A stretch of DNA of 64,000 nt. Origin: Anadara kagoshimensis (taxonomy: Eukaryota; Mollusca; Bivalvia; Arcoida; Arcidae). Under the pieces are notes generated by a model that did not search any database, was not told the DNA's origin, and worked only from the letters and a program-made list of their open reading frames with translations. The stretch spans positions 29,171,403 through 29,235,402 of the forward strand of contig CM037868.1 in the NCBI GenBank assembly GCA_021292105.1, given 5' to 3'. Positions 1 to 64,000 of the stretch are shown one piece after another. A program made the translations under genes and the position numbers. Every line of letters begins with the position of its first letter. Position 1 is the stretch's first letter.

Positions 1-477
1 GGGTAGGATTACTTTTCCCAATCCTGATGTCACAATGGCTAAATATATTCACAAACTTTTGAATATTTTCAAGGATTTTTCTGAACAAATCCCAGTGGTT
101 GTACTTTTTAAGGATAAATTGATTTTTTTCCAGACAAGGATTATCAAGGTTTGTATGAACATTGACATATTATACCAGTGTTAATTTTACAGCACTAGAC
201 AACAGTTTCAGAATCCAATTCCTCATCAGTTGTGCTTGGACCAAAATTTTGCAACCTACATTTTTGACTTTCAAGAGCATGCATTTGGTTTATTTTGATG
301 TTTAATAAGAATGGTAAACTTTATCTGCATTTTTTCTAATTTGAATTTTACATTGTGTACAATTATTTATCTTATTGGAATTTTAGGTTATGTACAATTA
401 TTTATTTTATTGGAATTTTACATTGTGTACAATTTATTTTATTGGAATTTTACATTATATATGGGCTCTAAACATAC
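1..477. other. Intron of the aminopeptidase gene
   Basis: This AT-rich sequence lies after the donor at 477. It has a short internal repeat of 'ttattttattggaattttacattgtgtacaa' type (about 340-460). No exon is recognisable. Confidence 0.6.
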
Positions 478-609
478 CTGTGACAATGAATTCCAGAGAT
501 CTTTGGTCACTGCGTTGCCATACTTGTATTTATTTAAGTATGCTGTAATACCACTGTTGAATCGTTCAATTCCCATAACATCACGTAACATACGAATTAT
601 TGAGGATCC
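478..609 (-). CDS. Aminopeptidase exon after the catalytic Tyr; last exon inside the window
   Basis: The acceptor tattttacacag ends at 610 and the donor CAG|gtatgt begins at 477. The exon encodes 44 residues from [13 protein letters not shown] to KDLWNSLSQ, the helical continuation of the M1 catalytic domain. Both ends are in phase 0. No following exon is recognisable in 1-477, so the next one lies outside the window. Confidence 0.93.
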
Positions 610-3217
610 CTGTGTAAAATAAAATCACATGATCATCCATACAAAACATTCTGATGTAAAACAGTGTGTCACATGATAAAAGGACCCTGTGTAAAATAAG
701 TCACTTGATAAAAAGATCCTGTGTAAAATAAGTCACATGATCATCCATACAAAACATTCCAATGTAAAACAGTGTGTCACATGATTTGTAACATAAGTCA
801 CATGATCAAAGGACCCTGAGTAACATAAGTCACACAATCAAAGGATCATACGTAAAGTTTTCCATTTTACAATAAATAAGCCAATAACCATTGACCTTTT
901 ATCATATCATTTACACATCTTTAATGCCTTGACCTTTTTCATATGAACTTGGTTCAAGGTCATGACACACCAGTGACTATTTGAGATAATCTGTATTGAG
1001 CTGTTAGGTGGTTGTATAAATATGTGAAAACAAAACATAAATCAATGACTATAAGAATCTCAGCATGTCCAGGAGACACACCACAAACAGGAAAAGATGG
1101 TAAAAATATTCACAGAATATGTAATAAATCTATGTTACCATGGTTACACAGACATACCTTGCTGTATGATATAGAGTCAAACAGATCATTGATTTCATCA
1201 GGATTTTTAACTTGGACATCGATCGGATGGGAGCTTTTAAGGCTATCAAAGAACATGGCTCTCTGTAAATCATCTTTGATAAACTGATCATTCTGAAATA
1301 ATCAAAAATTAAAATGTTAATGATTACAATACATAAATAAACCTGACCTAAGTTATCTAATTCCAATACCTTTTAAATAAGCCCAAGGTTTGTAAAGGTG
1401 TCTTTATATTTTTCCCAGCGAGATCACACTAGGCTACCAGTATTCCAATATGACCATGACGCACACTCAGGGCAACTTATAGTAACAGCAGTGGATCTTA
1501 ACCTTTTTTGAGATTAAGAATAAGTTTGTGCAAATTTTGATTGTAAGTTTTACAAAATCAGTAATAAAGATTTATTCCTATATTTGACTTGACGGAACAT
1601 GACATGATGTATATTACTTGGGTTAGAATATTTTATCCTACTGTTTCTTCCCCACTTTTCTAGCTATAGGTGACTTGAAGATCTTGATCATCATCACTTT
1701 CATGAACATGACACCATGGAACTATTTTTAAACAATGTACAATACTGGATCCCCATCTTGCATTCTTGGACAGTATTTACACATTACACTCAATTAGAGG
1801 ACGTTAATATTTCACTATATACACAGACTAGAAAATGCTTTCAACTCCAGAAACTACTGGATTTTTTTGCAGTTGTAACTGGCAATCGTACAGTCAAAAT
1901 TTAAACTTCAAAACCATACAACTTACACCAAAATCGTAAGGATAGGCAAGTATGAAGAACAAATACTGTAAACCGTGTATTTTTAGCGGCAGTTTTATTT
2001 TAGCGCAATTGGCGATAAGAGTGACGGCGCTAAAATAAAACTGTCGCTAAAATTTCAAACTAAATATGTACTGTACAGCGCTTAGAACGGGTATGAACGT
2101 ACGTTGAACTTTTCAAATAATAGGATGTCACAGGTGTAGCTTCCGTCAATATTCTCACGTATAATAAGTAATTAGGGATTAATGACCAAGTAAACAGGCC
2201 ACCGACAAGCGGATTAACGGATAAAATAGGGGATGTTAATTATTGTCATTGTGATGCTTACATTGTGACAAGTCTTATTGTCAGGTAATTAAGTTTAATT
2301 GACCAGTTCACCTAACAGTAATTGACTTCACTGATTAAAATCTTAATAATGAATATAAACAATTAGACCCATTGCTCGGGAATTGTTTTTTTTTCTGTGA
2401 TGTCGGCAACATCCTATAAGTCCTCATTGTTGACCTCTAATGATCTAAGCGGCTTTTATTGGTCCCTCGTTTGGTGACAGCAGTTGTCATCTATCTCTCG
2501 GCAGCTTTTCGACAGCTACCTTTCCATACCTTTACCTCTAATGATCTAAGCAGCTTTTATCGGGGTTACATCGACAATGTGTCGAAACATTTGTATTTGA
2601 AATACAAACAGTTGGTATTTAAATGAAAAATAGGTAATTGTCGATTTAAATATGTTTTCAGTAAAATGTGTAATCGACGAGAGCGCAAAATTATGATGCA
2701 AGCGCCCTGCAGACAACTGTCTGTCTTGTGACTTACCGAGATTTTCTCTCAGTTAAAGTCAAACAAATTAAAACACCATTTATTACATAGTTATTTTTAT
2801 TTTTTTCTTGTAACTTGCCGAATACTGGCACCCCCTTCTTAATTTTTTTGGCTAAAAGTTGCGGTAATATAAAGACGTATTATATGTTTCAGTCTGGAAT
2901 TGATTACGCTAAAATTAAACTGCGCTAATATGTTTACCATTCATCAATCGCTAAAATAAGTATGCGCCAATATAAAGCGGTTTACAGTAATTACCATTTG
3001 CCATTTTTTACCGTTCTTCTCTGCAACTTGTTCAGTACCCAGATATTCCATAAAGCTAGCAAAACCTTCATTCAGCCATAGATCATTCCACCATTTCAAA
3101 GTCACCAAATCTCCAAACCACTAAAATTGAAGAAATCAAAAATATTAATGGAAAAAACCAATACTTATCAATATCCAATGAAACCATGACAAACACATTG
3201 TAAAATCACAAATGTGT

Positions 3218-3254
<37 letters not shown>

Positions 3255-6200
3255 TTATAACTTCACAAAATTTGATGACAAAACTGTTTCTAGTGGTATA
3301 GTTATGGTAATATTGAGAGTGTCAATCAGGGCCAACTGCTCAAAGCTGGATTCAGTTAAATTCATTAATTACTGTTAATTACTGTAGTCCAACTTTGTTT
3401 CTTGTACACATGAAACTAAGGAATATTGTCCTTTTGACTTGATAATAATACAGTTCATTAGGGAAATGTTTAAGTTTAATGTTAATTTTACACAAAGTTT
3501 ACATAAAAGTTAAAAAAGTCTGGCTTATTTGTTGACAAATTTTCATGAAATCCATAAACTACACCACAAGAATTTTTAAATATAAAGTCAACTTCTGCAT
3601 TCAAGCTTTGCTTTCCTAGAAAAACAATTATTTCAGATTTTTGCATCAAAGGGGCATAACTCCTACATGGAAACTAAACCTGTCCATTGTGTTTACCTGA
3701 TGAGCTAGTTCATGAGCCACCACTGTGGCTACCCACTGTTGGTCTGATGACGAGGAACCGAGTGGATCATACAGGATAGATGTCATACGATAGGTAATCA
3801 AACCCCAGTTCTCCATGGCACCGGCAGAAAAATCTGGTATAGCTATAAGATCTGAAATGAATGAATGAATGAATGAATGAATGAATAAGAAAAGAACTGT
3901 AAACCATTTTATCTCATCAACATTGTAACAATATCATCACCTGTTTTCTATAGAAATTGTTTTCATTAGATATTTGTACAAACTGTTTTTATACACTTCT
4001 AGAGGTTTTATTCAGTGTATTTCTCATCAAATATTTCAGAATTCTTAGATATTGTATAAACTTTGGATTGCTGTTTGCTTGGACTGTCAGAAGCTGAATT
4101 AGCGTATTCAGGTGACAAAATTTTGGTCTATAAATTTAATAAAATTTTATTAATGTAAAATAGTAAAGTACTGTTTTACAACATTTTCATGGAAAGATGA
4201 AAAGAAAAGGAAAATTAAAATTGACAAGTTAAAGCTGAAATGGGATGTTATTTCACAATTGTCTACCATAAAACCTGACTGGGGAATCCCTAACCATGTC
4301 TTTAATAAAAATATGAATAGCCAACCAAAGATAATATTCCTTTGAGGTTCATAAAGATCTGTAAAATAGTTTTCAAGGGAAGTGGTGGACTAAATGTTGA
4401 TGGAAGACATGGAGTAAACACTATATATCTACCCATTTTGTTTGGGGGTCATTGCAGGCACTTTAGGTGTACTCCAGCCTGAGAATTCAACTGATCACTC
4501 TCTAGCGTTTTACTAAGCACTATTTTGTTTGGGGGACATAGCACTTAGTCTTCCTGCCTAAGGATTCAACCTGTCACTCTCAGGTGATAAACCAGTGTTT
4601 TACTATGATACTGAAACATCTGGACAACAAATGTATTAACCTACTATATACAACATGGCTTACTGAATTCTCTACAATAACCAGAGCCTGATATCTTACC
4701 TTGTTTAGGTAATGGGTATTTTATTAGGTATAGTTTGTCAGAGCCTGATATCTTACATTGTTTAGGTAATGGGTATTTTATTAGGTATAGTTTGTCAGAG
4801 CCTGATATCTTACATTGTTTAGGTAATGGGTATTTTATTAGGTATAGTTTGTCAGAGCCTGATATCTTACCTTGTTTAGGTAATGGGTATTTTATTAGGT
4901 ATAGTTTGTCAGAGCCTGATATCTTACCTTGTTTAGGTAATGGGTATTTTATTAGGTATAGTTTGTCAGAGCCTGATATCTTACCTTGTTTAGGTAATGG
5001 GTATTTTATTAGGTATAGTTTGTCAGAGCCTGATATCTTACCTTGTTTAGGTAATGGGTATTTTATTAGGTATAGTTTGTCAGAGCCTGATATCTTACCT
5101 TGTTTAGGTAATGGGTATTTTATTAGGTATAGTTTGTCAGAGCCTGATATCTTACCTTGTTTAGGTAATGGGTATTTTATTAGGTATAGTTTGTCAGAGC
5201 CTGATATCTTACCTTGTTTAGGTAATGGGTATTTTATTAGGTATAGTTTGTCATAATAATCCATCACAGTGACAGCTGCCTGTAAAGCAAACTTAGCCTG
5301 ATCTATCAGCTCATCTGGGGCGTAAACTCTTACCTACAAACAAATACAATATATATCTTGTAAATAAAGAAATCTTAATAAATAAGGCATCATTTTATCT
5401 TTGTCCTGTTTCTGAATGATGATCAGTGTTTCTATTCTGTTAGTTTGGTTACCAGTGTAGCCTTTAAAAATGGTAAACTGGAAACCGTGGCCAAAAACTG
5501 ATGGAAAACAACAGTGGTCAGTTGCTCGAAGCCTAATTAGTTTAATAAATTGATTAGTCAAAATTTGAATTTTGTATAATTTCAGATATATTGTGAACTT
5601 TATGTTGAAATGTTGAAAATGAATGACAAGTCCATCAAACTAAAGACAATTGTAATAAAACTATAGATTCGATAATGCTATCTTGATTTTATTCATGTTT
5701 TTAATTTCTGCTAATCATGGATTAAACTACATCAAGCTTCAAACAACTAGGTCCAGGTGTAATGGAATTACCAGTTACAATCCCTTAAAATCCCATCTCT
5801 AGATACCCAGCAGTCTGGTTTGCTCTGGTGGTAAACCACTTGTCTATAGTGGTTAAGGTCCTTATTTTCCCCCTCTTTTTCAAATTAAATTATCAAAAAT
5901 CAAAAGTTACTACGGTCAAATAAGAAATTGGTTGTAAAATGGCAACTTAATGTCCCTATAACACCTAATGTAATGTGACCCTCTATATAAAATCCACCTG
6001 TCTTATAAGACCATTCTGCTGATTCCATTGTTTAGTCTGAATAAATTATACAGGTGGTCTGAATAAATTATACAGGTGCTATGTTTAATTACAGTCCAAC
6101 CTGCCTTAACAGCCACTTCTATATAAAGACCACCTGCTTATAAAGGCCAAGGCAGTAGAATTATATCCCAATTGTTTTTATTTCACATTATTTGAACCCT

Positions 6201-9200
6201 TGGGTGGCCTTTATAGAAAGGCTTGACTGTATTCATTTTCTACCTGTCACCAGACTGTAAAAAATGTACAGTAAGATTAAAAGATTATTATACTTAGTGA
6301 GTAGATTTCAGATCTCTAACCTACAGACCATTACACAGCTACCAACAAAAGGATCTTATCTTGAATATGATTGGTGTAACTATCTAACCTGGAATATTAT
6401 TGGCTGAATTTTGAAATTCTTTGTTTAAATCACTTTTCTAGAAGAATTTGGCAAGTGTGCCTGTGTTTGTGTTTTAGGAAAGTTGAAGATAGATTTTTCT
6501 GTCAATTTTGGACACAGAATTCTAGTTAAGAAGTTCAAAGTCATAAAAATGAAAAAGGTAAGATCTGTTTATGTATTTTAAAGTTTAAGAAGGTTTTTTT
6601 TGTTGTTTTTTTCTAAAGGAAAGATTGGAGTGGGAAGGAGGTGAAGGAATGGGGGGGGGGATTAAGATCTTTAATTAAGTATGCCCAATTTAGGCAAGCC
6701 TTTCATTTGTATATTTCCATGTAAATTTCAATTATCACTGAAAACCCTTTTGAAAAATCAAGCCATTTTGAACAAAATTTTGCAGGAGGGGGGGGGGGGG
6801 CACAAAAGGAAGTTTTGCCTAAATTTTAAAAAGAATTAAGATATAGGTTTAATTCGTATGGACATATGTTGTATTTATGTTATGTTTTCTCCCAGCTGTA
6901 TAATTTCTATGATCAGATTTTAATGCCCACAGAAAATCCATAGATTTCCATGGAAATGCCACAAAACTCCATGCATAGTGTAGATGTCCATGGAATGTGC
7001 CACAGAAATGTAAAATCTGACATTTTTTCTGTGGTCATATACAACTTTCCAAAGAATTTTGTGGCAATACTTCATATTTATTATTGCCATAGATTTTCAG
7101 TAGAATTTTAACATAAAAATGACAGAAATTCCATGGATTCCTGCCAAATTTACCAATGGGTGTATAGAATACATATTTTCATGTACCCCTGTTTAATATA
7201 CAGTAGAACATGTATATAAAGACCACATAACCCAAGGAATGGTCTTTGAAGATAGGTGGTCCTTATAGAGAAGTTATTTATGGTTGAAATGCTGTTAAAA
7301 TACTAGACCTAATAAAGGACCTAATGGACAGATGTTCTTTATATAGAGGTAGTCTGAAGAACAGGTTTACCTAATGGACAGATGTTCTTTATATAGAGGT
7401 AGTCCATATAACAGGTTTACCTAATGGACAGATGTTCTTTAGATAGAGTTAGTCTATATAACAGGTTTACCTAATGGACAGATGTTCTTTATATGGAGGT
7501 AGTCTGTATAACAGGTTTACCTAATGGTCAGATGTTCTTTATATAGAGGTAGTCTATATAACAGGTTTACCTAATGGACAGATGTCCTTTATATAGAGGT
7601 AGTCTGTATAACAGCTTTACCTAATGGACAGATGTTCTTTATATAGAGGTAGTCTATATAACAGGTTTACCTAATGGACAGATGTCCTTTATATAGAGGT
7701 AGTCTGTATAACAGGTTTACCTAATGGACAGATGTTCTTTATATAGAGGTAGTCTATATAACAGGTTTACCTAATGGACAGATGTCCTTTATATAGAGGT
7801 AGTCTATATAACAGGTTTACCTAATGGACAGATGTTCTTATATAGAAGTAGTCTATATAACAGGTTTACCTAATGGATAGATGTTCTTTATATGGAGGTA
7901 GTCTGTATAACAGGTTTACCTAATGGACAGATGTCCTTTATATAGAGGTAGTCTATATAACAGGTTTACCTAATGGACAGATGTCCTTTATATAGAGGTA
8001 GTCTGTATAACAGGTTTACCTAATGGTCAGATGTTCTTTATATAGAGGTAGTCTATATAACAGGATTACCTAATGGACAGATGTCCTTTATATAGAGGTA
8101 GTCTATATAACAGGTTTACCTAATGGACAGATGTCCTTTATATAGAGGTAGTCTATATAACAGGTTTACCTAATGGACAGATGTTCTTATATAGAGGTAG
8201 TCTATATAACAGGTTTACTCAATGGTCAGATGTTCTTTATATAGAGGTAGTCCATATAACAGGTTTACCTAATGGACAGTTTTTCTTTATATAGAGGTAG
8301 TCTGTATAACAGGTTTACCTATTGGACAGATGTTTTTATATAGAGGTAGTCCATATAACAGGTTTACCTAATGGACAGATGTTCTTTATATAGAGGTAGT
8401 CTATATAACAGGTTTACCTATTGGACAGATGTTTTTTATATAAAGGTAGTCCATATAACAGGTTTACCTAATGGACAGATGTTCTTTATATAGAGGTAGT
8501 CTGTATAACAGGTTTACCTAATGGACAGTTTTTCTTTATATAGAGGTAGTCTGTATAACAGGTTTACCTAATGGACAGATGTTTTTTATATAGAGGTAGT
8601 CCATATAACAGGTTTACCTAATGGACAGATGTTTTTTATATAGAGGTAGTCTATATAACAGGTTTACCTAATGGACAGATGTTCTTTATATAGAGGTAGT
8701 CCATATAACAGGTTTACCTAATGGACAGATGTTCTTATATAGAGGTAGTATCCTTTAAATATCCTTTGGGGTCTAAGCAGGTATAGAACAAAAATATCCT
8801 TTCAGGTCTAAGCCAGTACAGAACAAAAATATCCTTTCGGGTCTAATCCCAGCACAAAACAAAAATATCTTTTGGGGTCTAAGCCAGTACAGAACAAAAA
8901 TATCCTTTGGGGTCTAATCCCAGCACAAAACAAAAATATCCTTTGGGGTCTAAGCCAGTACAGAACAAAAATATCCTTTGGGGTCTAATCCACTGCAGCA
9001 CAAAACAAAAATATCCTTTGGGGTCTAAGCCAGTACAGAACAAAAATATCCTTTGGGGTCTAAGCCAGTACAGAACAAAAATATCCTTTGGGGTCTAAGC
9101 CAGTACAGAACAAAAATATCCTTTGGGGTCTAATCCCAGCACAAAACAAAAATATCCTTTGGGGTCTAAGCCAGTACAGAACAAAAATATCCTTTGGGGT

Positions 9201-12200
9201 CTAATCCCACTGCAGCACAAAACAAAAATATCCTTTGGGGTCTAAGCCAGTACAGAACAAAAATATCCTTTAGGGTCTAAGCAAGTACAGAACAAAAATA
9301 TCCTTTGGGGTCTAAGCCAGTACAGAACAAAAATATCCTTTGGGGTCTAAGCCAGTACAGAACAAAAATATCCTTTGGGGTCTAAGCCGGTACAGAACAA
9401 AAATATCCTTTCGGGTCTAAGCCAGTACAGAACAAAAATATCCTTTGGGGTCTAAGCCAGTACAGAACAAAAATATCCTTTTAGGTCTAAGCCAGTACAG
9501 AACAAATATATCCTTTAAGGTCTAAGCCAGTACAGAACAAAAATATCCTTTTGGGTCTAAGCCAGCACAAAACAAAAATATTGTTTGGGGTCTAAGCCAT
9601 GACAGAACAAAAATATCCTTTGTGGTCTAAGCCAGTACAGAACAAAAATATCCTTTTAGGTCTTAGCCAGTACAGAACAAAAATATCCTTTCGAGTCTAA
9701 GCCAGTACAGAACAAAAATATCCTTTCGGGTCTAAGCCAGCACAAAACAAAAATATCCTTTGTGGTCTAAACCAGTACAGAACAAAAATATCCTTTCAGG
9801 TCTAAGCCAGCACAAAACAAAAATATCCTTTGGGGTCTAAGCCAGTACAGAACAAAAATATCCTTTGGGGTCTAAGCCAGCACAAAACAAAAATATCCTT
9901 TGGGGTCTAAGCCAGTACAGAACAAAAATATCCTTTGGGGTCTAAGCCAGTACAGAACAAAAATATCCTTTGGGGTCTAAGCAGGTATCAAAAAAATATC
10001 CTTTGGGGTCTAAGCAGGTATAAAAAAAATATCAAAATAATATACCAGATTTAAAATAAGGAAATCCTAGTTAAGAAATGATCGTGAAAATGGGGCCTGT
10101 CCATTTATTGGAAAGCTGGTAGATTGAAGTTTAAAGACATACCACACAGTCACCCTGGGGTTTGAACACATGACCCTTAAGTCTGAATCATTGACCACAA
10201 GGTCATATGTCTCCAAAAGCCTTATTTACTCAAGAAAAAGGAAGTAAATTGCTTCATTGGTCCTGCCTGTTTAGATCTATCAGTTTATCTTAAGCTTGCT
10301 CATATCCAAGGTTTGTAGAGTAATATATGTTTTTTTTTATTTAAGGAGACACAAGATAACACAGATGTGTTTTGATTGGATCACCTTTGGCAAATACACC
10401 TGTCAGTTAACGGGATAAAATATTCTAGAAATATCATGTGATAACAAAAGAACCAGGCACCAAGAATGAAAGACACAAAGGTATGAAATACACAGCAGTA
10501 CAAAATATATAAAGTTATATTAGCAACACAACTAATAAATGATTTCCCCGCTCATGTCAGTTTACTTGTTTAAGGTCAGTGGTTTCTCTGGTTTCCTCCA
10601 CCATCCAAGAATTTACCATCTCAGTATATGACTAGGATATAAAGCACCATTATTCCACACCATTTTAAATGGACACTAGACTTGTACTATAGATCCAGTT
10701 ATTTTAGAGGACCTTTGTTCTATAGCAAATTTCTGAAAGCAATGACATATTAAGGATCTTTATTTTGAATCCATGTTTTGGTGAAAAAATTATAAATTTT
10801 CATTAGACAATGAATGAATTATGGCAACATTTGAGTGAAATAGAGATAAACTGTGAATTTATTTCAAAATAACAACCTGGATCTATAGTACAATGACAGA
10901 ATGGCATCCAGTGGTGTGGTTCAAGTACCTTTGTACAGTCCATATTATAAACTATATAAATACTAGTATATAATATCATTTAAATCAATTTTGGTTTTCA
11001 ATATACAGTAAAGATCATCCATGGGTCTTAAGAAATACAGGAATGTACTTTGTACTTTATTTTTTACTGAGGTGGTCACTTTAGCAGGTGTTACTGTAGA
11101 GACAAGTGGTCTTTATAAATATTCAACAAACTTTTCCATAAAAAGTTGAGGTCATCATCAGACTTAATTATTATGTACTAAACACTTACAAAAAGTGTAT
11201 AAAGTTGTACAGACTGATGGAAATGTCAAGGTCACTTAGGGGTCATTTTCATCACCAACACTATAGATGTAGAAAAAATATTAAAATTGAGAATTTGTAC
11301 TGGATTGTCATCAAACTTGATTACAGTGTATCTAAATGGGTTAAATTTCAGAGTTATTGATTGATTAAATGGGGATTTAATCCCAGTCAAGAATATTTCA
11401 CTTATATCAAGATGTCACCAGATATTGGTGCATTGGCAGAATTTTTTACCTTTGCAGTGCATGAGGCAATCTGAAAAGACTGTTCTTTAAAATGCCATGC
11501 CTGGCATGACAAGGAGCATCAGTTTTCAAGGTTCCCCTGAAGAACCCATTGGCTTTCATTTCTAAATGCAGTGCTTGGTAAATGAACAGTCACTACCCTG
11601 GATGGGGTTCCAACCTATACTACTGTAGTAGTTAAGATATATTTCAAACGTTTATAATAACATCATGAGTAGATAAGGTTAAGGACATAAGTAGATAATG
11701 TCAAGGTCAGAGTAGATAATGTCAAGGCCATAAGTAGATAAGGTCAAGGTCATGAGTAGCAATATTTGCAGTATATCAATGTTTAATCATTTTTGTGGTG
11801 ATGGACAATAATCTACACGTACAGTGATCACCACTGGTCTGTTAAAACATAGCACATATCTACAGACTAGTAATGGTTATAATTGATTGTGTTATAAAGA
11901 ACAATATCAACTGACTGTCATCATATGGATGTATATTACTGTTAATCAGGACATTTTTGTATCAGTTAATGTTTAAGAAGTGGTATTTCAATTATTAGCA
12001 TACTTTTCTTGGTGCAAACACAAGTAAATCATAACATCATATAATATTCACAAATGTGTAATTATCATGTGTTGTTTACACGAAACTAAAGTAAAGGCAA
12101 AAAATCCCTGATTAACAGTAATAAAGATAGGAACTAAAAAGACACAAACTGTGTCAAAGTCCCTTATGGTATTATATATCATGAAGTATGGATGATACTA

Positions 12201-15200
12201 AAGACTGGGATAGACAAGGATACAAGTTGTGTCCAAGTCCCAGGTAAAAAATATATATTGAGATGAAGAATACCATAGATAGCATTCACAAGGACACAAG
12301 CAGTTAAGAAAGTCCCCATATTGAAGGTACAAGTAAAACAGTTCTCTATTTATTTTTTGGAAAAGGGGATCATAAAATTGTTAACTAATATATCAGTTCA
12401 AGTATAATTTTCTTTATTTACACATCATATTAACTTATTCAATTCATATCCAAGCTGATATTTCTACTGTGGTAACAAGTTTAAAATAGACAAATGATAA
12501 GCATGATATATATAACCCAGATAGATATCATCCCTCCCTTTAGGATGGTAGCTGTCTTAGCCTTGTATGCTTTGTGAATGCTTTCTACAGAGAGTAATGG
12601 AAACAGAAGGAGACAAAAATATATCTAAGTCTTAAAAACTATGATATATTATGGAGTATGGATGGTAATAAAGATTGGGATTGACAGAGACACGAATTGT
12701 GTCCAAGTCCTGGAATGAAGTATGTGTGGTAATAAAGATTGGGATTGACGAAGACACAAATTGTGTCCAAGTCCCGGAGAGTATGACATAAAGAATAGAT
12801 GGTAATAAAGATTGGGAATCAACAAAGACACAAATTGTGTCCAAGTCCCGGAATGAAGTATGTGTGGTAATAAAGATTGGGATTGACAAAGACACAATTG
12901 TGTCCAAGTCCCGGAGAGAATGAAATAAAGATTGGGATTAAACCCATCAATAAAGGTGGGTCCCTGGGTGAATCAGAAATTAAATGAGTTTCAGCGTGTG
13001 TAAATAAAAAAGTTCACGATTGTGTTGTGTCCATTCTTTATAGAGTTCCTGTTTTACAATTCCAGTTAACATAGATTTTCTTTACAAATTAAACCAAAAT
13101 TCAAATTTTATTTTTCAAAACATTTTCATGACCAGGTACATTAAATATACATATACATGTACTTCTGCCAAGATGAAATTAAAGGAAATCTTAGTTTAGA
13201 AGGAAAAATTGTGACAATAATCTAGAAATTGTGATTCAACACTTTGATCAGGACCCAGTTGTTCGAAGTTTGATTAGCTTAATCAATGATTAACACAAAT
13301 TTAAAATATCAATTAAAATCATCATATCATCATCCAATCCATAGATTTATAGCCATGTGCTTCAATTTGTTGAAATTCTATTCACTGAGGACAATTTTAA
13401 CATAAATTCACAACAGATTCCAAATTATGCATTATTTAAATTTTGACTAATCAATTGATTAAACAAATCGGGCTTCGAACAACTCATCCCAGGTGTATTC
13501 CCTTCAAACAAACCGATGCCTAGGTGACTGAGTGGTTTAATGTAATGGTCCACAGATTGCAGTGACCATCTTTGCTTTGATTCGAATCCCATTTGGAACA
13601 GATCCTAGTGTGAGAAAATTTGTCAGTTTGCTTGCTAAAGGCTGGTGGTTTTCCCAGGACATTCATCCACCAGAAAAAAATATATTGGTAAAGTAATTTT
13701 GACTGGGGTGTGAAACACCATTCCTACCAACCCACCACCAAACCTTCAGATGGTAAAGTAATCCTGACTGGGGTGTGAAACACCATTCCTACCAACCCAC
13801 TACTATAAAACCAGATAAATACACACTTATATTGTTACATAAAGGTAACCAGGTCTGTATATAGGACCAACAATTTATACTTAAAAGGAATAAAGCTTTG
13901 TAAAATTACAAAAATTGGGTTGAATGGTTGGTTGTTTTGTGTTTTACACCACATCAGTAATTTTACCAGCTATTTACATTGAGACACAATACAGTACAAC
14001 TTGTCTATAAACCAAACACCTGGACTAAAAACCACACATTGGGACCAAAAATTACATTTTGATTGAAAAAATAAAGAATACTTTGAATTGAGAAATTTTC
14101 ATGTCAGTTTATTTTCGTGAAGTGATGTATTTCAAGTTTTTTGGTACATTTATTTACCGTACATGTCATCGGTTGAAGGTAATTGCAAATTAATGGAAGC
14201 GAATTATATCAACATTAAATATTCATGAATGTTTTAGTTCTGCACTGGTTTTCTCTTGCAAATTTATGCCGCGACAAAACAAATGTGAGATTGTCTCGAT
14301 TAACAGTATAATTCACACTGCTTCATTTAATATAAATAATATTCAACTATCATGTAGGTTTTGAGTCTGAGTTCACTTGACTTTAAATAACAATTCTTTA
14401 GATTTAGGAAATTTAACTTTGATTTTGCTATGTAAATAATGACATCATACAGTCAAACAAAATCACTAACATTTATACAACAGACAGGATTGTAGTATAT
14501 TGGTGCATGGTTCAGTTTACACAGGTTGTACTGTATTGGTGTGTTGAGTTAGTGCAAATGTTTTTGATCTACTGTGTACTACATCAGTCTGGTGTGTTGA
14601 GTTAGTACAAATGTTTATGATCTACTGTGTACTACACCAGTCTGGTCTGTAATGTACAGAACTTAACAGATTCACAAACTGCTGTAAAATTATACTGCCA
14701 GACTCCCAACAGTAAAAGACTACCTTAACTTAAACCCTTCCTGATATGTAGTCAGCCCCATCCCAGAGACACCTTGTCTATGTGGACTAATGTATAAACC
14801 ATTCATCCAATCTGGCCTCCTAAAATGAGTGTTCCAACTCATGTTATAACAATGTGAAATGTAAAACATGTATAATACATTGATCACCCTAATGTCCAAG
14901 GTCCTTACATGGAGCTTTCAGTGATGGACCTATTTCATTCACTATTGTGAAAATTATTAATTTGTGGACTCTAATTTTCGTGGATTGAAGTAAAATACTA
15001 TTTCACAAGACTGTTAATTAGTAGATGTTGATTTTTCTTAGCTTGTCTGCACATAAGTAAACAGAATATAATTGCCAAAGGTTTTTTAATTGAAATTTTC
15101 ATGTTTTATTCATTGTATTGTTATCATGCTTGGTAAATACAAGATTAAAATTCAGCAAGCATTTTTTTAAGTAGATTTTTTAACTTTTTCTGGGATTATC

Positions 15201-18200
15201 TTCAGACTTCATATACATATTTGTTAAGCCACAAAAAGTTATAAAGTTACAGAGGGTGGTCTCAAGGTCATCAATGTTACTGAGGCTAATGTCAAGGTCA
15301 ACAATGTTACAGAAGCTAGTGTCAAGGTCATCAATGTTACAAAGGCTAGTGTCATGGTCATCAATGTTACAATGGCTAGTGTCAAGGTTATCAATGTTAC
15401 AATGGCTAGTGTCAAGGTCATCAATGTTACAAAGGCTAGTGTCAAGGTCATCAATATGTTACAAAGGCTAGTGTCAAGGTTATCAATGTTACAATGGCTA
15501 GTGTAAAGGTCGTCAATATGTTACAAAGGCTAGTGTCAAGGTCATCAATATGTTACAATGGCTAGTGTCAAGGTCATCAATGTTACAATGGCTAGTGTAA
15601 AGGTCGTCAATATGTTACAAAGGATAGTGTCAAGGTCATTAGTATTTACTTAGATCAACCAAAAAGAATTTAATCAGTACTTTCAATATGAAATGAATGT
15701 AATCAAAACCAATCAGAAATGTAAATAAGTTGAATGATGAAGACATATTTTGAAGAACTTGATGTGCAGACAAGCTATAATGTTGTTCTGAAAGGTTTCT
15801 TAAGTTTAATTTTTTGTAAGATTCAGTTATTTTTGAGATAAATTTTCTTGATAAGACCTATTTGTAAAACTTTTCAATTCATAATTTATAATGTCTAAAA
15901 CTTACTTATGGATTATTATTTTATAGTTTTTTATAGTTTAAAAACATGTTAAGGACAAATCAGAATTTATCACTAAAATTATCACTCAATAAAACATAAT
16001 CAGATATATGTGTATACTCACAATGAAATCTCCACGAAAATTGGAATGCCATGATAAATAAGTTCACAAGTATTTGACAAAAACTCCAAGATCACAGAAG
16101 ATGTCCTCGAATGTTAAATTAAAAATCGATAGACCTGTAACATTTGTAAGCCTATTTGTTAAAGTAAATACACGGATATTTATGTTTCAAATACCTGTAT
16201 TTTATATGGTGAAGAGATATTACTTAAAACCTCCAATATGTTCATGATACCACATGTAAAGAGATCTGATAATGTAATGCTGGTTACAACAACAGCAGCT
16301 CTAGCTACTAAATTCAAACTAATATCAAGTTTTGACATCAACATACTGTACTACTAGTAATTAACATGATAATAAATTATTGCATTTTTCATTTATCCGC
16401 TAAAATTTTTTTGCATGTTTACCATATCAAAAATTTCCACAGTTTTAATTTTGGCAGTTGAAAATTCCAGAGGAAACAAAACTGTTTGCTTACAATTTCT
16501 TTATACTGTAAACATATTTATTTTCGAGGTGTACTAATTTTTGCTTATTTTGCGGTCGTTTGTTTTGCCTGAAAATTAATACCAAGTGAAAATTATATTA
16601 TGCTTATAGTGTATAGTGCATATTTCAAAAACAAAGCGGATATGTCTAAATTTCTTATACTGCAAAAATAAATACACAGGAAATTAAATATGTTTACAGA
16701 AGTCTTAGAAGTACTATTATATATCAAAACATCAGAGATTTAGGATTTAGTCATGTTACCGTCTACAGATATGACTGTATGCAACTCCAATTTAAATGGT
16801 TAGAATTATTTTTTTTTCACATGAAATGCATAATTACTAGTTAAATCAGTACATGATGTAAACTTTTTATTAACTTTATGTTTACAATTTAACATCATTA
16901 TAGCATTTTGGTCGCAGCTATCAAATCCAAAATAAAAGTAACTAAATGGTGTGATTCGGACGTTGAATTTTATAAATTTGAGTCAAAAAGTAAATGTATA
17001 AAAATAGGAAATAACATTCTTGTTTGAAAACTATATACAGTAATTCCGAGAGATCCTTGTCACGAACACCATGTGACAAGACGTGTATAACAGTTATAAA
17101 GATTAATCTGAAAAACATCTTACATCATGAACATGTTGGAGAGTTGAATATATCTCGGAATGTATTTACTATTTCTAGTACAATTTGTTTGAAAAGTTTC
17201 TTAATTTAGGCCAATCAATAGTTCTAATGAAGCCTTAATAGACATTAAGGGTAGCGTTTTGAGAGGACTTAATCTTCTTTGGTTGATCTTGGAATATTCT
17301 TCATGACAAATAGTGAACTGAGATAGGTACTCTACTGATAGCAGATCAATGCTAAATTATGATATTTGATATAAGTGAAATAATCTTGACTAGGACATAA
17401 AATTCACTATTTAATCAAAAAGTATCATTTTTAAAAATTAAATCGTTATAAGCTAATTTACTTATATCAAAATGTCACCAGCTATAGCAATGGCATCTTC
17501 ACTTACATTGAGATGTTGCCAGCTTAAGCAGTGACTGGATGTTCTAGTAAAGATTATTTCAATATATCAATATATCACCAGCTATACCAATGGCATCTTC
17601 ACTTACACTGAGATGTCACCATCTATACCAATGGCATCTTCACTTACACTGAGATGTCACCAGCTATAGCAATGGCATCTTCACTTACACTGAGATGTCA
17701 CCAGCTATAGCAATGGCATCTTCACTTACAATGAGATGTCACAGCTATAGCAGTGATAGGATGTTACCAAAAGAAGATATATGTACAAAGTAAAATGGTA
17801 AGCACATTGTAAAGGGGAAAGGGTAGGGAACTGGAAAGGGAGGGAAAGGGAAAAAAGGGAGGGAACTGGGAAAGGGAGAGGAGGGGATGGGAAGGGGAAG
17901 GGGAGGGGGAAGGGAACTGGGATGGGAAGGGGCATGGGAGGGGAAGGGATGGGGGAGGGGAAGGGGGAGGGAAATGGGGAGGGGAGGGAATGGGATGGGG
18001 AGGGGAAGGGGGATGGGAGGGATGGGAGGGATGGGAAGGGGGGAGGGGAAAGGGAAGGGTAGGGAAGGGTGGGGAAGGGAATGGGGAGGGATGGGAGGGA
18101 AGGGTGGGGAAGGGAATGGGGAGGGGATGGGAGGGGGATGGGGATGGGGAAAGGGGAGGGGAGGGGGAGGGGGAGGGGAAGGGGATTGGGAGGGGGGAGG

Positions 18201-21200
18201 GGAAAGGGGAGGGGAAGGGTGGGGAGGGAAGGGGGATGGGAAGGGAAGGGGAGGGGATGGGGAAATGGGGAGGGGAAGGGATGGGAGGGATGGGAAGGGG
18301 GATGGGGGGAGGGGAAGGGTAGGGTAAGGGATGGGAAAGGGGATGGGAGGGAAGGTAGGGGATGGGATGGGGAGGGGAAGGGGGATTGGGAGGGGAAAGG
18401 GATGGGAAGGGGAAGGGAGGGGATGGGAGGGAATGGGATGGGAGGGGAAGGGGGATTGGGAGGGGAAAGAGGGTGGGCAAGGGATGGGGAAATGGAGAGG
18501 GGAAGGGGATGGGAGGGGAAAGGGGGATGGGTAGGGAAGGGATGGGGAAAGGGGAGGGGGATGGGAGGGAAGGGGATGGGAAGGGGAGGGATGGGGAAGG
18601 GGATGGAAGGGGGATGGGTAAAGTAGGGGAGGGGAAAGGGGGATGGGTAGGGAAGGGGAGGGGATTGGGAAGGAAGGGATGGGGATGGAGGAAGGGGAAT
18701 GGGGATGGGTAGGGGGATGTGGATAGGGAAGGGGAGGGGAAAGGGGGATGGGGAAGGGGAAGGGGAGGGAAGGGTAAGGGAAGAGGAAAGGGGGATAGGA
18801 AAAGTGGAACGGAATGGGGTATGGGAAGGGAGAATGGCAAGGGGAAGGGAAGGGTGGATGGGAAGGGGGAAGGGGATGGGGAGGGAGAAGAGTAGGGAGG
18901 GTTAAGTCAAATTACAGTTTATACATACCTGGACATTGCCCTTTGTGGTTGCGTTGATATATGCATAATTTGGTGCCACTATAAATGTGGATGGAGAAGG
19001 GGAGGGGAAAGGGGATGGGGAAGGGGAAGGGGAGGGAAGGGTAAGGGAAGAGGAAAGGGGGATAGGAAAAGTGGAAGGGAATGGGGTATGGGAAGGGAGA
19101 ATGGCAAGGGGAAGTGAAGGGTGGATGGGAAGGGGGAAGGGGATGGGGAGGGAGAAGGGAAGGGAGGGTTAAGTCAAATAACAGTTTATACCATACCTGG
19201 ACATTGCCCTTTGTGGTTGCGTTGATATATGCATAATTTGGTGCCACTATAAATGCTACTAGGTAGGTACTCATTTTGACGCTGCTCTCGTATGTATCCA
19301 CCATTAAATTATTCTCATACTGATCTGATGACTTTAACGGTGTATTAAACAAGGTAAGATACTTTTCTCTCTTACTATAGTCAGAGGGGAAGGGGGATTG
19401 GGAGGGGAAAGAGGGTGGGCAAGGGATGGGGAAATGGAGAGGGGAAGGGGATGGGAGGGGAAAGGGGGATGGGTAGGGAAGGGATGGGGAAAGGGGAGGG
19501 GATGGGAGGGAAGGGGATGGGAAGGGGAGGGATGGGGAAGGGGATGGAAGGGGGATGGGTAAAGTAGGGGAGGGGAAAGGGGGATGGGTAGGGAAGGGGA
19601 GGGGATTGGGAAGGGAAGGGATGGGGATGGAGGAAGGGGAATGGGGATGGGTAGGGGGATGTGGATAGGGAAGGGAGGGGAAAGGGGGATGGGGAAGGGG
19701 AAGGGAGGGGGAAGGGTAAGGGAAGAGGAAAGGGGGATAGGAAAAGTGGAACGGAATGGGGTATGGGAAGGGAGAATGGCAAGGGGAAGGGAAGGGTGGA
19801 TGGGAAGGGGGAAGGGGATGGGGAGGGAGAAGAGTAGGGAGGGTTAAGTCAAATTACAGTTTATACCATACCTGGACATTGCCCTTTGTGGTTGCGTTGA
19901 TATATGCATAATTTGGTGCCACTATAAATGTGGATGGAGAAGGGGAGGGGAAAGGGGGATGGGGAAGGGGAAGGGGAGGGAAGGGTAAGGGAAGAGGAAA
20001 GGGGGATAGGAAAAGTGGAAGGGAATGGGGTATGGGAAGGGAGAATGGCAAGGGGAAGTGAAGGGTGGATGGGAAGGGGGAAGGGGATGGGGAGGGAGAA
20101 GGGAAGGGAGGGTTAAGTCAAATAACAGTTTATACCATACCTGGACATTGCCCTTTGTGGTTGCGTTGATATATGCATAATTTGGTGCCACTATAAATGC
20201 TACTAGGTAGGTACTCATTTTGACGCTGCTCTCGTATGTATCCACCATTAAATTATTCTCATACTGATCTGATGACTTTAACGGTGTATTAAACAAGGTA
20301 AGATACTTTTTCTCTCTTACTATAGTCAGTGAAAACTTGGCCTTCATAGCAGGTTCATCAAAACATGGAAATGCCTCACGGGCTCCTGTAGGTTCCATCT
20401 GTGTTGTACCTAGATATCTAAATATAGAATTTGTATATAAACTATAATACCCCTCTTGTGGGAAAATATAAACTAAATAGGGTATATACACTTAGTTAAA
20501 GTAATTTTGAGAATAAAACCTTAACCCTGCAACATCAGAAGTTTAAATTGACTTGTAAATAATTCCTAAAATCAAAGTGATTGAAGAATTATAGTCCTAT
20601 ATTATACTTATGTCTTTATAACAAGGATACAGTTGAACACACACTTAATTCATATTCTGATTCCAGCTTTGTCAATTGACACCAAAAGTAAAAACAGCTG
20701 ATGTAGCAACTGTTGTGAAACACTTGGTTGGTCTTAAAATTGTAAACATTGATCAAATTATTATTATTTTCAGAATTAAAAGTATGAAGCAATATAGTTG
20801 CTGATGCAAACTTAAAGATAAATTATCAGTACTACAGTCACATGACTTTATTTTAGTCATGGAATATTATCTTTTATCTAGTGTCATGCAGCAATACTTT
20901 TTTGGTTATAATAACACATGTCTGTGCAGGCCCTTATCAGACCACACTAAGTATGATAAAGTGAGTTACATTTGTATCTGCTTTGTATTAGCGTTCACTC
21001 ATGGTCTCTACTAGCTGCTAGGTTCTTAAGACAGCATTTGTTGCTGATTCCAAATGGGCATTTTTTGATAAAATGATAAGTTTGCAGCAATGTGACATAA
21101 ATAAGAATGTCTTAAGGTTATGCCACGAGTCCCTGACTAGATTCAAACCCTAATCCTTGTAGACATAGTCTGACCCACAACTGTTTGGGCCACATGCTTC

Positions 21201-22607
21201 TTACTCATCTTTCTTTTCAGGGTTAACACTAGCTCTCAAAAAATAGAGCCAAAACATGGGCAAGTTTTAAAATTTAAGAGCTAATTTATATGTTAAGAAA
21301 AAAGTAAAACTTAAAGAAACTGAAAGTGACAAAAATGTCTAAAATGTATTTCATCTAATCTGTTGTATAGATTGTTCTTAATTATATAGAATTTATAAAA
21401 CTTGTTTTATTTTTTATTTTTGTGTAAGAGAGAGAAAAAAATCAGTGATTTATGTTTGCCTCATATGGCAATTATAACAATTTTGGAGCCAAAACTATTA
21501 GCAGAAAGCCATTTTTGGAACCAGAAATTATTGAAAATATCAATGGCTGAATTGGCAAATTATATGGCAAATCTAACCTTCATTTCACTATACTTAACTT
21601 GCAAATGATAAATAAATAACTACTTAATTCAGTAATAAATACATATACAAGAAGACTCTCCTCCTGAACTCTGTAAAACAATTTCTATTTCTACAGGAAA
21701 ACCGACAATCAGAATATATGATACTTTCTGCATTATTATAATACAGTTTAGCTACATGTATTTCATAATTATAGATACTAAGGATTTCTCTGACCAAAAC
21801 CACTAAATTTGCTAGCTAGCGGACGACATTGACACTGGTTGGGGGTGAATACACTGGTGTGGGGTGGGGTGGGGTGGGGGTGAATACACTGGTGGTGGTG
21901 GGGGTATGAATACATTTGTGAGGTTGAATAGACTGGTGGGGGTTTAACTACTGTTTTCATCATTACTTACCTGACTTCACCATTTTTACTTGTATAACTA
22001 CTCAGATAAAATCCAGATAATTTTTTCACCAATTCAGCTTCAAATTTGATCACCATTTCATACTCTTTATCTATTTTCATGTTTTGGTCAACCTGTATAT
22101 ACAACTGGTTGTATTTTACAAATTCCAACACTTTAACAACCTTCAAGTTTATATTTGATTTTTCTAATTTGACTTGTATTTTATCATTATCACTCGTCAG
22201 TTTCATATTCTTTATATGTAAAATTATCTTGTCAGTTTCTTTCAAAATTTTAAGTTTTATTTTAACATTTCCACTAAATATTCTCTGTGATATGTTTGGA
22301 TGTAAAAATATATCGTATGACAATGGACTGATGTCTTCTGGTAATCGGATATCCTTCCATGGAAAAGGTTCACCATTTGTTGCCACATAACTGACAGTAG
22401 TCTGTTGTATAGGGGAAACTGTTGTGACCTCTGGCTCACAATTAGAACTGGTTCCTTTCTGTGTTAGGGTTGCCACTAAAACAACAATTAATATGACAAT
22501 TGCCATGGCAACAATAATGGCTGTGGCTCTCCCCTTACTACAAATCAGGAGTTTACATCTGTATAATAAGGACGGCTCATACACTGACTTTCTGTTAAGA
22601 TTTTCCC
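478..22607 (-). CDS. M1 zinc aminopeptidase, aminopeptidase N-like (multi-exon, 3' end beyond window)
   Basis: This host gene is split over seven well-supported exons: 22607-21971, 20417-20141, 5333-5213, 3851-3697, 3120-2995, 1292-1158 and 609-478. All introns are GT/AG and every junction keeps phase. The product should be a type II membrane ectoenzyme that removes N-terminal residues from peptides. In order it shows a basic cytosolic tail, one hydrophobic segment, a Ser/Thr stalk, the N-terminal beta domain (PCFDEP), the exopeptidase motif GAMEN, zinc site HELAH followed 18 residues later by Glu in WLNEGF, and catalytic Tyr in ISYSK. That set is diagnostic of peptidase family M1. The aminopeptidase N versus glutamyl aminopeptidase subtype is unresolved. 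No C-terminal (ERAP1_C-like) domain is present because the gene runs past position 1. Very long repeat-filled introns (5334-20140, and upstream of 22607) are unusual. The 5' end is uncertain; see the candidate upstream exons. Confidence 0.95.
610..860. repeat. Degenerate intronic tandem repeat with 'aagtcacatgatcaaagga'
   Basis: Several imperfect copies of a unit containing 'tgtgtaaaataagtcac', 'atgatcaaaggaccct' and 'catccatacaaaacattc' run from about 618 to 855 in the intron between exons 478-609 and 1158-1292. Confidence 0.6.
1158..1292 (-). CDS. Aminopeptidase exon with catalytic tyrosine (ISYSK)
   Basis: The acceptor gattatttcag ends at 1293 and the donor AAG|gtatgt starts at 1157. The exon encodes 45 residues, with SSHPIDV and then [12 protein letters not shown]. 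These match the M1 'ASSHP...FDAISYSKG' stretch that carries the transition-state-stabilising Tyr. Both ends are in phase 0. Confidence 0.95.
1293..1963. other. Intron sequence, no feature seen
   Basis: Unique-looking AT-rich intron between exon 1158-1292 and the MITE at 1964. A short open frame at 1716-1904 has no coding character. Confidence 0.5.
1964..2989. mobile_element. MITE-like element with TACTGTAAACCG terminal inverted repeats
   Basis: The left end tactgtaaaccg (1964-1975) is the exact inverse of the right end cggtttacagta (2978-2989). Subterminal 'cgctaaaataaaactg'-type motifs occur in both orientations near each end, which is typical of a non-autonomous DNA transposon. A module at about 2431-2562, with ctatctctcggcagcttttc, is shared with the MITE at 55438-55663. 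The right terminus lies at intron position +6 of the donor after exon 2995-3120. Confidence 0.75.
2995..3120 (-). CDS. Aminopeptidase catalytic exon: third zinc ligand (WLNEGF)
   Basis: The acceptor cttcaattttag ends at 3121 and the donor ATG|gtaatt begins at 2994. The exon gives 42 residues starting [20 protein letters not shown]. The Glu lies exactly 18 residues after the HELAH histidine, as required for the M1 zinc site. Both ends are in phase 0. The donor is not a strong consensus, and from intron position +6 onward it is MITE sequence (element 1964-2989). Confidence 0.96.
3214..3252. repeat. (GT)n microsatellite
   Basis: Uninterrupted GT dinucleotides over about 35 bp in the intron between the two zinc-site exons. 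Confidence 0.95.
3697..3851 (-). CDS. Aminopeptidase catalytic exon: GAMEN and HELAH zinc site
   Basis: The acceptor cattcatttcag ends at 3852 and the donor CAG|gtaaac starts at 3696. The exon encodes 52 residues including [18 protein letters not shown], which binds the substrate N-terminus, and closes on VVAHELAHQ, whose two His are zinc ligands and whose Glu is the general base. It enters in phase 1 and leaves in phase 0. The residue after ITYR is Met, where many M1 enzymes have Glu. I infer nothing functional from this. Confidence 0.97.
3856..3888. repeat. (ATGA)n microsatellite adjoining a splice acceptor
   Basis: Tandem 'aatg' tetranucleotides lie immediately upstream (minus sense) of the acceptor at 3852. 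On the coding strand the polypyrimidine tract is built from 'cattcatt' repeats. Confidence 0.9.
3889..4683. other. Intron sequence
   Basis: AT-rich intron between the minisatellite and exon 3697-3851. Two loosely similar 'ttttgtttggggg' segments occur near 4436 and 4522. Nothing else is recognised. Confidence 0.5.
4684..5254 (-). repeat. 57-bp x 10 minisatellite made from an exon end plus its splice donor
   Basis: Ten near-identical 57-bp units each contain the coding end [13 protein letters not shown], the donor (aag|gtaaga) and 17 bp of intron ending tatcaggct. Two units (about 4752-4813) carry caat|gtaaga instead of caag|gtaaga. Because 57 is divisible by three and no unit has a stop, the frame stays open through the array on the minus strand and also on the plus strand. 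Near-identity of the copies implies recent expansion or ongoing homogenisation. Confidence 0.97.
5213..5333 (-). CDS. Aminopeptidase exon ending in YPLPKQ; 3' end amplified as a minisatellite
   Basis: The acceptor gtttgtag ends at 5334. The exon reads [19 protein letters not shown] and then ends YPLPKQ plus one base, using the donor AAG|gtaaga at 5212. M1 enzymes have this peptide just before the GAMEN exon, and joining to 3851 restores [15 protein letters not shown]. The last 40 bp of exon and the first 17 bp of intron are tandemly repeated downstream, giving ten candidate donors. The most upstream donor yields the canonical protein. Retention through the array would add 19-residue in-frame repeats. 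Confidence 0.93.
5334..7310. other. Start of the 14.8-kb intron
   Basis: AT-rich intron. It contains a MITE-like insert (6091-6230), short poly-G runs near 6650 and 6786, and at about 7200-7300 a segment with 'ataaagaccac' and 'ggtggtccttatagag' that resembles the founder of the following 50-bp array. No exon is seen. Confidence 0.6.
6091..6230. mobile_element. Small MITE with 'tataaagGCCACC' interior
   Basis: The ends acagtccaacctgcc and (inverted) acagtcaagcct pair imperfectly. The interior carries mirrored 'tataaagaccacc' and 'ggtggcctttata' segments. Length is about 140 bp. Confidence 0.55.
7316..8752. repeat. 50-bp minisatellite, about 28 copies
   Basis: The unit carries 'aggtttacctaatggacag', 'atgttctttatatagaggta' and 'gtctatataac'. 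Copies differ by scattered substitutions and one-base indels, with sub-variants (gtcctttatat, gttctttatat, ccatataac, ctgtataac) that alternate and suggest higher-order structure. Each unit is partly self-complementary (tatataga/tctatata). Confidence 0.95.
8756..10030. repeat. 35-bp minisatellite, about 36 copies
   Basis: The unit contains 'aaaaatatcctttggggtct' followed by 'aagccagtacagaac'. Variant units with 'aatcccagcacaaaac' or a short insertion (actgcag) alternate with the main type in the first half. It directly abuts the 50-bp array. Confidence 0.95.
10140..10215 (-). mobile_element. Possible tRNA-derived SINE head
   Basis: On the minus strand a B-box-like 'gtgttcaaacccc' follows a 'tgaccttgtggtcaatg' segment at tRNA-like spacing. 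The similarity is weak, with no clear tail or target duplication. Confidence 0.3.
11398..11632 (-). mobile_element. Diverged SINE copy (same family as 58955-59276)
   Basis: It shares 'atatcaagatgtcaccag', 'gcagaa(a)tttttacctttg' and 'gaacagtcactac' in the same order with the better-preserved copy at 58955-59276. A degenerate inverted B-box (gatggggttccaacc) lies at its right end. Confidence 0.6.
11664..11760. repeat. Short tandem repeat 'aagtagataaggtcaaggtc'
   Basis: Four imperfect 22-26-bp units with 'agtagataatgtcaaggtca' occur in the long intron. Confidence 0.8.
12640..12935. repeat. Minisatellite with 'acacaaattgtgtccaagtc', about 4-5 copies
   Basis: Units of about 60-70 bp carry 'aataaagattgggattgac', 'aagacacaaattgtgtccaa' and 'gtcccgga'. 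The core acacaattgtgt is palindromic. Diverged single units sit upstream at about 12130-12310. Confidence 0.85.
13515..13700 (+). mobile_element. tRNA-derived SINE
   Basis: A tRNA-like head begins near gatgcctaggtgactgagtgg (A-box like) and reaches a good B-box, ttgattcgaatccc, near 13578. It is followed by a unique body (gtgagaaaatttgtcag, ggtggttttcccaggac) and an A-rich stretch at about 13674. A complete folded tRNA is not evident, so I call a SINE rather than a tRNA gene. Confidence 0.6.
13686..13806. repeat. Two-copy direct repeat of about 66 bp
   Basis: 'ggtaaagtaat' plus 'ctgactggggtgtgaaacac' and 'cattcctaccaaccca' occurs twice in tandem, nearly identical. Confidence 0.85.
13810..15240. 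other. Intron sequence without recognised feature
   Basis: AT-rich intron. A duplicated segment, 'ggtgtgttgagttagt' then 'caaatgttt(t/a)tgatctactg', occurs at about 14538 and 14590. No exon is seen. Confidence 0.5.
15247..15640. repeat. 27-30-bp minisatellite 'gtcaaggtcatcaatgttac'
   Basis: About 14 units read 'gtcaaggtcatcaatgttac' plus 'a(a/t)ggcta'. Units with 'aatatgttac' or 'taaaggtcgtc' variants fall in the second half and recur in order, indicating block duplication. Confidence 0.92.
15641..17460. other. Intron sequence without recognised feature
   Basis: AT-rich. Short open frames here have no coding character. At about 16500-16700 there are 'tactgtaaacatattta' and inverse 'tactgcaaaaataaatac' segments, possibly a decayed MITE. 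Confidence 0.45.
17461..17757. repeat. Tandem repeat of a SINE-body segment, about 41-50 bp unit
   Basis: Units contain 'gagatgtcaccagctatagc' and 'aatggcatcttcacttaca'. The 'tatcaa(g/a)atgtcaccagctata' core matches the SINE body at 58980 and 11405, so the array seems to have grown from a SINE fragment. Confidence 0.8.
17812..18905 (+). repeat. G-rich polypurine tract (GGGGAA/GGGAT-type), first block
   Basis: More than 1 kb of almost pure purine on the plus strand, built from 'gggaagggga', 'ggggatggga' and similar words. Frequent runs of three or four G could form quadruplexes, and the strand bias could support triplex DNA. Long proline/serine frames on the minus strand and glycine/arginine frames on the plus strand are composition artefacts. 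Confidence 0.97.
18929..18987 (-). pseudogene. Partial copy (59 bp) of the aminopeptidase exon 20141-20417
   Basis: It is nearly identical to the last 59 bp of the true exon, including a donor-like gtatgt. It ends abruptly in polypurine sequence, with no acceptor. Confidence 0.9.
18988..19168 (+). repeat. Polypurine tract, second block
   Basis: G-rich purine sequence between two exon fragments. It repeats nearly word for word at 19931-20112. Confidence 0.95.
19197..19384 (-). pseudogene. Partial copy (188 bp) of the aminopeptidase exon 20141-20417
   Basis: It matches the 3' two thirds of the true exon and keeps the donor gtatgg. One T is missing in the run at about 19353 (actttt versus acttttt at the true exon), so it is out of frame, and it has no acceptor. 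It breaks into polypurine sequence after 'ctatagtcag'. Confidence 0.93.
19385..19845 (+). repeat. Polypurine tract, third block
   Basis: Duplicate of 18443-18902, joined directly to the truncated exon copy at 19384. Confidence 0.95.
19872..19930 (-). pseudogene. Second 59-bp copy of the aminopeptidase exon end
   Basis: Counterpart of 18929-18987 in the second 943-bp unit, with donor gtatgg. No acceptor. Confidence 0.9.
19931..20112 (+). repeat. Polypurine tract, fourth block, next to the true exon
   Basis: It ends about 30 bp downstream (in gene sense) of the authentic donor at 20140. Confidence 0.95.
20141..20417 (-). CDS. Aminopeptidase exon with PCFDEP motif
   Basis: The acceptor tatatttag ends at 20418 and the donor CAG|gtatgg begins at 20140. 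The exon encodes about 92 residues from [10 protein letters not shown] through [14 protein letters not shown] to NATTKGNVQ, the standard M1 N-terminal-domain stretch leading to the catalytic domain. It enters in phase 2 and leaves in phase 0. The 3' 188 bp of this exon with its donor is copied at 19197-19384, and shorter pieces are copied at 19872-19930 and 18929-18987. This copy is intact and has the only acceptor, so it is the working exon. Confidence 0.95.
20418..21970. other. Intron between the PCFDEP exon and the membrane-anchor exon
   Basis: AT-rich. Around 21120-21190 the minus strand has a tRNA-like 'gggtttgaatctag' B-box, a possible SINE head. Near 21838-21950 a 'ggggtgaatacactggtg' tandem repeat occurs. 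No exon is seen. Confidence 0.5.
21971..22607 (-). CDS. Aminopeptidase exon: cytosolic tail, membrane anchor, stalk, start of N-terminal domain
   Basis: The exon follows an acceptor-like tract (ttttctttattttgtag) ending at 22608 and ends at a strong donor (CAG|gtaagt) at 21970. It opens with two bases that complete a codon and then [12 protein letters not shown]. About 30 residues later comes a hydrophobic helix ([19 protein letters not shown]), a short Thr-rich stalk, and the M1 entry motif [18 protein letters not shown]. It closes in phase 2 on GEV plus AG. An in-frame ATG at 22629 could be a start, but it lies within the acceptor polypyrimidine tract, so I favour splicing from an upstream exon. 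Confidence 0.9.
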
Positions 22608-23500
22608 CTACAAAATAAAGAAAATTCATTATAAATTAACACATCAAAATACAGATGAAATAGAATGGCAACCAAAATGTGGACAATATTTTTACATTCA
22701 AAATGAGGGTTATTTTACAAGTTAATTTACAAAAACTTTAGAGCCATTTTACAAGTTAACTGGTTTCCAAAATGAGAGTTATTTCACTAGTTTTACATCC
22801 CACAGTGACAAGTTAACTAGTATATTGTATAAGATGGAAACATCTGCTGATATAAACTTTCAGTATCAGGTGTACTTAAGCTGGTTTTAACTTTTCGTAT
22901 TTCCGTATTTGGTGTATGGTGTTACCATATATACAGATCTAAAATGTCACAATCAATACCTCTATATAAACAGTATTAACTTGTCTAGAAAGAGGAACAG
23001 TGTCTTTGTGTACCCATCCCTAACTCTTCTAAATCAACACCATTTTTTTTAATAAATATGGCTACTAGACTGGGGTTGACAGATTGGACTGTGGAACCCA
23101 TAGGTTTACCTAAAAAACCATTTATAAATCAGAAGCCTACAGTATAATATGTGTATCAAAAGTTTACGTAAAAAACGACCATTTATAAATCAGTAGCCTA
23201 CAGTTGACGTCCAGCTGTTGAATAAAAGTTCAGTAAACCTTCTGTCACTTAAATGTGATATAGAGCTTTTTTTTGACCTCAAGTTATATGTGAAAATAAC
23301 ATGCATTAAAAATGTGACAGGGAATATTTTACTTATACCAGGACTCAGTGCTAAGGATTTCAACTTTGATCTCATGTTATCAATACTTGAAGCAGTTGCA
23401 TTGATTATCACATGTATAGATTCAAAGTGCTTGAGAGTTAACCCCTATCATAGAACTGTTCCCAAATAACTCTTCTAGAATTAAAGTATTCTTAAACTAT
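22608..23500. other. Intron or 5' flank upstream of the membrane-anchor exon
   Basis: AT-rich. Short similar segments ('aaaatgagggttattttacaagtta' type) occur at 22697 and 22769, and 'tttataaatcag(a/t)agcctacagt' occurs at 23121 and 23181. No gene is recognised. Confidence 0.5.
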
Positions 23501-23558
23501 CTTTGAACTGTTCTGGATCAGTTCTTAAATGTTAAATTGAAAAAGTTCTCTAGTCTAA

Positions 23559-24028
23559 GAACTGTTCCAGAACAAACACTTCAGGAACTGTTCCAGAACA
23601 AACACTTCAGGAACTGTTCCAGAACAAACACTTCAGGAACTGTTCCAGAACAAACACTTCAGGAACTGTTCCAGAACAAACACTTCAGGAACTGTTCCAG
23701 AACAAACACTTCAGGAACTGTTCCAGAACAAACACTTCAGGAACTGTTCCAGAACAAACACTTCAGGAACTGTTCCAGAACAAACACTTCAGGAACTGTT
23801 CCAGAACAAACACTTCAGGAACTGTTCCAGAACAAACACTTCAGGAACTGTTCCAGAACAAACACTTCAGGAACTGTTCCAGAACAAACACTTCAGGAAC
23901 TGTTCCAGAACAAACACTTCAGGAACTGTTCCAGAACAAACACTTCAGGAACTGTTCCAGAACATACACTTCAGGAACTGTTCCAGAACATACACTTCAG
24001 GAACTGTTCCAGAACAAACACTTCAGGA
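23559..24028. repeat. 26-bp x 18 minisatellite with heat-shock-element-like core
   Basis: Eighteen nearly identical units read 'aactgttccagaacaaacac' plus 'ttcagg'. Each has TTCCAGAA, an exact TTCnnGAA inverted pentamer pair, preceded by GGAAC one base off the ideal HSE spacing. Two units near the 3' end read 'aacataca'. A related 'cttctagaatt' lies just outside at about 23473. The open frames through the array reflect its 78-bp (3 x 26) cycle and do not indicate a gene. Confidence 0.95.
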
Positions 24029-24860
24029 ATCAAAATCAAGACCTTACATCAAGTCATAACTTGACAATCAGACCTTAACTTATATCATCCATAATCCAAA
24101 ATCACAAAATTTGAAATCTTTTATATTTTTCAAAACTAAAGAAGTCAGGATATCATTTTAAATATAACTTATGGCTTGTGATATCTGTAAAGTTTTGTTA
24201 AAATGTTCTTTTGTAGTCCCATAAAAGATTGTCAAACTTTCGAAAGGAATATATCTTTGTTAAGGGATGAAATGTGTAATTATAACACTGTGGGTCAGTA
24301 GGGTATTTGATGTAAGTGAATTTGATTGGATCACACTACAGCAATCTGGCTGGACATACCAGTACTTATCAATACAATACATGTATTGCCAATTATTTTC
24401 TTTGTAGATGATGTGATGTGCTTAACATAACATCAATATCAGTTTTCAATCATTAGTGAATAGTGACTTTTACTTCATGATTCGGCATATATAATTATAA
24501 GATTTTATGTACATTTCTAAAATCATTTTAATAAGAAGTTGATACACTGATTAAGTAGGAACAAAAATGTTCAGATCCACTGATTGGTCTAAAGATCTAA
24601 GTATAGTTTTTGTATGACAGATTTATGTTTTGACAAGGAGAATTATAAGTAAGCTATCATCAATTTAGGGATTTAAATTTGGACAAAAGCATAAATTTTG
24701 TTATAATAACTCTAAATTGATGGTTGCACTGATTCAAATGTATATACAGCTCTGACTGGAGTATTTTACATATATTACTGTTACTAAGACTAATCACATT
24801 GAGTGAAAAGCAGGTTATACATCTTTGTCAAGAATATAGCACTTATATTACCGTAGAAAC
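24029..24860. other. Intron or flank sequence, nothing recognised
   Basis: AT-rich unique sequence with no coding or repeat signal that I can support. Confidence 0.5.
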
Positions 24861-24866
24861 CAATCT

Positions 24867-25262
24867 GTGACAGTGAAATACTCTTTATATCCATAGAAAA
24901 CCAAATAAATTTGAATAAAGATTGATATTTTTCACTTACTTGTACCTAGTCGTAACAGGAAATCTGTATGCGCATCCGTGAATAGGCCAGAATATATCTT
25001 CAAAGGATAAAACATTGACGCTATGGGGATTTAACATGTTGTAAAACCAGACAAATGGCGGATTCTGTTGCATATATGACGTAAAACGTCACCAAGGACA
25101 TCACTTCCAGTGTAAAATTTGCTATTTTCGCCATGTAAAGTCCTCATAACGCCAACATTTTCCTTTCTACAGACATACTTTATGACAATCGCGGATGCGC
25201 ATACAGATTTTCTGTTACGATTTTCTATGGATATAAAGAGTATTTCACTGTCACAAACAGAG
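24867..25262. repeat. Imperfect inverted repeat, about 400 bp
   Basis: Right arm 25190-25262 ('gatgcgcatacagattttct' then 'atggatataaagagtatttc') matches, inverted, two blocks of the left arm (24867-24905 and 24950-24983). The left arm has an extra block of about 45 bp that carries a donor-like caagtaagt. It may be a MITE or a folded-back duplicate. Confidence 0.75.
24940..25015 (-). CDS. Alternative candidate first exon of the aminopeptidase
   Basis: An ATG at 25015, preceded by an in-frame stop, opens a 25-codon frame (MFYPLKIYSGLFTDAHTDFL, continuing to LGT). It ends in phase 1 at CAA|gtaagt, a strong donor that fits the exon at 22607 and gives [11 protein letters not shown]. It lies inside an inverted repeat (24867-25262), so it could be transposon-derived. 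It is an alternative to the exon at 36845, not an addition to it. Confidence 0.3.
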
Positions 25263-25329
25263 TGTTTCATACAGTAGAACATCACAAGCTCTAGGTGAAT
25301 AGTTTGCTTGAAAGAGTTCTTTGGCATGC

Positions 25330-26220
25330 AACATCTATCTTGACACAGGGCACTGGATATAGTAGCTCTTTTTTCTTTCCTTTAACATTCTCATTTTCTC
25401 AAAATCTTTTTTGTTCATAAGAAAATAAAATATTTCATAAACTGCATACAAAAAGTGAAAGCTTCCGACCCTTAAGAAATAGTACAAATCTAAGTATTAT
25501 CGTGTGTGTCTAAATTGCTTTCATCTAATAGTAATGTCACCATTACCGGTTACAATAGATTGTCGGTAGTTGTCATGGCAGCGATCCTAATAATTGATCA
25601 CAAGATTAATAATCAAACTTCGGGTAAAAGTTAACATTCAACTTTCACATTTTCTCAAAATCTGCTTGTTCAAATGATTATTTAACCCAAAATTTAACAA
25701 AATTACAAATTATATATAATATATAAATATATAAATACATAAATACAAATTAACAAGGCAAAAGAAATAATACAAAGTATTTCATGTGAATATTATACAT
25801 TTACTGCCTTTGAGTGACGGAGATATGAACATTTGTTCACCAGCAACAAGTCATATTTCACGAACTCATCGGAGGCAAACTCTAGAATGTCGTGACCAAT
25901 TTTCCATCAATGATGTTATATTATTGTGACATCATGGTGTGTTCCGAAGGGGTGGGATATGATGTTTTCAGAAGAATACACAATGTTTTCTCCACCCTGA
26001 TCACATGATCTAACTATCCAATCAATTACAGATCCTATGGTAGTTTCTAATATGGTATAATAATAGAAATTTTCACATTTTGACACTCAAATGCCAATGC
26101 TACTGCCAAAGTAAAAAATTGTAATTAACTGTTCATAAACAAATCCATTTCATGCCCCAGGAAGTTGATTAGTACCATTTTTACTCTACAGTACTCTACC
26201 ATTCTAAACTAAATTTGGTC
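25330..26220. other. AT-rich sequence, nothing recognised
   Basis: Short (tataaata)-like runs near 25715-25750. No coding signal. Confidence 0.45.
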
Positions 26221-26379
26221 TAAATTGGTCCAGTAGTTTCAGAGGAAAAGATTGTCAAAGAATCTGCTAAATAAAGCGGCCGTTTAAGTCCAATTGGCTG
26301 TAGCCAGATAAAAATAGAAACTGCCAGTAGGTCCAGAGAAATATAGAAACTGCCAGTAGGTCCAGGGAAATATAGAAAT

Positions 26380-27185
26380 GCCAGTAGGTCCAGAGAAATA
26401 TAGAAACTGCCAGTTACAAAAGACAAGTCCGAGACATTACTATGATAAAATGTTATTAAAATCTGTTGAGAAATAAATTTGTTAGAGTGCTGACAGTAAT
26501 ATTTTACTCTAATAAACAAAGGGCAATTACTCTGTCAATTTGTGTGTACCAATTACAAAAACTAATTAGTCTCATATATAAGCATAATACACGATTGTAT
26601 CTAGTTTTATTACATTCTATTGAGGAATAAAGTTGTAAGAGCGCTTTCAGAAATACTGGTACTGCACTCAAATAAACAAAGGGCAATAACTCTGTCAACT
26701 CTTGTCGCCAGTTTCAAGATCTAGTCAAAGAACTCGTCAAATCTGGTTTGCTCATTTCAAAACATGAAGACGTCGGAGATATTGCCATCATAAACCCTTG
26801 TATCAAATTTCATTTTAATTCTGTTGAGAAATAAAGTTTTAGAGTGCCGAGAGAAATATTTCACTCACTCAAACAAACAAACAAAGGGCAATAACTCTTT
26901 CAAATTGGGGTCGCTGATAACAAAACATTACTTTCTCCAAGAATTGGCATGATTAACTTTTGTATCAAGTTTCATTTAATTCTGTTGAAAAAATAAAGTT
27001 TTTAGAGAGCTAACAGAAATATTTCCCTCAAACAAACAAAGGGCAATAACTCTGTATAATGGGAGTTGCCAGTAACAAAACATGAACTTGTCCGAGATAG
27101 TACCATAATTAACCCTTGTATCAAGTTTCATTAAATTCTGTTGAGAAATAAAGTTATTAGAGCGCTGACAAAAAAGCATAACATA
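26380..27185. repeat. Diverged tandem repeat of about 155-205 bp with 'aaacaaagggcaataactctg'
   Basis: Four or five units each carry 'ctgttgagaaataaagtt', 'agagcgctgacagaaat', 'aacaaagggcaataactctg' and 'aaccc ttgtatcaa' motifs. The 'gggcaataactc' anchors start near 26521, 26681, 26886 and 27041. The motif is common in bivalve repetitive DNA. A short array of 'aaactgccagtaggtccaga' sits beside it at about 26326-26412. Confidence 0.85.
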
Positions 27186-27462
27186 CATACACATATATGT
27201 ACAAACCAATTCTTATATCCCCTCCAAACTTCATGTGTGAGGGATAATAAAAAAATAAATAAATAAATAACAAAATTATGACTTATTTTATAAGCACCTC
27301 TATCTGGATAAGCTGACTTGTTGTAAAAGGATGCTGACTACTGTATGTGTATATATAAAGTTACTAAACACTCGTCATTAGTATCCTGTATAGCTGGTAA
27401 ACAGATGTTGTCAGTGAGATAAATACTCTTTTTTACGTCACAAAAAAGATCAATATTTTTGG

Positions 27463-27800
27463 ATACAGTACAGACCTGTCAAAAATTTAACACTAAGCTA
27501 ACAAATCAGTGCCAAACTGACAGTTCAATTCAACCCCTCGTTAGCTATAATAGCTTAAATAGCTTAAACTCATGTGTTCAAATTTTTCTCAGTTTTGCCA
27601 TTTATTACCTTTTTGCGGATTCTGAAACTTGCCATCGAGAATATATATTATGTATTTTACATGTACAAAGTTTTACAGAAAGGTTTTTGGCAGCTGCTAT
27701 ATATCTCTCAAAAACTTATCTCAACCACTTGGTAGCTGAACTTTAACTGCTTTTTGTTAGTCATTGTTAAACTTTCAACAGGTATGTACTTTATATAAAT
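27463..27800. mobile_element. MITE, diverged copy of the 55438-55663 family
   Basis: The left end 'tacagtacagacctgtcaaa' then 'tttaacactaagctaac' pairs with the right end 'gttaaactttcaacagg' followed by tatgtact. It has the same terminal sequence as the 55-kb copy, with a longer diverged interior. Confidence 0.75.
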
Positions 27801-28189
27801 CTTTGTAACAGAATTCTACTGTTTAATATTATTAATTTTTCAGTAGCTAGTTCCAGAAGAATTATTTTGATCTCAAGTATATGCATGTTACACGTAGATT
27901 TGTACAAGTATTTCAGGCCTGCATTGTTCTAAAAAATGCTGATACATCACTGACTGGTATAAGCACATTGGACCACAAGGTCTGTGCAGTGTGCTACACT
28001 TCAAATTTACCCCAAATTCCACACCACAATGACCCCGCCATAACACTTGACTACAAATGTTACTGCTGAACAGATAGTAGTTAATGGCTTCCCAATAATT
28101 TGTCTTACATAGTATCCCATCATTATTTGTCATAAAAACAAATTGTTGTTCCACAGGTACTAGAAAACAGCACTCCATTTCTGGCAGTT

Positions 28190-28960
28190 TTCATATATGT
28201 CAACCATAAAATGGAGACACACTGACCAGGAAATACAGCTAGTTGACCGATGCTCGATTTCCCTGTCTCACTTTGGTCAAGACAGATCACACGAACAATC
28301 TCATGCATTAATTGGATTTCTCTGACTTTTAAATTTGATTCAATGAAAATATTAAGGCCATTCTGAATGAGACACGATCATTTACGGACACTAAATTCAT
28401 TTTGCAAGAAAACGTCAACAAAATTTGATGACATAATTTTCAGAAGGAACAAATGTTGGAATGAAAACTGAACATTTCATGCAATTATGTTTTAAAAATC
28501 ATGTTTTTATGTTGCAAGTGTGTGAGTAAAAGATTCTTACACCAGTGTTAAACAGATATCTTGAATGAGGATAAATAAAAATTCTGCCCTGAATGAGCTT
28601 CAGTACATTTTGTTACTTATTTGCAACATAAAAACACGATTTGTAAAAGAATATTTGCATCAAATGTTCCATTCTAGTGCCAACATACTTGTCTTTATAA
28701 AATGATGTGCGGGGTTTAAAAAGTTTTGTTGACATTTCACATAAAATAATAATAACATCATCAATATAGTGTGTGAAAGTGATGAATAGAATCTATCATG
28801 AGTATCCATGTAGGATAGGGAAATCTCACACGAGGGGTTGAATATTTCAGTCAGAGCCGAGGGTGAGATTTCCCTATCCTAAATAGATAAACTCATGATT
28901 GATTCTTTTTCTTCCATTTTGATGACAATTTTTGGCTTGCCGTATCAGTCACATCGACAT
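28190..28960. mobile_element. Fold-back repeat element, copy 1
   Basis: The block 28220-28440 ('gatttccctg', 'tctgactttttaa' type, 'gaatgagacacgatca', 'aacgtcaacaaaatttgatg') is shared with 44520-44830. Its right part forms a hairpin: arms 28791-28832 and 28860-28905 pair imperfectly through 'ggatagggaaatctcac' and 'gtgagatttccctatcc'. A further mirrored 'gatagaaatttcta'/'aaatctctatctcc' region lies at 29255-29320. No coding is seen. Confidence 0.65.
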
Positions 28961-31465
28961 CGACGCCATCTTTGTAAATCTAACTTTGTTATTTAACGTT
29001 TTACATAAAAATAAATATGACCATCGGACAGAATGTACCTGATTTTGGTTTATACAAAATGTATAAACTAGAAAACAAAGCCATTTATTCTAATCTCCCA
29101 AAATAAACATTTGAAACGCAGTAAAAATATCTAAATTTTGGAGACTCAGGTGTCATTTTCCCGCAAGACGACGTCATGTCTCCACGATATTACGTCATTT
29201 TAATTGTCCTTTGATTGTGACATCACTGAAAGCCGCAAGAGGAGGTGAAGATAAGCACGTGTAGGTGAAGATAGAAATTTCTACCATCGTTTATTCAAGC
29301 GGAAATCTCTATCTCCGATGTAGGAAGATGGAAGAATATGACATTGAAGCTGGGAAAAGTGATCCTACCCTAGGATGGGATATAGAAATCCCACATTTAA
29401 AAATCTACAGGAGGCAGCACTGAAAACTCTACCCATGGGTGAGAACATAGCCCTAACCCCCACCCCAAATTCTTACCAAATCCTTAAATATGTAGTGTTG
29501 ACTGTTCTTTACAGAGCCAGTACCGGTAGGTTTGAGGATTATTTTTACACTAGGAGTCACTATACTGATGATGGCATTTAATAATAACTGCATTATATAC
29601 AACACTGTGATTTACAGATTTAAAATGTAAATATAAACTACAGTACTAACAGATGCTCCATCAATCCTTAATCAAGTCATGTAAACTCATCAGGTAAATG
29701 TATTGGTAATATTTGAGTATTTATCCTACATAATCTACATCAGGTTCAACATTACAATACCTAACAGGCCCCTGTTTCACAATCATATCTTGACTTATAT
29801 TTCCTTACATATAAGCTAACCAATTTGATTTTATGACATCCAGAAATGGTGTTAATTTAAAGATCACAGCCAACTTTATTAGAACATTTATTTTTAGTTT
29901 CATCAAATATGTTTGTTGCTAAATTAAAAAGGATTGCCAAAATGTTGCTAATTTCAAGTTCAAGAAAATCTAAGTGATTTCAACAAAGCCAGCAAGGTGC
30001 CAAAAGTTGTCTGCTACTGGTTTGGATTTGGATTAAGTTTGTTGCAACTTCTAGTAATTTACATTTTCTGAGTATGTTTTTGTAATGCATATTACTCCAT
30101 GCTTGCTGCCTACCTCAGGACATTTGTCTTCTACTTTAAGAAAAGACTGCTTAATTAAGAAATGATTGTGAAACTATACGACCAGGCTCCAGTTTCACAA
30201 TCATTCCTTAACTAAGATTTTCTTTCACTTAAATCTGGCAAGTTTTGATGATCTTACATTGCATAACTAATAAAAAGTTTCAACAAAATTAGAAAAAAGA
30301 TGTAATAAGCTTAGGGTGGTCTTCAAAATGACACCTTACATTCATGAATATCTTGAAAATTTACAAAATTATTCAAATTTCAACATTGTCAGATTTAAGT
30401 TAAGGGAAATCTTACTAAACTGGGACCAAGTCTAGTAACATCACAAACAAAGCTGACATACGCAGTAATAAGTCTAGTGATATGCCAATAACCTTTCAAA
30501 GCCAAAAGATTTAGGTTTATTGTTAATTTATCTTTACAGCTGCTACTAATTACTAGCTGACTTAAGATTTCATAGCTCTAACTTGAACTGTTTACAGGCC
30601 TCAGATAAAACACTAAGCAACTAATCCAGAATGTGCTGAATGAGCCCAGTGACGATTTATTAACACTCTGCCCAGTGCCAATTAGATTATTTGTCAAACA
30701 TCCTCCTTGATTAAAATTAAATTACCAAAATAAATGCTAAAATAAAACTAAAGTAAAATAAAACTACATTGTTACCAATTTTTTCTAGTTATTTGGTACT
30801 GAATACACAACACTTGTTTACTTGACACAATGTTAAATAGTTTGAGAAAGTCCTGTTGTCTAGTATCTCCAATTAACTATTATACAATGCTGACATGATT
30901 TTGGTTTCTTAAGTCACCAATTTCTTTCAAAACATCAATAAAAGGATAAGTAATAACAGTTACTTTTCCTAGTAAAACATTTATTCTGATCGTATAATAT
31001 CTGTTTTGTGAGTAGACAAGAGAACCTTAATGCTGAGGATATTCAAATATTTCATGCATACAGAAGTTCAATAGTCAATTACATTAATAATGGAGAAGAT
31101 TAAAAATTCATATGTTTGCAAATTAATAAGTGCTTGTCCTAAAAATACTTCTAGCCTCAGTTTATATATAAATGTTTAAAATAGTAACAAAATTACAAAC
31201 CCATACCAAAAAGACAGAGTAAAGAAAAGGGTACAAGAAAAAGGAACAAAAATATGTCGGGGAAAGGTATGCCTTTTTAAACAAATTTTGGAACCATGGT
31301 TCACTTATATTCAAAATGACCATCATATTAATACCTACAATATTCTAATATACATCAGTGATAGCTACTGCACCTATCTGTGACAGAATTATATAAGGAA
31401 CATAGCACTTAACATGTTCAAAAATTGTAATAAAGTTTAATTTTAAAAGAAGTATTTTATAAAGG
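28961..31465. other. Intronic or intergenic sequence with short MITE-like mirrored segments
   Basis: At 29765-29815 and 30187-30230, 'cctgtttcacaatca' and 'ccagtttcacaatcattcct' segments recur, with an inverse 'ttaagaaatgattgtgaaac' at about 30153. These point to a decayed MITE pair. Otherwise unremarkable. Confidence 0.45.
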
Positions 31466-31466
31466 A

Positions 31467-32462
31467 TTTAAGTACTATATATCTATACTAGGAGATTTTT
31501 CCCGTATAGAGTACTATATATCTATACTAGGAGATTTTTCCCGTATAGAGTACTATATATCTATACCAGGAGATTTTCACATATAGAGTACTATATATCT
31601 ATACTAGGAGGTCATTGATATAGAGTACTATATATCTATACTAGGAGATTTTTCCATATAGAGTACTATATATCTATACCAGGAGATTTTTTCCATTATA
31701 GAGTACTATATATCTATACTAGGAGATTTTTCCATATATAGAGTACTATATATCTATATTAGGAGATTTTTCCATATAGAGTACTATATATCTATACTAG
31801 ATTTTTCCCATATAGAGTACTATATATCTATACTAGGAGATTTTTCCATATAGAGTACTATATATCTATACTAGGAGATTTTTCCCATATAGAGTACTAT
31901 AATCTATACTAGGAGATTTTTCCATATATAGAGTACTATATATCATACTAGGAGATTTTTCCCATATAGAGTACTATATATCTATACTAGGAGATTTTTC
32001 CATATATAGAGTACTATATAGCTATACTAGGAGATTTTTCCATATAGAGTACTATATATCTATACTAGGAGATTTTTCCCATATAGAGTACTATATATCT
32101 ATACTAGGAGATTTTTCCATATATAGAGTACTATATAGCTATACTAGGAGATTTTTCCCATATAGAGTACTATATATCTATACTAGGAGATTTTTCCATA
32201 TATAGAGTACTATATATCTATACTAGGAGATTTTTCCCATATAGAGTACCCATACAGAGTACTATATATCTATACTAGGAGATTTTCCATATATAGAGTA
32301 CTATATATCTATACTAGGAGATTTTTCCATATAGAGTACCCATATAGAGTACTATATATCTATACTAGGAGATTTTTCCATATATAGAGTACTATATAGC
32401 TATACTAGGAGATTTTTCCCATATAGAGTACTATATATCTATACTAGGAGATTTTTCCAATA
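31467..32462. repeat. 39-41-bp AT-rich palindromic minisatellite, about 24 copies
   Basis: The unit contains 'gagtactatatatctatact' plus 'aggagatttttcccatata'. The core GAGTACTATATATC holds overlapping palindromes (agtact, tatata). Spacer variants (ccatatata, cccatata, ccatata) alternate in blocks, indicating higher-order duplication. Confidence 0.95.
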
Positions 32463-32589
32463 CAGACTGTTTCATTCACGGCTAGTATAGCTAGCTACAC
32501 AGGAGGTGCTTACTATTCCAGAACACCTGACCTCACTTACCTGCTTGGAAGTCACATGTATAATTTAATTTGCCACTTTTCAAAGTTTA

Positions 32590-33360
32590 AACATTGCTTT
32601 TGGGATTGTGATTTAGACATAGTTCAGTATTTTTGTGTTTGACTTTTAGGATTGTGATCTAAACATAGTTCAGTATTTTTGTGTTTGACTTTTAGGATTG
32701 TGATTTAGACATAGTTCAGTATTTTTGTGTTTGACTTTTAGGATTGTGATCTAAACATAGTTCAGTATTTTTGTGTTTGACTTTTGGGATTGTGATTTAG
32801 ACATAGTTCAGTATTTTTGTGTTGGACTTTTGGGATTGTGATTTAGACATAGTTCAGTATTTTTGTGTTGGACTTTTGGGATTGTGATTTAGACATAGTT
32901 CAGTATTTTTGTGTTGGACTTTTGGGATTGTGATTTACACTTGGACTGGTATGTTAATTTTGGAAATGTAGTTTGGACTTGGACTGTCATGTTTGTGTTT
33001 GACTTTTGTGATAGTAACTTGGACATGGACCATTATGTTTGTGTTTGACTTTAACATGGACTAGTATATTTGTTATTTGTGTTTTATTTTTGGAATTGTG
33101 ATTTGGACATGGACTGGTATGTTTGACTTTTGGGATTCAGAATTTCTGTTTTGCACTTGGGCTGGTATATTTGTTTTTGACTTTTGTGATTGTGATTTGG
33201 ACATGGACTGGTGTGTTTGTTTTTGACTTTTGTGATTGTGATTTTGACATGGACTGGTATATTTGTAATTTTTTGTGTTTTATTTTTGGTATTGTGATTT
33301 GGACATGGACTGGTATGTTTGACATTCGGGATTCTCATTTGCACTTGGACTGGTATATTA
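32590..33360. repeat. About 45-bp minisatellite, diverged left block
   Basis: Units read 'ggattgtgatttagacatag' and 'ttcagtatttttgtgtttgac'. They then drift toward the 'ggacatggactggtatattt' type of the main array. They are more divergent than the block at 33830-36515. Confidence 0.92.
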
Positions 33361-33828
33361 AACCCCCCCCCCCTGATGGATGAGACATGAGCCGATGTGT
33401 CGCATACCAAATTCATGTGCATCGGTCAAAGGTCAAGGTCAAAAGGTTAAATCTTAGTTTTTCCATCACAATATGATGTCTGCTCCATATTTTCCATATC
33501 TACAGATGCATTTTCATCAAACTTGGCACAAATGACAACATGAGACGATGTGTCACACACCAAATTTATGTGCATAGGTCTAAGGTCAAGTTCGGGAGGG
33601 CAAATCTTAAGTTTTCCTTTACAATAATGTTTCTGCTAAATCTTACTTTTAATCTTAAGTCTTTTTTTTTACTCTATTAGTTAATTGTTAAAATTTGTTA
33701 AATGTTACAAAGATGGCTTGTATTTATTGAATTTGTTTGTCACAAAATCCAGATGGCGGGTCTGCTGATGGTGGGTCTGCTGATGGTGGGTCTGCGGGGG
33801 TATTAGTATCCTTTACAGACAGCACTAG
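33361..33828. other. Non-array spacer inside the 45-bp satellite
   Basis: It begins with a poly-C run and holds two copies of 'gtgtcgcataccaaattcatgtgcat' type sequence (about 33396 and 33549), each followed by 'aggtcaa' and 'aaatcttaagttttcc'. This typical molluscan dispersed repeat fragment has split the array. Confidence 0.6.
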
Positions 33829-33829
33829 T

Positions 33830-36515
33830 TGTGTTTGACTTTTGTGATATGATTTGGACATGGACTGGTATATTTGTTTTTGACTTTTGGGATGTGATTT
33901 GGACATGGACTGGTGTATTTGTTTTTGACTTTTGTGATTGTGATTTGGACATGGACTGGTATATTTGTTTTGACTTTGTGATTGTGATTTGGACATGGAC
34001 TGGTATATTTGTTTTTGACTTTTGGATTGTGATTTGGACATGGACTGGTATGTTTGTTTTTGACTTTTGTGATTGTGATTTGGACATGGACTGGTATATT
34101 TGTGTTTGACTTTGTGATTGTGATTTGGACATGGACTGGTATATTTGTTTTTGACTTTTGGATTGTGATTTGGACATGGACTGGTATATTTGTTTTTGAC
34201 TTTTGGGATGTGATTTGGACATGGACTGGTGTGTTTGTTTTGACTTTTGTGATTGTGATTTGGACATGGACTGGTATATTTGTTTTGACTTTGGATTGTG
34301 ATTTGGACATGGACTGGTTGTTTTTGACTTTTGTGATTGTGATTTGGACATGGACTGGTATATTTGTTTTGACTTTGGATGTGATTTGGACATGGTCTGG
34401 TGTATTTGTGTTTGACTTTTGTGATTGTGATTTGGACATGGACTGGTATATTTGTTTTTGACTTTTGGATTGTGATTTGGACATGGACTGGTGTGTTTGT
34501 TTGACTTTTGTGATTGTGATTTGGACATGGACTGGTATATTTGTTTGACTTTTGTGATTGTGATTTGGACATCTGGTATATTTGTTTTTGACTTTTTGGA
34601 TTGTGATTTGGACATGGACTGGTATATTTGTTTTTGACTTTTGGATTGTGATTTGGACTTGGACTGGTATTTGTTTGACTTTTGTGATTGTGATTTGGAC
34701 ATGGACTGGTATATTTGTTTTTGACTTTTGTGATTGTGATTTGGACATGGACTGGTATATTTGTTTTTGACTTTTGGATTGTGATTTGGACATAGGACTG
34801 GTATATTTGTTTTTGACTTTTGGATTGTGATTTGGACTTGGACTGGTGTGTTTGTTTTGACTTTTGTGATTGTGATTTGGATGGACTGGTATATTTGTTT
34901 TTGACTTTTGTGATTGTGATTTGGACATGGACTGGTATATTTGTTTGACTTTTGTGATTGTGATTTGGACATAGGCTGGTATATTTGTTTTGACTTTTGT
35001 GATTGTGATTTGGACATGGACTGGTATATTTGTTTGACTTTTGTGATTGTGATTTGGACATGGACTGGTATATTTGTGTTTGACTTTTGGATTGTGATTT
35101 GGACATGGACTGGTATATTTGTTTTTGACTTTTGTGATTGTGATTTGGACATGGCTGGTATATTTGTTTGACTTTTGTGATTGTGATTTGGACATAGGCT
35201 GGTATATTTGTGTTTGACTTTTTGTGATTGTGATTTGGACATGGACTGGTATATTTGTGTTGACTTTTGTGATTGTGATTTGGACATGGACTGGTATATT
35301 TGTGTTGACTTTTGTGATTGTGATTTGGACATGGACTGGTATATTTGTGTTGACTTTTTGATTGTGATTTGGACATGGACCGGTATATTTGTGTTGACTT
35401 TTGTGATTGTGATTTGGACATGGACCGGTATATTTGTTTGACTTTTTGTGATTGTGATTTGGACATACGGTATATTGTTTTTGACTTTTGGATTGTGATT
35501 TGGACATGGCTGGTATATTTGTGTTGACTTTTGGGATTGTGATTTGGACATGGACGGTATATTTGTGTTTGACTTTTGGGATTGTGATTTGGACATGGAC
35601 TGGTATATTTGTTTTGACTTTTGTGATTGTGATTTGGACATGGACTGGTATATTTGTTTTTGACTTTTTGGATTGTGATTTGGACATAGGCTGGTATATT
35701 TGTTTTGACTTTTGGATTGTGATTTGGACATGGCTGGTATATTTGTGTTTGACTTTTGGATTGTGATTTGGACATGGACTGGTATATTTGTGTTGACTTT
35801 TGTGATTGTGATTTGGACATGGCTGGTATATTTGTTTGACTTTTGTGATTGTGATTTGGACATGGACTGGTATATTTGTTTTTGACTTTTGTGATTGTGA
35901 TTTGGACTTGGACTGGTATTTTGTTTTTGACTTTTGGATTGTGATTTGGACATGGCTGGTTGTTTTTTGACTTTTTGGATTGTGATTTGACATAGGCTGG
36001 TATATTTGTTTTTGACTTTGGATTGTGATTTGAACATGGACTGGTATATTTGTTTTTGACTTTGTGATTGTGATTTGGACATGGACTGGTATATTTGTTT
36101 TTGACTTTGTGATTGTGATTTGGACATGGACTGGTGTGTTTGTTTTTGACTTTTGTGATTGTGATTTGGACATAGGCTGGTATATTTGTTTTTGACTTTT
36201 TGGATTGTGATTTGGACATGGACTGGTATATTTGTTTTTGACTTTTTGGATTGTGATTTGGACTTGGACTGGTGTGTTTGTGTTTGACTTTTGTGATTGT
36301 GATTTGGACATAGGCTGGTATATTTGTTTTTGACTTTTTGGATTGTGATTTGGACATGGACTGGTATATTTGTTTTGACTTTTTGGATTGTGATTTGGAC
36401 TTGGACTGGTGTGTTTGTTTTTGACTTTGTGATTGTGATTTGGACATGGGCTGGTATATTTGTTTCCAACTTTTGTGATTTAGATTCCAACATGGACTGG
36501 TATGTTTGTGTTTGA
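33830..36515. repeat. About 45-bp minisatellite, main block (about 60 copies)
   Basis: The unit is 'gattgtgatttggacatgga' plus 'ctggtatatttgtttttgactttt', with frequent one-base and two-base length variants. No minus-strand frame meets stops for long stretches, so three overlapping frames of over 800 codons exist. They encode the same lysine/serine/glutamine repeat in shifting register. That pattern is a low-complexity artefact of an array without TTA, CTA or TCA on the plus strand. Confidence 0.96.
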
Positions 36516-36775
36516 CTTAAATCTTCAGGATGGTAACTGTACTGGGTGATTTATTATTAAATTATTTTTGTCGTTATGTAATATATATATTTGTTAACAG
36601 AAAATATTAATATTGTATTACTTTAATGAATTATGAAACAATACATATGTTTATAAAATAGTGCATTATTGATTGTGAGTTGAAGCAGAGATCCCGGATA
36701 TGATATATCTAAAACTTTCTCACCATAATTTATTCAAAATGCTTTCAAATTTAAAATAAAATATAAAAAGTTTAC

Positions 36776-36845
36776 CACGTTTCCCACGTTTTCCATCGTA
36801 CAGTAAATTTTCTTCCTCTATATCAAAATCAGAATCTGTCATCAT
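36776..36845 (-). CDS. Candidate 5' coding exon of the aminopeptidase (acidic-then-basic cytosolic tail)
   Basis: An ATGATG at 36845 opens a 23-codon frame, MMTDSDFDIEEENLLY followed by a Lys/Arg/Gly-rich end. It closes in phase 1 on CGTG|gtaaac. That phase matches the exon beginning at 22607, and the join reads [11 protein letters not shown], a sensible cytosolic tail before the membrane helix. A second reading uses the in-exon acceptor gatgacag (exon from 36835), which would accept the phase-1 exon at 38396-38331. The link across 14 kb is inference. Confidence 0.5.
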
Positions 36846-37545
36846 TGTTAAAACAGTAGTATTATATATATATATATATACCAGTATATAGTATGTAGGT
36901 ATAGTTGTAATGTGTACTGTGTATTACTGTGTAATGTAGGATGCAGGTATAAAGTTGTACTGTATTTAATAGTGTATATTATTCATATCTACAGATCATA
37001 AATTGCTGCCAGTAACAAAGGCCGGGTAACAGCTGTCCTTTGTAGAATATAACCATACAACAGTATAAAGTGACATCCCCCAAAAAACATTAAAATTAAT
37101 ACAATGTACATTGATTCTAGCAAAATAATATTTAATGTTTTAAGTTTACAGATGGTTTGTTCACAGATCTGAGGTAAAACTTATATATGTAATATTTTTA
37201 AATTATGAAGATAAAATTATCCACAATTGCTTTAACATTTGTGTATTTAAATTTAAAGTTAAATTTTTTTTTTTTAAAGAGCTATAATAGGTTTCAGTTT
37301 AAAACTTTTAAGATATATAATTTTAGTATTTACACGAGGTGTACAATAGGGAAAGGATATTACACCGGTATGAGTGATAGGTAAGGGTGGACCCCAGTTT
37401 GCAGGGGGTATAAAAATTTCATCCACATGCCATGCCTATAGCAAGTATACCAGTTGTCAACACAGCATCCCACACCACTAGGAAGGAACCTTATACCTTG
37501 AAACTTAATTTATTGGAGTATAATTAACTGAGAACAAAGAAAGCA
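36846..37545. other. Sequence upstream of the candidate exon, with (TA)n
   Basis: A (TA)n run lies at about 36863-36880. Otherwise AT-rich with no recognised feature. Confidence 0.5.
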
Positions 37546-37547
37546 AC

Positions 37548-38283
37548 AGTGTCCAATCTAGGATTTTTCAATAGAAGTTATTTTCAAGAACTTTATTCTA
37601 GAACTCCATAACATCAATATTTTTGCATTCACAAGATAAATATGGCTCACTAAGACCTTGACAATGGGGTACACATGTTAAATAAAGGTTTATAATCTAA
37701 CCCTTTCCCACTAAAATGATGAAACAGACACAGGAAGATGAAATTATTATTTCTTTGTGTATTAGTAATAATTTGTGCTGGAATTCAGTATTATCAAAGG
37801 CGTGTGCATAGAAAGTGTATGTGGGTTCGGCCATAGATAAACAGAAGGGATAACCAAGGAGCATACCATGCACTTTTAAAAGAACTGTCAAATGAAACCC
37901 AAAAAGTTTCAAAACATTTCTCAGAATGGACATGACGGCATTTAATGAGTTGATTATTTTTTGTTAATTTCTCTGCTTCATCCATGATATTTAGATATTT
38001 ATTTATGTTATGGGAAGCTTGAACCTTTTTGTCCGTTTTCTGATTGGTCAGTGCAAGGTCAGGGTTTAAGTTCTATAAGCCTTGATTTACAAATAGAACA
38101 TGTTCTATTTCTCAATATGTTTTATAACCTCCTGGTGTTGTATGTATCGCAGTGTCCACACTGTGTATTTTGATTTATAAATCATGAATCATGAATCAAG
38201 ATACACCGTGTGATTTGGCCTTAAGAACTTAATGGGGTCATTTGGCAAAATAATTGATCAATCCTTCTAGAATGAACACTGAA
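37548..38283. mobile_element. MITE-like element with 'tctagaatgaacact' terminus
   Basis: The left part (acagtgtccaatctaggatttttcaa, then 'catcaatatttttgcattcac') and the right end 'ccttctagaatgaacactga' match the ends of the 53867-54178 element, though the left TIR here is eroded. It lies next to the candidate exon 38331-38396. Confidence 0.55.
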
Positions 38284-38330
38284 GTAATAAAGCAAGATAA
38301 ACAAAATGAATATATAAACAATATACTGAC

Positions 38331-38396
38331 CATCTAGGATGTTTTGATTTTCAAATAATATACGGTCCCCTCGGTATCGTAACCCATCCTGTTGTG
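38331..38396 (-). CDS. Candidate small upstream exon (66 bp, phase 1-1)
   Basis: A good acceptor (taatgttttcag, ending at 38397) and a GATG|gtcagt donor bound a 66-bp open stretch reading QQDGLRYRGDRILFENQN and then ILD. It enters and leaves in phase 1. It could therefore splice to 36835 (giving ILDDSDFDIEEE) or directly to 22607 without breaking frame. No homology is recognised. It may belong to the cytosolic tail of the aminopeptidase, or be chance. Confidence 0.35.
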
Positions 38397-38544
38397 CTGA
38401 AAACATTACAGTGATGTAGACAATAGATTTAGGATTTAATATTTAATATTTCAAATTAATCAACAATCATAACAAATCATCTTAAATTCAGTCCATCATA
38501 TAGAACAGTTAATATTATTACATAATGTAAAAACAATCAACTGA

Positions 38545-38755
38545 ATGGCTAGCTAGTTGACAAATGAGTTTTACCATAATAAAGAGGTTTATGGGCCTTA
38601 TTGCTCACCTGAATGGCTAGCTAGTTGACAAATGAGTTTTACCATAATAAAGAGGTTTATGGGCCTTATTGCTCACCAGAATGGCTAGCTAGTTGACACA
38701 TGTGTTTTACTGTATGAAAGAGTCCTATGGGCCTTATCGCTCACCTGAACAACTA
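38545..38755. repeat. About 68-bp tandem repeat, three units
   Basis: Units of 'gaatggctagctagttgaca', 'aatgagttttaccataataa' and 'gggccttattgctcacc' occur. The third is diverged (gggccttatcgctcacctg). Confidence 0.9.
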
Positions 38756-38759
38756 TTTT

Positions 38760-39570
38760 GAAGAATTAGACTTTGTTTGAGTTGAGTTTTAATTGAGTTT
38801 TTATTAATTAAAATGTGCTCTTTTGTGATTTCATTGTCCAATATTATAGACTTTCAATAACTTCTACTAAGACTGCTATATCTGTAAGGTGTGACTATTA
38901 TACATTGGCCAGGTCAAGATTTGTGCAAATTAAAATGTACAAAGTAAAAACTTGGAATACTGGCATATTAAGTTTAACATTTTAACATCAACAAGAAAAG
39001 TGAGGCAGGATCCTCCTGATGTTAACAAATAAATATAATAAAATCTGGCAATTATATTTTTTAAAAAGATGGTTTCTGCTATTTCTCCCTTTGTGGGGCC
39101 CAAGTGGACATAATCCCTTCATTTGTGCAAATATGAATACCCTTCAACTCAAAATGATTATTACCAATTATGACATCATCAAATTTTGTCCAGTAGTTTT
39201 TGAAGAAAGATTAAAATGTAAAAGTTTATGCATGGTGGACAGCACATGATTCACCATGGACATAGAGTGATTGTAATAGCTCATCCAAGCCTTTGACTGA
39301 GATGAGCTTAGACTCATAAACCAATTAGTCCATCAAACTTTCAAAACCAAATCAACCAATCCATCCAACAACCAATCTATCATTTAACAGTCAAGTTTTT
39401 TAAAGCTAAACACCAATTTAATGCCTTGAGTTATGTCCCTTTAGAAGATTAGCAGTTAACAGTAGGAAGACAACGAAATAGTTATGTCCCTCGATACAGC
39501 CATATGTGACATTAATATCCTAACAACTTGCAGCCTATAACATGTATAAGCTCATCATAAATTATTTACT
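38760..39570. other. Sequence before the 48-bp array, with dispersed-repeat fragments
   Basis: The block 39424-39550 ('gttatgtccctttagaagat', 'gccatatgtgacatt', 'agctcatcat') recurs at 40505-40785 on the far side of the array. At 39060-39215 a 'ttgtgcaaatatgaatacc'-type region resembles molluscan retroelement tails. Confidence 0.5.
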
Positions 39571-39573
39571 GCT

Positions 39574-40341
39574 TTCAGCCAACCAAACATAAGATATATT
39601 ACAAACAGTTAGTGTTACTAATTCAGCCAACCAAACATAAGATATATTACAAACAGTTAGTGTTACTAATTCAGTCAACCAAACATAAGATATATTACAA
39701 ACAGTTAGTGTTACTAATTCAGCCAACCAAACATAAGATATATTACAAACAGTTAGTGTTACTAATTCAGCCAACCAAACATAAGATATATTACAAACAG
39801 TTAGTGTTACTAATTCAGCCAACCAAACATAAGATATATTACAAACAGTTAGTGTTACTAATTCAGCCAACCAAACATAAGATATATTACAAACAGTTAG
39901 TGTTACTAATTCAGCCAACCAAACATAAGATATATTACAAACAGTTAGTGTTACTAATTCAGCCAACCAAACATAAGATATATTACAAACAGTTAGTGTT
40001 ACTAATTCAGCCAACCAAACATAAGATATATTACAAACAGCTAGTGTTACTAATTCAGCCAACCAAACATAGATATATTACAAACAGTTAGTGTTACTAA
40101 TTCAGCCAACCAAACATAAGATATATTACAAACAGTTAGTGTTACTAATTCAGCCAACCAAACATAAGATATATTACAAACAGTTAGTGTTACTAATTCA
40201 GCCAACCAAACATAAGATATATTACAAACAGTTAGTGTTACTAATTCAGCCAACCAAACATAAGATATATTACAAACAGTTAGTGTTACTAATTCAGCCA
40301 ACCAAACATAAGATATATTACAAACAGTTAGTGTTACTAAT
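39574..40341. repeat. 48-bp x 16 minisatellite, nearly identical copies
   Basis: The unit is 'ttcagccaaccaaacataag' plus 'atatattacaaacagttagt' plus 'gttactaa'. Only a few single-base changes and one one-base deletion (near 40070) are seen among 16 units, so expansion is recent. Because 48 is divisible by three, frames stay open on both strands. I do not call a gene. Confidence 0.97.
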
Positions 40342-43300
40342 CATACATTAGTGTGTGTTACTGAGAGGCCTGTACTACTCAGGCATTTTCTTTCATAGTT
40401 ACAGAGTTATGTACCCTTAACACAACTACTTTCACTTGCTATTGTTAAAGCTAACCAACGATTTAATTTTTTCATACCCTGTATTTAAATTATATCATAC
40501 CCTGTATTAACAGAGTTATGTCCCTTTAGCAGATTAGCACCTAATGGTAAAAGTGGAGTGACATACTGGAGTTTAACGCCCCAGCAATACATTTGGCAAG
40601 CAAATTTACAACATTTTTCACACTAGAATCTGTGCCAAGTCTCATACTTAAGACTACTCTGCCACCAAGGTACCCTGTAATGCAGGAAGGCATTGTATTC
40701 AGTAATTGAAGTAGTTATGTCCCTTGATCAGGCCATATGTGACATTTTTGTCCTAAAAACTTCAAGCCCACAGGCTCATGATGAATTGTTTTAGGCCTGT
40801 AGAAATAAGTTAATGTTGTTTATTTTTTTTTTCTCTGATGAAGGCAGCTGTAATACATTGTCCTACTGAATCTTACTGAATGGTTCACATGATTTATTCA
40901 GACATCAAACCAGCTCAGGGGCTCAAAATTATGCAATGGAAGGTCCAGGTCCCTGGGGGGGGGGGGGGGGGAGGGGTTGATCGATGCATAATTAATAATA
41001 AGACGGATGGTGTTTTTGAAAAAGAAAAAAATGTACCAAACCATGTATTGCTCAGTAAAAAATGACAGAAAATAATAATTCTATAAATATATGAAAATGA
41101 ATTTAATAAAGTTTTATCAATTGTACCTTCAGGATTGATCGTTGTTTGTCATTTTGGATAAAGAGAATGTAGAGTTTTTGCAAACCCGACCGCTGCTTTA
41201 GGAAGTTCATTCTAGCATTTGTATGTAACTGGATAATAATAATCTGCTGATTATCATTCAAATATTCCCGTTTCATGTTAATTTTACTTCTAAATCGGTA
41301 AAGTGTTAAAATTCCACAATTGTAGTTTGCACATGGCACTACGATTTATCTTCCTTTCACGCAAGTGAAATGTAATCAAGAATGCCGCAACACCAAAATA
41401 CTTTATTATACCCTTTAAAATAAATTCAAATTACCATAGATTTCATAAAGAATTGGTTAAATCCACCTGCCATTGCGGTTATTTCATAAAAAGTTATGAT
41501 TTTAAATCGTAGGACCCAAACTTCCCAGACTACTTTTTATTGTATTTACTAGATCAGTTCGCCAGATTGCACAAATTATTGGATGCATCCCGTCGCAATA
41601 TGTTACTAGATTCCGAAATATATTCCGAAAATTTATTCCAAATGTGCATATGTAACCAAATGCATTACCTGTCTCAGAATACATATCTCACGATAAAACA
41701 GATATATTTCTTTCAAGCTCATTTACCAGGCACACTATTTCCATGTGTACTCATTTCATAGTAAAGAAGCCCAATCTTGGCAGAAAGCGATAGCAATATA
41801 CGCTTTCACTGTCGTGAACGCCGTACAAAAATGACATTGGACTTTCTCAGTTTAAATATCAAGGGACCCTATATAAAATAAAAAAGGTGAGGATACAGTA
41901 CAGCATGGTACAGAAGTAACAAGTAAATTCAGTGAATTATGATCCCCCTCCACTTAATGCATTAAATACTTCAAAATAAAATGACAAACCATTAGATTCA
42001 TTGAATTGCTTCAATATTTTAAATTTTTCCATCTTTTTTTCTCCTGACATCCTGTTGTCGGTGTGATGTGTATGTAATATACATGATATTTACAATATAT
42101 CCTGTTGTCACGGATGAGAGGGTATATTTAACGTGTCTACTTTTTTTTATAATTTTACCTGATTTTGTCTTTAGGCTAGTCTGTACAAACTCAAAGAATT
42201 CATGTTTTGCTTGTTTTTAACACAAACATTTTATTTTTATATAAAAAATCTGGGAACTCATGAACAAAATGTTTATTTTTAGTTGTCATTTTTTTTATTT
42301 ATGAAATTCAAACAAATAGTTTATTCCTAATATATTAATAAATAAGCTTTAGTGGAGTCATACTACCCAAGGTAATTCAACAGCTGACAAGTTTAAACTG
42401 GACTGACCTTTAACCTTTGTACAAATTCAATAAGTGTTTCCCAATGATAAAGCACCATGGCTAAACTCGGACTGGCAGCATACTACTTCCAGTATAAAGT
42501 TAATGTGTTAAAAGGACTACTGGTATATGCATATTGTCATGGATTGTTTCATTGTAAAGTGACAAAAAAAAAACCCCACAAAAATCTACATAATATTAAC
42601 GAAGTGTGACATCTGATTTAAGATCATACAAAATACGCTAGTTATTATAAGTGTAGTGAGGCTGAGCTAGTGGTGGTGTTGTAGTGCTGCACATAGTAGA
42701 TATAACTGAGGGATTTACTGTCAGACATTCTTGTCCGTATCTTTTAACCTTGTTGAAAAACACTTGCTTATATATTTTCACCAAGGAGGGCCAGGTTGGA
42801 TCCTGAGTAATGTTATTGATTCTGCTAGTTGACATGTGTACCAGGTTTTATATAAATTATGCAACCAATTCATCTCTTTAAAAAATCCGAGAGAAAAGAT
42901 CTTTGTCAATAATGTCATGTTGGAAAGTTAGTATTTCACTATTTAACCATTTATCACACACACACACACACATATATACATGTATACATGAATGAAAGAC
43001 TCAATCTTTACCAAATGATTACCGTTAAACTGTCACCTATAGATAACATCTCTTTGAAATTAAAATGAAATTTATTTCACTAGCACAGATGTCAGTACCA
43101 GAAAGTCATTTTCAGAATGGCAAAATCAGTATCATAATAAGTAAATTCAGTGGATTGGGATCCCCCTGCCAGCAGGTTGTTTTCTTCCGATTTGCACTTA
43201 TGTTCAAAGGGCAATTACTCCTACTTAAATCAGCAAACCAACCCAGGTTAATGATTATATGCCTATCTCCTGTCAATTTTGATGCATTGAACGACCTATT

Positions 43301-44335
43301 TTCCAACTAAATTTCAAGAAATCGCTTGAAAACATATATTGAAATTTTGATATGTTGTACATGAGCACAAACCATTCAACATACCAAAATTTCAGGTAGG
43401 TATTTGACTTACTTACTGGTAAGAAGTTCTGAAGCGCCACCTGGTAGTCATTTTCACAACATATATGATCAAAATATAACCACCGTAATCAACAAATAAG
43501 CTTTAATAATTTTTAGTCATGCACAGAAACCAAGAGTGTCTTGCATTTAAATTTACTATTATGTCATGATGGTTATTTGGACCGATGGATTTTACTTCCA
43601 GCCATGTGATAACTTTCTACAGCACCATCTATCAAGCGAGAACATTAAAATTCCAGAGAACTAAAAGTAACATGAATATTATAAAAAAAAACTAAGTCTA
43701 ATACAACCCTGATTTTCACATATATTGCACATGAATATATGTTTGGTTTTCGGAAACAAAAAATAGGTCGTCAAGCTACTTTTTTCATAAAATTGCATCA
43801 AAATCCTGAAACAAGAAAAGGCCTCATTCCTTACATAAGAAGTTACCATTATATCCAGGTATACTATTATAAACTCAATGTTGTCCGTTTGGTATTAACA
43901 AATAAATAAAAACACTGATTGTGAGCTATTTAGTTGTGCAAAACAAAACCAATTTTAAATATCATATGGTCTGTAGCCAACACAGATGCATTAAAGTGGA
44001 AAGGGAATTTGTATACATTGATGAAGCGTTCTTGATTTTAGGCCGCCGAAATGAAACGCAAATACAAGAGCATAGTCAAACTGCTAAAATTTAACACTGA
44101 GAGATAAATTATTATACAGTATGTTTATTGAAGAATCGTCAGTTTGCGTCATACCATCTGTATTTAAAATCACAAAAAAAACTGACATAAAGCAGCATTA
44201 AAAACACGGTGCTTCAAATTTTAAGCAATGTACTCAAATCTTTCAATCATTTAGAATTGTACCCTCAACACTAGATTCACAGTATTTCCGGTTAAATATA
44301 CATTTTGTTCTTGAAAAAAAAAGTACACACAACAT
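40342..44335. other. Intergenic AT-rich region
   Basis: It contains a poly-G run at about 40957-40970, (CA)n at about 42957-42970, and a direct repeat of the block flanking the 48-bp array (40505-40785) interrupted by a dispersed-repeat piece ('ggagtttaacgccccagcaa'). Open frames such as 41103-41339 (minus) lack recognisable homology. No gene is supported. Confidence 0.5.
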
Positions 44336-44339
44336 ACAA

Positions 44340-44472
44340 TTATGGACTTTTTAGTGGTTGTATATGGTGTGATATTCACCGGAAAAATAAATATTGATCG
44401 AGGCGACAGCCGAGGTCAATATTTATTTTTCCGGTGAATATCACACCATATACAACCACTTAAAGTCCATAA
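44340..44472. repeat. Near-perfect 58-bp palindrome (hairpin)
   Basis: Arms 44340-44399 and 44415-44472 are almost exact inverse copies ('ggttgtatatggtgtgatat' and 'cggaaaaataaatattga'), with a loop of about 15 nt (gaggcgacagccgag) and one two-base length difference. Confidence 0.97.
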
Positions 44473-44900
44473 CTGTTTTATTATATAATTTAGCCACTGT
44501 GGCACTTCGGTTGACAAACCTGTGACCAGGCAATCTAACTATTTTACCGATGTTAGATTTCCCTGCCCACTCTGGTTGATCACACTAAAATTATCCCGCA
44601 TTAGTTAGATCAATCTGACTTTTTAAGTCTGATTCTATGAAAAAATAAGTGGCATTCCGGATGAGACACAATTACACACTACATTGTAAATTGATAATGC
44701 CATAACGTCAACGTTCTATGAAAAAAATAACAAGACACAATCACTTGCGTACACTTAATTGATGACGTTCTAATCATTTTACGGAGAACGTCAACAAAAA
44801 TCGATGACGTACCACCGAATTTGATATTCACCGGAAAATCTGTAGTATATGATGTGAGATCCAATGGTCACGTGTTACAGTTTTAGCCAATCATAAAGAT
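44473..44900. mobile_element. Fold-back repeat element, copy 2
   Basis: It shares 'gatttccctg', 'gaatgagacac'-type, 'aacgtcaacaaaa' and 'gatgacgt' blocks with 28190-28440. Near its right end 'tttgatattcaccggaaaat' (44819) repeats the arm of the adjoining palindrome. Confidence 0.65.
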
Positions 44901-45404
44901 GGAATTTATTAATTATATAATAATTGATATTGTAATTTATAATCTCTTGTGAAAGCAGCATATTATTCTAAATGATACACATAACAGTGATCCCCCATAA
45001 TTCTGTAGACGCAGAGACCACATATGTGTGACTTTATAGATAAAACAGATGTCAACTCAGACATTTTGACAGTACGCACAAAACGATGACATCACCATGG
45101 TATAGATCTACCTTGAGTCTATGTTACCATTTTAATTTTTTCAATCAAAGGCCATAGCTCTCTGAATTGTCCATCTCCGATTAATGTTGATACTTTGCAT
45201 CAAGTTTTGTGAAATAACGCTTCATAGTTTTGGAAAATTACCCAAGACAAGAAATTTGTCTGGACATTACATTCTGAAGGATTTTTTTAAATTTCCAAAT
45301 CTAATGCAAAAATCAGGTTTGTATGGCAATTTTTATAAATGGTATTTTCCAACTGATAACTGCATTGTCATGTAACAACGTCTTTAAGGAAATGTCATGC
45401 CCAC

Positions 45405-45600
45405 GTGATGTGTGTGTGTGTGTGTGCGTGTGTGGTTTTCAAAAAAAATTCCTCTAACACACCATAACAATATTTTTGCATTCACGTTCTGTTAAATATG
45501 ACTCACTAAGTTCTTAATAATGGATCATTTGGAAATATCAAGGGTCTATAATGGCCCCTTGTAGAATGAACACTGAATGTGGGATTCTAAATCCACAAAC
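45405..45600. mobile_element. (GT)n run and partial MITE end
   Basis: (GT)n lies at about 45411-45433. It is followed by 'ataacaatatttttgcattc' and 'cccttgtagaatgaacactg' segments of the MITE family at 37548 and 53867, a diverged copy. Confidence 0.55.
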
Positions 45601-46229
45601 AACAGGTGTTGTTTTTACTTTCATTTCATATCGAGATTTTTACCTGGTAGAAATGATACGTCTTCAATGTCCATCATATCGTCTGCCATGGCGATTATGT
45701 AGTATTATTTCACGTCATCAGATCCTGGTTTCTTTATAAAATGTCACTTCATTTGCTGCATGACAAATGTTGTTACTATTACATAACTTATAATGATAAT
45801 CACAGAGACTTTGTTTACAGGTGCCTACATTCGTATACCCTCTAGATTTTACATAGTCTCAACATGGATTTATAATTTCTAAATCCATCTACGGAACGGA
45901 ATCCATAAAACCGTAAACCTGGTATTGACTTGAATTTCTGAAACGCTCATTTTCTTAACAAATGATCCAATCAGGAAGTGTCAGACAGTGTCGAGCATAA
46001 TATCAGTTGGGGGGGGGGGGGTTAAAATAGGAACTAGCAGGAAGAAATTTCGCATTTTTAATTTTTCAAGTTATTGTGAGGCGGCTGAATAGAATTGGAA
46101 ATAAATTTTACAAATCAGTGAGGAAAAGATCAACCACGGTTTCGTGCATGGGAGCTTTAGATTTTTTTGGTAACAAAATTGAGGTTTTAGGATAATTTGA
46201 CAATTTTTGACGGAGGTCTTCCACAATTC

Positions 46230-46290
46230 TAAAAATGCGTTACCCAGGCGTGATGCGGCTTCGTATTCTAATGGCACCATTGATCCACGT
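46230..46290. repeat. Third copy of the 46.4-47.4-kb element end
   Basis: 'aaaaatgcgttacccaggcg' followed by 'cgtattctaatggcacca' matches the inner ends of the long inverted repeat beside it. Confidence 0.7.
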
Positions 46291-46382
46291 ATAGATTATA
46301 AATGCTTAGTACCTGGTTACACCTTGTATTTATATTGAATATAAAGTACACACCTGTGTGAAAGCAAAAACATTTCAGTTAA

Positions 46383-47397
46383 GGGTCATCTAAGTAGGAA
46401 AATTCAAGTGAAAACCATTTGGTTGAAAAGCGTGAAAGAGGGGTATAATTATGAAATTACCTACACACGCGTGAAGATTTATAAATAAAAATACAGTAAG
46501 AATTGATAATTTAAGACATTTTAAAATATTTGTTGCATATTTTTATAAAAATAGTGCAAAAATACACGTGTTTGGGAAAATAGTTTACACCTTGTACAAC
46601 TTATTAATTTTAAAAAATGAAAAAGATATTAAGATAGTCAACATCATAGAGCAGTGCAAAGGTTTGTTAAAGAAATATGAGTTTTTTAAAAAAAAAAAAC
46701 TCGACAATTTACGGTTGATGTTATCTACGATTTATTTTTCTCTTAAAATGCGTGTACCAGGCGTGATATTTATATTCTAAGGCCACTAATAATCTAAAAT
46801 ACAATAAGTCATTAAAAGTGCACGGTCACACAAGACTGTTCTATTTGAATTGAGGTGAATATTTTTTGGTTAATATTTTTTGGTTTCAACAATGTTGAAC
46901 TATGTAAAGCCGAATATGCCTCAACAATAATCAAGTAATATACAAACGTAGCTTTTATAATCTTCCCTTGGATCATTGGTAGCCTTAGAATATGAACTAT
47001 CACGCCTGGTACACGCATTTTTAAAAGGAAGACAAATCATAGAAAACCCCAACCGTAATTTATCGAGTTTTCAAAAACCTTGTATTTCTTTAACAAACTC
47101 TGTCCCCTTTGCACTGCTCTATGACGTTGACTATATTAATATCTTTTCATTTTTTAAAATTAATTCGTTATACAAGGTGTAAACTATTTTCCCCAACACG
47201 TGTATTTTTGTACAATTTCCTTTAAAAAATGCAACACATATTTTAAAAACTCTTAAATTATCAATTTCTACTTTATTTTTATTTATAAATCTTCACACTT
47301 GTGTAGGAAATTTCATAATTATACCCCTCTTTCACGCTTTTCAACCAAATGGTTTTCACTTGAAATTTCCTACTGAAATGATCCTTAACAAAGGATC
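46383..47397. mobile_element. About 1-kb element with long (about 400-bp) inverted arms
   Basis: Arm 46383-46787 is matched, inverted, by 46977-47397. Landmarks are 'ttcaagtgaaaaccatttgg', 'gaaagaggggtataattatg', 'cacgtgtttgggaaaatagt' and 'atgcgtgtaccaggcgtgat' on one side, with their inverse on the other. The spacer is about 190 bp. Arms differ by scattered substitutions and small indels. This is a fold-back or palindromic transposon. Open frames at 46071-46280 and 46976-47182 arise from arm copies. Confidence 0.9.
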
Positions 47398-47399
47398 AC

Positions 47400-48485
47400 A
47401 TCTGCGTCTCGTGCAAAAACCTAGTTCCGCATGTGTCAGTGTACACCGGACGTTACTATCTGTGATGCAATGAACCAATAATCTGGCATATAGGTCGTTC
47501 ATGATCTGAAGGCAAAGTTTACATATATTATATTATATATATATGCTACTTACACCTATATGCGTTATTTAAAACCGTCTGTTCATAAACACTTTGCGTC
47601 AGGTCGTGGACGGACTATTCATGCATATGCTGTTTTCAAAAAAGGCCAAATAGGTCAATAATGTTATAAACGTTTATTTTTATTTTTATCTATTGGACAA
47701 AATGACAAACTCATTTGTTAACGAGGTAGTGATGCAGTAGAAATAGGAACAGAAAAAGGCCAGTACCCACCCAGCATGGTGGGTCAGGAATCACCCAGCA
47801 TAGCTTGAGATTTTGTATAAGCAAAATAAACATACAAAACTAAAGGTTAATTGAGTGTCTTCTATGGTTTAAGAATTTCTGTAATAGACTCCGTAATATC
47901 AAGATGTTTTGTATCAAATCAAAAGTCAAAATTTTAAGTTAGAATAGTAGACTTATATAATATAAATATATCAATGTACTCTCTCTTTATTCATTACATT
48001 TTATAAATATTTATTTTATATGTTTACAAAAACCCTAACTACCTAAGGTAGTTATACGTTACTTGCAATTGGTTACAACTTTTTATTCTTTTTTAACTGT
48101 TTTAACGCTATTATGATTTGTGAGTATTGATGAACTTTTGTAAGTTCTTTTTGGACATGTCATAATTAATTCACTTCAAATAATGTTTGCTTTTTTCATA
48201 AACAGTTGGCTGTTAAGGTGCTTTTCGCATGTTGTATGTTACTATGGTAATATGCAGTTTCTTGTCAATAGGAAGATAAATGAGTTATCTCAAATCATTT
48301 CCTTTCCTGATTAGTATAAACATCCAGTGTACGTTGTTGGTATGATAGATAATATGGACTGTGAAAAGAGTTTCAAAATAACCCTATATTCTTAAACATG
48401 TGAAACTTTTTTTACTGAAATATGTGTAAAAAATGTCTTAAAATTATCTAGTCAGAAAGAAGTTGAATATAAGCATGCATTATTA
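47400..48485. other. Intergenic AT-rich sequence
   Basis: A duplicated 'cacccagcat' pair at 47769/47794 and a short (TA)n at 47525-47545. No gene is seen. Confidence 0.5.
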
Positions 48486-48866
48486 TGAAAGCCTATTAGG
48501 ATTATAACCCTTTTAATTCGCGTTATAACGCCTTTATTTCGCGTTATTACGCCTTACATTTCCCGTTATAACGCCTTTATTTCGTGTTATTACGCTTTTA
48601 TTTCGTGTTATTACGCCTTACATTTCCCGTTATAACGCCTTAACTTCGCGTTATTACGCCTTACATTTCCCGTTATAACGCCTTTATTTCGTGTTATTAC
48701 GCCTTTATTTCGTGTTATTACGCCTTACATTTCCCGTTATAACGCCTTTATTTCGTGTTATTACGCCTTTATTTCGTGTTATTACGCCTTACATTTCCCG
48801 TTATAACGCCTTTTTTCGCGTTATTACGCCTTTTAATTTTTTTCATTCATGAGCCTTATAGGCTTT
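48486..48866. mobile_element. 'TTATAACGCC' array flanked by 14-bp inverted repeats
   Basis: About 12 alternating words ('cgttataacgccttta', 'cgtgttattacgccttacat') occupy 48515-48835. 'gaaagcctattagg' at 48487 is the inverse of 'ccttataggctttc' at 48854 with one mismatch, suggesting a short-TIR element with a tandem interior. Confidence 0.7.
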
Positions 48867-49164
48867 CGTACATTATAGTACAGTGTGAAATGATGTTATA
48901 AGTATATATGTGTGGACGATAAGGGGTGATCATGAGTCTATACTTCGTTCAGTTATTTATGAAGGTACTAAATACTGGTACATGAATTTTTAGAATATAA
49001 AAAGTTTGAATTAATTAAATGTGATTATAAATGTAACTATGTATGGGTTATAATATTCATTTCATCAGTAAATGTAAACGTTTGAATGTACAGTAGTAAT
49101 CAATGTAGGTTAAGCCCATGGGAATCTGTATTTAAATACATGAGGTGTTCCGGTTATTTTTTTC

Positions 49165-49320
49165 CTAAGTTTTTCCTAACTTAGGACAGGCATAAGACAC
49201 GATCGTGAAAAGAGTTTTAACTTACGCATTTCCTAACTCTTTCCTAAGTTCATACTTAGGAATGAACTTAGAAACTAACTTAAAAACGTAAGTGAAATGC
49301 GTCCCTTGTGTCCTAAAACA
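49165..49320. mobile_element. Small fold-back MITE ('cttaggaca ... tgtcctaa')
   Basis: Mirrored 'ttaacttacgcatttcct' and 'aacgtaagtgaaatgcgtcc' segments plus outer 'cctaacttaggaca'/'tgtcctaa' ends give a hairpin of about 155 bp. A core palindrome lies at 'cctaagttcatacttagg'. Confidence 0.75.
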
Positions 49321-49439
49321 TGTGTTACACTTTTAAATATTTATAATTTTGTCAAATCAAAAACAATTACAAATGTATCTTGCCAACATCTGGTATATTA
49401 GTATAATTTTTAAACAAAATTCCGGGAAAATCTGTTAAA

Positions 49440-50192
49440 CATAACGACGTCATCACATTTTCAAGATGAAACCTCCAAGTGAACAGCTGGAAGAAACTGT
49501 CAAACTTTACCATGAGTGTAAATCTGCTGCTTTAGTCATGTCCATCAGAACCATGAGAAAACGACATCCAGGAATGAAAGTGCTCAACAGATTACTAATT
49601 AACAGAGTGAGGAAGTTTGAACGTAAAGTTAATGTAATCTACATTTCTGCCAGCCCTTAGACGGGAAGTTGTAAATTTGGATATCAACAAGACGGTGCTA
49701 CGCCACACACTGCACAGCTACAGGTTGTGTTCTTCAGTGGATTGACAAAACGTTTGGTGATCAATACATTTCTTATCGTACCGCAAATGTTTGCCCCCCT
49801 CCCCGATCTGAACTCCCTTGAATTCTTTTTGTGCGTGTGGGATTACCTAAAAGACAAAGTGTACTATCATTCCCCACAAACAACAGAGGACCTAATAACA
49901 GCAATTACGAGGGAAATTTGATCGATCTCTGTTGATACATGTAAAGCTGCGATAAAAAACTTTAGAAATTGTGTTCAAACAATGTTGAAGGCAAAAGGAC
50001 GTCATTTGGAACATATATTTTAAAATGACATATTTTTCAAAGAAGGCTTTTGGTGATTAATAAGAAAACTGAAAATATATTCTTAACACAAAATTTAAAA
50101 CCTTTTTGTTATATTTTGTAAATTTTATAAATATAACTTAAGGTATTAAATTTTTACAACAGTTTAAAATTGTTTTGGGACACCCTGTATGG
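49440..50192 (+). mobile_element. Mariner-like (Tc1/mariner) DNA transposon, decayed
   Basis: An N-terminal piece starts at 49466 (MKPPSEQLEETVKLYHECKS). It is followed from about 49680 by the C-terminal catalytic part, including QQDGATPHTA and DLNSLEFFL...YLKDKVY, the second and third acidic residues of a mariner DDD/E site. The region with the first catalytic Asp is absent between them, and stops interrupt the end. The 3' terminus 'tttgggacaccctgtat' (about 50175-50191) is a typical mariner TIR. The 5' TIR is not clear; 'gaggtgttccggtta' at 49141 is a weak candidate. Confidence 0.85.
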
Positions 50193-50424
50193 TATCTACT
50201 CGGCAGTACCCTATACTCGTTTCCTGATCACTGATTTAAAAACTCCTAACATTGTGAGGGCATAAGCGACAAGGTTAAAATGTACCCTATGATGTCCTTG
50301 TAGGATCAAAACTTTTTCCTCCTTATTTTAAAAGCAGCATCCATTTAACAACAGTAAGACAGAGAATCTGCACACAACCATTTTGTACTGAGGTGATAGC
50401 ATTATCAAGAATTAACTTGCAATC

Positions 50425-50780
50425 AAATACGAACGTGAAGTACTAACGAAAAAACACGAACGTCAAGTGCTCACAACAAAACACGAAAGTCAAGTACTAG
50501 CTACAAAACATGGAAGTCAAGTGCTCACAACAAAATACGAAAGTCAAGAACTAACGACAAAACACGAAAGTCAAGTACTAACGACGGAACACGAAAGTGA
50601 AGCACTAACAACAAAATACGAAAGTCAAGTGCTTAAAACAAAACACGACAGTCAAGTACTAACGACAAAACACGAAAGTGCAGTGTTCCTAACAAAACAC
50701 GAAAGGCAATGTTCACGACAAAACACAAAAGTCAAGTGCTAACGGCAAAACACGAAAGTCAATCATGGAATTGAAGTTCT
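50425..50780. repeat. 27-28-bp minisatellite 'aaagtcaagtgctcacaaca' (locus A)
   Basis: About 12 units of 'aaaacacgaaagtcaagtgct' plus 'aacgac' type, more diverged than locus B (60860-62000). Part of a composite repeat that is also found there. Confidence 0.92.
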
Positions 50781-50849
50781 CACTAAACTATATCACGAAA
50801 ATCAGATGTTTGAGGTAGAAAAACACGAAACTATTTTTTTTCTGTCTGT

Positions 50850-51130
50850 AATACAGAAATGGCAAAACTTATGGTCAAGGGGGAGATAACTCAATATAGA
50901 AATTGTAAAATTTATGGTCAAGGGGGAGATAACTCAATATAGAAATTGTAAAATATATATGGTCAAAGGGGAGATAGCTCAATATAGAACTTGCAAAATT
51001 TATGGTCAAAGGGGAGATAACTCAAGGATATTTTTAGGAGTGTAAACAATTCAAACACGAAACAAAAGAAGACAAACGCTGCCTGTGAACTCCGATTATT
51101 TGATGTATGGTTACAAAACTAGGTCTAGAT
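50850..51130. repeat. About 43-bp repeat 'atggtcaagggggagataac' and shared tail (locus A)
   Basis: Four units of 'aaatttatggtcaaggggga' and 'gataactcaatatagaaattg' are followed by 'caaaagaagacaaac' and 'atggttacaaaactaggt'. The same order occurs in locus B at 62050-62504. Confidence 0.92.
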
Positions 51131-51339
51131 GTTTATATATTTCTTTATTTCCTCCTCATTGGAGATTAGAGAGAAAGGATAGAAAGAGAAAGAGTTAACA
51201 ATAAAAGATAAAAATGACTATATGACTACATGTATATACAAAACTAGAAATAAATATTGGTACTTCGGGGTATCATGTTGAGTACGCTGGATTCAAGTCC
51301 ACATCACTGAATAACTTCAGCAAAAATTTATTATTTAAT

Positions 51340-51660
51340 TCATGAAAAACACAATATCAATGCCCGGTACATTATTAATAGCCTGTCTGTCATGCCACCC
51401 AAGATTGTTCTTTCTTTTTCAAGGTTGTTTAATATGTCCATATAAACAGATAAGTTAATATCAATCAAGTCAATTATATTAGTCCAATACACGTCTCTTG
51501 CGTTACCGAGATCAACATCCGAACAGTCACAGATTATATAGTTCACAATTTTTGTGTTGACAGACCCACAAAGATTACAAGTTTTGTTAGGCAACGGAAT
51601 AACACATAGTAGTTGGACAACATTTGACAGTAGGATAGCCAACCCGGCCAGCGCATTGAT
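51340..51660 (-). mobile_element. LINE (non-LTR retrotransposon) 3' coding end
   Basis: The frame shows a cysteine-rich LCGSV...ICDCSD segment of the 'CxLCG...H..xxC' type that closes many molluscan non-LTR reverse-transcriptase ORFs, then NARDVYWTNIIDLIDI. Only the C-terminal tip remains. Confidence 0.65.
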
Positions 51661-54550
51661 TCATCAAACAAAATTTCACGCGCAGACAAAGTGAAAAAAT
51701 TGTCAAAAATTTGAATTCACTCGAGGCGGTAAAATTACACAATATTTATTTCACTGCGAGTTTTTAATACTATTTGTAGTATTTTATCGTCTTTTGAGGA
51801 CAAAAGTAAGTCATTAAAGACGATTTTTATCAAAGTCGGTGAGAATTTAACAATTTAAATCGTAATTGAATGTTAGGCACCGGCGAAAAATTGAAAATTG
51901 AAACTTTAACAAATGTCATTCTGTGTACGCAGTTCCTCATGCACCAAAGATGTTTTTACATGAACGGAAAGAACTTTTTTTCACGGTTATTTTGATGTAT
52001 GATTTGTCAAATAATTTTCTTTACACAAAAAACGTACCAGTTTCAAATGTCGAAAAAATCGATGACATTGCCGGATTCTCGATCATGGGTCGCCCCCTTT
52101 CCGGCTAATTTGACACAGAAAAAATGCTAAGACAGCTTCCTTATTGTATGTAATGTATAAATTTGATAATCGAGAGACGCTGTGGAGATATTTTTGTTGA
52201 AATAAAGTAAGTTTTTCCTTAAAAATATTGTATTTTCACTCCATTTCTCGTCTAATCTGCCGATTTTTTGGAACTACTTCCAGTCGGACATGTTTGATTA
52301 GCATTCGTCCCGCTTCGATCACAATTTTAGCATGCAGAAAATGTCATCGTGTATTTTGGACAAAATATTCAAGCTTTTTTGCCTTATTTGTCATGTATGA
52401 TCGATCTGCATGGCTGTCGAACACATTAGATACGCATGTGTTCTAATTTTACCCATATGGACTCGGATTCTGTACCAATACAGTGTACAGTGCAACCTGC
52501 TCATGTAGGGCTAGTTAGGGACTCAGAATTACTGAAAATTACCAACTGATTTTGCTTTGCTGGCAAAATATAAACAGGACCTGTCTGTCATATCAGTATA
52601 TATCATTGGATAAATAAGCTAACATCATTAAAGAGGGTTAAACTGGATTTTTCTTTATGAAATATTTCCCAAAATGAGGAAACATCTCCCATGTTAGTTT
52701 AGCCAGAGTCAACACAACATTGGTCTTTATTATTTGAATTTTTGTTTCTGTTCTGATGCCAATAGCCCCGGCATTATTATTTTAGTACAATTTAGACATG
52801 AAAAGTTGATTATTTTGCTTCATTAAAAGTTTTAAGTCAACTTGACATAGCACAAATAACATTTAAAATAGACTATGTGGAAGTAGGAAATAGGAAAAGT
52901 GAATACTAATCATGTAGATTTCATTTGACTTGGTTAAAAATTTAACTCCATATTATAATGATTAAATACAGATCTGTAAAATATTTAGGAATTTCAGTAA
53001 TTTCTGTAAAATTCTAATAAATAAATATCACCTTCTTTTAGGAAAATTCATGGGAACTGGTTTGATAATAGCATTAAGAAATAAGTTGATGCAAATGCAG
53101 TGAAATTCATGACACAGTGTATCCAAATGGGCATTATTAGTTTGTAAGAATTCAAAATAATTGTAACACACTAGGCCTATTCCAGATTTATTGATTTATC
53201 AGTTAAATTTAGAATTGATTGGTTGGTATACACACCCCATTCAAGATTATTTCAATTATAATCAGGTAAATGAGATTAAGGAAGTAAATAGGTACAGGGA
53301 TGAAGATTTGCAGGGGCCCAGTAGCCAATGGCTTCTAAATTCGAGTATGGGCCACTTAATGTTTACAGATTTAAGCCATTTAGTACTGTTACAAATTCTT
53401 TTATGAAGTGAGCTGGCCCCAAACTCAAAATATTCAGGCTTCATCCCTGAGGTAAATCACACCCCTCAACAAGAGAACTGGCAAACTTTCTGACATAGTA
53501 AGATTTTAACCTATGCTGTTAACTGTATGCTACACTTCAGGCAAGGGTGCATGAAAAGCATTTCATGTGGTGAAAAAGAGGTATTCAGTATCAAGAGAAG
53601 CATTCAATTCATAAATGTGTAATGGTATATAATTCCCAGTATGTTAAGGATATTGATATGTGTTGATTTTTTAATTCTATATAAAATGAAACATTCATAA
53701 ATGTCTGATGATATCTAATTCCTAGTGTATTAAAGATATTGTTATGTTTTAATTTTACATGAAATGAGACATTCAACATTATTACAATTTACAAAGTTGG
53801 TTTAGACACACATAATGCATTTTTCTTTGAAAAATGTTCCATTATGTGTAAATAGTATTAACCATGAGTGTTCATTCTAGGATTTTTTCAGATGGGTTCA
53901 TTTCTAATAAAATTCCTCTAATAACAAGTTGAATAACATCAATGATTTTGCATACATCTAATGTTTGATGTGACTTGTAGTCTTTTAGGCTGATGTAAAA
54001 GCCTTTGTAATGAAGTATTTAAAAGTTTCATATAATGTAGCTTTTATATATGACAATGCTATCAAATATTTTGAACTTGCATTTGAAATCTAATTTCAAA
54101 TGTGGCCAACTATGGCCTTTACAATGGTGCCATTTGGCAAAATAAAGAATCAACAGCCCCTTTCTAGAATGAACACTGCCATATGATCCCATAGTTTTTG
54201 ATTTATTTGTAAATGATTTATCTATTTATCACAGCCAGAACAAATAGAAAGTACCTGTCCCCCAAATAATCACCTGTTTGTGTAGTTTCTAAATTAAATT
54301 TGATAATTTAGACAATTTTAGTCCTTTTAAATGCTATATGGCCCACTTGTCATTCATTTAACAAACAACAATATGACAAAATTTCTAACTATCTGCCTGT
54401 TCATAAATTTTTTTAACTTTTTAGTAATTCAATATCTTTTATTTTTTAAATGTTAATTTTGTTCATATAAAAATATTTGTTTTATTTTTCCAAATAATAT
54501 CTGAGGTTACTTTCCATGGTACCCATGCCACATTTCATGTTAAACTAGTA
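51661..54550. other. Intergenic region with a segment shared with 55.84-55.95 kb
   Basis: 'ttctttacacaaaaaacgta' plus 'ccagtttcaaa' at 52017-52047 is identical to 55911-55941, and both are preceded by 'cctcatgcacca'. Short open frames have no family match. A MITE lies at 53867-54178. No gene is supported. Confidence 0.5.
53867..54178. mobile_element. MITE with 'agtgttcattctag' terminal inverted repeats
   Basis: 'agtgttcattctag' at the left and 'tctagaatgaacact' at the right are exact inverses over about 14 bp. The interior has 'cctctaataacaagttgaat' and 'catttggcaaaataa'. Related copies lie at 37548-38283 and near 45450-45590. Confidence 0.85.
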
Positions 54551-54559
54551 CCTTGAGGA

Positions 54560-54675
54560 AAGACAAAATGCAACTTATTTTGATCTCTTTTTATGTATTT
54601 ACCCTATTTATCATCACTAACCTGCTCAACATACTGTGTCCCAGCTCTAACTTATTTCTCTGTAGAAGGTCTGAT

Positions 54676-54730
<55 letters not shown>

Positions 54731-54817
54731 TTATCATCTCTAACCTGCTAGACATTTTGTAACCTGCTCAACATACTGTGTCCCAGCTCTAACTTATTTC
54801 TCTGTAGAAATTCTGAT

Positions 54818-54852
<35 letters not shown>

Positions 54853-54987
54853 TTAACAACTGCCGACATATTGTGTCCCAGCTCTAACTTATTTCTCAAT
54901 TAATTTCTTATTTATTTATTTATTTATTAACTGAGCACTGACATATTGTAGCCCAGTTCTAAATTATTTCTCTGAACAATTTCTGAT

Positions 54988-55026
<39 letters not shown>

Positions 55027-55271
55027 TTATCATCTCTAACCTGCTAGACATTTTGTAACCTGCTCAACATACTGTGTCCCAGCTCTAACTTATTTCTCTG
55101 TAGAAATTCTGATTTATTTATTTATTTATTTATTAACAACTGCCGACATATTGTGTCCCAGCTCTAACTTATTTCTCAATTAATTTCTTATTTATTTATT
55201 TATTTATTTATTAACTGAGCACTGACATATTGTAGCCCAGTTCTAAATTATTTCTCTGAACAATTTCTGAT

Positions 55272-55318
<47 letters not shown>

Positions 55319-55325
55319 TTTTAAT
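54560..55325. repeat. Compound repeat: (TTTA)n blocks separated by a 50-60-bp module
   Basis: At least five (ttta)n blocks alternate with 'cagctctaacttatttctct' and 'cctgctcaacatactgtgt' or 'ctgacatattgtagcccagt' modules. The segment at about 54720-54960 repeats as a block at about 55025-55260, so large block duplication occurred. Confidence 0.93.
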
Positions 55326-55437
55326 GAAGGCCCTATTTATTTATTCCTGCTGGGGTCCTAAAGTATCTCCATCAACAAACACATGTCATATGATGTGTGC
55401 CAGATGAGGATGCCTGTTGCAAAAAAAAAATCGATAA

Positions 55438-55663
55438 ATACAGTACAGACCTGTATAAAGTTTAGCACCCAGCTAACGAATTAGTGCCGACAGCCTATAT
55501 TGGTTCCTCGTTGGTGTTTATATCGACAGCAGTTGCCATCTATCTCTCGGCAGCTTTTCGACCGCTACCTTTCCATACCTTAGGCACTCGGCAGTCGAGC
55601 TTTGACTTCTTTTGGTTAGCTTAGTGTTAAACTTTCGACAGGTCTGTACTGTACATTGCGTGT
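55438..55663. mobile_element. MITE with 'cagtacagacctgt' terminal inverted repeats
   Basis: The left end 'acagtacagacctgtataaa' then 'gctaac' is mirrored by the right end 'gttagcttagtgttaaactt' then 'acaggtctgtactgt'. TIRs span about 35 bp imperfectly. The interior module 'ctatctctcggcagcttttc' is shared with 2453-2540. A diverged copy lies at 27463-27800. Confidence 0.88.
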
Positions 55664-57379
55664 ACTGTGTATACAGTAGACAGTTGACCTATATATTGAC
55701 ACGGGGAACGTTGTTTACGTCACTACGTTAGAACAATGTTTATCAAGGTCGCGGCCATATTTGTTTTCGTTGACAACAAGACGTACTGAAATCATGCTGT
55801 TGGATTTTTGCGATTTTCGCATATTTAACCCTCATGCACCAGGTACGATAATTTACTGGCGTATACTGTAATAATTTTCTGACATTGTATTAAAATTTCT
55901 AGGAAAAGTATTCTTTACACAAAAAACGTACCAGTTTCAAAAATGGAGAAGAAATTTCTGTTGATTTTCAAGAGAAATCGGTTATCGTCGGGATATCAGT
56001 AATTTTAAATAAATGTGGCGTTTTATCTCGGACTTTTTGATACATGTAGAAAGTTTAGTTAATTCCTCACACGTTTGCATCATATTCGTAGCTAAAAATG
56101 TTTATTTTATGGTGTAAAAACGGTTCTGAAAATGGCGAATTTTTTTCGGGTTCAGACACTTGCCAAAAAATAATCCCTTTTATTTACCGCGGAAGGTTTC
56201 AAATTTTAAAACCAACGCACATTTTGGACTTGGCTATCCTACTGTGAACAGGCTCCAGTAAGTGCAAATTTGAACGAGAAAGTGTCCAGAATGAAGATGT
56301 TTTAAATTCACCATGAGTAGACATAGACCTAATAAAATCTGCTGATTGGGAAATTCGTTGTAACCAATCATGCCAAAACAGCTAGTTATTGCAGACCCAC
56401 ATATATGTTCGTTCAAAGCTTCTTTGGACGGATACTCTGATAAACATAAGTAATTTGACAATGTATCTAGTAGTTCATATTTTGAAACACTTGTATAGGT
56501 CAGCTAAATAACATTCTGAGGTCGACGAACATCCGTACTGATGCTGAAAAAGTCTGATTAAAAACCATTAATTTTTAACAGAATGACGACTTGGAAATTG
56601 GCACAAAAGAGCAAAGAAACCCAATTTACGTTTCCCAATTAACGCCGAGATTGACAAGCAACCGAGAAGTCCAACATGTCAGAACTAGTCTGGTAGAGGA
56701 TTTTGAAAAAACGCTTATTTTTCGATGTAGGGAGGACAACGTGTTCAAAGGTGGCAAGTTATGTCATAACCTTCTTTGAACTTTACTTTGGTAGAATCGG
56801 CTTGTTGCCAAGCAAAATTTCACCCAGGGGCCATTGTGGGGGCAGCTTAAGGTCAATGGGTGCAAAGTTCAAGTGAAAATCCCCATATTAACCTATACAC
56901 AAATTCATGGTGGCTTACAGAAGTTTTCTGTATACATTGTGTCTTCTAAATATGTAAGTGATATCTTCAAATTAATAGAAAGTCATATCCAACTAATTCA
57001 GTCACTTATTTTCAAAGTTTTCCATGAAAAATAAGATTAGACGCTTGCACAAATATGATTAACTGTGGCAAATAAATACTAGTATAAACACATTTGTGCA
57101 TTTGAAATTGCTCAACAAAACTTTAGACTTTTGTTAAAATAATTTTACTGAATCATATTGCCCATATTTATATAATTATCCACTTTAAAAAAAAGAAATC
57201 AAAGTACTGATGGTACTGAAAGATTTGATTAGCTATAATGACTGTATCTGTATAATACTATCAAGTGTGTTCTCTTTTTTTGGTGGAAATATTATTGAAC
57301 TGTTGAAACACGAACTATCCCCAGTGTCGCTTTCTATACCTGATACATCAGGACCCTTGTTATCTGCAGCCGGCTAGTC
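55664..57379. other. Intergenic region, no supported gene
   Basis: Slightly more CpG than the surroundings at 55700-55830 and 56100-56220. A frame at 56583-56779 begins after an acceptor-like 'tttttaacag' and has a protein-like composition (DDLEIGTKEQRNPIYVSQLT), but I recognise no family and see no partner exon. Confidence 0.45.
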
Positions 57380-58420
57380 GGATCTTCAAAATATCCCTGA
57401 AGAAGAAGTTTGCATGGAGACATTACTACCAAAATAATTAATGGTCAAACTTTAGTTGTAGCACTGGGAAAACGGAAAGGCATCAATACATTCGGCGAGT
57501 TAGGAAACGCACAAACTGTTTTATCCACGCGAAAGATAAATGTATTAAAATTGATGTCATTATGATAGACCATAAAAGGTGAAACCATCTAGAGATAAAA
57601 GAGGATCACATCCCCATTCTGTTAGAAGAATTATTGATAATTAAAATGTCCCTCTGCCATTAAATTGGAAAGATTTTATCAGTCACCAAGAAAACAAACA
57701 GGATCTCGTAGTAATCCAAGACACTTCTTAGCTTAGCTAAGGGTATCAGGAGGTCCAACAGACTGCATGTTTAATTCATACAGAGGAAGGAGTGTAACCG
57801 TTTTTAAAGCTTTAAACAAGGAAGCCGACACTAGAATTGTTCCCAATGGTGTTGATGCTTACATGCAAGGCTATAAAAGAACAGTTGTTGTCTGTCGTGA
57901 TACTGATGACCTTATTCTTCTGTTTCTGTTAAATGAGGAAGTATGATTCCAGACCGGGACATCTAAAGTTCGTCCCTGTTCATAGCATAAAATTATCACC
58001 TCTGAAGAGGAGTAAGCTCCCAGTATTCCATGCAATTACAGACTGTAAGACTGTCAATTAACTTTCTGCACATTTTAAATACAGCATTCCGTGTTTCCAG
58101 GGAAAACACAGGTCTTCTTCCCACTCTTGCAAGAGGGATTTTTTCTGAACTTGTGAGTTCAGATGCCTTCATTGAATGTACCTAGCGAGGATTTCTCATC
58201 TACGATGTAAACTGTTCCTCTCAGGGGAAAAATACAATTGAAAATTAGCATCCAACATCATATGCAACCGACCTACATATTCAACGTTCACACTATTAAA
58301 CTGCTGTTTGGCTGCATTTAGTTATACCTGGTATTTGTTCCAGATCTCCCGTCACCTATAGGACACGGATGGTGCTAGTCTTTCTAACTTACGTACTGTA
58401 TGCCTTTCACTCCCAGTGGA
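57380..58420 (+). pseudogene. Decayed remnant of an invertebrate repeat-family protein ('ADTR...RDTD' type)
   Basis: Scattered stretches resemble a hypothetical-protein family that is abundant in marine invertebrate genomes. They include an LPLNWKDFISHQENKQ-like segment, an EADTR...VVVCRDTD-like segment, an FVPVHSI...FHAITDC-like segment, and a C-terminal LHIQRSHYQTAVW-like segment, in the family's usual order. I recall the pattern but cannot name its mobile-element class with confidence. It is clearly broken by many disruptions and is treated as a fossil. Confidence 0.6.
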
Positions 58421-58950
58421 GGTTAGTCCATCGACAAAATCCCTCAAACTGTCTCTGTTCTGCGCAATTTTACCCCCTCTGTTTCAATTCCAGAAACTTG
58501 TCTCAAGGTGTCTTTTATTCTTGTGTGTTCCATTTCAAAGTGTTGTGATGTTATTGGCAGGTGCCTTGATGGTGTTACCTATCCATTCCCAATGTCGCTT
58601 TTGTGTTTATGTTTCAAAACGACCTTGTTTTGTGATCCACCATACACTTTTCGTTACTAATTTTGTCTTGTCATCTGGCAACAGGACCACGAACAATACT
58701 AGTTTTTATACTTAAATCTGAGTTTTTTTTCCACAAATTAAACTTATTTTTTGTTTTTTTTTGCTTAAATCTTACTTTGAACTTTAACTTTTCTAAGACA
58801 ATTACAGGTCAAAAGATCATGAACAAAACTTAACTTTTTGGACTTAAGTATTTTCCTGATGTTCACGATTATTCTCGGACAGTTAAGTTAGTGCGAGTCT
58901 GAATGTGACTTAAAAACAGTTTTGATGAGAAAATTATAAATTGATTGATT
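58421..58950. other. AT-rich sequence after the remnant
   Basis: A 99-codon open frame at 58416-58715 lacks recognised homology and probably belongs to the decayed repeat. Confidence 0.4.
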
Positions 58951-58954
58951 GCAT

Positions 58955-59276
58955 GGGGTTTTACGGGCTTTTACGCATTTCAGTCATATCAAGACGTCAC
59001 CAGCTATAGGTGAAGTGGCAGAAATTTTTACCTTTGCAGTGAACTTAGGGAAATGTGCAGGAAAAGTTCCTCATCATGTTACACCCACCTTGGCACGGGG
59101 CATCGGATTTTAAGATCTCTCTCAAAGGATCTCGTGACTTTCGTTACTAAATACCGAGTGTATGGCAAAAGAACAGTCACTACCTTATTTCAAGTCTTGG
59201 TCAGACCCAACTAGGGTTAGAACCCAGGACTCACCACATACGGGGAGTGAACGCTATACCAATCAAGCTACAGTAG
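58955..59276 (-). mobile_element. tRNA-derived SINE, fairly complete
   Basis: On the minus strand the head starts near 59276 with 'tgtagcttgattggtatagc' (A-box) and a B-box 'gggttctaacccta' (about 59213). It is followed by a conserved body ('gtagtgactgttcttttgcc', 'caaaggtaaaaatttctgcc') and 'gtgacgtcttgatatgactg'. The same body occurs at 11398-11632, and part of it is amplified at 17461-17757. Confidence 0.75.
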
Positions 59277-60055
59277 GGGTTTTTAAAAAAAACGAAAATA
59301 ACCTTTACCAAAATCATGCATTGCTGAAATGTAAATATAAATCATGTTGCACTACAAAATGTACATGTAGGGCATACAATTTAAAGTGGGTGGCTGTATG
59401 CACTTGCAATGGGACCGTTGAACCGTTGATTGGTTGAACCCTTTGAATGATAATGCCACAGACAGTGATATTGATGAATGAAAAGAAATCGTTAGATGTG
59501 ACTGATATATTCCAAAGATTCTCGTGACTATGCCTTGCCGATTACAGTACTTGCAGTACTTTGATTTAAACTTTTAATAAATTTCAAATTATCAGCTAGC
59601 TGGGTTTAAACAATATATTTGTTTTAATCACAGTCATGTATTTACAAAAGAATTATATTTTAGCATTTTGATCCATGCTTTGATGTTGAATGTATACTTT
59701 TATTTTATTCTATCTTGAAGCTTGTGTCAGAATTTTGAAAAATAACATTGAAATATTTAAATTTTAGCCTTAACAGTCTCAATTAGCTTCCTAGTCAATG
59801 TTAAAATACATGAAATGCTATGATTGCATGAGAACAGATTTATTTGATTTATTTAAATCTCAGAAAGTATATATTTGGACAGCTATAAACTAATTAAGAT
59901 TAATTTTTGGGGAAAAAACACTATCTGACCTTTGACCTTTTATCTACTAAACCAAGGGTCGATCAGCTTGGCAACAGGTTGATTCTTGACCCCTAACCTA
60001 TGATGATATAAGACAGCTATGTTGCCAGCTTTGAACACTCATGTCCCCCTATTGT
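59277..60055. other. Intergenic AT-rich sequence
   Basis: No coding or repeat signal that I can support. Confidence 0.45.
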
Positions 60056-60059
60056 GAAA

Positions 60060-60828
60060 TTTCATTTTTTTTTTCACCAGACTAAACGGGTTCGAATATG
60101 TAGACCTTGAATGCGTTTCAAACAGTAATGATGAATTGTTTCGATTCGTCTTAAATCAGAAGTCAACACGGATGAACACATTCCGGTACCAAATAGCGCA
60201 CACGGTAAAACTACAGACTGGTATATTTTTATACTTGTGAGAGGATGCATAAAATCACAATGCACCCCTATCCATCAAACTGAAGAAAGTTCCTCTGATT
60301 TTGGTTACTATATTCTCGACATCTGGATGGAAACCCCTGAATTTATTTACAGTTATTCCAACACAATATAAGTATAATTGTCAACTTCATCAATCGGTCG
60401 ATCGCCAAGTAATCAAGATCGTGAGTGTTGAAGATAATTTGCCTTACTTTTCTTAAACACTATGATTTTGCATTTAGATGCATTGTAACAAAACTTCCAG
60501 ATATCAGACGTCTAATGAATTATCTAGTCCACTATTTTACTTAAAGACAGCAATACAATGTCATCAGCTTGTGTCGGGCAACAAAACTTTGTCCATAAAT
60601 CCTAAAATCATCAATGTGTGAACATAAATCATTTAACAAGTCATTGATATATACCAGGTAAAGCCAAGGGGACAAAATTCCGCCTTGCCTTGTTCCACAA
60701 TTTATTTGAAATTCTTTCGACACGAAACCTTGGTGTAATACTATTCCAGTCATATTTCTATACAGCTTAACTATTTTACGCAACCCGCGTCCAATCAAAC
60801 CGAACTGTCGTGACAAAATCTTTCTCAA
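60060..60828 (-). mobile_element. LINE (CR1/Jockey-like) reverse transcriptase fragment
   Basis: From 60828 downward the minus strand has the RT fingers/palm region (INCGTRQGGILSPWLYLVYI). It is followed out of frame by a QADDIVLLS segment in place of the usual Y/FADD box, then the thumb-like end LHPLTS-type HPLTSIKIYQSVVLPCALFG and RRIETIHHYCLKRIQGLHIR. Frameshifts separate the blocks. The 5' part is missing, replaced at 60855 by the minisatellite. Confidence 0.88.
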
Positions 60829-60854
60829 ACACCTTTTTAATCGCTGGTTGTAGG

Positions 60855-62000
60855 GATATTGCGCGATAACAAAACACGAAGGTCAAGTGCTCACGATAAA
60901 ACACGAAAGTCAAGTGCTCACGACAGAACACAAAAGTCAGGTACTCACAACAAAACACAAAAGTCAAGTGCTCACAACAAAACACGAAAGTCAAGTACAT
61001 GTACTCACGACAAAACACGAAAGTCAAGTGCTCCCAACAGATCACGAAAGTCAAGTACTCACGACAAAAAAGGAAAGTGAAGTGCTCACAACAAAACAGG
61101 AAAGTGAAGTGCTCACGACAAAACACAAAAGTCAAGTGCTCACAACAAAACAGGAAAGTCAAGTGCTCCTAGATCACTAAAGTCAAGTACTCACAACAAA
61201 ACAGGAAAGTGAAGTGCTCACAACAAAACACAAAAGTCAAGTGCTCACGACAAAACACGAAAGTCAAGTGCTCACGACAAAACACGAAAGTCAAGTACTC
61301 ACAACAAAAGACAGAAGTCAAGTGCTCACAACAAAACAACGTCCTCACAACAATTACTAACACAAAAGTCAAGTGCTCACAACAAAACAGGAAAGTGAAG
61401 TGCTCCTAGATCACTAAAGTCAAGTACTCACAACAAAACAGGAAAGTGAAGTGCTCACAACAAAACACAAAAGTCAAGTGCTCACGACAAAACACGAAAG
61501 TCAAGTGCTCACGACAAAACACGAAAGTGAAGTACTCACAACAAAAGACAGAAGTCAAGTGCTCACAACAAAACAACGTCCTCACAACAATTACTAACAC
61601 AAAGTCAAGTGCTCACAACAAAACAGGAAAGTGAAGTGCTCCTAGATCACGAAAGTCAAGTACTCACAACAAAACAGGAAAGTGAAGTGCTCATAACAAA
61701 ACACAAAAGTCAAGTGCTCACGACAAAACACGAAAGTCAAGTGCTCACGACAAAACAAGAAAGTCAAGTACTCACAACAAAAGACAGAAGTCAAGTGCTC
61801 ACAACAAAACAACGTCCTCACAACAATTACTAACAAAAAAACACGAAAGTCAAGTGCTCACAACAAAACACAAAAGTCAAGTAATAACAACAAAACACGA
61901 AAGTAAATTGCTCACAACAAAACACGAAAGTCAAGTGCTCACAACAAAACATGAAAGTCTAATGCAAACGGCAACACATGGAAGTGAATTTGATTAAGGT
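60855..62000. repeat. 27-28-bp minisatellite 'aaagtcaagtgctcacaaca' (locus B, about 40 copies)
   Basis: The unit 'acaaaacacgaaagtcaagt' plus 'gctcac' has variants aca/aga, gtgctc/gtactc and gaaagtgaagtg. A higher-order block of about 230-240 bp containing 'gctcctagatcac' and 'acgtcctcacaacaattact' is repeated three times (about 61165-61365, 61400-61595, 61638-61830). Confidence 0.95.
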
Positions 62001-62049
62001 AGAAAAACACGAAACAAAAATGTTGTTATTGTATGTTTTTTCTGTCTGT

Positions 62050-62504
62050 CTGCAATACAGAAATTGCAAAATTTATGGTCAAGGCGGAGAGAACTCAATA
62101 TATAAATTGTAAAATTTATGGTCAAGGGGGAGATAACTCAATACAGAAATTGCAAAATTTATGGTCAAGGGGGAGGTAACTCAATAGAAAAATTCAAAAA
62201 TTATGGTCAAGGGGGAGATAGCTCAATGCAGAAATTGCAACATTTATGGTCAAGCGGGAGATAACTCAACGATTTAATTTTTTTCCTGAACTTCAGAATA
62301 TTATTGAATAATGATTCACGTTAATAGAGAGCCCATCTGTTATGCATGTCCCTCTCTCAAGTTCTGTCCAATATGAATATAACTAAGGCGTGTAAATGAC
62401 AATATATAGACAATTCAATCAGGAAAAAATCAACAAACAAAAGAAGACAAACATTGAGTTTAAATTACGATTATTTCATGTATGGTTACAAAACTAGGTT
62501 TTCA
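62050..62504. repeat. About 43-bp repeat 'atggtcaagggggagataac' and shared tail (locus B)
   Basis: Five units of 'aaatttatggtcaaggggga' occur, then 'aaaagaagacaaac' and 'atggttacaaaactaggt', where homology with locus A stops and the hAT end begins. Confidence 0.92.
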
Positions 62505-63524
62505 GGTGCGTAGCAAGGTTAAAAGGCATGTGTAGGCCTGGTGGTATATATGTAGAAGTTTCGCCGAAGGCGTGTTTTGGTAGGGCAGGGGGGTCTGGAA
62601 ATTTGAAATTTGAGATAAAAATACGCAAATTTCTGCACTTTAGACATTTAATTTCGTCTATCCTTTTGTGGCCGTTTTGCATACAAAAAATATATTCGCA
62701 ATGATAAGTTGGAAGGTTAGGGACCGGCTATAAAAGTAATTAAACCACATCACTGGACATAATTTACCATTTTGTCTATTGTCGGTACGGAGTCAGGAGC
62801 CTTCATATATAGTGGCACCGGTTGTTTTAATTTACATTTTTTTTCAGTAGACTTTTTTGCTATTCATAAAGAAATAAAACAATTGTTTGAGTATTGTCAG
62901 AATATAGACGAGACTGTCATAATATAGTGAAATTTTAAGAAATTATAGTTTCTAAATTTCAGTAAATGAAGTCTTCCTTTAGAGGTTCCAAAAATGTTTA
63001 TAATTTTGTCCACATCTAAAACCTCATTCCGGTGTACGTGTAGAAGACCCAGAGATAGGACTTTATTCTGCGCATGACGCTAAAAGATCTTTCACAAGAT
63101 GCCGAGGTTGGTGGCATCGTTAAAAGCACGCACATTACACTGTAAATATTTGGATACGAATCCCTATTTGTCCTGTCAAGCATGTCCGTCAGTGTCGAAG
63201 GTCTGTCCTCTGCTTCAATCATTGTCCTCTGTGTAATCCAACGTTTTGCCTCCTGAAACGTCTATGGAATCAACAAGCTCTGGGGAATATGCTGCATAAA
63301 CTGCCTCGATATGACGGGGGTTATATCCCGTACATTCGATGGAAAAGGCATTTGCCCTAAATAACGGTTCTCGTTATTCAGAATGCGAGCATCCATTTCT
63401 TCAAGTAAATGGTCTAAGAACACATAATACATCGCCACCTTCCAATACTGGATACAATCTTGTATGGCGTAATTGCCGCGGGTTTGTTGCCTTCCTATCT
63501 GGCGTGGTACTGGTGGTTCAATCT
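62505..63524 (-). mobile_element. hAT-family DNA transposon, 3' part with dimerisation domain
   Basis: The minus strand from about 63524 (after an acceptor-like 'cattttag') encodes a hAT transposase C-terminal region. It has YWKVAMYYVFLDHLLEEMDA and then, past an in-frame TAG near 63261, FQEAKRWITQRTMIE, SYPNIYSVMCVLLTMPPTSA and SCERSFSVMRRIKSYL, the signature hAT dimerisation motif. The outer end 'caggtgcgtagcaag' at 62505 resembles hAT termini (CAGnGGCGTAGC). The 5' part is not recognised to the right. Confidence 0.85.
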
Positions 63525-63814
63525 AAAATGAACATTAAATTAAAATTCACTTTGTGTAGACATATTTGAAAGACATATTTCAAAAGAAATTGAAAGGTTG
63601 AAACATTTGTAATACATACGCCACTGTCTCGGATGTAATCGGAGATTAAAACTCCACAAGTTGTTTCAGAAGTGATAGCTATAATAATTGTGCAAATAAA
63701 TTAAACACGTGTGAAATATCATTTTGAAAAGGATCAAATGTAGATCAATTTTTTTTACCCTTTTCTTATAAGAATGCAGTTGAGTTGGGTAATGGTGTTT
63801 CACGCCTTGTAGCA
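63525..63814. other. Sequence right of the hAT fragment
   Basis: AT-rich and without recognised features. Confidence 0.4.
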
Positions 63815-63935
63815 ACTCCTAATGAAGTCCGACGCCTAATGAAGTCCGGACTTCATTGGGCGTCGAAATTGCAACGTCTAATGCAGTCCGGACTTCATTA
63901 GGCGTTGACAATTTCGACGCCTAATGAAGTCCACA
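63815..63935. repeat. Cluster of short palindromes built on 'cgcctaatgaagtcc'
   Basis: Six half-units in alternating orientation make two back-to-back hairpins, 63830-63865 and 63872-63905, each centred on 'tccgga', with a further half-unit on each side. Confidence 0.95.
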
Positions 63936-64000
63936 GATTGGGGCTCCAGACGAGGAGACTTTTTGATATTACCAAAAAAAAGTCTCAAAATTTTACGACT

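What the first reader, a model, noticed from the sequence alone, without database searches (positions are those of the whole stretch)
4684..5333. A splice donor turned into a 10-copy in-frame minisatellite
Seen directly: the 3' end of an essential M1 exon and its 5' splice site (57 bp) are repeated ten times, each unit with a donor-like aag|gtaaga or aat|gtaaga. The unit is a multiple of three and stop-free. Any internal donor would therefore add n x 19 residues ([19 protein letters not shown]) next to the active-site GAMEN exon without a frameshift. Most tandem repeats disrupt splice sites. This one multiplies a site while preserving frame, so it could be a length-variable splicing switch or neutral decoys.
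Basis: partly seen in the sequence, partly recalled or inferred. Interest (0 to 1): 0.8.

Follow-up and report, generated by a model that had tools for sequence, protein, structure and literature searches.

The report
Splice donor copied into tandem repeat
In an animal peptidase gene, the end of one exon and the splice site after it have been copied ten times in a row, most likely as harmless downstream copies that the cell ignores; similar arrays sit at other splice sites of the same gene family in this genome, so such sites are good natural tests of how cells choose among identical splice sites.

Summary
On the minus strand, 5252-4683 holds ten 57-bp units. Each carries the last 40 bp of a 121-bp M1-aminopeptidase exon (5333-5213, phase 1) and its donor. 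Eight units read CAAG|GTAAGA, units 8-9 CAAT|GTAAGA; the frame stays open throughout. The gene looks functional: seven exons, 527 open codons, dN/dS 0.13 against a second copy 377 kb away. That copy has five units at the same breakpoints. It is a paralogue or an uncollapsed second haplotype, so unit number varies.

Frame preservation is not a rule. Donor-spanning arrays occur at 4 other M1 donors found here: exon 2 of this gene (4 copies; 1 in the second copy), and units of 42, 43 and 86 bp in three other M1 genes. In these four, later donors bring a stop codon. Best reading: intronic decoys, first donor used; a published human-cell library shows that the first of two equal donors wins. An in-frame switch in this one gene is not excluded; no RNA was examined. 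A human precedent (IFI6) exists. The recurrence, three times at the exon-3 donor and in none of 40 myosin matches, is the interesting part.

The parts
5213..5333 (-). Native exon E3 of the M1 aminopeptidase gene (121 bp; [40 protein letters not shown] + 1 base); donor GT at 5212-5211
   Evidence: identical in the second copy (121 of 121)
4683..5252 (-). Ten 57-bp units, each 40 bp of exon end + donor + 17 bp of intron start; unit 1 (5252-5196) contains the native exon end and donor, units 2-10 lie inside the intron if the first donor is used
4740..4853 (-). Units 8 and 9, with T at the last exonic base (CAAT|GTAAGA)
3852..5212 (-). Intron 3 if the first donor is used (1361 nt)
3697..3851 (-). 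Exon E4 with GAMEN and HELAHQ motifs; its acceptor is preceded by a (CATT)n microsatellite (3856-3886)
20141..20417 (-). Exon E2; its donor (CAG|GTATGG) is the second multiplied donor of this gene
18929..19929 (-). Three further copies of the E2 end + donor inside a GAAGGG-rich array (exon ends at 19872, 19197, 18929); the second copy of the gene has only the native one
21971..22607 (-). Exon E1 of the model (hydrophobic stretch, by eye; start of Peptidase_M1_N); upstream exons not sought
2995..3120 (-). Exon E5 ([23 protein letters not shown]...)
1158..1292 (-). Exon E6
478..609 (-). Exon E7; the gene probably continues beyond the window start

Best explanation
A tandem duplication whose ends lay 40 bp inside exon E3 and 17 bp inside intron 3 of a working M1 aminopeptidase gene was amplified into a minisatellite. 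The native donor is unit 1. Units 2-10 are intronic decoy donors that transcription exposes later. Because identical donors are chosen in order of appearance, the first is used and the array stays almost invisible in the mRNA, so it can grow and shrink neutrally. Shown here: anatomy, an intact and constrained gene, a copy-number difference, and repeated occurrence in M1 genes regardless of frame. Inferred: that donor 1 is used, and that the first-donor rule measured in human cells holds in this animal. A low level of +19, +38 ... residue isoforms from donors 2 and 3 is likely leakage.
For: Gene under constraint: 527 codons open in both copies, 10 synonymous and 5 nonsynonymous differences, dN/dS 0.13, p=1.6e-4. 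The intron position is the same in two distant M1 genes that lack an array at this donor. Copy number 10 and 5 with identical breakpoints and an identical main unit, although intron 3 outside the array differs at 16 of 819 sites, so the arrays turn over. Four other donor-spanning arrays in M1 genes do not keep the frame: 42 bp x 32 with a stop in unit 2; 86/39 bp with 15 donors matching one pattern, stop in the first extension; 43 bp with 14 donors, stop in the first extension; exon 2 of this gene with a stop before its second donor. There only donor 1 gives a full reading frame, so first-donor use is required if those genes are functional. The 42-bp array shows no coding constraint: 5 stops against 3.2 expected; 15 of 51 distinct changes synonymous against 25% expected. 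Published: when both tandem 5' sites carry the same consensus the first is predominantly used, with no such order effect for tandem 3' sites (PMC6783452, section 7 read).
Against: No RNA evidence. The rule comes from human cells with two donors, not ten; that paper itself speaks of earlier conflicting evidence, and I recall older in vitro work favouring the intron-proximal site. Donor strength was not scored. The frame of this particular array is open in both copies, as a switch would need. None of 40 control myosin matches has an array across a match end, so I cannot show that such arrays are tolerated at donors of other gene families. The excess of donors (5 of 58) over acceptors (2 of 58) that the rule predicts is not significant, p=0.44.
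Confidence: 0.72

Rival explanations
1. Length-variable splicing switch: several donors are used, and the enzyme carries 0 to 9 extra 19-residue units ([19 protein letters not shown]) just before the strand that leads to GAMEN, with the range set by repeat number.
For: Unit is a multiple of three and open throughout in the window, with the same unit in the second copy; 8 of 10 donors identical. Human IFI6 is reported to use two downstream repeat units as donors (sentence in PMC4526556).
Against: The four other donor arrays found in M1 genes break the frame, so open frame is not what preserves such arrays. About 0.21 of random units would be in frame and open. Insertion next to the active site of a constrained enzyme is likely to be harmful (inference).
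Confidence: 0.13
2. Self-cancelling AGGT array (Rogers-type proto-splice sites): each unit offers CAAG|GT, so donor i can be joined to the AG of a later unit, removing whole units, and any combination gives the same mRNA. The array would be a nest of 57-nt introns or recursive splice sites.
For: Eight of ten units contain CAAGGTAAGA, an AG directly followed by a donor, with CCTAAT upstream as a possible branch site (sequence; branch motif recalled). Fission-yeast introns made of 24-nt repeats with proto-splice sites are reported (PMC3629103 passages).
Against: The AG is preceded by AA, the pyrimidine tract is poor, and 57 nt is short for an animal intron (by eye and from general knowledge; no acceptor score was computed).
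Confidence: 0.05
3. Assembly artefact: unit number inflated, or the second copy created by leaving two haplotypes in the assembly.
For: The second copy is colinear with the window wherever tested between 0.2 and 46.5 kb, at 80-97% in the pieces (lowest in arrays) and 94-97%, as an uncollapsed haplotype would be.
Against: Both copies carry the array at the same breakpoints, the two T variants are adjacent, and other donor arrays with different units occur in other M1 genes. A false duplication would only turn 'paralogue' into 'allele'.
Confidence: 0.1

Closest known systems
[quoted passage not shown] the paper itself was not held, seen only as a citation and one sentence in PMC4526556 and as a citation in PMC2572611)
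   Same: A minisatellite in which repeat units serve as splice donors
   Different: There downstream units are reported as used donors; use is untested here. Unit length there is 12 nt and the array begins near an exon end (both recalled) against 57 bp here; I know of no family-wide recurrence there
[quoted passage not shown] PMC4974935, introduction read; fission yeast 24-nt repeat introns, PMC3629103 passages)
   Same: Tandem duplication copies splice signals in register so the protein can stay unchanged
   Different: There a new intron arises; here an old, conserved intron is lengthened and its donor multiplied
Tandem donor (alternative 5' splice site) competition, 'first come-first served' (PMC6783452 section 7)
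   Same: Identical donors in series; order decides
   Different: Designed two-donor library in human cells; here 4 to 32 natural copies of a donor, depending on the array

Membership tests
Minisatellite providing multiple splice donor sites (IFI6 kind) | Array at the end of a coding exon whose units carry a donor-like site | tested here: met
   10 units, 8 CAAG|GTAAGA, 2 CAAT|GTAAGA
Minisatellite providing multiple splice donor sites (IFI6 kind) | Downstream units are used as donors in transcripts | not testable with these tools
   no RNA data in any tool
Minisatellite (variable number) | Unit number varies | tested here: met
   10 and 5 units in the two copies held in the assembly; whether paralogues or alleles is open
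M1 aminopeptidase (ERAP/LNPEP/APN group) | Peptidase_M1_N and Peptidase_M1 domains, GAMEN, HEXXH | tested here: met
   PF17900 9e-18 and 2e-23, PF01433 2e-20 and 3e-12; HELAHQ and GAMEN in E4; best PDB match ERAP2, 3.8e-80
[quoted passage not shown]
   Same intron position and phase in two distant M1 genes without an array there

The most novel reading that the evidence does not exclude
The exon-3 donor of M1 aminopeptidases is a recurrent birthplace of donor-spanning minisatellites (57, 43 and 86 bp units with different ends in three lineages). More generally, because the first of several identical donors wins, 5' splice sites are permissive nurseries where tandem duplication can amplify coding sequence inside introns unseen, building reserves of exon copies that a splicing change could later expose.
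Probability: 0.25. Interest if true: 0.7.

Novelty: new member of a known kind. Interest (0 to 1): 0.5.

Why it matters
Arrays of 4 to 32 near-identical natural donor copies after one exon, in several related genes and with different frames, give a ready natural series for asking which of many equal splice sites a cell picks. If only donor 1 is used, the first-donor rule holds far beyond two sites and outside mammals. If not, an enzyme's length varies with repeat number. The recurrence also warns gene annotation: these arrays look like extra exon sequence.

Tried and rejected
RNA structure: the 674-nt exon plus array does not fold better than shuffles (z -0.91, 20 shuffles). The window's junction forms a small UUACCU/AGGUAA hairpin, but none of five M1 junctions is significant (z from -1.24 to 0.67); a hairpin-driven hot spot is dropped.

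Frame selection: rejected as a general cause (see the best explanation). Enrichment of arrays at splice sites of this one gene: rejected, 2 of 7 donors against 2.1 expected.

Genome-wide rate of donor arrays: not obtained. A pattern search for three spaced CAGGTAAG did not complete.

Control used instead: 40 of 87 Myosin_head matches, picked by me mostly from the upper part of the list with near-duplicates skipped, with 300-bp flanks; several match ends are not exon ends. Eight of the 40 stretches hold some TRF row: one lies inside the match (L085), one ends 11 bp before it (L065), none crosses a match end. The 58 M1 exons are hand-listed. Left out: the second copy's exons, the array copies of exons, and two rows without arrays (C12:21836068 and C12:18842435). 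The 18 PF01433 matches without loci were not looked at unless they lay in stretches fetched otherwise.

Mistakes mended: exon ends of E2 and E5 were one base short, corrected. I first read window 26328 as the end of the duplication; one search shows similarity resuming. One search was also cut by my own head -120. Windows 31.4-41 kb and 46.5-64 kb were not tested for the second copy.

Relatives of other species: none held. Papers: searches; two searches were rejected for a character in the terms. Passages of PMC8724738, PMC1877881 and PMC12783039 were looked at and gave no direct test of ten equal donors.

Full report
What is there. The window lies on C12 of a 1.115-Gb assembly in 36 contigs; size, introns and gene content say animal (inference). 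On the minus strand from about 22.6 kb to the window start runs an M1 aminopeptidase gene. Seven exons could be placed, and joined they read 527 codons without a stop. Pfam finds Peptidase_M1_N and Peptidase_M1; the best PDB matches are ERAP2 and ERAP1. The next exon starts at 3851, and the frame of E3 continues open through all ten units.

Is it remarkable by itself? Tandem arrays cover 25% of the window and 31% of the gene span; random placement would put 2.1 of the 7 donors in arrays, and 2 are. Being a multiple of three and open has a chance of about 0.21. So neither the overlap nor the frame needs selection.

Second copy. A DNA search finds the locus again 377 kb away with five units, all five CAAG|GTAAGA, and the same left and right breakpoints. 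Coding differences over the seven exons are 10 synonymous and 5 nonsynonymous (dN/dS 0.13, p=1.6e-4); intron 3 outside the array differs at 16 of 819 sites. Similarity is colinear where tested up to window 46.5 kb: 94% at 27.7-31.4 kb, 97% at 41-46.5 kb, pieces of 80-97% below 26.3 kb. It is therefore either a large segmental duplication or the other haplotype left in the assembly. In both cases the array predates the split and unit number has changed since. Exon 2 is different: its end and donor occur four times in the window gene (exon ends at 20141, 19872, 19197, 18929) and once in the second copy, so that event is probably younger.

Recurrence. A PF01433 search of the genome gave 48 exon matches. 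Looking at the 30 loci it returned plus larger stretches I found further arrays across splice sites. At C5:6483k the HEXXH exon's end and donor repeat 32 times with a 42-bp unit. At C5:6463k exon 3's end and donor form 86-bp units, some with 39-bp partial units, with 15 donors matching one pattern. At C12:12846k exon 3's donor sits in a 43-bp unit, 14 donors. Two acceptor-side arrays lie in the same C12:12844-12847k gene (182 bp x 5.9 and 82 bp x 1.9). Exon 3 is 121 bp in the three exon-3 cases. Counting 58 hand-listed native M1 exons, with the second copy left out, 5 donors and 2 acceptors lie in arrays; in 40 myosin matches of 87 none does (donors p=0.077, both ends p=0.043). Flanks of M1 exons are also richer in tandem repeats (10.4% against 1.8% and 3.9% in the two myosin batches), so the difference may be one of repeat-rich surroundings. 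Exon 3 is over-represented: 3 of 7 against 2 of 51, p=0.010; leaving out the window gene, 2 of 6 against 1 of 45, p=0.033. These tests were framed after seeing the data, and exon ends outside the window gene are mostly match ends. Independence of the three exon-3 arrays is inferred from their different unit lengths and ends; an ancestral array with unit turnover is not excluded.

What the other arrays say about mechanism. In none of the four other donor arrays does the frame stay open to the second donor's junction. In the 42-bp array there are 5 stop codons where 3.2 are expected at random, 15 of 51 distinct changes are synonymous against 25% expected, and 23 of 32 donors are intact. So neither the reading frame nor the extra donors appear to be kept. 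If those genes make protein, donor 1 must be the one used. This matches a designed library in human cells, where the first of two equal 5' sites predominates and no such order effect is seen for 3' sites (PMC6783452 section 7). I therefore read the window array as intronic decoys behind a used first donor. That step is inferred, since no RNA could be examined. The predicted donor excess over acceptors (5 against 2) is in the right direction but not significant, p=0.44.

Comparison with the known. A minisatellite giving multiple splice donors was described in human IFI6 in 1995; I saw only its citation and one sentence about it. Tandem duplication of AGGT segments is a classical model of intron gain, but the intron here is old: two distant M1 genes share its position and phase without an array there. 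The finding is thus a further member of a known kind. What I did not find reported, in ten full-text searches of an open-licence library (most subscription papers are not held), is repeated donor arrays in one gene family, three of them at the same donor.

Open points. Whether the second copy is paralogue or allele, whether donors 2 and later are ever used, and how common such arrays are genome-wide remain undecided.

Noticed in passing
window 18929-20417 (minus strand): Exon 2's end and donor occur 4 times inside a GAAGGG-rich array, one of them within a 430-bp copy at 99.5%; the second copy of the gene has one only.
   Followed up: yes
L010-L013, C5:6481994-6483335: 42-bp x 32 array repeating the end of the zinc-site exon (RVAVVVAHEISHQ) with its donor in another M1 gene.
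   Followed up: yes
L036/L044/L048, C12:12844k-12847k: One M1 gene with a 43-bp donor array after exon 3, a partial duplicate of exon 4's acceptor side and a 182-bp x 5.9 array across the acceptor of exon 5.
   Followed up: partly
window 3856-3886: A (CATT)n microsatellite forms the pyrimidine-rich tract of exon 4's acceptor, so both ends of intron 3 are tandem repeats.
   Followed up: no
window about 5503-5754: About 250-bp insertion absent at this place from the second copy; a related piece (76%) lies at L004 5778-6028, so probably a mobile element.
   Followed up: no
window 184-46500 and C12:28794k-28846k: Colinear duplication where tested, 372-377 kb apart: segmental duplication or uncollapsed haplotype.
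   Followed up: partly
window about 44331-44943 and 28785-29339: Two roughly 600-bp stretches with many copies in the genome at 88-96% (40 of about 12,000 candidates scored in each): interspersed elements.
   Followed up: no
window 33829-36518, 60868-61959, 7319-10033: Very large minisatellites (up to 60 copies); 25% of the window is tandem repeat.
   Followed up: partly
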